Position numbers and translations under genes: made by a program
In this document: positions 1-38,115 of the stretch, piece by piece
How the letters are laid out: every line of letters begins with the position of its first letter
Position numbering within the stretch: position 1 is the stretch's first letter
Assembly: GCA_945788575.1 (NCBI GenBank)
Contig: CALZMR010000008.1
Location: forward strand, 3,135-41,249
DNA from: an uncultured Woeseiaceae bacterium
Lineage (GTDB): Bacteria; Pseudomonadota; Gammaproteobacteria; Steroidobacterales; Woeseiaceae
Length of the DNA: 38,115 nt
Direction of reading: 5' to 3'
Notes under the pieces: model-generated
What the model was told of the DNA's origin: nothing
Databases searched by the model: none
What the model saw: only the letters and a program-made list of their open reading frames with translations

Positions 1-1637
1 TCGACGCCGAACTCGAGCGCAACGTTCGCTCGTACGCTTCGATTGCCGACGAGCCCTGCGACGCCGGAGCGTCAACGCTGCGCCGCCGCTTCCGTTCGCT
101 CGCGAGTGAGGCACGGACGGCGCTCGAGCCCTTCGGCTTCTACGAGCCGATCATTGAAACCTCGCTGGAACTCGGCGAGTCCTGCTGGGCGGCCGCGATC
201 ACTATCGACCCCGGTGACGCGGTGCTGGTCCGCGACATCGACGTACGGATCGACGGCGAGGCAGCAACGGACCCCGAATTCGCCGCTCTCGTCGATAATG
301 CGGCGCTGACGCCGGACGCGCCGCTGCGGCATTCTGCGTACGAGAACCTGAAGGAGTCTCTGCAGATTCGTGCCGCAGACCACGGCTACTTCGACGCTGC
401 CTTCAGCGCGCGCCAGCTCGACGTGTGGCCCGAGGCCGGCTACGCGGACATTACGCTTCACCTCGACAGCGGCCGTCGCTACCGGATCGGCGAGATTCGT
501 CAGGAGCAGGACTTCCTCGAGGAACGGATGGTCGCCGCCTATGTCGACCTGGAGCCCGGTATGCCCTTTGACCGGGAGGACCTTGCTCTGGCCCAGCAAA
601 CGCTGTCCGAAAGCGGCTACTTCGGCATCGTAAACGTCGAAGCGGACATCGAAAACCGCGGCGAAAGCACCGTGCCGATCCGCATCCTCGCGGAGCCCGG
701 CTATCGGATCGAATACACCGTAGGCATCGGCGCCTCGACCGATACCGGCGAACGCTTTCGCGCCGGCTTCCGCAACAACCGGCTCAACCGGCGCGGCCAC
801 AGGCTGATCAGCGATCTCGAAGTCAGCCCGGTCAGACGCGGTATCGGTGCCGAATACCGGATGCCGCTCGCAGATCCGCGCCGGGAGTGGTTCAGCATTA
901 CCGCGGCCCTCTATAAGGAAACGACCGACACCTTCGACACCGATGCTCAGGGACTCGGCGCGCGCTGGACGACCGGTGCGGGCGATTCGTGGGTGCGCAC
1001 ACTTTCTCTCGACGTCAGCAACGAATCCTTCAACGTCGGCGACGTGGTCGACACGACGCGTCTCGTGGTTCCGGGAGTCGGTTTTGACCACAAGCGCGCC
1101 GATCGCAATGTGTTTCCGCGCAGCGGCCGGCGGGCGACGATCGAATTCAGCGGCACGGACGAGGCGTTCGGCTCGACGACCGGCTATCTGCAGACGGTCG
1201 CGCGGATTCGCTGGATAGCGAGCTTCGGTGACGGGAATCGGGGTCTGGCACGGGCCCAGGTCGGCATCACCGAGGTCGATGAATTCGCGGAAGTACCTCC
1301 ATCAGTCCGTTTCTTTGCGGGCGGAGATCAATCCGTTCGGGGTTACGACCTGGACACCCTCGGTCCGACGGATGCCGACGGCAACGTCATCGGCGGCGCG
1401 AATCTACTCGTCGCAAGCGTCGAGTACGAGCGCCGCCTGCGCGGCAACTTCTACGGGGCGTTGTTCGTCGACGCCGGCAACGCTTTCGACGATACAGACT
1501 TCGATGCCGAGGTCGGCGCAGGCCTCGGGCTGATCTGGCGTTCCCCGCTGGGGCCGATTCGGCTGTATGCCGGCTATCCGGTGACCGCCGATGACCCCGC
1601 AATCCGTTTCCACCTGCAGCTCGGTACCGACCTGTGA
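1..1637 (+). CDS. tamA: TamA, outer-membrane translocation and assembly protein (5' end cut off)
   Basis: The reading frame is open from base 3 to the stop at 1635-1637 and gives 544 visible residues; the family is about 575 residues long, so only the signal peptide and the start of the first POTRA domain are missing. The visible protein begins within POTRA repeats (about residues 1-230) and continues into a 16-strand Omp85-type barrel. The lid-loop motif VRGY, preceded by GGDQS, lies near base 1336 and is diagnostic for the BamA/TamA superfamily. TamA sits in the outer membrane and works with the inner-membrane-anchored TamB in moving outer-membrane proteins and lipids. The tamB start overlaps its stop by 4 bases (GTGA at 1634-1637), which supports TamA rather than BamA. 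The ATG at 222 is internal to the protein, not the true start. Confidence 0.93.
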   Translation, partial: DAELERNVRSYASIADEPCDAGASTLRRRFRSLASEARTALEPFGFYEPIIETSLELGESCWAAAITIDPGDAVLVRDIDVRIDGEAATDPEFAALVDNAALTPDAPLRHSAYENLKESLQIRAADHGYFDAAFSARQLDVWPEAGYADITLHLDSGRRYRIGEIRQEQDFLEERMVAAYVDLEPGMPFDREDLALAQQTLSESGYFGIVNVEADIENRGESTVPIRILAEPGYRIEYTVGIGASTDTGERFRAGFRNNRLNRRGHRLISDLEVSPVRRGIGAEYRMPLADPRREWFSITAALYKETTDTFDTDAQGLGARWTTGAGDSWVRTLSLDVSNESFNVGDVVDTTRLVVPGVGFDHKRADRNVFPRSGRRATIEFSGTDEAFGSTTGYLQTVARIRWIASFGDGNRGLARAQVGITEVDEFAEVPPSVRFFAGGDQSVRGYDLDTLGPTDADGNVIGGANLLVASVEYERRLRGNFYGALFVDAGNAFDDTDFDAEVGAGLGLIWRSPLGPIRLYAGYPVTADDPAIRFHLQLGTDL

Positions 1638-4600
1638 AGCGGCGCTACAGATTCCTTATCGGTGTGTCGGCTGCGCTGGCGCTGGTCATCGCCGCATTCG
1701 CCTGGCTCGTCGCAACCGAGTCCGGCGCTCGCTGGCTGTTCGCGCGGGCACAACCCTACCTGCCCGACGCACTCACGATCGGCACGCTGTCCGGAACGAT
1801 CACGTCCGGCCTAACCGCGGAGTCCGCTTCATGGAACGATGCGGCGACGAACGTCGCCATCGAGCGTGTCTTCATCGACGTTCGGATTCTGCCGTTGCTT
1901 TCCCGACGGGTGTATGTCGACCGGCTCGACGTCACCGAGGCGCGGGTTGAACTCGCCGACGGCGAGCGCGCCGCCGATGCAGGAGGCGGACTCCCCGATA
2001 TCAGCCTGCCGATCGATCTTTGGATTCTGGATTCGTCGATCACCGCCCTTGAGATCGTGCGCGACGGTAGCACGCTCGAGATCGAGGCCGTCCACCTCGC
2101 CGCACGCATGGAGGGATCCGATCTGGAGATCGATCGGTTGGCGCTCGACAGCGACCTGTTTTCACTGACCGTCGAAGGACGGCTGCGGCTTGCGCGCAAG
2201 TACCGGGGTTCGGCCAACGTCGTGTGGAGCTTCACGCCGGACCGCGAATTTGCAGGCCGTCTGCAAATCAGCGGCGACGCCGACGGGTACGAGATAGACC
2301 ACGTGCTCGATGCGCCGTTCGCAATCGAGTCGCACGGCATCATCTCGTTGGACGACTCGGGAATCATGGCGAATCTCCGGCACGCCTGGCAGTCGTTCGA
2401 ATTGAAGATCGGCGAACAGCAGCTCGTCTCAGCGGGCGGAACACTAACGACCGTTGGCAATCTCGACGGCATCGACGTGATGCTGGAAACGTCGGCGCAA
2501 ACCGGGGCGTTGCCCGAGTCGCAGATCTCGCTGGCCGGGAACGTCGACGCATCCCGGCTGCGTATCGATGCGGGGTCCATGCGGAATGAGCTCGGCGTTC
2601 TGGAAGTCGACGGCGAGGTGCGCTGGACGCCTGAGGCGTCGCTCGACTTTCGTGTGACCGGTATCGACCCGGCGCGGCTCTCGGACAGGCTCTCGGGCCG
2701 TGTTGCGGCGGCCGGACATGTCGACGCGGCCTTCGACGGAGGCGAGCCGTCGATTGCGCTGCGGGTCGACGCGATTGACGGGGAGCTCAACGGCACGAGC
2801 ATCGACGGCAGTGCCGAGGTCGGCTGGTCTGAGCGCACGCTGACCGTCGCCGCTGCCGAGATTGCGATCGGCGACAGCCGCTTCAGTGCTGCAGGCTACC
2901 TCGGCGATACGGTCTCGATTGATCTGGAAATTGAGATCAACGCCGTCGAACGGCTGCTCGCTGACGCCGCGGGTTCGTTCGTGCTTACGCTGGGCCTCGA
3001 AGGGCCGCGCGACTCGCCCGACGTGAGGCTGCGCGCATCGGGCTCCGACCTGGCTTGGACAGCGTATCGGGCTGCGAGGATGTCGATTGATGCCAACATC
3101 CGCGCACAGGGCCTCACCATCGTCGACGTACGGGCTGCCGACGTCTCAGTCGGCAACGAGAACTTCGACCTGTTCGAGGCATCGGCATCCGGCACCCTCG
3201 CGCGGCATCGCGTGAGGATCTTCGCCGAATCCGCTGCATCGAACGTCGAGATCGGCGCGGTTGGCGGCATCGAGGGTACGGGCTGGCTAGGCGAGATCGC
3301 GACATTGGACGTCGCCGCCGATCGCATCGGACGCTGGTCAACCGAGAGTCCCGGCTCGGTCGCGATCTCGCCGGATCGTGTCGAACTCGAGTTTCTGTGT
3401 GTGGTCTCCGAAACGACGGCCGGCCGTGTCTGCGCGGGCGCGGCGGTCGACCCGGGCGGCGAGACTGCATTGCGGCTGGAGGTGGACGCGCTGCCGGTCT
3501 CGGCGCTTCCATTGGGACTGCCGGAGACGACACAGGTCGAGGGGAGTATCGACGCGCAGCTCGAAGCGAGAATCGACGGCAACTCCATCAACGGTGACGG
3601 CAGCATCGCGGTCGTGGACGCCAGACTCTCCAGCCTGATCGATGACGAGGAGCTGACGGTCGCATTCACCGACGCCCGCGCCGATGCGTCGATCCGAAAC
3701 AACGTAGGAGAAATATCCGCTCGCTTCGAACTCGAGGGCAATGGTGCGGGGAGCGTCGAACTGCGCTCCGACAATGTTCTGGACGTGAACGCACCAGTCG
3801 ACGGGCGAGCGACGCTGACTCTCTCGGACGCGGACCTGTTCGCCTTCATGTTGCCGGCGCTGTCGGACCCCTACGGCGTCATCGAGGGTACGCTGTCGAT
3901 AGGCGGCAGCCTGGCGCAGCCGGAGTTCGCTGGCGCGCTTGTGCTCGAGGACGGCCGTTTTGCGATACGCAATGCCGGAATCGCGGTCGTCGACGTCAGT
4001 GCGCGGGTCGAACAGCAGTCGGTCGGCCGCCTCCGCTTGAGTGGCTCCGGCCGTTCGGGCGCGGGAAACCTGACCATCGAGGGTGAGACGCTGATTGCTG
4101 CGGACACCGGCATCCGCAGCGAAGTCCGCATCCAGGGCGAGGACTTCGAAATTCTACGGCTCCCGGACTGGCAGCTCGCCGCGTCGCCGGATATTCAGGT
4201 CGTCTTCGACGACCGGACAGCCGCGGTTACGGGCACACTCGACGTGCCGCGGGCGGCAGTCACCGTTCGCGAGATTCCCGAAGCCGCGGAATCCACCTCG
4301 TCGGATACGGTCGTGCACCGCGCGGGCGGCACGGAGCCGGCCAGGACCCGCCGCATTTCGATCGATATCGGCGTGAGCCTCGGCGAGGAAGTTCGCTTCT
4401 CCGGCTTCGGCCTCGAGACCGGGCTCGACGGCGCACTGCGCCTGCGTGGCGGGACGGATTTGCCGTACACCGGCGTCGGCCGGTTGTCGTTGCGCGACGG
4501 TAGCTACACCGCCTACGGCCAGGAACTCGAAATCGAACTCGGCAACCTGATCTTCAACGGGCCACTCGACGAACCGCAGCTCGACGTGCGGGCGACTCGC

Positions 4601-5053
4601 CGCGCGGGTGACGTTACGGCCGGCATCCTTCTCACAGGGACTCCGGCACGACTCCGCTCGGAGGTGTTCAGCGACCCGCGCATGAGCGACGCCGAGGCCT
4701 TGTCGTACCTGCTGACCGGACGCTCACTCGAGAATGCTACGAACGCCGGCGAAGGCGACACGCTCAATCAGGCCGCATTCGCACTGGGCCTGTCGGGCGC
4801 GGGTTCGATCGTGTCCCAAATCCGCAGCGATCTCGGACTCGACACGCTGAGCGTCGAGGGCGGTCCGTCGAGCAGTCGCATCGTCGCGGGGAAACGGTTC
4901 GGCGAGCGGCTGTTCGTCGAATACGGATACGGATTGATCGACCAGCTCGGCGAGTTGCTGCTGCGCTACCAGCTCAACGACCGGCTCGTTCTCGAATCGC
5001 GAACCGGTGAGGTCAGCAACCTCGATATCTTGTACAGCGTTAGGAAGCGGTAG
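1634..5053 (+). CDS. tamB: TamB, translocation/assembly module inner-membrane protein
   Basis: This 1139-residue protein starts with GTG at 1634 inside the tamA stop, so translation is probably coupled. One N-terminal membrane segment (about residues 5-27, after KRR) anchors it in the inner membrane. The rest is a long periplasmic run of beta-rich, Asp/Gly/Val-rich sequence typical of the AsmA/TamB taco-shaped bridge. The C-terminal third (about 780-1139) matches the DUF490/TamB domain, with the conserved stretch around MSDAEALSYLLTGRSL near residue 1015 and a final segment ending in a barrel-like tail that would contact TamA. E. coli TamB is about 1260 residues, so this one is slightly short but complete. 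Its known role is transport of phospholipid and assembly of some outer-membrane proteins together with TamA. Confidence 0.93.
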   Translation: MKRRYRFLIGVSAALALVIAAFAWLVATESGARWLFARAQPYLPDALTIGTLSGTITSGLTAESASWNDAATNVAIERVFIDVRILPLLSRRVYVDRLDVTEARVELADGERAADAGGGLPDISLPIDLWILDSSITALEIVRDGSTLEIEAVHLAARMEGSDLEIDRLALDSDLFSLTVEGRLRLARKYRGSANVVWSFTPDREFAGRLQISGDADGYEIDHVLDAPFAIESHGIISLDDSGIMANLRHAWQSFELKIGEQQLVSAGGTLTTVGNLDGIDVMLETSAQTGALPESQISLAGNVDASRLRIDAGSMRNELGVLEVDGEVRWTPEASLDFRVTGIDPARLSDRLSGRVAAAGHVDAAFDGGEPSIALRVDAIDGELNGTSIDGSAEVGWSERTLTVAAAEIAIGDSRFSAAGYLGDTVSIDLEIEINAVERLLADAAGSFVLTLGLEGPRDSPDVRLRASGSDLAWTAYRAARMSIDANIRAQGLTIVDVRAADVSVGNENFDLFEASASGTLARHRVRIFAESAASNVEIGAVGGIEGTGWLGEIATLDVAADRIGRWSTESPGSVAISPDRVELEFLCVVSETTAGRVCAGAAVDPGGETALRLEVDALPVSALPLGLPETTQVEGSIDAQLEARIDGNSINGDGSIAVVDARLSSLIDDEELTVAFTDARADASIRNNVGEISARFELEGNGAGSVELRSDNVLDVNAPVDGRATLTLSDADLFAFMLPALSDPYGVIEGTLSIGGSLAQPEFAGALVLEDGRFAIRNAGIAVVDVSARVEQQSVGRLRLSGSGRSGAGNLTIEGETLIAADTGIRSEVRIQGEDFEILRLPDWQLAASPDIQVVFDDRTAAVTGTLDVPRAAVTVREIPEAAESTSSDTVVHRAGGTEPARTRRISIDIGVSLGEEVRFSGFGLETGLDGALRLRGGTDLPYTGVGRLSLRDGSYTAYGQELEIELGNLIFNGPLDEPQLDVRATRRAGDVTAGILLTGTPARLRSEVFSDPRMSDAEALSYLLTGRSLENATNAGEGDTLNQAAFALGLSGAGSIVSQIRSDLGLDTLSVEGGPSSSRIVAGKRFGERLFVEYGYGLIDQLGELLLRYQLNDRLVLESRTGEVSNLDILYSVRKR

Positions 5054-5065
5054 CCGAGGCCGGGA

Positions 5066-5251
5066 TCAGTCCTGATCGTCAGGATCGGCGTCGTCGAGCC
5101 AATCGTCGCCACGCCGCCTTTCGAACTTGTCGTACGGGCGGTGTTTCAGCTGGCGGCTCCCGCCGTGCTTCCAGGGCGGGTACTCACCGTCGGTGTCTCG
5201 GTGGTCTCGGTGCTTGCGATGACGATCGCTGCCATCTTTTTGCATTGTCAT
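5066..5251 (-). CDS. Small highly charged hypothetical protein
   Basis: This is a 61-residue ORF rich in His, Arg, Lys and Asp, with a basic first half (repeated KHRDHRD-like stretch at about 13-18) and an acidic tail (DDADPDDQD). It has no membrane segment and no family I recognise. It starts with ATG at 5251; an in-frame ATG two codons later is an alternative. No clear Shine-Dalgarno sequence precedes it. It lies 12 bases past the end of tamB, convergent with it, and 54 bases downstream of another small ORF on the same strand, so the two could be co-transcribed. Its 3' end contains overlapping inverted repeats (5064-5077 and 5070-5084) that could fold at the convergent junction. It may be a chance ORF. 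Confidence 0.35.
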   Translation of the reverse strand: MTMQKDGSDRHRKHRDHRDTDGEYPPWKHGGSRQLKHRPYDKFERRRGDDWLDDADPDDQD

Positions 5252-5305
5252 GTACCGGGCGGCGCGGCTTAACTACGCGGCGGGACGGGCCGCGACCGCT
5301 GCCCT

Positions 5306-5524
5306 TCAGTGGGTATCGAACGAATCGTCCCAGTCGTCCCAATCAGACAGCTGCGAATTCAGCCACTGGTTCTCTGCTCGCTGCTCGAGACGCTGCCACG
5401 CGAGCTTGCTTTTGGCCGACTTGCTCGGCACTTCCAGCTCGCTCTCGACCAGCATCTCGAATTCAGACGTGTCTTCATCGTAGTCGTCAAAGTCGTCGCT
5501 TTGCGAGGTCTTCTTTCCGGCCAT
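5306..5524 (-). CDS. Small acidic protein, possibly PA3496-like
   Basis: This 72-residue protein has an acidic N-terminus (DDFDDYDED at about 10-18), a central basic amphipathic helix (SAKSKLAWQRLEQRAENQWL, about 36-55) and an acidic Trp/Asp tail (DWDDWDD). The order acidic - basic helix - acidic resembles the short PA3496/DUF3545-type proteins of gammaproteobacteria, but I assign that only tentatively. The start ATG at 5524 is preceded by a good GAGAGG ribosome-binding site on the minus strand. No signal peptide or membrane segment is seen. The function is unknown. It is divergent from the kinase gene, with about 170 bases between the two start codons. Confidence 0.55.
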   Translation of the reverse strand: MAGKKTSQSDDFDDYDEDTSEFEMLVESELEVPSKSAKSKLAWQRLEQRAENQWLNSQLSDWDDWDDSFDTH

Positions 5525-5694
5525 TCGCGTTTCCTCTCAAATGCACCGCGTTACGCAGAGGCCCCGCGGGCGAGGCCGCGGGCATCACAGACGAGCTAAC
5601 TTTCGCGAAATATAGACCGAAAACGGATTGAGTCAATAGTTTTATAGTGCGCAGTTTTCAGGTAGTTATGCTATCTGCGACGACCAACGGACGA

Positions 5695-6630
5695 ATGGCC
5701 GTCGCCAGCCGAAGGTCAGTGGAAGTGAACAGCCCAACAAACGAGATTTCGCCACACATCCTGGCTGGATTCCTGTCGAAACACAGCCTCCCGGCAGCAT
5801 TCGAGGCAAGCGCCAGACGGTTCTACGAGCCGCTCGCCCGTCGACTGCCGAGCTTGCGGCGCACAGAGTTTCCACTCTTGCTGGGGGTCAACGGTGCGCA
5901 AGGAACCGGCAAATCGACACTCGCGGATTTCCTTGCGATGGCGGTTGCCGAGTTGTTCGATTGGCGCTCCGCCGTTCTGTCGATCGATGACTTTTACTTG
6001 CCTCGGGATGAACGCCTCCAGCTCGCGCAGACCGTGCACCCGTTGTTCGCAACCCGTGGCGTGCCGGGTACTCACGATACCGAGCTCATCCAGACAACAC
6101 TCGACGAACTAACTTCGTTGGGTACCGGACACAGCGCGGTGCTGCCGCGCTTCGACAAGGCCGTTGACGATCGAGCACCGAAGGACGAGTGGCCGTCGGT
6201 TACCGGGCCGCTGGATCTTATTGTTCTGGAAGGTTGGTGCGTGGGTAGTTCCGCTGAGACGGAGGCGGCGCTGGCGGAACCGGCCAATGTTCTCGAGCGC
6301 GATGAGGACGCCGAAATGCGGTGGCGCGGCTACGCGAATGAGCGATTGCGAGAGCGGTACGAGCCGATATTCTCCGGTCTCGACGCGCTCGTCTTTCTCG
6401 CCGCGCCGTCGTTCGAGGCAATTCTTCGATGGCGCATCGAACAGGAGCACAAGCTGGCACAGAAAGCGGCCGATCCCGGCTCACGCGTCATGAGCGATGA
6501 CGAAGTCGCTCGATTCGTTCGCTTCTACGAACGCATCACCCGGCACAACCTCATCGACATCCCGACTCGGGCCGACGTGGTCTTCACGCTCGGCGAAGAT
6601 CACGGCGTCACCGAGGCCCGATACCGTTGA
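5695..6630 (+). CDS. P-loop kinase, D-glycerate 3-kinase family
   Basis: The product (311 residues from the ATG at 5695) carries a Walker A loop GAQGTGKS at residues 67-74, then SIDDFYLP, the pair HPLFATRGVPGTHD, LPRFDKA, and a Walker B-like IVLEGW. This set is typical of the plant GLYK / yeast YGR205W / bacterial glycerate-kinase group of the P-loop NTPases, which phosphorylate D-glycerate to 3-phosphoglycerate with ATP. The protein looks cytosolic and full length. The start is uncertain: the frame is open from GTG 5647, which lies in AT-rich, promoter-like sequence, while ATG 5695 and GTG 5725 (with GAAGG 9 bases upstream) are better placed. Phosphoribulokinase- or uridine kinase-like substrates cannot be excluded from sequence alone. 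No metabolic partner is adjacent. Confidence 0.82.
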   Translation: MAVASRRSVEVNSPTNEISPHILAGFLSKHSLPAAFEASARRFYEPLARRLPSLRRTEFPLLLGVNGAQGTGKSTLADFLAMAVAELFDWRSAVLSIDDFYLPRDERLQLAQTVHPLFATRGVPGTHDTELIQTTLDELTSLGTGHSAVLPRFDKAVDDRAPKDEWPSVTGPLDLIVLEGWCVGSSAETEAALAEPANVLERDEDAEMRWRGYANERLRERYEPIFSGLDALVFLAAPSFEAILRWRIEQEHKLAQKAADPGSRVMSDDEVARFVRFYERITRHNLIDIPTRADVVFTLGEDHGVTEARYR

Positions 6631-6659
6631 CCGAATTTCTAATGCAGTGATGTTTGCTG

Positions 6660-7268
6660 TTACTTGATCAGTCCCTGTTCCTTCATCGCTCGCCTGACGC
6701 CGTCGTTTTGCTCCCAACGCTCGAGATAAGCACTCAGGTTCGGATACTCCTTGAGCGGCCTGGTCAATAGCCGGCCCCAGCGGAGCATCGGAATCGCGTA
6801 CGCATCGACGATGCTGCGGCGGTTGCCGGCGATGAACTCGCGGCCGTCGAGGTGCTTCTCGAGATGATCGAAGTATTTCGCGACGAGTGCCTGTCCCGCG
6901 TCCTTTGCGTCATCGATGCCATCCGGTTCCACCGTGTAGCGTTGCGGATTGAAGAACGGGAAGAACGCCGGATGCAGATCGCCGGTCAGGAACGCCATCC
7001 AGTTGTTGATCTCGTACTCAGAGTCAGGAGTGCCGTCGCCCGCCAGGTTCGCGTCCGGATTCGACGCGGCGAGCCAGTGCAGGATCGCATCCGCCTGGGT
7101 ATACAGCTTGCCGCCCTGTTCTATCGCAGGCACGACGCCGAGCGGATTGACCTTCAGGTACTCGGGATCGCCCTTGACGATACGCACCGGTTCGAACTCC
7201 GCACCTAGCCACTCGAGCACGATGTGCGGCGCCAGCGCGCAGGATCCGGGAAAGTAGTACAGCTTCAT
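6660..7268 (-). CDS. Glutathione S-transferase family protein
   Basis: The 202-residue protein opens with MKLYYFPGSCALAPHI, the thioredoxin-fold start of bacterial beta-class GSTs, with Cys10 in the place of the glutathione-contacting cysteine of that class. A short helix-rich C-terminal domain follows (about 85-202). The family conjugates glutathione to electrophiles or reduces mixed disulfides in the cytosol. The start ATG at 7268 is preceded by AAGGA at a 6-base spacing. It is the second gene after the damaged pirin gene on the same strand (gap about 70 bases), and the LysR gene diverges from that pair. This layout suggests an electrophile- or redox-responsive unit under LysR control, which is inference. 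Confidence 0.9.
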   Translation of the reverse strand: MKLYYFPGSCALAPHIVLEWLGAEFEPVRIVKGDPEYLKVNPLGVVPAIEQGGKLYTQADAILHWLAASNPDANLAGDGTPDSEYEINNWMAFLTGDLHPAFFPFFNPQRYTVEPDGIDDAKDAGQALVAKYFDHLEKHLDGREFIAGNRRSIVDAYAIPMLRWGRLLTRPLKEYPNLSAYLERWEQNDGVRRAMKEQGLIK

Positions 7269-7337
7269 CGCTAGTCCTTATTTCGAGAAGAGTCGAAGAA
7301 CGCCGCTGACGGAATCGGCGGCGTCCACCCGTCGTGT

Positions 7338-7965
7338 TCAGCCCATGTCGAACAACAGCACTTCTGCGTCGCTTTCACCTGCTACCTCTATGGTGGCGGG
7401 ACCCGCGACTGCAACGCCGTCGCCGGCGGCGAGAGTCTTGCCATTCAGGTCGGCGGTACCGGTGGCAACCTGCACCCAGCCCTTGCGGCCGTCGGCCAGC
7501 TCGTGCGCCACCTGATCGCCCTCGCTCAGTAGCGTCGCGTACAGATCAACGTCCTGATGGATGGTTACCGATCCGTCGCGGCCGTCGCGCGAGCCTACCA
7601 GACGCAGCTTGCCGCGTTTGTCGTCGGCAGAGAATGCTTTCTGCTCATAGCTCGGCTCGAGCCCGTCGCGCTCCGGCAGAATCCAGATCTGCAGAAAGTG
7701 GACTTCGTCGATATCTGACGCATTGAACTCGCTGTGCCGAACGCCGTTGCCGGCCGACATGCGCTGCACGTCACCCGGACGCATTATCGAGCCGTTGCCC
7801 ATGCTGTCCTTGTGCTCGAGCGCCCCGTCCAACACGTAGGAGATGATCTGGCCCGAAGCCCATGAAGCTCGGGTCGTAGTAGCGCCCGAACGAGAACGTG
7901 TGGCGGCTGTTCAGCCAGCCGAAGTTGGCGCGGCCGCGGTCTTCCGATCGGCGAATATCCAGCAT
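7338..7965 (-). pseudogene. Pirin family gene broken by an internal deletion and frameshift
   Basis: Two reading frames together encode one pirin. The first begins at ATG 7965, with a perfect GGAGG ribosome-binding site, and reads [20 protein letters not shown] through DPSFMGF; it loses homology at about 7852. The second picks up in another frame as [20 protein letters not shown] and runs to the stop at 7338, including the second-half metal motif GVRHSEFN. About 26 residues normally lie between MGF and IISYVL (the RVINEDRV...GFGTHPHRDME block), but only 7 bases remain there. About 71 bases are therefore missing, including the two histidines that bind the metal in pirins. A 165-residue C-terminal fragment could still be made from an internal TTG at 7835, but it would lack half the metal site. 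A sequencing or assembly error is the alternative. An intact pirin lies at 16537-17412. Confidence 0.8.
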
Positions 7966-8045
7966 GATGACCTCCGTCAGCAAAATCGTTTCGTGAAGAC
8001 CAACAATAATGGTAGCTTTCTTTTTTGTAGACAATCCTTCTATCT

Positions 8046-8076
8046 AGCGACATATTGTCGCTTAATTAGCGACAAT
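8046..8076. promoter_or_regulatory. Candidate LysR operator: three alternating AGCGACA half-sites
   Basis: The sequence AGCGACA - TAT - TGTCGCT (8046-8062) shares its right arm with a second inverted repeat, ATTGTCGCT - TAATT - AGCGACAAT (8054-8062 and 8068-8076). Three half-sites of alternating orientation thus lie within 31 bases, ending 9 bases before the LysR ATG and about 80 bases upstream of the pirin/GST start. The position fits autorepression and control of the divergent genes by the adjacent LysR protein, whose family typically binds such T-N11-A dyads. The binding itself is inferred. Confidence 0.65.
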
Positions 8077-8085
8077 TGGGGACGA

Positions 8086-8997
8086 ATGGACCGATTCGAA
8101 GGAATGCGAGCCTTCACACGCGTCGTCGACGAGGGCGGCTTCGCGGCGGCTGCGCGCCGAATGGGGCTTTCGCGCTCGGCCGTCAACCGCGTCGTCATTG
8201 CGTTGGAAGACGATCTCGGGACCCAGCTTCTGCTGCGGAGCACGCGCAAGGTCACGCCAACCGAGACCGGCCTCGCTTTCTATGACCGCGCCGTCGCGAT
8301 TCTCTCCGAGCTCGACGAGGCCGTTTCTTCGGTCACCGAACTTCAGGAGCACCCCAAAGGCAATCTGCGAATCAACGCACCGATGTCTTTCGGCACGATG
8401 CACCTGTCCGCGCTGGTCGCCGACTTCATGCGCGCCTACCCCGACGTTCACGTCGAACTCGTCCTCAACGACCGTTTCGTCGACCCCATCGAGGAAGGCT
8501 TCGATGTCACCCTGCGCATCGCCGAGGACGCGCCGTCGACAAGCCTGATCGTTCGCAACATCGCTCCTGCGCGACGCGTGCTATGTGCCTCGCCCAAATA
8601 CCTGGAGGAAGCCGGCGAACCGAAAGAGCCGCGCGAGCTTCGTCAACATCGCTGTCTGCATTACGGCTATCTCGACTCCGGTAGCCAGTGGCGTCTCACG
8701 GGCCCGGGCGGTGACCGCACGTGGCCGATCAACTGCGTGATGTGGTCGAACAACGGCGAGACATTGCGCGACGCAGCGGTCCGCCACTTGGGAATCGCGC
8801 TGTCACCGACCTTCATCGTCGGCCAAGCGCTGCAGGACGGACAGTTGATTACCGTGCTACCGGAGTATTCTCCGCCGGACATCGGGCTCTCGGCTGTGTA
8901 CCCAAGGCACCGGCACCTGTCGGCCAAGGTCACGCTGTTCGTCGACTTGCTTATCGAGCGCTTCGGAGGTCGCCCGTATTGGGACCTGGTGCAATAG
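8086..8997 (+). CDS. LysR family transcriptional regulator
   Basis: The 303-residue protein has the LysR winged helix-turn-helix at residues 1-60 (start [20 protein letters not shown], recognition helix near [18 protein letters not shown], wing [15 protein letters not shown]). The two-lobed effector domain follows (about 90-295), with the typical [12 protein letters not shown] entry. The ATG at 8086 is chosen because the conserved N-terminus begins there; the frame runs further upstream but that part has no homology and crosses the divergent promoter. The protein resembles the CrgA/YhjC-type subgroup that often controls neighbouring redox or quinone-stress genes. It is divergent from pirin-GST and its start lies directly downstream of the repeated half-sites, so autoregulation is likely. 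The ligand is unknown. Confidence 0.92.
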
Positions 8998-9016
8998 GCT
9001 CCGAGTCAACAAAAAA

Positions 9017-9040
9017 GCGCCCGCGGTTTCCCGCGGGCGC
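9017..9040 (-). terminator. Rho-independent terminator of the serine protease gene
   Basis: A perfect 10-bp stem (GCGCCCGCGG / CCGCGGGCGC) with a 4-base loop is followed, on the minus strand, by a run of six T residues (the A run at 9011-9016). It lies 24 bases past the protease stop, between convergent genes. On the plus strand the hairpin lacks a T run, but it could still help to end LysR transcription. Confidence 0.88.
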
Positions 9041-9064
9041 CTGTTGCCTGAATCGCGTAGCCGG

Positions 9065-10549
9065 CTAGTTGCAGTTGACCGCGTAGCCCGCGTCACCATC
9101 CGCCGGATTCGACGGGAACGCATTCAGCGCGGCAGCGTTATACACGCAGTTCGCTGACGTGCCTGACAGGATCGGCCCAGCCATTCCCGGACTCGTGGTG
9201 TAACCCCAGGAATTGACCGAGATGATCGGCCCACCCCCATTCGTCAGGGGCTGTATCCACGGACCGCCCGAGGAACCGCCCGAAAGTCCGCAGCTCGGCA
9301 GCCACCAGTTGTCGGTGCCTTCGGTCGTCATGTCCTCGGCGCAATACATGAAGTTTGGATCATCGCTGTAGGAGTATCCGAGTGCATGCGTGAAGTCCGG
9401 TGTCGCGGCACCCACCGTACCGTCATCCACGGTTGGCGGCGTGAAGTCGATGTTGAACGCCGTTACAGCCTGATCGAGCGTATCGGAGCTCGAGTTGTAA
9501 CCCGGCTGATGCGAACTCGGATTGTCATCGACGACATAGAAGCCGTAATCCCAGGGGATGTTGTCCGGGAATGTCGATGTGGTCCAGTTCACGTCGACGA
9601 CACCGAAGGCCGCAACCCAGCAGCCGATCGGGTCGTTGCTGCAATTACTGTCGGTACCGCTGCCGTTCGTGCCGGCCTGGTTCGGAATGAACAACACGTT
9701 GCGTGCGAAGGCATTGTTGGCATCGTCATAGACGCAGTGCGAGGCCGTCAGGATTACCGACCGACCCGTCGCGCCGTCCGTGACGACGGTGCCGGAGCAA
9801 ACATAGCCCGCCCAGCGCTTGCGACGCGGATTGCTCGGCATCTCGTAGAACAAGCGACCCGCCGTCATCTGGATATCGCCGCCGTCGGTCCACTGAGCGT
9901 TGGTGATGGTGTCCCCACCACCGCCACCGCCACCGCCGGTGGAAACGGTGAACGACGTATCATCAGAGACAGACGAGTTCCCGCCTCGCTTCGCCGTATC
10001 GGTGGCCTCCACACGCCAACTCCAGTCGCCATCGGTGAAGCCCTGGAGCGTTGACGACCAGGTATCGCCGCCGGCGTTGGACGCCGAGAAGTCCTGAGTC
10101 GTGACGCCGTCGGGATAGGTGATCACGAAGGTCACCGACTTGACGCCGACATTGTCCGTGACGATCGCCGAGAACGTGTAGGAGCCGCCGATCGTCGAGC
10201 CCGCGGCAGGATCGAGGTTCGAAATCTGCGGCGGCTCACTATCGTTGTTGCCTCCGCCACCGCCACCGCTGCCGGGGGGACGCGCGTTCGGGCTCGGTGC
10301 ACCCTGGGCCTGGATCTGATGCCCGTATGGTGCCAGCGAGCCGTCGGCGCGACGCATGTAGCCCAGACCGCGATGATCTATCCGCATGTCCCTCGGAACT
10401 GCGGCGGCGCGACGCTCGGGGGTCCAGTGATCGATGACCTGCTGCGCTCTCGCGCTTCGGTCGTTCTGTGCGAATGCCGACGTACTGAGAAGACCCGTTG
10501 CAATGAACGCAACGGCGCTCAGAACGAAAGTGATTGCTCGCTTGCTCAT
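9065..10549 (-). CDS. Secreted trypsin-like serine protease with Ig-like domain
   Basis: The 494-residue protein has a signal peptide (about residues 1-27, ending AFA-Q), a short pro-like region, a Gly-rich linker (about 94-100), an Ig-like/bacterial beta-sandwich domain (about 107-202), a second poly-Gly linker (205-212) and a chymotrypsin-fold (S1) protease domain. The catalytic triad can be read as His271 in TASHC, Asp334 in WDYGF and Ser427 in GSSGGP. The residue before the catalytic Ser is Ser, not the usual Asp of GDSGGP. Several cysteines in the protease domain suggest disulfides formed outside the cytoplasm. The start ATG at 10549 is preceded by GGGGGTCAGGA. A strong terminator follows, so the gene is probably a single transcription unit. 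It likely degrades extracellular protein; its target is unknown. Confidence 0.88.
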   Translation of the reverse strand: MSKRAITFVLSAVAFIATGLLSTSAFAQNDRSARAQQVIDHWTPERRAAAVPRDMRIDHRGLGYMRRADGSLAPYGHQIQAQGAPSPNARPPGSGGGGGGNNDSEPPQISNLDPAAGSTIGGSYTFSAIVTDNVGVKSVTFVITYPDGVTTQDFSASNAGGDTWSSTLQGFTDGDWSWRVEATDTAKRGGNSSVSDDTSFTVSTGGGGGGGGDTITNAQWTDGGDIQMTAGRLFYEMPSNPRRKRWAGYVCSGTVVTDGATGRSVILTASHCVYDDANNAFARNVLFIPNQAGTNGSGTDSNCSNDPIGCWVAAFGVVDVNWTTSTFPDNIPWDYGFYVVDDNPSSHQPGYNSSSDTLDQAVTAFNIDFTPPTVDDGTVGAATPDFTHALGYSYSDDPNFMYCAEDMTTEGTDNWWLPSCGLSGGSSGGPWIQPLTNGGGPIISVNSWGYTTSPGMAGPILSGTSANCVYNAAALNAFPSNPADGDAGYAVNCN

Positions 10550-10855
10550 TCCTGACCCCCAAAATCAGTTGACCTTCGCCGGGGCTCCGCCCCCGACAGC
10601 AGCGGCAAAGTTACCACATACGTCTTTGGTACTGATAAGCAGCCGAAGCGCTACGTACGCGTTGAGTGACAGGAATGTGTCCCATCCCGCACGGAAACGC
10701 GACTTTGAGACTAAAGAAGTCGCGGTAATACCGCCGCGGTGCCGGAGGATTCTGTTATTTGAGAGAGCTTATGTTCACAACAGGAAGTCGAGTTTTGCCA
10801 TCAAAAAAACGGGCGGCCACAGAGCGTGGCCGCCTGAAACATTCGACGCCAGATG
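10550..10855. other. Intergenic region upstream of the protease gene
   Basis: This 306-base gap between two minus-strand genes holds the terminator of the DUF5666 gene (10812-10834) at its right end and must hold the protease promoter to its left. No sequence close to a sigma-70 consensus stands out. I see no ORF with a convincing start or family and no RNA gene. Confidence 0.6.
10812..10834 (-). terminator. Rho-independent terminator of the DUF6502-DUF5666 operon
   Basis: A perfect 9-bp stem (GGCGGCCAC / GTGGCCGCC) with a 5-base loop is followed on the minus strand by a run of seven T residues (A run at 10803-10809). It lies 22 bases past the lipoprotein stop codon. Confidence 0.88.
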
Positions 10856-12286
10856 TCAGAGTTCAAGCTCGAACTCGACTTCGGTCGCGGTAATTGTCGT
10901 ATCGGCAGATTCAGTGCCTTCCGCCTTCACGAGATCGTTGGCGGCGAGCCGATTGAAAAACTCGGTCGAGGAAATCACCACGTCGTTCTCGTCACGGAAG
11001 ATCGTCAGCGACGGGTCGGATATGGTTTCCACAAAACCCTGCAGAATGGTGTCGGGATCCGGATCCTCGCGCTCGAAGATCGATGCGAGGATCGAGCCGC
11101 TCCCGGCCGGGAATTCGTCGCCGCGAACCTCGACGTAATCGCCTGCGACGATGTCGTTGATCGTTAGTGGTTCGAGCCCGACATTGCTCTTGTCTTCGAG
11201 GCGGGTAATTTCGTCTGTGGTGACGGTAATACCCAGCAGCACCACCGAACCGGCCGCTGCATCCACCGAATCGATCGTCGCCGTGGCTCGTACTGCCTTG
11301 GCTCGGCGGATATCCACTTCCTCCGCAACGAGTACGCCGCTGGCGTTCAGATCGCCCTCGACCTCGACTTTCACGTTTAGACCGAGATCCGTCGCATCGC
11401 CGCCTACGTAGGTCGTACTACCGGTCGTGGTGACCGGAAAGCCCGATACGTCGAAGTCCGTAGCCGATATGAAGCGTGTGATAAAGCCTTCGATCTCGAT
11501 GCGGTCGCCGTCCTGTCCGCCGGCGAGAGCGTTCTCGAGTTCGACGCTGGTCGCGACGAGTTCGCCGGCCGCGCCGAGAGTTGCGCCCTTCGCCTCGACG
11601 AAGTCGTCATTATTGATCTGACCGCCCGGGAAGTTGTCCAGAGTGGCGCCACTGTAGTCCACCACCAATCCGTTGATGTTGAATCGGAAGTTGGCGGAGT
11701 CGAGGCCGCTGACGATTCCGTGTACCTCGAACGGTGTGCCCGCCGGCTTGTCCTCTATCCGCGTCGCCACGATATTGCCATTGGCGTCCGGCAGGCCGCT
11801 GACCTCGACGATGTCTCCAACGGTGAGCCCTTCCAGTGATGCCGGGCTAATGCCGTCATCGAATGAAGTGTCTGCGGTTACGAGGACGGTCTGTCCAAGA
11901 ACCACAAGCGAGCTGCCGGGAATATCGATCGACTCGACAGGGCCTTTGACACTGTCGTCGAAAATGACTTCGTCGGCGGTCCCCGTCGTGCCGTTCGCGT
12001 CCATTGTGCCTTGGACCACCACGACCTGACCAACGCTCAGATCCGACTCGATGCCTGCGGCGTCGTTGATCGTGAAGTTCGCGGACGTCGTTTCGTAGCG
12101 CACACCGTTGACGACGACGCTGCCGAACGTGGAGATCGGCCCGATTGCTATGCCGGTACGTCCGATCCCGCCGGTCGGAGGTGGTGGTGGCGGTGGCGGT
12201 GACACACCACTGTCGCCTCCACCACTGCTGCAAGCGGACATTGTTACTGCTGCGAGAACGCACAGAATTCGGGTGAAATATTTCAT
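10856..12286 (-). CDS. DUF5666 repeat lipoprotein
   Basis: The 476-residue protein has a lipoprotein signal peptide with the acylated Cys at residue 19 (TMSAC followed by SSGGG), a Pro-rich spacer (about 30-37), and then about six tandem beta-rich units of roughly 70 residues. Each unit carries a V-x-G-x-V start, a threonine-rich middle, a V(E)V-x-G element and an ending such as ATRIED or ATSVELE. This is the DUF5666 architecture, known from exported proteins of unknown function and resembling small OB-like barrels. The start ATG at 12286 overlaps the DUF6502 stop by 4 bases (ATGA) and has GGAGGGG just upstream, so the two are translationally coupled. It would sit in the periplasm or on the outer membrane. 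No catalytic residues are evident. Confidence 0.9.
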   Translation of the reverse strand: MKYFTRILCVLAAVTMSACSSGGGDSGVSPPPPPPPPTGGIGRTGIAIGPISTFGSVVVNGVRYETTSANFTINDAAGIESDLSVGQVVVVQGTMDANGTTGTADEVIFDDSVKGPVESIDIPGSSLVVLGQTVLVTADTSFDDGISPASLEGLTVGDIVEVSGLPDANGNIVATRIEDKPAGTPFEVHGIVSGLDSANFRFNINGLVVDYSGATLDNFPGGQINNDDFVEAKGATLGAAGELVATSVELENALAGGQDGDRIEIEGFITRFISATDFDVSGFPVTTTGSTTYVGGDATDLGLNVKVEVEGDLNASGVLVAEEVDIRRAKAVRATATIDSVDAAAGSVVLLGITVTTDEITRLEDKSNVGLEPLTINDIVAGDYVEVRGDEFPAGSGSILASIFEREDPDPDTILQGFVETISDPSLTIFRDENDVVISSTEFFNRLAANDLVKAEGTESADTTITATEVEFELEL

Positions 12287-13107
12287 GATTGTGTCCCCTC
12301 CGGAAGCGACCCGTCGATGGCATAGATGCCAAGCCCGAGCCGAACCGGCGTTACTGAAGAATCGGATTCATCGACGCGGTGCTCGGTGAGCCAGTCGTCG
12401 ATCTCCTCGAGAATTTGTTGCCCGCGGCTGTCCAGAAACGCACGGAACTCCTCGACGGCGTCGGGATGAACTCGATCGTCCACCGCGAAGCCCTCGAGCA
12501 GGCGTTGAGCGGATGCCTCGGTCAGGTTGTTGCAGAGCGTCCGTGCGTGGTCGTGCAGATTCGTGCCGAAGAAACGCACGTTGCCTTCGTCCATCTCGGC
12601 CGGCATGTGATAGCGCCGCAAGGCAACTAAGTGGCCTGCATCGTCGTGGCCGATGGAGCCGGCGTTGCTGAGCTCCCGGACCAGGGTTTGTTCTGGCGTG
12701 TCGCCGCCGTAAGCTTGGAAAAGACTCTCGAAACTCGGCGCCGGTCCGGACGACTTCAATGGCAGAGGAGCGCCGCCCTTGTCGAGATAGGCTGAATCCT
12801 GATGCCACCCAGACAAGAGACGGGTGGCGTCCGTGGTCTTCGATGAAGTCGGCGGCTGATCGGCCGCCAGAAGATCCCGCTGTCTCTTCACTTCCTTTCT
12901 CGAGATTCCGGTAAGGATCGATACTCTTGACACGTTCGTAGGCCGCCCACGGATCCCAAATTCATCAGTGGCGACCGCTACAAAGACCGATTTCGAGATT
13001 TCCGCGAACTCCTTCCACGTCATCCCGCCCTTCATCAGCAGGAGGGCGATCGGGCGCAGCAGCGTCCGGCAGGCATTCAGTAGCGCGTTTTTGATCTTCT
13101 CAGTCAT
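12283..13107 (-). CDS. DUF6502 family protein, probable DNA-binding
   Basis: This 274-residue cytosolic protein matches the DUF6502 family. Its N-terminal 80 residues (CRTLLRPIALLLMKGGMTWK, then AEISKSVFVAVA and a segment ending ILTGISRKEVKRQRDLL) look like a winged helix-turn-helix. A linker follows, and then a C-terminal helical domain (about 150-250) that contains the family sequence ATLCNNLTEAS-like NLTEASAQRLL. It is the first gene of a two-gene operon with the DUF5666 lipoprotein, an arrangement I recall as common for these two families. No Shine-Dalgarno sequence precedes ATG 13107, consistent with a leaderless start from the promoter described separately. A self-regulating role through the promoter palindrome is inference; no function is established. 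Confidence 0.88.
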   Translation of the reverse strand: MTEKIKNALLNACRTLLRPIALLLMKGGMTWKEFAEISKSVFVAVATDEFGIRGRPTNVSRVSILTGISRKEVKRQRDLLAADQPPTSSKTTDATRLLSGWHQDSAYLDKGGAPLPLKSSGPAPSFESLFQAYGGDTPEQTLVRELSNAGSIGHDDAGHLVALRRYHMPAEMDEGNVRFFGTNLHDHARTLCNNLTEASAQRLLEGFAVDDRVHPDAVEEFRAFLDSRGQQILEEIDDWLTEHRVDESDSSVTPVRLGLGIYAIDGSLPEGTQS

Positions 13108-13109
13108 TG

Positions 13110-13144
13110 TTGGGGTACTTTACCCCAATATTGGACGATGTCAA
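13110..13144 (-). promoter_or_regulatory. DUF6502 operon promoter overlapped by two palindromes
   Basis: On the minus strand a consensus -35 box TTGACA (13144-13139) is followed after 16 bases by TAAAGT (13122-13117), a 4/6 match to the -10 box. The predicted transcript start (about 13109-13111) is only 2-4 bases before the ATG at 13107. The palindrome TTGGGGTA-CTT-TACCCCAA (13110-13128) covers the -10 box and a second perfect palindrome CCAATATTGG (13125-13134) lies in the spacer. This is a typical repressor-operator position. Confidence 0.62.
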
Positions 13145-13219
13145 GCACAATTGCGACGGAATGCTCAATCCTGGCCACTCAGGGTCGCTTCGGGCCCGTG
13201 GCCGTGGAATGATTGCGCC

Positions 13220-14830
13220 ATGTCCGGAATGATCCGACTGATAATCCTCGCTCTGCTGATCCCGGTTGGCCTGAGCGGCTGTAGCTGCTCCGACCAGTCG
13301 AATTCGGCCGACGGCGAAGGCGCGCAGCAGGTATTGCGGCGCGGAAACGGTGCCGAACCGCAGACCCTCGACCCGGCACGGGCCGACGACTTTCACTCCT
13401 TCCACATACTCGCCGACGTCTACGAGGGCCTGATTGCGTCCGCGGCGGACGGCAGCCTGATACCAGGCGTGGCTGAAGACTGGGACATCAGCGACGACGG
13501 CAGGACTATGCGATTCACGCTGCGCGAAGATGCGCGCTGGTCGAACGGCGACGCGGTCGTTGCAGGCGACTTCGTTCGCGCCATTCGCCGGGTCGTCGAT
13601 CCGGCCACAGGGGCCCCCTATGGAACGCTGCTGGAGCCCATCGAGAACTTCGGCGCCGTTCGGTCCGGAGGCGCCGAGAATTCGGAGCTTGGTGTGCAGG
13701 CTATTGACGAGCGTACGCTCGAGATCAGACTCGATCAGCCGACCGGCCATTTCATGTCGATACTGGCGATGGCGGTCGCCTACCCGATCCACTCGTCAGT
13801 GACAGCGGACACATTGGGTGACCCGGACACCTTTGTCGGTAATGGCGCCTATGTACTGGTGGCGCGGCAGACACTCGGCTCGATTCGTCTGCGGCGCAAT
13901 GAATTCTACTGGGACGCTGAAAACGTATCGATCCCGGAGATCGAATTCCTGCCGATAGAAGATGAGACGTCGGAGATGAACATGTATCTCGCCGGCGAAC
14001 TGGACATCACGTATACGATTCCGCCGGCGAGCTTCGGCACGCTGAGGCAGACAATCTCCGACGAGGTTCGCGTAGCTCCGAGACTCGCCTTCTATTACAT
14101 GGCGTTCGACCTGACTCAACCGCCGCTGGACAATCCTGCGCTGCGCCGCGCGCTGTCGATGGCCGCCGACCGGCGCCAGCTCGTCGAAGTGATCGGTCGA
14201 GGAGAACCACCCGCATACGGATTCGTGCCGACCGGCGTTGCCAATCACGTAGCCGCGCCCTACGAATGGCAGTCGCTGAGCGACGACGACCGGATTGCGC
14301 GCGCCAGAGAAGCGTATGCGCAAGCCGGATACAGCGATGAGAATCCTCTGACCCTCAAGCTCACCTACGACGCCGGCAGTATTCACGAGACCATCGCTGT
14401 CGCCGTGAGCGGCATGTGGCAAGACGCGCTGGGCGTCGAGATCGAACTCGATAAGCGGGAGTTCCGCTGGATGCTGGACATCCGTGACCAGCGCGACGAA
14501 TGGGACATCATGCGATTCGCGTGGCTCGGCGATTACAACGACCCGATGACCTTCCTCGAGATCTTCCGCTCCGACAGCCCGCAGAACCTCTCCCGGTACG
14601 CCAACAACGACTTTGACGAATTGCTCGACCAAGCGCTCGTCGAACTCGATTCGGCTCGCCGGCTCGAGTTGCTGACGGAAGCCGAGCAGCTGGTTTTGAG
14701 CGGCTACCCGGTCGCGCCGATGTACTATTTCGTTTCCAAGCACCTTGTCAGCCCGAATGTCGGCGGTTTCGAAGACAACTCGCTCGATCGTCATCCGAGC
14801 CGCTTCCTTACGCTCGACGCCCGCGACTGA
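13220..14830 (+). CDS. Peptide ABC transporter substrate-binding lipoprotein (OppA-like)
   Basis: The 536-residue product is a family 5 extracellular solute-binding protein. The signature lies near residues 42-56 (LRRGNGAEPQTLDPARA) and the fold continues through SFHILADVYEGL, the GSLIPGVAEDWDISDDG region and the C-terminal PVAPMYYFVSKHLVSPNV. It is anchored through Cys21 of the lipobox LSGC. The start ATG at 13220 gives a compact signal peptide; ATG 13229 is an alternative three codons later. Such proteins bind oligopeptides (OppA, MppA) in the periplasm and deliver them to an ABC permease. No permease or ATPase gene is next to it, so it must use one encoded elsewhere. It is divergent from the DUF6502 operon. 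Confidence 0.9.
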   Translation: MSGMIRLIILALLIPVGLSGCSCSDQSNSADGEGAQQVLRRGNGAEPQTLDPARADDFHSFHILADVYEGLIASAADGSLIPGVAEDWDISDDGRTMRFTLREDARWSNGDAVVAGDFVRAIRRVVDPATGAPYGTLLEPIENFGAVRSGGAENSELGVQAIDERTLEIRLDQPTGHFMSILAMAVAYPIHSSVTADTLGDPDTFVGNGAYVLVARQTLGSIRLRRNEFYWDAENVSIPEIEFLPIEDETSEMNMYLAGELDITYTIPPASFGTLRQTISDEVRVAPRLAFYYMAFDLTQPPLDNPALRRALSMAADRRQLVEVIGRGEPPAYGFVPTGVANHVAAPYEWQSLSDDDRIARAREAYAQAGYSDENPLTLKLTYDAGSIHETIAVAVSGMWQDALGVEIELDKREFRWMLDIRDQRDEWDIMRFAWLGDYNDPMTFLEIFRSDSPQNLSRYANNDFDELLDQALVELDSARRLELLTEAEQLVLSGYPVAPMYYFVSKHLVSPNVGGFEDNSLDRHPSRFLTLDARD

Positions 14831-14939
14831 GCCGCGATTGCCCTCTCAGCCTTGCCAATCGGCGAGACTGTACTAACGTCTTGATAGACACTTGATTCCT
14901 GTATCTCCGGCGTCTGTAAGCCGACAAGGACCTATCACG

Positions 14940-15965
14940 ATGGCGCATCGAATATTCACAGAAGAGTACGACGCGATTCGCAAGATCCTGAAGACCGAGA
15001 GCTTCTCGTCCGACGCCGCCGCGCAGCGGCTCATCGCCAGCCTTCGCAGCGTGGTCGCGACCGACGGCCCGAACAAATCTCAGGGCCGGGCGCTCGATGA
15101 CCTGCGGGATCAATGCGAGCGTGGCCTGTTGAACAAGGTATTCGGCTCTCGGAAAGAAAAAGAGGCCGAGGGCATACTCGCGCTGGCCGGCGACGACACC
15201 CGTCTGGCGAAGAAGGCCGCCGCATTGAAGGCACTTCGGCACTTCTATCTGATGACGAAATTCGGCGGCCACAGCCTGTGGGTCAATTCGCTGCCCGCGC
15301 ACTACCGTAAGTGGACGACCGAGCAGTTGGGCGGAATCTCGAACAAGGACCAGCTCAAGACCGAACTCAAGAAGATCGAAGGCCGATTCTCTTCGCAGCA
15401 GATGCGTGATCTGGTCAGCTGCAGTCAAACTGCGGCCGCCTGGGCGAATCGCACCCACGGAATGTGCAGCAAGACGTCCGGGCTCGGAGCCCTCCGGGTG
15501 GATCGACTCATCCGTCGCTGGTTCGCCGACGAAGACACGACCGACGCCGACATCAAATCGATGCGTGCAACGTTGCGCGAGGGATTCAAGAAGATCGCGA
15601 CCGCAGCGTTGTCGGGCAAGATGGTGTTCACGGACAACCCGATCGACCGCGGTACGGCAGACGAGAACAACTTCGCGTACGTCTGGTACGACCGGCTCAA
15701 CGTGGTCTACATCGAGGGCCAGTTCTTCAAGCCCGGCCTGTTCAGTGGTCCCCGGCACTGGGCGCTGATCGTGGTTCACGAGCTTTCGCATTCCCAGTGC
15801 AACACAGTGGACGTGCCGGGCCACTACGATTTCGACGGCATCAAGCCGAAACGAGGCACGTTCCCGTCGTCCAAGGCCATCACCAACGCCGACAACTGGG
15901 CGTGGTTTTCGGCTGACTGCAACTTCGCGTTGACGCAGAAGAATCGTGACGACGCGCTCAAGTAG
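14940..15965 (+). CDS. M35/aspzincin (lysine-specific endopeptidase-like) metallopeptidase
   Basis: The 341-residue protein has an N-terminal helical domain (about 1-225) and a C-terminal zinc peptidase core. Zinc ligands are His280 and His284 in HELSH, with Glu281 as base, and Asp291 in NTVD, 11 residues after the first His, as expected for the GTxD element of the aspzincin clan. The downstream NADNWAWFSADC (316-327) matches the family NADSYAYF motif. In the tetrad YVWYD (247-251) and several Cys the domain also looks typical. Fungal relatives are secreted, but this protein has no signal peptide from ATG 14940, which is the start with AAGGA upstream. A cytosolic role or export by a non-Sec route is possible. 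It overlaps the following lipoprotein ORF by 20 bases. Confidence 0.8.
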   Translation: MAHRIFTEEYDAIRKILKTESFSSDAAAQRLIASLRSVVATDGPNKSQGRALDDLRDQCERGLLNKVFGSRKEKEAEGILALAGDDTRLAKKAAALKALRHFYLMTKFGGHSLWVNSLPAHYRKWTTEQLGGISNKDQLKTELKKIEGRFSSQQMRDLVSCSQTAAAWANRTHGMCSKTSGLGALRVDRLIRRWFADEDTTDADIKSMRATLREGFKKIATAALSGKMVFTDNPIDRGTADENNFAYVWYDRLNVVYIEGQFFKPGLFSGPRHWALIVVHELSHSQCNTVDVPGHYDFDGIKPKRGTFPSSKAITNADNWAWFSADCNFALTQKNRDDALK

Positions 15966-16458
15966 ATCGAGAACGACGCCTGCGGCGACAGGGACGAAGT
16001 GTCTGTTGCCATTAACTCTGGCCGCGCTAAGCTTGGCGGCCTGCGAGATGACCGGGCCGGCTGCCCTGGAAGACGACGGGCCGCTGGCCGAGGAGACGAA
16101 TGACATGACCGAGGAATTTCCGCCGCCCAGATCTTCGAAACGTCCTGCCCCGCCCGAGATCGAACCGGTCGTTATCGGCGACGTTCGATACGAGCAGGTC
16201 CGCAACGCGCTGGACCTGGGCTTCGATCAGCTGACCGGCTACCTCCGTGCACGCGATGCCGGCACCGGCGAGGATCTGTGGGTACGCCAGGTCTATGCCG
16301 TCGTCATCGACGAATCCAAGGAACGCGACGTCCAGGAAGTGTACTTCGCCAGCATGACTGCAGGTGGCGATGGCGCGTCGCTGATCATCGAGAACGAACG
16401 CGGCGAGCGGTTCTCGGTCGACGCCGGAACCGGCGAATCCACGCCACTGAGCGAGTAA
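15946..16458 (+). CDS. Small lipoprotein of unknown function, overlapping the M35 peptidase gene
   Basis: The 170-residue product starts with GTG at 15946, within the last codons of the peptidase gene (20-base overlap in another frame). An Arg-rich N-region is followed by a hydrophobic stretch and the lipobox ALSLAAC with Cys33, then a Pro/acidic spacer (about 36-72), and a compact C-terminal domain (about 73-165) that I do not recognise. The domain begins VVIGDVRYEQVRNAL and includes LWVRQVYAVVID. Without this start the n-region would lack positive charge, so GTG 15946 is preferred over TTG 16006. The overlap suggests co-expression with the metallopeptidase, possibly as a partner or inhibitor; that is inference. 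Confidence 0.72.
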   Translation: MTTRSSRSRTTPAATGTKCLLPLTLAALSLAACEMTGPAALEDDGPLAEETNDMTEEFPPPRSSKRPAPPEIEPVVIGDVRYEQVRNALDLGFDQLTGYLRARDAGTGEDLWVRQVYAVVIDESKERDVQEVYFASMTAGGDGASLIIENERGERFSVDAGTGESTPLSE

Positions 16459-16470
16459 CCGCTGGCACCT

Positions 16471-16491
16471 TGGCGCCGATTGTCGGCGCCA
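16471..16491. terminator. Hairpin after the M35-lipoprotein pair
   Basis: A perfect 9-bp stem TGGCGCCGA / TCGGCGCCA with a 3-base loop lies 13 bases after the lipoprotein stop and 45 bases before the pirin start. It has no T run on either strand, so it may be a weak or factor-dependent terminator, an mRNA-stabilising hairpin, or a symmetric operator for the pirin gene. Confidence 0.45.
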
Positions 16492-16536
16492 GGATGATTG
16501 CATATCATCGGCGGCCGTTGTTCAGGTGAGGCTGTC

Positions 16537-17412
16537 ATGACCCAAACTGCCCAAGGCATCGAACTCGTCATCGAACCGCGCGAGCGGGACCTCGGTGAGT
16601 TCACGGTCCGGCGAGTACTGCCCGCCGCCCGGCGGCGCATGGTCGGGCCGTTCATCTTCTTCGATCACATAGGACCGGCCGAGTTTCCTCCCGGCCTCGG
16701 CATCGCCGTCCGCCCGCATCCGCACATCGGACTCGCGACCATCACGTTCCTCTTCGAAGGCGAAATCATGCACCGAGACAGCCTTGGCTTCGAGCAGGCC
16801 ATCCAACCCGGCGCCGTAAATCTGATGACTGCCGGCCGTGGCATCGTGCATTCAGAACGCGCGGGTGACGATCTCGACGAGACCTCGACGCTGCACGGCA
16901 TCCAGTCGTGGATCGCGCTGCCCGACGAAGAGGAAGAGTGCGAGCCGGCGTTCCGTCACTTTCCAGCGGCGGCCCTGCCGGAACTCGAGATCGACGGTAG
17001 TACCGTGCGCGTGATCATGGGGTCCTGCTTTGGCGAGGCGTCCCCGGTCACCACCTACTCGGAAACGCTGTACCTCGAATGCGTGATGCCGTCGGGCCGA
17101 AGCATTTCGATACCGCGGGAGGCGGAAGAACTGGCCGCCTATGTCGTCTCAGGCGAAGTCGTCTCGGGCGGGCACAGCTACGTAGACGGCGTGATGCTCG
17201 TCGCCGAAGCCGGTCAGACACTGGAGATCGAGGCCTCGGCGGACAGCCGGGTCATGGTCATCGGCGGCTCATCCGTCGGTGAGCGCCACATCTGGTGGAA
17301 CTTCGTCTCGAGTTCGCTCGAACGAATCGATCGGGCTGGGCGCGACTGGCGCGAAGGCCGCTTCGACAAAGTGCCGGGCGACGACGAGTTCATTCCGCTA
17401 CCGGAGAAATGA
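16537..17412 (+). CDS. Pirin family protein (intact)
   Basis: This 291-residue bicupin has the pirin metal ligands in place: His61 and His63 in RPHPHIGL, and His105 and Glu107 in IVHSERA. The N-terminal motif FIFFDHIGPAEF and the conserved HGIQSWIALP segment are present. A C-terminal pirin_C cupin follows (about 165-275). Bacterial pirins include quercetin 2,3-dioxygenases and redox-linked proteins, so the substrate cannot be fixed from sequence. The start ATG at 16537 follows AGGTGAGG. Its 3' end overlaps the convergent cupin gene by 23 bases. It is a distant paralogue of the damaged pirin at 7338-7965, which belongs to the YhhW/YhaK type. Confidence 0.92.
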   Translation: MTQTAQGIELVIEPRERDLGEFTVRRVLPAARRRMVGPFIFFDHIGPAEFPPGLGIAVRPHPHIGLATITFLFEGEIMHRDSLGFEQAIQPGAVNLMTAGRGIVHSERAGDDLDETSTLHGIQSWIALPDEEEECEPAFRHFPAAALPELEIDGSTVRVIMGSCFGEASPVTTYSETLYLECVMPSGRSISIPREAEELAAYVVSGEVVSGGHSYVDGVMLVAEAGQTLEIEASADSRVMVIGGSSVGERHIWWNFVSSSLERIDRAGRDWREGRFDKVPGDDEFIPLPEK

Positions 17413-18076
17413 TCTGGCCGCCCAGGTGGCCGAACTTGACGTACAGCAGCGCACCGTCAGACTTCGAGTAGGGAGCATGTTCGCTGCCGTCGGGATTGCG
17501 TACCCAACTGCCGGCCGGATACTCCCCTTCCTCATCCCATAGCGTGCCATCGAGCACGAGAATCTCTTCGCCGCCCTCGTGCGCGTGCATCGGGAATTGT
17601 GTATCGGCCGCGATTCGAACCAGTTCCACACGCTCCGACCCGAACTCGTGCAGGACGATCATTTCGACGCCGGGAATGCTGCCAGGCTCCCACGTGACGG
17701 AATTCGTGTCGACGGCGAACTGTCTCCTATCCTCGGCATCGAACTGGTGCAGCTTGACGAAGATCGTGCAGCCTTGCTCGCCGACGCGCGGCGAATGCGA
17801 CGTGCCGATCGGATTGCGAACATAGGTACCAGCCGGATAGAGCTCATGCTCGTCGCCGAACTCGCCGTCGAGCACTAAGAATTCCTCACCACCACCGTGC
17901 GTGTGCGGAGAGAACGTGCTGTTGGGCGCGTACCGAACCAGCGACGTAGCGCGCGCGACCTCATCGCCGATCCGATCGAGCATCATGCGCTCGACACCCG
18001 GCATCGGCGACGGCACCCACTGGTAGTCGTCGGGCCGAATCACGGCACGCTGATCGAAATCGGCGTTCAGGCGCAT
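17390..18076 (-). CDS. Tandem ChrR-type cupin protein
   Basis: From ATG 18076 the product is 228 residues and consists of two copies of the ChrR C-terminal cupin fold. Repeat 1 (about 10-120) has HTHGGGEEFLVLDG with His58, His60, Glu64 and a distal His94. Repeat 2 (about 125-220) has HAHEGGEEILVLDG with His164, His166, Glu170 and His200. The two metal sites look complete. In ChrR, this domain senses singlet oxygen-linked signals next to an anti-sigma domain, but here no zinc-binding anti-sigma part exists, so it is a stand-alone cupin. ATG 18094 is an alternative start. It converges on the pirin gene (23-base overlap) and diverges from an AraC-type HTH gene, which might control it. Confidence 0.87.
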   Translation of the reverse strand: MRLNADFDQRAVIRPDDYQWVPSPMPGVERMMLDRIGDEVARATSLVRYAPNSTFSPHTHGGGEEFLVLDGEFGDEHELYPAGTYVRNPIGTSHSPRVGEQGCTIFVKLHQFDAEDRRQFAVDTNSVTWEPGSIPGVEMIVLHEFGSERVELVRIAADTQFPMHAHEGGEEILVLDGTLWDEEGEYPAGSWVRNPDGSEHAPYSKSDGALLYVKFGHLGGQIISPVAE

Positions 18077-18206
18077 CGCGTCAGTCTCTCTCATTCGCAC
18101 AGGTATCTCATCAGACCCCGGCCTTTGCGGCCCTGGTTGGCCTGATGTCGTTCCAGCCGCTGCACGACTACATATAGCTGAAGTTACAGGCCGCGCATAG
18201 ATTCCA

Positions 18207-18677
18207 GTGCTCTTCCCGCTCAATCAGTGCATTCGAAAAACGCCTCGCAACTCGAGCGAATACCGCTTCCTGGATGGCGAACTCGCGCGGCGCGGCCGTA
18301 TCCAGTCTTTTCTCGATCAGGTTCGCCACGTCCTGCGCGGTAATCGCATTGCAGCGCTGGTAACCGCAACGAAGACGGCCAATTTCCTCGGCATCTCGCA
18401 AGCGACGCTGTATCGCAAGCTGAAGGCCGAAGAAACAACGTTCGGCGCGCTGCTCGATGAGGTTCACTTCGAACTCGCGAAGAACTGTCTTGCGGAGTCC
18501 GCGCTGTCGATAACGCAGGTCGCGCATATCGTCGGCTTCGCCGAATCCGCCAGCTTCACGCGAGCGTTCGCCCGTTGGACAAAAGGCACGACACCGCCCC
18601 AGTATCGAAAGTCAGCGGGCGTCGACGCGGCAGCGGGGCTGAATCAGGTCGCTGGAATAAGATTTCGGCGGTTGTAA
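18207..18677 (+). CDS. AraC-type DNA-binding domain protein (sensor domain missing)
   Basis: The frame encodes about 156 residues, of which about 35-140 form an AraC/XylS double helix-turn-helix: TANFLGISQATLYRKLKAEE is the first motif and ITQVAHIVGFAESASFTRAF the second, ending WTKGTTPPQYRK. Full-length members of this subgroup (ArgR/OruR-like) have about 200 more N-terminal residues for ligand binding. Those are absent, and the space upstream is occupied by the divergent cupin gene. The start is uncertain (GTG 18207; no strong ribosome-binding site). It may be a decayed regulator or a minimal AraC protein. Its nearest neighbours are the tandem cupin gene upstream, divergent, and a 62-residue membrane protein gene downstream. 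Confidence 0.7.
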   Translation: MLFPLNQCIRKTPRNSSEYRFLDGELARRGRIQSFLDQVRHVLRGNRIAALVTATKTANFLGISQATLYRKLKAEETTFGALLDEVHFELAKNCLAESALSITQVAHIVGFAESASFTRAFARWTKGTTPPQYRKSAGVDAAAGLNQVAGIRFRRL

Positions 18678-18729
18678 TCAAACGGCCGGACAATGATGAT
18701 GGTCTGAACGCTGTGCAGAGGGCTTTGCA

Positions 18730-18918
18730 ATGTCTGGAATCATTCGACTCGCCGCTTCAATCCTGATCCTGCTGGTTGCAGGGCTCGCGACCGCGCTGAT
18801 CTTCGACGTCATTCCAGCTGACGTTTTCGGCGAAGCGCTCAAGAAGATACTTCTCACGACGGCGGTTGCCGGACTGGCGATCGCGGCCCTGGCGTTCGTC
18901 GCTCGCGCGGGAAAGTAG
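18730..18918 (+). CDS. Small two-helix membrane protein
   Basis: This 62-residue product has two hydrophobic helices (about residues 4-25 and 38-58) separated by a short loop with Asp and Lys, and ends AGK. AGAGGG precedes the ATG at 18730 at a suitable distance. It resembles conserved short inner-membrane proteins of unknown function in gammaproteobacteria; I cannot name a family. It follows the AraC-type gene by 52 bases and may be co-transcribed. A short inverted repeat (CGCAGG-CAGCGA-CCTGCG, 18931-18948) between it and the convergent gdhA end could fold as a weak terminator. Confidence 0.62.
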   Translation: MSGIIRLAASILILLVAGLATALIFDVIPADVFGEALKKILLTTAVAGLAIAALAFVARAGK

Positions 18919-18998
18919 TAGACCGAGCCCCGCAGGCAGCGACCTGCGCTACCTCGCTTGCCGGGCTGCGTCAGCGACCGGCCTCGACAGTGCACCGG

Positions 18999-20351
18999 CT
19001 ACATGGCGCCCATCCAGGCGGTGGCCCGCGCCACCCGGCGGAAGCCGGCACGGTCGGCGCCGCGGCACAGGTCGATCCGGCCACCTGAGTCGCCCTCGGC
19101 TTTCGAACGCTGGAATATGCCCTTCATGATCTTGCGTAACGCATCGTCGGCGTGTTCGGCAGTCCAAATGTCGCCCGACTGATTCTGCAACATTTCGAAG
19201 CCCGACACGGCGACGCCACCGGCGTTCGCCGCTTTGCCGGGCGCGATCGTGACGCCCGATTCCCACAACAGTTCAGCGGCATCGTGGGTCACGGGCATGT
19301 TGGCGCCCTCGACGACGATTTTGCAGCCGTTGTCGACCAGCGCCCGCGCATCTTCGATGTCGATCTCGTTCTGAGTGGCGCTCGGGATAGCGATGTCGCA
19401 GGCTACGGTCCAGGGTTTGCCGCCTTCGACAAAGCGTGCGCCGACCGGCTCGCCGGCTTCGCCGAGATCGTGGCAGCGCGTATAGGCCCCCTCGACCGCG
19501 CGCACGTCCTGGACACTGAAGCCGTCCTCCTTGATCAGGCAGCCCTTGCGATTCGAGAGCGTTACGACGATAGCCCCGAGCTCGGCGGCTTTCTCCGCTG
19601 CATGGATGGCGACGTTGCCCGCACCGGAGACGGTCACGCGCTTGCCATCGAGTTCGTCGCCCGCATCGGCGAGCATCTCGCCGAGGAAGTACACGGCGCC
19701 GTAGCCTGTCGCTTCCTCGCGAAGCTCACTGCCTCCGGCTCCAACTGCCTTGCCGGTGATCGCACCGGAGAACTGGTTCTCGAGCCGCTTGTACTGGCCC
19801 CACAAGTAGCCTATCTCGCGGCTGCCGACGCCGATATCGCCGGCAGGCACGTCAGTTCGCGGGCCGATGTGGCGATGGAGCTCCGTCATGAACGCGTAGC
19901 AGAAGCGCATCACCTCATTGTCGGATCTGCCTTTGGTGGTGAAATCGGCTCCGCCCTTACCGCCCCCTAAGTTCAGCCCGGTCAGGCTATTCTTGAACAC
20001 CTGCTCGAAGGACAGGAAATTGAGGATGCTCGGATTGACAGTCGGGTCGAAGCGCAGACCGCCTTTGTAAGGTCCGAGGGCGTTGCTGTGCTGCACGCGG
20101 TAGCCGCGATTGATGTGAATCTCACCCTCATCGTCAACCCACGTGACGCGGAACCGGATCGAGCGGTCGGGCTCGGCCAGCCGCTGCAGGACGGCCGTCT
20201 TTCTGAATTCCGGGACATCGCGGGCGATGTCGATAACGTTCCCTACAACGCTGCGCACCGCCTGATGAAACTCGATCTCACCGGGGTGTCTGAGTTTTAC
20301 CCACGTAACGAAAGCTTCTACGCTATCAAGCGCATCGTCGAGGACAGGCAT
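18999..20351 (-). CDS. gdhA: NADP-type glutamate dehydrogenase
   Basis: The 450-residue product from ATG 20351 (AAAGGA upstream) matches the hexameric GdhA family: PYKGGLRF with Lys96, the catalytic Lys132 in GGGKGGADF, the Asp of PAGDIGVGSREIG, and a nucleotide-binding GAGNVA at about 243-248. It aminates 2-oxoglutarate to glutamate in the cytosol, assimilating ammonium. The length matches E. coli GdhA (447). The upstream extension of the frame (32 residues to 20447) overlaps the divergent DUF2177 gene and is not conserved, so it was rejected. NADP preference is assumed from the family type. It is a single-gene unit, convergent with the small membrane protein gene. Confidence 0.95.
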   Translation of the reverse strand: MPVLDDALDSVEAFVTWVKLRHPGEIEFHQAVRSVVGNVIDIARDVPEFRKTAVLQRLAEPDRSIRFRVTWVDDEGEIHINRGYRVQHSNALGPYKGGLRFDPTVNPSILNFLSFEQVFKNSLTGLNLGGGKGGADFTTKGRSDNEVMRFCYAFMTELHRHIGPRTDVPAGDIGVGSREIGYLWGQYKRLENQFSGAITGKAVGAGGSELREEATGYGAVYFLGEMLADAGDELDGKRVTVSGAGNVAIHAAEKAAELGAIVVTLSNRKGCLIKEDGFSVQDVRAVEGAYTRCHDLGEAGEPVGARFVEGGKPWTVACDIAIPSATQNEIDIEDARALVDNGCKIVVEGANMPVTHDAAELLWESGVTIAPGKAANAGGVAVSGFEMLQNQSGDIWTAEHADDALRKIMKGIFQRSKAEGDSGGRIDLCRGADRAGFRRVARATAWMGAM

Positions 20352-20416
20352 GGCGATTCCTTTGCTCGATTCGTCGAGCGTTTGGCGTGGGCGAGCAAGG
20401 CCTATAGACTGGGCCA

Positions 20417-20815
20417 ATGAGACTAGCAAGAGCATATCTCGCCACACTTGTCGTGTTTATAGTGGTTGACCTCATTTGGATTGCGTTTGTCGTGATAGGT
20501 ATGTACGAACGCGAGATCGGCCAGATGCTTCTGGACTCACCAAACGGGGCGACGGCCGCCGTCTTCTACCTTGGTTACATCGCAGGCGTGTTGCTGCTGG
20601 CGAGCGTCCCGGCAATCGACAAGCGCTCGTGGAAGACCGCCGCCATCAACGGAGCGGTCCTCGGCGCTATCGCCTACGGCACCTACACCGTCACCAACTA
20701 CACGGTGCTGACAGGCTGGACGATGACGCTGGTCGTCACCGATATTGTCTGGGGCGCGTTCATCACCGCGCTTTGCGGTGTCGTGGGTTACGTCGCGGCG
20801 CGGCCTGCCATGTGA
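20417..20815 (+). CDS. DUF2177 family membrane protein
   Basis: The 132-residue product has four predicted membrane helices (about 5-28, 46-64, 76-98 and 105-127). It carries the DUF2177 features LIWIAFV in helix 1, [10 protein letters not shown] in helix 2, and [19 protein letters not shown] in helix 3. The function of the family is unknown. ATG 20417 lies 65 bases from the divergent gdhA start. Its 3' end overlaps the end of xylA by 28 bases in convergent orientation. No partner gene is apparent. Confidence 0.87.
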
Positions 20816-22140
20816 TCGTTGATCAGGTTCTCGACGAGTTCCTGCTTGCCACTTAGCTGCGTGGGCTCGGCCGACGCAGCGGCGATGTCGCGCAGCTCGG
20901 CGAGACCCAGCTCCCCATCCTCGAAGCGCTTGCCGTCGCCGGAGTCGAAGCTCGCATAGCGATTCTTCAACATGTCGCTCAACCGCGGGTCCGAACGAAT
21001 GCTGTCGGCGATCACCAGGCCTCTGGCGAAGGAATCCATGCCGCCGATGTGGGCGATGAACATGTCCTCCAGGTCCGTCGACTCTCGGCGTACTTTCGCA
21101 TCGAAATTCAGCCCCCCGGGCTGCAGACCGCCGGCTTCTAGTATGACCATCATGCCGTGCACGCAGTCGTAGAGATGTAGCGGGAACTGGTCCGTGTCCC
21201 AGCCGTTCTGAGGGTCGCCTCGATTGGCGTCGACCGATCCGAGTAAGCCGGCGTCGGCCGCCATTCGCAGATCGTGCGCGAAGCTGTGGCCTGCGAGGGT
21301 CGCGTGGTTGGCCTCGATGTTGAGCTTGAAGTCGCCGGCGAGACCGTGGTGACGCAGGAAGCCGATAACGGTCTGCGCGTCGAAGTCGTACTGATGCTTC
21401 ATCGGCTCCATCGGCTTCGGCTCGATCAGGAACGTGCCCTCGAAGCCGATCGAGCGTCCGTAGTCGCGAGCCTTCTCGAGGAACGTCGCCATATGCTCGA
21501 GTTCGCGGCGGGTATCGGTGTTCTGCAGGCAGACGTAGCCCTCGCGACCGCCCCAGAACACGTAGCTCTCGCCGCCAAGCTCGACCGTTGCGTCGAGTGC
21601 CGCCTTGACCTGTGCGGCCGCCCAGGTGACGACCTCGAAGTTGGGATTGGTCGACGCGCCGTTCATGAATCGTGGATTCGAAAACATATTGGCGGTGCCC
21701 CAGAGCAGACGCATTCCCGTTTCCGCCTGGCGCTCCTTCGCGAGATCCACCATCGCTTTGAGATTGTTCTCCGATTCCGCGACGGAGGCGCCTTCGCTCG
21801 CCAGATCGAAGTCGTGGAAACACCAGAACGGGACATTGAGCTTGGTGAAGAACTCGAATGCCGCGTCTGCCCGATCTCGCGAACGATCCATCGCATCCGC
21901 GGCCCGGGCCCAGGCATGATTCCGGGTGCCCGGACCGAACGGGTCGGCACCGCTTGCACAGAACGTGTGCCAGTAACAGACGGCGAATCGAAGATGCTCT
22001 TCCATCGTCTTTCCCGCCACGACTCGATTAGGGTCGTAGCTCTTGAATGCGAGCGGGTTATCGGACTCCGGACCTTCGTACTCAATCTGGCTGATGCCGG
22101 GGAAGTACTCGGTGTCACCGATGAAGACTTTGCGACTCAT
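20788..22140 (-). CDS. xylA: Xylose isomerase
   Basis: The 450-residue product has the XylA catalytic set: His58 in WHTF, followed by ADPFG; His109-Asp110 in CFHDFD; the metal-binding Glu240 and Lys242 in IEPKPMEP; Glu276 and His279 in [11 protein letters not shown]; and Asp304 in SVDANRGD. It converts D-xylose to D-xylulose with divalent metal, in the cytosol. The length is normal for the group II type (about 440). It is the last gene of a xynB-xylB-xylA operon, 24 bases after xylB. The start ATG is at 22140. Its 3' end overlaps the convergent DUF2177 gene by 28 bases, so it reads without room for a terminator. Confidence 0.97.
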
Positions 22141-22164
22141 GTTCTTGCCTCGAACGTTCTGAAT

Positions 22165-23646
22165 CTAATAATAAAGAGAAGTGACGGCGGCGACAGCCTG
22201 CTGGTAGCGCTCATAATGATCGGCGTAATTCGTGACCGCCGTGGAGCGGGGTTCGCAGCAGCGCTCATCGTCACGGGTGAGAACGGCGTCCGTGATTTCT
22301 GATATCTCGGAAGCCGGCTCCAGAATCTGCAGCGCCTGCATCGCGGCGCCGAGTGCTGCGCCCTCGTCCTGTTCGTAGACGGTAACCGGCGAGTTACAGA
22401 TGTCGGCCACGAGTTGCCGCCATTTGTCGCTCTTCACCCCGCCGCCGGTCAATACGATCTCGCTTGCCTCAACCCCTAATCCGGCAAGCTCGTCGATGCC
22501 GAACTTCAGTGCGTAGGTCGCGCCTTCGACGGCAGACCGCAGAAAGTTTTCCGGCTGCATGTTCCGGCCGTTCAGACCCAGGATACAGCCACGCGCGTTC
22601 GGCAGATTCGGCGTTCGCTCTCCATTGAAGAACGGCAGCGTCAGTACACCGTCCGCGCCTCGTGGCGCATTACTGATCTGCGTCTCGAAGCTCGCGAGGT
22701 CGGTGCCGAGCAGACCGCGCATCAACTCTGTCGTCACCGTGCAATTCATCGTGCAGAGAAGTGGCAGCCATCCATCGGTCGACGCGCAGAAAGCCGCGAT
22801 ATTGCCTTTCGGGTCGATGATCGGCTCGTCCGAATAGGCGTATACCGTCCCGGACGTTCCGAGGCTCATGGTCATATTACCGGGCCGAACGTTGCCGGTG
22901 CCGATGGCGCCCATCATGTTGTCACCGCCACCGATCGCGACCGGTATGCCCACCGGCAGGCCCAGTTCCTCTGCGACCTCTGCTCTTACCTTGCCAATCG
23001 CCTCGTTGCGAACGCGCAACGCCGGCAGGCACTCAGCAAGGTCGCGATCCGGGTCCACGGCCCGAAGCATCTTTCCTGACCAACATCGCTCGCGCACGTC
23101 GAGCAGGCCAGTGCCGGAGGCATCACCGGCCTCCATGCAGCGCTCACCCGTTATATAGAGATTGAGAAAATCGTGCGGCAGGAGAATGCAGTCGAGCTTC
23201 TCGTACAGGCGAGGATGCGCCGACTTCAGCCACCGGATCTTGGGCGCCGTGTAGCCCGGCAGAATCGGATTGCCGGCTGCTCGAATGCAGGCATCGAAGC
23301 CGCCAACGGCCTGCATGATCTCGTCGCATTCCTTGCCGGTCGAGGTATCGCACCAGAGCTTGACCGGCGCGAGGACTTCGCCGGCGTCATCGAGCGCAAC
23401 GAATCCGTGCTGCTGACCGGAAATAGAGAGCGCTTTCGCGTCCCTTCGCACATCCGGATCGACCTTCGCGAGCGCTTCTTTCAGTGCCGTAAGCCACCAG
23501 TGATGCTGCTGTTCCGCTACGCCGCCGTCATCCTGATACAGATCCAGCGGCGCTGACTCGGAGGCAAGGATTCCGCCGCCGGCGGCGTCGAGAAACACGA
23601 CCTTCAGTCCCTGTGTGCCCAGATCGATGCCGACCACGCTGTTCAT
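22165..23646 (-). CDS. xylB: Xylulokinase
   Basis: The 493-residue FGGY-family kinase begins VVGIDLGTQGLKVV (phosphate loop), has SGQQHGFVALD with the family Gln-Gln-His motif, the substrate region around GYTAPKIRWLK, and the nucleotide-binding GGGDNMMGAIGTG and LTGGGVKSDKWRQL motifs. It phosphorylates D-xylulose to xylulose 5-phosphate, which enters the pentose phosphate pathway. It is 26 bases downstream of xynB and 24 bases upstream of xylA, all on the minus strand, so the three are probably one transcript. The length matches E. coli XylB (484). Confidence 0.96.
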   Translation of the reverse strand: MNSVVGIDLGTQGLKVVFLDAAGGGILASESAPLDLYQDDGGVAEQQHHWWLTALKEALAKVDPDVRRDAKALSISGQQHGFVALDDAGEVLAPVKLWCDTSTGKECDEIMQAVGGFDACIRAAGNPILPGYTAPKIRWLKSAHPRLYEKLDCILLPHDFLNLYITGERCMEAGDASGTGLLDVRERCWSGKMLRAVDPDRDLAECLPALRVRNEAIGKVRAEVAEELGLPVGIPVAIGGGDNMMGAIGTGNVRPGNMTMSLGTSGTVYAYSDEPIIDPKGNIAAFCASTDGWLPLLCTMNCTVTTELMRGLLGTDLASFETQISNAPRGADGVLTLPFFNGERTPNLPNARGCILGLNGRNMQPENFLRSAVEGATYALKFGIDELAGLGVEASEIVLTGGGVKSDKWRQLVADICNSPVTVYEQDEGAALGAAMQALQILEPASEISEITDAVLTRDDERCCEPRSTAVTNYADHYERYQQAVAAVTSLYY

Positions 23647-23672
23647 TTGTGCGCCTCACTTTGCATAAGGAT

Positions 23673-25280
23673 TCACTTCGCTGGCCGAACGGCGAGACAA
23701 TCGAAGTCGGCACAGGCCCGCCGACCGCTCACGTCATGCGCGCAGACGCCGATGAAGGTCCCGGTGAACTGCTCGCCACCCTCGACTCCCGCCTGGTCGG
23801 TCAGAAACCGAACGTCCAATTCCGCCGGAATCGAGTTCCATTCACCGGCGTCACCGAGCGCCCATGAACAGCGCAGCACGTCGCAATCGACGTCGAAGCG
23901 CAACCGCAGACGCTGGCCCTTCGGAACCGGTACGCGAGCGTCGTCGATCGGATAACGCGTCTTCAAGCTGAAGTCGGCCTCGCAGCTCATGATGCTGATG
24001 TGCTTACCGATCTCGTCGTCCGTGGATGCGTACAAGTAGTGGAATTTGCTGGAGTTGTAGTAAAGGATCAGGCCCGCCATCTGCTGGAAGCTGACCGGGT
24101 CGAACTCCAGCGAAGTCTCCGCATGAAAGACCGCTTCCGTCTGACGGCGCGCGATCAATGCCTGCGTGTACCGGCTGCCCGGCGACTCCATGCCGTACAG
24201 ACGCAGGAACCCCGGTCTTTCGCTGAGTGTGTAGAAGCGTTCCGGCGACGGCGTTCGGAGCCACTGATACACCGCATTGAGTTCGGCAGCATCGAAGTCG
24301 TCGTGCTCGATCTCTGGCTCGACGTCGAAGGCCGGCAGGTCCGGCGCGTCGATCTCCACTCGAGGCAGCGCATCGCCCCACGGCAATCGCAGCCAGCCAT
24401 CCGAGGTCAGTTCGACGGGCTGGATCGCCGTCTCCCTGCCCATCGGGCTGTGCCGTGACTCGCCAAAGTGACGGCTGACCAGAAGAACGATATACAGGCT
24501 GCCATCCTCGAGCTGCACGATGTCGCCATGACCCGCTCGCTGCAGCGGCCAGTCGGGGTCGTCTCGTGCCGTTACCAGCGGTCCGTTGGGATCGGCTTGG
24601 TACGGTCCGTGCAGTGACTCCGATCGAGCGACGGTGACCGCGTGACCGTAGCCCGTGCCGCCTTCGGCCGTGATCAGATAGTAGTAATCGCCGAGCCGAT
24701 GTATGTGCGGACCTTCGGTGTAATCGAGCTCGGTCCCTGAAAATATTCTCTCCGGCTCGCCGATGAGACGCTGCCTGTCCGCGTCATACTCCTGCATGAC
24801 AATGCCGTTGAAGAAGCTTCTATCCGGACGATGGTCCCAGACCATGCTGAGAAACCACTTGCGTCCATCGTCAGCGTGGAAGATCGACGGGTCGAAGCCG
24901 GCCGAATTCAGATACACCGGATCCGTCCACGGACCGTCGATACTCGGCGCGGTCGTCACGTAGTTGTGGGTGTCCTTGAAGTTGCCGTCGAATCGCCGGA
25001 CGTCGGTGAATACCAGCCAGAACCGACCGTCTGACCAGGTGAGACACGGCGCCCACACGCCGCAGGAGTCGGGTTCGCCTTCCATGTTCAACAGGCGCGC
25101 CTCATTGAGCGGCCTCCCAATAAGCCGCCAGTTCTTCAAGTCCCGGGAGTGATGGATCTGGACGCCCGGATACCATTCGAACGTCGACGTCGCGATGTAG
25201 AAATCGTCGCCGACACGACAGATCGACGGGTCGGGATTGAATCCGCGCAGTATCGGATTGACTATCTTGCCGTCTGTCAT
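23673..25280 (-). CDS. xynB: Glycoside hydrolase family 43 beta-xylosidase
   Basis: The 535-residue product has a five-bladed propeller (about 1-310) with the GH43 residues Asp17 in FNPDPSI (base), Asp130 in GFDPSIF (pKa modulator) and Glu189 in TEGPHI (acid), then a C-terminal beta-sandwich (about 330-530) of the type that closes the pocket in GH43 beta-xylosidases. It lacks a signal peptide, so it is probably cytosolic and splits imported xylobiose and short xylo-oligosaccharides to xylose. A minor alpha-L-arabinofuranosidase activity is common in the family. It is the first gene of the xynB-xylB-xylA operon and its promoter must lie in the 175 bases shared with the divergent dioxygenase gene. 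Confidence 0.93.
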   Translation of the reverse strand: MTDGKIVNPILRGFNPDPSICRVGDDFYIATSTFEWYPGVQIHHSRDLKNWRLIGRPLNEARLLNMEGEPDSCGVWAPCLTWSDGRFWLVFTDVRRFDGNFKDTHNYVTTAPSIDGPWTDPVYLNSAGFDPSIFHADDGRKWFLSMVWDHRPDRSFFNGIVMQEYDADRQRLIGEPERIFSGTELDYTEGPHIHRLGDYYYLITAEGGTGYGHAVTVARSESLHGPYQADPNGPLVTARDDPDWPLQRAGHGDIVQLEDGSLYIVLLVSRHFGESRHSPMGRETAIQPVELTSDGWLRLPWGDALPRVEIDAPDLPAFDVEPEIEHDDFDAAELNAVYQWLRTPSPERFYTLSERPGFLRLYGMESPGSRYTQALIARRQTEAVFHAETSLEFDPVSFQQMAGLILYYNSSKFHYLYASTDDEIGKHISIMSCEADFSLKTRYPIDDARVPVPKGQRLRLRFDVDCDVLRCSWALGDAGEWNSIPAELDVRFLTDQAGVEGGEQFTGTFIGVCAHDVSGRRACADFDCLAVRPAK

Positions 25281-25455
25281 ACGCGAGTCGCTATGTGCTT
25301 TCTTTTCTATCCGCCAGAGGCGATCTTATACGCCTGATGAGCGGACCGCGCGATGCGAGTCGGGAAACGAGCCTTTCGTCCTCGAACGCTACACCGAACA
25401 GGCGCGACTGTGTAACCATTACGCGAGTCTGACCGCGAGTACCAGCGATACGCCT

Positions 25456-26160
25456 ATGAACACCTCTGACCTGGCACGACAATTCTGGCGAGACGGCTAT
25501 CTCGTCCTCGAGGACTTCTTCGAGAACAATGTGATGGACGAACTCGACGGTCTTATCCAGACGCACTTCGGGGCGAACCCGGATTTCCAGCATACCGACG
25601 AGTTCCTGACCGAGTCGCAAACGGATGTCATCCCCTGGTTTCCGCAGAACGAGGGCCCTTGTGCGTTCGACACACTCGACGAGCACGACGGCCTGAAGGC
25701 GCTGACCACCAAGGTGCTGGGCGACGGCTGGAAACGCGATTACTGCATGGTCATGTTCTCGAAGCAGGGTACGTCGGGGCAAGCGTGGCATCAGGACTGC
25801 CCGCCAGACGACCCCTCGCAGCACAATCTCAATCGACTCGTTTACACGAGCGACATTACGGACGAAATTGGCGGCCAGACGGTTGTGGTTCCCGGGTCCT
25901 TTCGGAGAGGCGTTCTGCCGGCAGGCGATCCAACCGGCCACTTCCCCGGCGAGGTCGTTTTGAAACCGACGAAGGGCACATTGGTGCTGTTACACGGCCA
26001 CACCTGGCACCGGGTTCTGCCGATCACCGGCGCCTTCCGCTTCTCGACGAACTATCGGGCGGCACCGAAGGACACGCGCGAAGGAATTACCGACGTGTGC
26101 GTCTACCGGAACATGCGCTATCGGTTTTCGACCTCGAGCGTTATCGAGAAGCGCGTCTGA
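25456..26160 (+). CDS. Phytanoyl-CoA dioxygenase (PhyH) family protein
   Basis: The 234-residue product is a Fe(II)/2-oxoglutarate-dependent oxygenase of the PhyH type. The metal motif is His112-x-Asp114 in WHQDC with the distal His185 in HTWHRVLP, and the Arg195 that would bind 2-oxoglutarate is 10 residues later. The start region (SDLARQFWRDGYLVLEDFF) is typical of PhyH. The start ATG 25456 matches this; the longer frame to 25237 reads through the divergent xynB region without homology. The substrate is unknown; related enzymes hydroxylate lipids, ectoine, or other small molecules. Its stop abuts the Gfo/Idh gene end with no gap (26160/26161, convergent). It lies between the two xylose units, but I see no evidence of a link. 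Confidence 0.88.
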   Translation: MNTSDLARQFWRDGYLVLEDFFENNVMDELDGLIQTHFGANPDFQHTDEFLTESQTDVIPWFPQNEGPCAFDTLDEHDGLKALTTKVLGDGWKRDYCMVMFSKQGTSGQAWHQDCPPDDPSQHNLNRLVYTSDITDEIGGQTVVVPGSFRRGVLPAGDPTGHFPGEVVLKPTKGTLVLLHGHTWHRVLPITGAFRFSTNYRAAPKDTREGITDVCVYRNMRYRFSTSSVIEKRV

Positions 26161-27120
26161 TCAGAACTCGGCGCGTATCGACTCCATCGTGCGCTGAAAC
26201 TCGATGCTGTCGTTCAACGATACGATCGACGACTCGGTCTTACCGGCCAGCAGATCGTCGACCACCGCCTGGGTTTCGAAATTCAGTCCGATCGATTCGC
26301 GACCGTCCTCGAACTTGTCCTTCAGCGTATCGAGCTCATAGAGCCGGCACTCTGGGGCGCGCCAGAAATCGGGAATGGCAATGTAGCCATCTTCGCCGAT
26401 GAGGTAGGCCCAGTTCTGCAGCTTGCAGCGGAACGAAGTGCCTATGGTCGCGACGACGTCTCCATAATCCAGAATCGCGTTGACGTCGTCCTCGACGCCG
26501 TTCGGCGCGTGGCGCGAAACCACGTGCAAAGCCTCTGGCTGCCGCCGCATCAGGAGCCAAGACAGCGCAACCGGATAAATGCCCATCTCGAGCAGGACAC
26601 CGCCGCCGAGACGCGCGTCGTAGACACGCATGTCTGGCGAGTACGGCCGCTTTGGGAAGCCAAAATCCACCTTGATCTGCTCGAGCCGCCCGATTCGGCC
26701 GGCTTCGATCCACTCCAACGCGGTGCGGATCGCCGGCAGAAACCAGGTCCACATCGCCTCCATGACGTACACGGAGGAATCCCTCGCGGCCTGCGCAATC
26801 CGCTCGGCATCTGCCGTACAGGTCGTAATAGGCTTCTCGCACAGCACGGCCTTGCCCGCTGCCACCGCGGCCAGTGAGTTCTCGAGGTGAACGGTATGTG
26901 GAGTGGCGACGTATACCGCGTCGATGTCCCCGTCCGCCAGCAGCGCCTCGACGGTCGCATAGACGGTCTCGACCTTGTGTTCTTCCGCGAAAGCCTGTGC
27001 GTTCGTCACAGTGCGCGAGGTTGCGGCGACGATCCTGCCGCCCTCTACGTGCGCCATATCCTGTGCGAACTGGTGCGCGATTCGACCCGTACTGATGACG
27101 CCCCAGCGAATCCCGCTCAT
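26161..27120 (-). CDS. Gfo/Idh/MocA family oxidoreductase, D-xylose 1-dehydrogenase-like
   Basis: The 319-residue product has an N-terminal Rossmann fold (GVISTGRIAHQFAQDM, nucleotide loop at about 7-15), the signature EKPI (95-98), and the C-terminal GGGVLLEMGIYPVALSW (172-188). This pattern is closest to the dimeric dihydrodiol dehydrogenase / NADP-dependent D-xylose 1-dehydrogenase group. It would oxidise xylose to xylonolactone in the cytosol, but other sugars are possible. ATG 27120 is chosen since it overlaps the sugar porter stop by 4 bases (ATGA, 27117-27120), showing coupled translation. That pairing with an XylE-like porter supports a sugar substrate. Confidence 0.86.
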   Translation of the reverse strand: MSGIRWGVISTGRIAHQFAQDMAHVEGGRIVAATSRTVTNAQAFAEEHKVETVYATVEALLADGDIDAVYVATPHTVHLENSLAAVAAGKAVLCEKPITTCTADAERIAQAARDSSVYVMEAMWTWFLPAIRTALEWIEAGRIGRLEQIKVDFGFPKRPYSPDMRVYDARLGGGVLLEMGIYPVALSWLLMRRQPEALHVVSRHAPNGVEDDVNAILDYGDVVATIGTSFRCKLQNWAYLIGEDGYIAIPDFWRAPECRLYELDTLKDKFEDGRESIGLNFETQAVVDDLLAGKTESSIVSLNDSIEFQRTMESIRAEF

Positions 27121-28679
27121 CTCGCGAGTACCGTTTCGAGTTCTTCGAGCGTCTTGCCCTTGGTCTCCGGAAGCATCCAGTTGAGGGCGATCAGCCCGAC
27201 GACCCCTAACCCTGCGTATATGAAAAACGTCATCGCATTGCCGAGATTGGCCAGCTCCCATGGCAGCAGAAACTGGACGACCCAACTCGAGCCGCTATTG
27301 AAGATGCCGGTCACACCGAGCGCGACGCCGCGAATGCGATTCGGGAAGATCTCCGACAGGAGCACCCACACTACGGGGCCGAGTGACATCGCGAACGACG
27401 CGACGAAACCGAGAATTCCGATCAGGACGATCGTCGGATTGACTTCGATCGCCGCTTTGACGAGGTCCGCCTGATGGTCTCGTGCCTCTTGCGGTCCGAG
27501 CACGCGCTCCAGTTCCCGCTTGAATTGCAGATCGTTGTCGAAGCGAACGTCAACGAGAGACTCGAGGCTCTCCCTGTCGATCGACTCGTCAAACTGTTCG
27601 ACCGAAGCCGCGTCCAGCCGATAGGTAGCCTGCTGAAAGCCGTAGCCAGTGATACTCATACTCACGATGATGCCGAGCAGGCCCACGATCAGGAGCGGCC
27701 GTCGCCCGATCCTGTCGATCAGGAGCATGGCGACGATCGTGAAGACGACATTGACGATGCCGACCATTGTCGCCTGCGCGAATGCGGCGTCGGTGCCGAC
27801 ACCGCTCTGCTCGAAAATCGTTGGCGCATAGAACAGAACTGCGTTGATCCCGGTGACCTGCTGCACGATACCGATGACGATAGCGATCAGAATTGCCAAA
27901 CGGACCTTGGGTGACAAGACCTCGCGCAGGCGGTAGATAAGCGACCTCCCTGCGTCGCTGCCGCTGGCGAGGATCTCGTTGAGCGTCGCCTCAACGCGAT
28001 CCGCGGGACGGAAGCGGGCGAGCACGGACTTCGCCTGCTCGGTCCGCCCGTTCATCGCCAGCCAGCGGGGCGTCTCGGGAATCGCCAGCATCATCATCAG
28101 CCAGAGGCCGGCCGGCAGAATCTCGATGCCGAGCATCCAGCGCCAGGCGTATTCATCGATGCCGAGCGACTGCACCCATGCGGCGCCGCTGCCACTCAAC
28201 TGCAGCACGTAGTAGTTCGCGAAATAGGCGGCCGAAAAGCCGATCACGATGTTGAACTGATTGAACGAGACGAGGAATCCGCGCCGCTCGTGCGGCGCGA
28301 TCTCCGCGATATACATCGGCGCAATACCCAGCGACGCGAACGCGAATCCGCCGAGGGCTCGCGCGATCATGAGGGTCTCGTAATTCGGCGCGAACGCGGA
28401 GCCGATGGCCGAGATCGTGTACAGCGCGGCGAGGATCGTCAGTACTTTCTTACGTCCGATGTAGTCCGCGATCGGCCCGGCACTAATTCCCGCGACGATG
28501 CCCGCGAGAGTCGGCGCGCCGACGAGAAACCCGAGGTCTATTTCGCTCAGCGAGAATTCGGGAACGATGAATGTCTGGATGCCTGAAATTACCGACGCGT
28601 CGAAACCGAAGATGAAGCCGCCGAGCGCAACGAAAGCCGCGACATAAACGGTGCTTACCGGGTTATATGAATTACTCAT
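27117..28679 (-). CDS. XylE-like sugar:proton symporter (MFS sugar porter)
   Basis: The 520-residue protein is a 12-helix major facilitator of the sugar porter family: GGFIFGFDASVISG in helix 1, the loop ADYIGRKK, PETPRWL after helix 6, QQVTGINAVLFYAP in helix 7 (sugar-binding residues), DRIGRRPL, and PETKGKTLEELE at the C-terminus. The helix 7 to loop 8-9 region is very close to E. coli XylE. It would import D-xylose with protons. It differs from XylE by about 65 extra residues (about 350-413) between helices 9 and 10, rich in acidic residues and Arg. The next gene overlaps its stop by 4 bases. Glucose or arabinose as substrate is possible. Confidence 0.9.
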   Translation of the reverse strand: MSNSYNPVSTVYVAAFVALGGFIFGFDASVISGIQTFIVPEFSLSEIDLGFLVGAPTLAGIVAGISAGPIADYIGRKKVLTILAALYTISAIGSAFAPNYETLMIARALGGFAFASLGIAPMYIAEIAPHERRGFLVSFNQFNIVIGFSAAYFANYYVLQLSGSGAAWVQSLGIDEYAWRWMLGIEILPAGLWLMMMLAIPETPRWLAMNGRTEQAKSVLARFRPADRVEATLNEILASGSDAGRSLIYRLREVLSPKVRLAILIAIVIGIVQQVTGINAVLFYAPTIFEQSGVGTDAAFAQATMVGIVNVVFTIVAMLLIDRIGRRPLLIVGLLGIIVSMSITGYGFQQATYRLDAASVEQFDESIDRESLESLVDVRFDNDLQFKRELERVLGPQEARDHQADLVKAAIEVNPTIVLIGILGFVASFAMSLGPVVWVLLSEIFPNRIRGVALGVTGIFNSGSSWVVQFLLPWELANLGNAMTFFIYAGLGVVGLIALNWMLPETKGKTLEELETVLAR

Positions 28680-28940
28680 TGCCTGAACGCCATTCGCTTA
28701 TCGCACCAGCAAGGCTGGCAAGCAGTGTATTCGTTGGCTTCCACGCGTATCCCCCAGGACCCCGATGCGTAAGCTGAGCCTCACAGCGACTGATCCTCCC
28801 AGCGATTGTCGATGTAAGCAAGGCCGCGAACGCCATCGGCATTCCCAATCATGCAGCCGAGCAATGGCTGGCGCTATGGCGTTAGACTGCGGTTTTCGGT
28901 TATTACTCTATATTCGAATTTTATCGAGGCGACACCCGAC

Positions 28941-30836
28941 ATGGCCCTATCCGTCAACGACACGCTGCGAAAAGCCGAGCGCCATGCCAAGAAGGGTGAG
29001 GTCGAGCTTGCTGCAGAGATATATCGCAGCGTTCTCGAGGAATTCCCGGAAAACAAGCGCGCCGCCGACGGACTGAAGGCGCTTGCCGCAACGGGCGGCG
29101 AACCGCCGCAGGATCAGGTCGACGGATTGCTCGCGCTCTACAACCAGAAGATATTCAAGGATGTACTGAGCCACGGCGCGCCGCTGGTGAAGCAGTTCCC
29201 GGAGGCGGCTGTATTGCAGACGCTGATGGGGGCCGCGCATGCGGGACTCGGCGAAGCGGATCAGGCTGTCCCCTACTACACCAGAGCTCTGGAGATCAGC
29301 CCCGATTCGGCGGATGTACACAACAATCTCGCCGCGGCTCTGCTGGACCTCGGCAGTTACGAAGAAGCGGTAGGCAGTCTCCGTCGTGCACTTGAGATCC
29401 AACCCGACTTCCCAGTTGCCCACAACAATCTGGGCAACGCGCTACGGCGTCTGGGCCGCTCCGAGGAAGCTCTCGCGAGCTTCGAGACCGCCCTGCAACT
29501 GGCACCCGATTATGCGGAGGCCCACAATAACCAGGGAATTGCCTTCAGAGGTCTCGGGAGGCTCAAACAGGCTACCAAGTGTTTTGGCAATGCTCTCGCG
29601 ATTGCGCCGGGCTTCGCTATCGCACACAACAATCTCGGCAATACGCTCCGCGAGCTCGGCAAAGTAGAAGAGGCCGTGACGTGCTTCGAGAGTGCCGTTC
29701 AGATCGCGCCGCAGTTCGTTGAGGCGCACAACAATCTGGGCAATGCGCTCAGCGATCTCGGACGACGTGATGAGGCAGTAGCGAGTTTTCGCAAGGCGCT
29801 GGAACTGAAGCCAGACTTCGCCGGAGCACATCGAAACCTGAGCCTGATCACAGAGTACGAGCCGGGCGACGCGCAGATCGAGCTCATGCTTGGCCTTGTC
29901 GAGCGAGACGGCCTGCCGGATGAAGATCGGATGCAGCTCTGCTTCGCTCTGGGGAAGGCTCACGAAGATCTGGGCGAGTGGGACAAGGCCTTCGAGTTCC
30001 TGGCCCACGCCAATCGAATCGCGAAGGAGGCAAGTGAATACTCGATAGCCGATGACGCGGACGCATTCTCGCAAATCCTGTCATGGTTCCCGCCGCAAGT
30101 TCCCGCTATCGACGTACCGGCGGATGTGACAACCACGCCGGTATTCATCGTCGGGATGCCCCGCTCCGGCACGACTCTCGTTGAACAGATCCTTGCCAGC
30201 CACTCCCTTGTCCACGGAGCCGGCGAGCTGAGCCTGCTCGAAAGATCGATAAGGGTCGGCGCAGATGTAGATCTTGAGAGTCCGGTATCGAGGTTGGCAG
30301 TGATCCGCGAGACATACCTCAATGCACTCGCGGAGATCGGTGCAGCGGCACCGCATGTCACGGACAAGATGCCGCTGAATTTCCGGTGGATCGGTTTCAT
30401 CTGCACGGCAATGCCCGAGGCGCGCATCGTGCATATCGAGCGTGACCCTCGCGCCACCTGCTGGTCGATCTTCAAGCACCACTTTCCGCTTGGAGGCCAC
30501 GGCTTCGCGAATGACCTCCACGACCTCGCCGAATACTACAAGCTGTACCGGAATATGATGGCCTTCTGGCGCAAGCGGTTTCCCGGCCGTATCTACGACC
30601 TCAAGTACGAGGCTCTTACGGAGAATCAGGAAGACGAGACACGCCGACTACTCGAGTACGTCGGCCTTCCCTGGGAAGACGGCTGCCTGGAGTTCCACAC
30701 GACCCGGCGCGTCGTTCAGACGTCTTCGGCGAGTCAGGTTCGAGAGGGCATGTATCAGGGTAGCTCGGAGGCGTGGCGGAAGTACGAGGAGTACCTGGGG
30801 CCTCTGCACCAGGCATTCGAGGACGCTGAGGGCTAG
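28941..30836 (+). CDS. TPR-repeat sulfotransferase family protein
   Basis: The 631-residue product has an N-terminal half of tetratricopeptide repeats (about residues 8-300) and a C-terminal sulfotransferase domain (about 400-625). The 5'-phosphosulfate-binding loop is PRSGTT (407-412), followed by VEQILASH, and the 3'-phosphate-binding region is IVHIERDPRATCWSIFKHHF. This domain order is common in marine bacteria. The proteins are thought to transfer sulfate from PAPS to a carbohydrate or tyrosine acceptor, but the acceptor is unknown here. No signal peptide is seen. The start ATG 28941 follows GAGGCG at a suitable spacing; the longer frame to 28851 lacks TPR homology. It ends 9 bases from the convergent DapA-like gene. 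Confidence 0.88.
   Translation: MALSVNDTLRKAERHAKKGEVELAAEIYRSVLEEFPENKRAADGLKALAATGGEPPQDQVDGLLALYNQKIFKDVLSHGAPLVKQFPEAAVLQTLMGAAHAGLGEADQAVPYYTRALEISPDSADVHNNLAAALLDLGSYEEAVGSLRRALEIQPDFPVAHNNLGNALRRLGRSEEALASFETALQLAPDYAEAHNNQGIAFRGLGRLKQATKCFGNALAIAPGFAIAHNNLGNTLRELGKVEEAVTCFESAVQIAPQFVEAHNNLGNALSDLGRRDEAVASFRKALELKPDFAGAHRNLSLITEYEPGDAQIELMLGLVERDGLPDEDRMQLCFALGKAHEDLGEWDKAFEFLAHANRIAKEASEYSIADDADAFSQILSWFPPQVPAIDVPADVTTTPVFIVGMPRSGTTLVEQILASHSLVHGAGELSLLERSIRVGADVDLESPVSRLAVIRETYLNALAEIGAAAPHVTDKMPLNFRWIGFICTAMPEARIVHIERDPRATCWSIFKHHFPLGGHGFANDLHDLAEYYKLYRNMMAFWRKRFPGRIYDLKYEALTENQEDETRRLLEYVGLPWEDGCLEFHTTRRVVQTSSASQVREGMYQGSSEAWRKYEEYLGPLHQAFEDAEG
29319..29840 (+). repeat. 102-base in-frame TPR-coding repeats
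   Basis: The sequence encoding HNNLGNAL recurs at a strict 102-base spacing, with HNN (or HRN) codons at 29319, 29421, 29523, 29625, 29727 and 29829. Copies at 29421, 29625 and 29727 are nearly identical at DNA level over the CACAACAATCTGGGCAA block. This fits recent duplication or gene conversion within the TPR region. Confidence 0.85.
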
Positions 30837-30845
30837 AGGTCGGCC

Positions 30846-31754
30846 TCAGAGCTTCAGGCCACAACCCTCGAAGGCCTCTCGGATCGCGGCCTTCTCCGCA
30901 TCGGTGAGCTCCAGCATTGGCGGCCTGACCCGGCCTCCAACCTGGCCGAGCAACTCTTGCCAGTACTTGCCGAATGCCTGCGGTTTGTCGGCCGGCTTCG
31001 ATCGCCTCATCGCGTCGCGCACTGGTTCGAGACTGTCGCGTACGCGCCGCGCCTCTTCGAAGCTGCCTTCGAAGGCGAGGCGCGTGTACTCGTCCATGCG
31101 CTTGTCGTTCTTCGTCTGCAGATGGTACGGCGGTGACGAACACAGATAGAGCTGCCAGCCGAGTTCCTCGATGTTGTCCAGCCAGTCGTCTTCCAGCGAT
31201 GTCGATACCTGAATCTTGTCCCCGACCATGCGCGTGAGCTGCACATACATCTCGCGAGGAACCGAGTACTTGATAGCGACGATATTGGGCAGCTCGGCGA
31301 TTCGAGCGCACTCGTCAGGCTGCATCAGATAGCCCGAGTCCGGATGGCTCCACATGGCAATACCGATGTCGAGTTTGTCGCAGAGTCCCTTGTAGTACTG
31401 ATACAGGACTTCGCCGCGATCATGCACGAAGCTTAGAACCGGCGCGTGCACGACGATGTAGTCGGCGCCGCAATTCTGAGCGTGCTGCGAGAGCTCCAGC
31501 ACGGTGTCGTAGTTCTGATCCGACACCGAAACGATGACGCCCGCTTTGCCGTCGCACTCCTCGACCGCGATCTCGAAGTTACGCTTGCGCTCCGCGAGGC
31601 TCATCGAGAAGAACTCGCCCTGCTTGCCGGCGATGAACAGCCCCTGGATATCGAGATCGTCGATCCAGTGGCGGATGTTCGAGCGAAGACCGGCTTCGTT
31701 CAGCGACAGATCGTCATTGAACGGGTTCAGCGCGGCCGCCCAGATTCCACGCAT
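30846..31754 (-). CDS. DapA-superfamily (class I) aldolase or lyase with altered active site
   Basis: The 302-residue protein has the dihydrodipicolinate synthase fold, with the Schiff-base Lys162 in VAIKYS. Two defining DapA elements differ: the GTTGE loop is GKQGE (43-47), and the catalytic Tyr of YNxPxR is replaced by Trp-Ser (135-136, in AMWSHPDSG). It is thus unlikely to be a true DapA; another 2-keto-acid aldolase or dehydratase activity is more likely. The reading frame upstream of ATG 31754 still looks like the usual N-terminus (IKYSKQDAKDYARENM) but has no ATG, GTG or TTG before the in-frame stop near 31850. The start may be non-canonical, or ATG 31754 may be used. It diverges from nadX. 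Confidence 0.83.
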   Translation of the reverse strand: MRGIWAAALNPFNDDLSLNEAGLRSNIRHWIDDLDIQGLFIAGKQGEFFSMSLAERKRNFEIAVEECDGKAGVIVSVSDQNYDTVLELSQHAQNCGADYIVVHAPVLSFVHDRGEVLYQYYKGLCDKLDIGIAMWSHPDSGYLMQPDECARIAELPNIVAIKYSVPREMYVQLTRMVGDKIQVSTSLEDDWLDNIEELGWQLYLCSSPPYHLQTKNDKRMDEYTRLAFEGSFEEARRVRDSLEPVRDAMRRSKPADKPQAFGKYWQELLGQVGGRVRPPMLELTDAEKAAIREAFEGCGLKL

Positions 31755-31907
31755 GTTCTCGCGCGCATAGTCCTTCGCGTCTTGCTTCGAGTACTTGATG
31801 GCGTTACATCCCGATGTGCATTGATGATTGACGACATGTCGGTGTAGCGCTCAATGATACCCGGACAGTGTGACCCTGCGATAATGGAGCGCGAAAGGGA
31901 GGGCTGC

Positions 31908-32696
31908 ATGAAGATCGGGATAATCGGCGAGGGCGCCATCGGCCGATACGTGCGCGAAGGGCTGCATGAACGAGGCCATGTGATAGGGGCGATCCTCGTT
32001 CGCGCGGAGCGCCTGCAGGAACGCGCCGCGGAATCGGGCAAAACGCATTACGTATCCTCAGTAGCGGACTTGCCGCAAAACATCGACCACATGATCGACT
32101 GTGCCGGCCACCAGGCGCTGAAATCCTACGGGCCCGGCATCCTGCAGCGCGGCATCGACCTGACGACCGTATCGATCGGCGCGCTGGCGGACCCCGACGT
32201 TTACCGGAGCCTCGAACACGCCGCGGCCGAAGGCAATTCGAGGCTGTACCTGGCCAGCGGCGCCATCGGTGCGCTGGACTGTTTACGCGCAGCTCGCGTC
32301 GGCAAACTGCTGAGCGTCACCTATATCGGTCGAAAACCGCCGAAAGGCTGGAAGGGATCGCCCGCGGAAGCGAGGCTGGACCTCGACCAGCTTGAATCGA
32401 GCGCGGTGCATTTCGAGGGCACGGCCCGAATTGCCGCCACCGAGTACCCGAAGAACGCGAACGTCGCCGCCGCTGTCGCTTTGGCGGGGCTCGGCTTCGA
32501 TGAGACGACCGTCCAACTAATCGCCGATCCCGACATCGACCAGAACATCCACGAGGTTCAGGCGACCGGCGACTTCGGCCGCTTCTCGTTCGAGATCCGC
32601 GGACAGTCCCTGCCGGACAACCCGCGCAGCTCGGCGCTGGCCGCCATGAGCGTTGTCAGCAAGCTCGAAGACGCAACGCAGAGCATCTGCTTCTAA
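31908..32696 (+). CDS. nadX: L-aspartate dehydrogenase family protein (NadX type)
   Basis: The 262-residue product has an N-terminal Rossmann fold with GEGAIG (8-13), a DCAGHQA region, and the C-terminal motif PKNANVAAAVALAGLGFDET of aspartate dehydrogenases. The family oxidises L-aspartate to iminoaspartate with NAD(P)+, the substrate for NadA in NAD synthesis, or runs in reverse as an aminating enzyme. The ATG 31908 follows a strong AGGGAGG. It is 153 bases from the divergent DapA-like gene and 81 bases upstream of an aldehyde dehydrogenase on the same strand, likely one transcript. The nearby kynurenine genes also feed quinolinate and hence NAD, so a shared role is conceivable (inference). 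Confidence 0.87.
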   Translation: MKIGIIGEGAIGRYVREGLHERGHVIGAILVRAERLQERAAESGKTHYVSSVADLPQNIDHMIDCAGHQALKSYGPGILQRGIDLTTVSIGALADPDVYRSLEHAAAEGNSRLYLASGAIGALDCLRAARVGKLLSVTYIGRKPPKGWKGSPAEARLDLDQLESSAVHFEGTARIAATEYPKNANVAAAVALAGLGFDETTVQLIADPDIDQNIHEVQATGDFGRFSFEIRGQSLPDNPRSSALAAMSVVSKLEDATQSICF

Positions 32697-32777
32697 AGGT
32701 CTGTATTGGCTGAATCCGCTTGATCGTATTGCAGCCTGCTGTAACCTGATCGTGCACGAGCGCGAGAGATAACACGA

Positions 32778-34214
32778 ATGAGCACCTACCCTGACCTGCA
32801 TCTTTATATCGACGGGGAATGGCGCAGGACCGCCAGCGACCTTCCTGTACTGAATCCGGCGACGGAGGAGGAGATCGGGCGCCTGCCGCATGCTGAGGCC
32901 AGCGATCTGGACGACGCGCTCGACGCGGCGGAGCGGGGCTTCAAGGTTTGGAAGCAGGCGGCACCGGCTGAGCGAGCCAATGTCCTCTTCAAAGCGTCGG
33001 CGTTGATGCGCGAGCGGCAGGAAGAGATCGCCACCGCGATCACGGCGGAACACGGCAAACCGCTCACGCAGGCCCGCCTCGAGGTCATCCGTGGCTGCGA
33101 GTTCTTCGAATGGGACGCCGGCGAGGCCACTCGTACGTATGGGCGGGTCATCCCGAGCGCGCCCGGCATTCGGTACATCGTGCATCACCAGCCGATCGGT
33201 ATCGTCGCCGCATTTTCGCCGTGGAACTTTCCGATGAGCCAGCCGTGCCGCAAAGTTGCCGGGGCCATCGCGTCGGGTTGCTCCATCATTCTCAAGGCGG
33301 CGGAAGAAACCCCGGCTGGCGCGCTGCACATCGCGAAGGCGCTGCACGATGCCGGGCTGCCGCCCGGCGTGCTGAATCTCGTGTTTGGCACTCCGGCTAA
33401 TATTTCCGCTCGCCTGATCAGTGACGATCGGGTCCGGCTTGTGGCGTTTACCGGCTCGACGACCGTCGGCAGACATCTCACCACGCTGGCGACGCAGCAC
33501 ATGACACCGGTTCTCATGGAACTCGGTGGCCACGCTCCGGTGATCGTCTGCGAGGACACCGATGTCGAAGCAGCCGCGCTTACTGGCGCGGTACGAAAAA
33601 TGCGCAATGCCGGACAGGTCTGCACGTCGCCGACACGCTTCTTCGTGCACGAAAGCATCTTCGAGGAGTACGCGGAGATTTTCGTACGCCGGGCGGCCGA
33701 GACAAAGGTGGGTAACGGCGTGGACCCGGACGTCGAGATGGGGCCGCTCGCCAATCCGCGCAGAATCGACGCGCTCACGGCCATGGTCGAGGACGCGGTA
33801 GCCAAGGGCGCGGAGCTCAGAACCGGCGGCAGCCGGCGCGGCAACGAAGGCTACTTCTTCGAGCCGACGGTACTGACAAACGTGCCGTATAACGCGGACG
33901 TGATGCACGAGGAGCCTTTCGGCCCACTGGCAATCATCAATCCTGTCGCATCACTGGACGAAGGCATCGAGAGAGCCAATGGCGTGCCTTACGGTCTCGC
34001 AGCCTACGGATTCACGAACCGCGCTGATTACGCGGACCGACTGGTGGAGGAGCTGGAGGCCGGCAATGTCTCGATCAATACACTCGAGGCATCACTTCCG
34101 GAGACGCCGTTCGGCGGCGTGAAGTCCAGCGGATACGGCCGTGAGGGCGGGACCGAAGGTCTGCACAATTACATGATCACCAAGAACGTGTCGCACAGTC
34201 TGAAGATCGTCTAG
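32778..34214 (+). CDS. NAD(P)-dependent aldehyde dehydrogenase (succinate-semialdehyde type)
   Basis: The 478-residue product is an ALDH with the oxyanion Asn150 in PWNFP, Lys173 in ILKAAEETP, the glycine motif FTGSTTVGRHL (224-234), catalytic Glu249 in ELGG and nucleophile Cys282 in NAGQVCTSP. The sequence most resembles the succinate-semialdehyde / short-chain semialdehyde group. Context (aspartate dehydrogenase upstream, kynurenine pathway genes convergent) also allows 2-aminomuconate semialdehyde as substrate, but no matching decarboxylase or deaminase is present here. Its ribosome-binding site is a weak GAGAG. It ends 25 bases from the convergent kynurenine 3-monooxygenase gene. Confidence 0.9.
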   Translation: MSTYPDLHLYIDGEWRRTASDLPVLNPATEEEIGRLPHAEASDLDDALDAAERGFKVWKQAAPAERANVLFKASALMRERQEEIATAITAEHGKPLTQARLEVIRGCEFFEWDAGEATRTYGRVIPSAPGIRYIVHHQPIGIVAAFSPWNFPMSQPCRKVAGAIASGCSIILKAAEETPAGALHIAKALHDAGLPPGVLNLVFGTPANISARLISDDRVRLVAFTGSTTVGRHLTTLATQHMTPVLMELGGHAPVIVCEDTDVEAAALTGAVRKMRNAGQVCTSPTRFFVHESIFEEYAEIFVRRAAETKVGNGVDPDVEMGPLANPRRIDALTAMVEDAVAKGAELRTGGSRRGNEGYFFEPTVLTNVPYNADVMHEEPFGPLAIINPVASLDEGIERANGVPYGLAAYGFTNRADYADRLVEELEAGNVSINTLEASLPETPFGGVKSSGYGREGGTEGLHNYMITKNVSHSLKIV

Positions 34215-34239
34215 ACAGATCTGACAAGCCGTGTCCGAG

Positions 34240-35604
34240 TTAGCCGCGAGCTCCGAAAGCCGCGTCTGCCAGTTCATGAAGCTGATCCATGACGTACGGC
34301 TTGTCCCAGTCTTCCTCGATGCCGGGCAGCGCCATGATTGTCTGCATCACCGCGTTCTGTTCGTCGCCGACGCGTAGGGCTTCCGAGTAGGGAATCTCCG
34401 GCGAGAACGTGACCATGGAATAGAGCGGCGTCCATAGCTCCGGATACCGTTCGCTGAACTTCGCTTCGATCTTCTTCTGCAGCTGAAAGCTCGGGTCGCC
34501 TGAGAGGTCGCTCATCTCCCTGAAGTTGCGCACGGCCAGCTCCGCGATCGCATCGCCGTTGGGTTTGCGCGCATTCTCGTAGGCTGGGAAGATCCGATCC
34601 CAGTCGTGATCGAGCTTGGAGATAAGCGAGTTCAACTCGGCACAGTCTTCGAAACCGCAGTTCATGCCCTGACCGTAATACGGCACGATCGCATGCGCCG
34701 CATCGCCGATGAGACCTACCTTGTTATTGAAAGACCACGGGAACACGTGAACGAGGTACAGCGGAGCGGCCGTCCTGTCCATGAAGGTTTCGATCGGATC
34801 TTCGAGGTAGCCCATCGCATCGGCGAAGTTCGCCTCGAAGAACGCCTCGACCGCTGAACGCTCTTTGAGCGATTCAAACGACAGTTCGCCTGAATACGCA
34901 AGAAACAGCGTGCAAGTGAACGTCCCATCGGGATTCGGCAGCGCGATCAGCATGAAGTCCTTGCGCGGCCATATGTGCAGCGCGTTCTTGTCCAGCTTGT
35001 GCGAGCCGTCCTGGTTGGCCGGGATGTTCAGCTCGATGTAGCACTCCGGCATGTACGTCTGACTGTAGCTGAACCTGGGAAAGCTGTGTGCCGAGCGGCG
35101 AACCTTCGAGTTCGCTCCGTCCGCACCGAAGGCGAAGTCCGCTTTGACCACCAGTTCGCGGTCGTCCTTGACGCTGAACATCGTCGTCGCCGATTCGAAA
35201 TCGATGTCTGTTAGGCGGTGCTGGAAGTGCGTCGTGATGTTCGGCTCGTCGTCGCCTATATCCAGCAACTGCTCGTTGATACCGCCTCTGGACACCGACC
35301 AGATGGCATTGCCCTCCTGCCCGTAGGGAATCTCACTCAGTTCGCCGTCGACATCGTGGATTGCACGGCAGTACATCGGAATGGCCCGGGCTTTCGCCTC
35401 GGCGCTGATGCCGATCTTCTCCAGCGACGTCCAGCCACGATCGGACAAGGCGATGTTGATCGACTTGCCCTGGTAGATGTTGGTCGTCCGCGAGTCAGGA
35501 CGGCCTTCGTACAGTCCGACCTTGTAGCCGTGTCGCGCTAGCAAGATGGCGAGCAGCGAGCCTACGGGGCCACCGCCGACAATCGTAAACGTCTTCTGCG
35601 TCAC
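34240..35604 (-). CDS. kmo: Kynurenine 3-monooxygenase
   Basis: The 454-residue product is a class A flavin monooxygenase: FAD loop [19 protein letters not shown] at the N-terminus, a [10 protein letters not shown] motif in the middle, and [24 protein letters not shown], which includes the family signature for KMO. It hydroxylates L-kynurenine to 3-hydroxykynurenine with NADPH and oxygen. The bacterial homologue is usually soluble or weakly membrane bound; it has a hydrophobic C-terminal segment but no clear helix. The start ATG 35604 overlaps the kynureninase stop by 4 bases (35601-35604). It is the third gene of the haaO-kynU-kmo operon. Confidence 0.95.
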
Positions 35605-36890
35605 TTGTCCCCTCCGTCAGCCAACAATCTACGCATCACTTTGCCGAACGTGAATACATCCTCGAAGGTGTTGTACAGCGGTACTGGCGCCATCCGAATG
35701 ATGCAGGGCTCGCGAAAATCGGCGATGACGCCGGCCGCGATCATGTCGTCGAACAGCTTTCTCTCGCGCCCAGCAACGTCCATCGAAATCTGACAACCGC
35801 GTTTCGCGGGATCGCGTGGCGTAATGATGCTGATGTCGGCATCGGGAAACTCTTCGGCCAGGAGATCGACGGTGTATTCGAGATAGCCCGTCAGCTTCTC
35901 GCTCTTCTCGCGCAGCGTCTTCATTCCGGCTTCAGCGAAGACGTCGAGGGACGCCTTCATCGCCGCCATCCCGAGTATGGGTACGTTGCTGAGCTGCCAG
36001 CCCTCGGCGCCCTCCATGGGCTGGAAGCCCGGCTTCATCTGGAATCGCGTGTCCTTGTCGTGCCCCCACCAACCACCGAAACGCGGCAGATCGAAGCTCC
36101 GGCCATGGCGCTCGTGCACGAATATCCCGCCGACGTTGCCGGGGCTCGAGTTCAGGTACTTGTAGGAGCACCAGGCGGCGAAATCCACGTCCCAGTCGTG
36201 CAGGGACAAAGGCACGTTGCCGGCCGCGTGAGCGAGGTCGAAACCGGCAACGGCGCCCACCGCATGAGCTGCATCGGTCAGCGCCGGCATATCGAACAGC
36301 TGACCGGTGAAATAGTTGACGCCACCAAAAAACACCAGCGCGAGCTCATCGGCATTCGCCTCGATGGCGCTCAGAATGTCTTCGTCACGAATGAACCTCT
36401 CGCCTTCGCGTGGCGCCACTTCGATTATGGCGTCGTCCGGATCGAAGCCGTGAAACTGCGCCTGAGTCTCCAACAGGTAGCGATCCGACGGGAACATCTT
36501 TGCTTCGCTGATGATCTTGTAGCGATCCTTCGTTGGACGATAGAAGGACACGAACAGCAAGTGGATATTGGTCGTCAGCGAGTTCATGCAGACGACTTCG
36601 GACTCTTTCGCGCCAACGATCTCGGCCATGGGCGGCGTCAGCAACTCATGGTAGCTATACCACGGGTTCGTCGAGTGGAAATGCCCCTCGACGCCGTACC
36701 TCGCCCATTCATCGAGTTCCAGCTCAACCGCCGCCCTGACCGTCTTCGGCTGCAGGCCGAGCGAGTGCCCGGTGAAATAGGCGAGCTCACTCGTGCCGAG
36801 TGATGGAAAGTGAAAGCGGTCGCGGTAGCTTCGAAGAGGATCGGCCTCGTCCTGCGCCCTCGCGAACTCGAGAGTGGGCTCGTAATTCAT
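35601..36890 (-). CDS. kynU: Kynureninase
   Basis: The 429-residue product is a fold-type I PLP enzyme. The PLP lysine is Lys244 in [12 protein letters not shown], and Asp218 and His221 in [10 protein letters not shown] hold the cofactor ring. N-terminal [11 protein letters not shown] and the active-site [12 protein letters not shown] segments are conserved. It splits 3-hydroxykynurenine (and kynurenine) to 3-hydroxyanthranilate and alanine. It lies 7 bases after the dioxygenase gene and overlaps kmo by 4 bases. Clustering with kmo and the dioxygenase indicates that 3-hydroxykynurenine, rather than kynurenine, is its substrate here. Confidence 0.96.
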
Positions 36891-36897
36891 AACGGTT

Positions 36898-37808
<911 letters not shown>

Positions 37809-38115
37809 TTACTCGCTTCTTCCGAATTTTCGAACGGAAACTCGCCATCCGAAGAACAGGCATAGCAACAGTAATTCGCTCAAACCGAACGCGCCGGTGC
37901 CACCACGCTCTTTCGCCGTCACCGTTTGTGTCGCTGTGCCGACGTTGCCGGCCGCGTCCGTCGCCGTCCAAGTGATCGTGGTCTTGCCGACCGGAAAATA
38001 GGCGATCGTCGGGTTTCTGGATATGTCCACGACGCCTAATGCATCGGTCGCGCTTGCATATCCGATTCCCGAGGAAATAGTAGCGTTCGCGACGACGTTG
38101 ATGTCACGTGGTGGC
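37809..38115 (-). CDS. C-terminal part of a HYR-domain surface protein with hydrophobic sorting-like tail
   Basis: The frame is open to the right edge of the window (102 visible residues; start outside). Most of it is one HYR/Ig-like repeat: PPRDINVVANATISSG, then FPVGKTTITWTATDAAGNVG and ATQTVTA. It ends with a Gly-rich segment (ERGGTGAFG), a hydrophobic stretch (SELLLLCLFFGW) and a basic tail (RVSVRKFGRSE). This Gly-Gly, hydrophobic, Arg order resembles GlyGly-CTERM-type C-terminal sorting signals, which in Gram-negative bacteria are cut by a rhomboid-type protease, but the match is loose. The GTG at 38030 is an internal codon, not the start. The protein is probably exported and surface attached. 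Confidence 0.72.
   Translation of the reverse strand, partial: PPRDINVVANATISSGIGYASATDALGVVDISRNPTIAYFPVGKTTITWTATDAAGNVGTATQTVTAKERGGTGAFGLSELLLLCLFFGWRVSVRKFGRSE

What the first reader, a model, noticed from the sequence alone, without database searches (positions are those of the whole stretch)
14940..16458. Signal-less M35 metallopeptidase overlapping a small lipoprotein gene
Aspzincin peptidases are usually secreted. This one keeps all zinc ligands but has a long N-terminal helical domain and no signal peptide, and its 3' end overlaps by 20 bases an ORF for an unrecognised lipoprotein. The pair could be a protease with its cognate envelope partner or inhibitor, similar in layout to effector-immunity pairs. 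This is the best candidate here for an undescribed two-gene system.
Basis: inference. Interest (0 to 1): 0.62.

Follow-up and report, generated by a model that had tools for sequence, protein, structure and literature searches.

The report
Likely type VI protease toxin–antidote pair
Two overlapping genes most likely encode a protein-cutting toxin that this bacterium injects into rival bacteria, and the envelope-anchored antidote that keeps it from poisoning itself and its kin; the pairing looks like a metallopeptidase toxin family not described for this injection machine in the papers I could search.

Summary
In detail: a 341-aa M35 (aspzincin) peptidase without a signal peptide (14940-15965) overlaps by 20 bases a 170-aa predicted lipoprotein (15946-16458). 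All four full-length relatives of the peptidase that I found (34-37% identity, including the N-terminal region) are immediately followed by homologues of the lipoprotein. All four also lie inside type VI secretion (T6SS) gene clusters, directly after TssM–TagF or beside TssH. The window's own genome has a T6SS on other contigs; only 3 of 73 genomes of its genus do. Among 369 genomes of the class, the lipoprotein family was found only where the peptidase is. Ordinary secreted M35 enzymes lack the N-terminal region and the partner. The peptidase model matches aspzincins (AsaP1, deuterolysin). The partner is modelled as a two-blade beta-propeller fragment on a long tether, reminiscent of the immunity protein Tsi1. 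Best reading: a T6SS cargo effector acting in the target's envelope, plus an envelope-anchored immunity lipoprotein. It works like the known Tpe–Tpi (VgrG2b–PA0261) pairs but uses a different zincin family. Delivery, toxicity and inhibition are inferred, not shown.

The parts
14940..15965 (+). M35/aspzincin metallopeptidase without signal peptide, 341 aa; proposed T6SS cargo effector
   Evidence: PF14521 E=4e-19; full-length relatives in T6SS clusters; model matches AsaP1 Z 13.1, deuterolysin Z 11.3, GfMEP Z 10.9
14940..15269 (+). Region for residues 1-110: extra N-terminal domain, helical in a low-confidence model, shared by all five T6SS-type members and absent from secreted M35; possible loading domain (function inferred)
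   Evidence: alignment A5; controls; model pLDDT about 40-76 here; no Pfam match
15777..15812 (+). Zinc-binding and catalytic stretch H280-E281-L-S-H284 ... D291
   Evidence: invariant in five members; HEXXH aligned with Grifola frondosa metalloendopeptidase 1g12
15946..16458 (+). 170-aa predicted lipoprotein, proposed immunity protein; overlaps the peptidase gene by 20 bases
   Evidence: homologues downstream of every full-length peptidase relative
15946..16044 (+). Signal peptide with lipobox LAAC, Cys33; Glu at +2 suggests outer membrane by the +2 rule
   Evidence: sequence; hydrophobic peak 2.13 at residue 23; localisation by the +2 rule is inference
16045..16152 (+). Acidic, proline-rich tether, residues 34-69, predicted disordered
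   Evidence: pLDDT mostly 53-73 and no secondary structure
16153..16455 (+). All-beta domain, residues 70-170: two-blade beta-propeller fragment with TGEDLW motif
   Evidence: pLDDT mostly 92-98, one block 76; best Foldseek match BamB E=8e-4; VIA Z about 9-10 to propellers incl. two-blade fragments 2yms and 6r5x
16466..16496 (+). 14-nt inverted repeat just after the lipoprotein stop; possible end of the two-gene transcript
   Evidence: 86% complementary, 3-nt loop; no T-run, not called as terminator; role is inference

Best explanation
The pair is a T6SS effector-immunity module. The peptidase is made in the cytoplasm without a signal peptide and loaded as cargo onto the T6SS of this bacterium, perhaps through its conserved N-terminal ~110 residues. 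It is injected into neighbouring Gram-negative cells, where its M35 zinc centre cleaves envelope or other proteins. The overlapping gene makes a lipoprotein that is exported and lipid-anchored. Its two-blade propeller domain, on a long flexible tether, binds the peptidase and blocks it, protecting the producer from its siblings. Shown: gene structure, family, predicted folds, pairing in every locus found, T6SS linkage of the relatives, presence of a T6SS in the same genome. Inferred: delivery, toxicity, the periplasm as site of action, direct inhibition.
For: 1) All four full-length relatives are in T6SS clusters: L004 follows TssL-TssM-TagF; L007 (G399) is in a cluster with Lipase_3, TssH-like ATPase, TssG, TssF, GPW_gp25 (TssE), ImpE, TssC and ImpA_N (TssA); L017 (G485) is beside a TssH-like gene with TssF and TssC nearby; L018 (G477) comes directly after a TssH-like gene. 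2) All five peptidases are followed at about -20 to +30 bases by the same partner family. 3) The partner family is found in no peptidase-lacking genome of 369, apart from one chance-level stretch. 4) The window's genome carries TssK, TssL, TssM, TssJ, TagH, TssH and VgrG parts, whereas only 3 of 73 genus genomes have TssK. 5) No signal peptide on the peptidase, an export signal on the partner. 6) The pair was not found in 98 relatives, the patchy pattern usual for such modules. 7) Three of the five loci carry tandem partner genes, as many immunity loci do. 8) Partial-propeller immunity has a precedent in Tsi1 (PMC3391265).
Against: In the window the pair is an orphan: no T6SS gene was recognised among the window genes scanned, and the T6SS is on separate contigs. 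Only five members were found, two of them from one genus. The N-terminal region matches no Pfam domain. No complex, toxicity or secretion data exist. The substrate is unknown.
Confidence: 0.83

Rival explanations
1. Same effector-immunity pair, but the peptidase mainly acts in the target's cytoplasm, and the exported partner guards against kin attack only during passage through the periplasm.
For: In L004, L007 and L017 the peptidase is followed first by a partner copy without signal peptide (106-117 aa), then by one with a signal peptide, so some protection or holding in the cytoplasm seems useful.
Against: In the window and apparently in L018 the first downstream partner carries an export signal; in the window genome it is the only copy found. 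L018 ends at the contig edge.
Confidence: 0.12
2. The partner is an adaptor or lipoprotein accessory that helps the peptidase be exported or activated, not an inhibitor.
For: Strict pairing and conserved order would also fit; signal-less copies could be loading chaperones.
Against: Every locus has a copy with an export signal, which a loading adaptor would not need; no match to T6SS adaptor families in Pfam.
Confidence: 0.08
3. Housekeeping cytoplasmic protease and an unrelated lipoprotein that are neighbours by accident.
For: In the window alone the two genes sit far from T6SS genes and between a transporter lipoprotein gene and a pirin gene.
Against: Same two families side by side in five loci from several genera; not found in 98 relatives, which is unlike housekeeping.
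Confidence: 0.03
4. Effector aimed at eukaryotic cells (such as predatory protists), with the lipoprotein serving some other role.
For: The M35 relative AsaP1 is titled an extracellular toxic endopeptidase; T6SS effectors can be trans-kingdom (PMC6899460).
Against: A dedicated exported partner gene next to every copy is the mark of antibacterial effectors; anti-eukaryotic effectors need no immunity (general knowledge).
Confidence: 0.05

Closest known systems
Tpe-Tpi family: VgrG2bC-ter-PA0261 and Tpe1-Tpi1 (ACIAD0053-0054)
   Same: T6SS-linked HEXXH metallopeptidase gene followed by a small envelope-targeted (periplasmic, lipoprotein or membrane-anchored) immunity gene; cargo and VgrG/PAAR-fused versions (PMC6899460)
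   Different: That family is annotated DUF4157 (PMC6899460); the window protein matches PF14521 and had no DUF4157/eCIS_core hit at E<1. PA0261 homologues have partly conserved cysteines; this family has no conserved cysteine in the folded domain. PMC10673891 also labels the VgrG2b domain 'M35', so names overlap.
M35 / PF14521 aspzincins (deuterolysin, GfMEP, AsaP1)
   Same: Catalytic fold and HEXXH...D zinc motif
   Different: The M35 controls L027-L030 are secreted with a signal peptide and, in L027-L029, have another N-terminal domain, with no partner gene in the flanks; the window protein has neither and carries its own N-terminal region
Tse1-Tsi1 effector-immunity pair
   Same: Periplasmic immunity protein with a partial beta-propeller fold (PMC3391265)
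   Different: Tse1 is a peptidoglycan hydrolase; Tsi1 has three sheets, this model two blades; no sequence relation tested
BamB / PQQ-type beta-propellers
   Same: TGE-LW-like motif and blade geometry
   Different: BamB is a complete propeller of >350 aa; this domain is about 100 aa

Membership tests
M35 aspzincin peptidase (PF14521) | Profile match above curated cut-off | tested here: met
   69.8 bits vs 30
M35 aspzincin peptidase (PF14521) | HEXXH plus downstream Asp zinc ligand | tested here: met
   H280, E281, H284, D291 invariant in five members
M35 aspzincin peptidase (PF14521) | Aspzincin fold | tested here: met
   Z 13.1, 11.3, 10.9 to 2x3a, 1eb6, 1g12 over ~150 residues, rmsd 2.7-3.0; next rows at Z 3.5
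M35 aspzincin peptidase (PF14521) | Peptidase activity | not testable with these tools
   needs assay
T6SS effector-immunity pair | Genetic linkage to T6SS | tested here: met
   Four of four relatives in T6SS clusters; in the window's genome T6SS is on other contigs
T6SS effector-immunity pair | Adjacent small partner gene, co-occurring with the effector | tested here: met
   5/5 loci; partner found only in peptidase genomes among 369 apart from one chance-level stretch
T6SS effector-immunity pair | Effector without Sec/Tat signal | tested here: met
   simple hydropathy only; no SignalP available
T6SS effector-immunity pair | T6SS-dependent secretion, toxicity, and neutralisation by the partner | not testable with these tools
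   needs experiments
Tpe-Tpi metallopeptidase pairs (VgrG2b/Tpe1) | DUF4157-type metallopeptidase domain | tested here: not met
   No DUF4157/eCIS_core match at E<1; matches PF14521 instead
Tpe-Tpi metallopeptidase pairs (VgrG2b/Tpe1) | Immunity homologous to PA0261/Tpi1 | not tested
   Those sequences were not fetched; only the published description was compared
Beta-propeller fragment (partner protein) | Four-stranded blades | tested here: met
   Eight strands in residues 75-168 at pLDDT mostly above 90; Z about 9-10 to propellers over 72-92 residues, rmsd 1.5-3.9. Shared fold only
Lipoprotein | Signal peptide and lipobox Cys | tested here: inconclusive
   LAAC at Cys33 with basic n-region seen by eye; the related exported copies lack an obvious lipobox, so lipid anchoring is specific to this member and unproven

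The most novel reading that the evidence does not exclude
A distinct, undescribed T6SS effector-immunity family in which a true M35 aspzincin with its own N-terminal loading domain is neutralised by two-blade beta-propeller fragments. These are often encoded as a tandem of a cytoplasmic and an exported copy that guard two compartments, perhaps by assembling into a ring around the protease.
Probability: 0.3. Interest if true: 0.68.

Novelty: new variant of a known kind. Interest (0 to 1): 0.55.

Why it matters
Proteases are uncommon among characterised antibacterial T6SS effectors (general knowledge), and the best-known metallopeptidase family, Tpe–Tpi, had no directly demonstrated cleavage substrate in the study read here (PMC6899460). 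A second, unrelated zincin family with a relation to well-studied lysine-specific peptidases would give a tractable enzyme with a guessable cleavage preference. The paired cytoplasmic and exported immunity copies make a direct test possible of where self-protection against a protease cargo is needed.

Tried and rejected
Phage or plasmid origin: no match to the peptidase in viral contigs, phages or plasmids. Anti-phage defence: no PADLOC match. Looking for the pair in close relatives: found in none of 98, so no close synteny comparison was possible; downstream of the best transporter-gene relatives other genes stand instead, with no single empty site. Compositional foreignness: GC 0.605 and 0.635 against 0.615 for the window, not informative. 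VgrG2b family: rejected as membership on Pfam; VgrG2b's solved domain was not listed among structure matches, which by itself decides nothing. Sequence search of the partner against the PDB gave only short PQQ-motif matches, explained later by the fold. More Burkholderiales genomes could not be searched from L004.

Full report
Observation. The peptidase runs from ATG 14940 to 15965 (341 aa) and the partner from GTG 15946 to 16458 (170 aa), so they share 20 bases. The peptidase matches Pfam PF14521 (Aspzincin_M35) at 69.8 bits against a cut-off of 30. The partner has no Pfam, PHROGs or PADLOC match and no meaningful NCBIfam match. The peptidase lacks a strongly hydrophobic N-terminus; the partner has a basic n-region, a hydrophobic stretch and a lipobox LAAC. 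The whole genome holds one M35 gene.

Relatives. Neither gene was found in 98 relatives, about 60 of them from the same genus. A scan of species genomes found one full-length relative in a Burkholderiales metagenome-assembled genome, L004. A profile of the two found a third in G399. A search of that genome's family added G485 and G477. Identity of these to the window protein is 34-37% in the five-way alignment, with conserved columns from residue 1 to 341, so the N-terminal region is part of the family. Zinc ligands and the catalytic Glu are invariant.

The partner follows everywhere. L004: peptidase ends 5984, partner 1 at 5999-6319 (no signal peptide), partner 2 at 6316-6759 (signal peptide). 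G399/L007: the same, 116 and 138 aa. G485/L017: 117 and 134 aa. G477/L018: one exported partner overlapping the peptidase gene by four bases, cut by the contig end. Window partner against the L004 copies: 32% over 105 residues, E=6e-19, and 34% over 123 residues, E=1e-21, for single comparisons. A profile of eight partners, run over 369 class genomes, matched only the window genome and G399, plus one 31-residue chance-level stretch in a 509-aa frame. Those two are also the only genomes of that sample with the full-length peptidase. M35 proteins outside this group (L027-L030) start with a signal peptide and, in L027-L029, a different N-terminal domain. None has a partner homologue within the flanks read.

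T6SS linkage. In L004 the module directly follows TssL, TssM and TagF. In G399 the cluster reads, back from the module, Lipase_3, a ClpB-like AAA ATPase (TssH), TssG, TssF, GPW_gp25 (TssE), ImpE, TssC and ImpA_N (TssA). In G485 the module is next to a TssH-like gene, with TssF and TssC further on. In G477 it directly follows a TssH-like gene. The window's own contig shows no T6SS gene among those scanned, but its genome does. Contig C208 holds a VgrG C-terminal part, DUF6931, TagH, TssJ, TssK, TssL and TssM; contig C111 holds a TssH-like gene, a VipA/VipB-like protein and the VgrG N-terminal part at its very end. The two contig ends may well join inside vgrG (inference). In the genus only 3 of 73 genomes have TssK, and the one genome with the pair is one of these three.

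Structure. With five sequences the peptidase model is moderate overall (pLDDT 68), good in the catalytic core. VIA-align gives Z 13.1 to AsaP1, 11.3 to deuterolysin and 10.9 to GfMEP over about 150 residues, and the next rows drop to 3.5. The match begins near residue 112, leaving about 110 extra N-terminal residues, modelled as helices at low confidence. The partner's residues 71-170 are modelled mostly above pLDDT 90 as eight strands, and match beta-propellers over two blades (Foldseek best E=8e-4 to BamB; Z about 9-10, including two-blade fragments 2yms and 6r5x). Residues 34-69 are a disordered tether. The two halves share a DAGTGE repeat. The T6SS immunity protein Tsi1 is also a partial propeller (PMC3391265).

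Mechanism. The simplest reading is a T6SS cargo effector and its immunity lipoprotein. The partner's export signal and tether place its domain in the periplasm, where kin-delivered peptidase would arrive; this is also how PA0261 and Tpi1 protect (PMC6899460). The three loci with an extra signal-less partner copy suggest protection or holding of the protease in the producer's cytoplasm as well; the window lost or never had it. The substrate is unknown. Aspzincins of the GfMEP type cut before lysine (general knowledge), which gives a first assay.

Comparison. The closest working analogue is the Tpe–Tpi group (VgrG2b–PA0261, Tpe1–Tpi1). It fails membership there: that group is DUF4157, the window protein is PF14521 and has no DUF4157/eCIS_core hit (PMC6899460). 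PMC10673891 calls the VgrG2b domain 'M35', so a text search for M35 in T6SS finds VgrG2b and not this family. Searches of the open library for aspzincin or PF14521 together with T6SS found nothing; subscription papers and preprints are not covered, so novelty is provisional.

Limits. Five members, two from one genus; no complex prediction was available; signal peptides were judged by eye and hydropathy; everything about delivery, toxicity and inhibition is inferred.

Noticed in passing
L026:432-1982 (G576, contig C8): A 516-aa protein joins an eCIS core domain (PF13699), a peptidoglycan-binding domain and a C-terminal M35 aspzincin: M35 may also be a cargo toxin of extracellular contractile injection systems.
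   Followed up: partly
L004:5999-6759, L007:707-1470, L017:714-1468: Tandem immunity-like genes, first without and then with a signal peptide, overlapping by four bases: possible two-compartment protection.
   Followed up: partly
L010:5818-7203 (G000 contig C111): A 461-aa protein matches both VipA and VipB (T6SS sheath small and large subunits) in one chain, beside TPR-methyltransferase genes, a TssH-like gene and VgrG; an unusual fused or divergent sheath protein. No canonical TssC was found in this genome.
   Followed up: no
L010:8774 and L014:1: VgrG N-terminal part ends contig C111 and a VgrG C-terminal part begins contig C208: the two contigs probably adjoin in one T6SS cluster.
   Followed up: no
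window 10856-14830: DUF5666 protein, DUF6502 protein and a peptide-binding transporter protein (SBP_bac_5) stay together in many genomes of the genus, in varying orientation.
   Followed up: partly
window 12968-13220: The SBP_bac_5 ORF as listed overlaps the divergent DUF6502 gene; its real start is probably the ATG near 13220, which gives a lipoprotein signal (MSGMIRLIILALLIPVGLSGCSC).
   Followed up: no
L007:2748-3917: A Lipase_3 protein with a hydrophobic C-terminus sits between the TssH-like gene and the peptidase in the G399 T6SS cluster; possibly a second (lipase) effector.
   Followed up: no
window 20788-28679 and 34240-37452: A likely pentose use cluster (TIM-barrel isomerase-like, FGGY kinase, GH43, sugar transporter, MocA-type oxidoreductase) and a kynurenine-pathway cluster (kynureninase, 3-HAO, FAD monooxygenase).
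   Followed up: no
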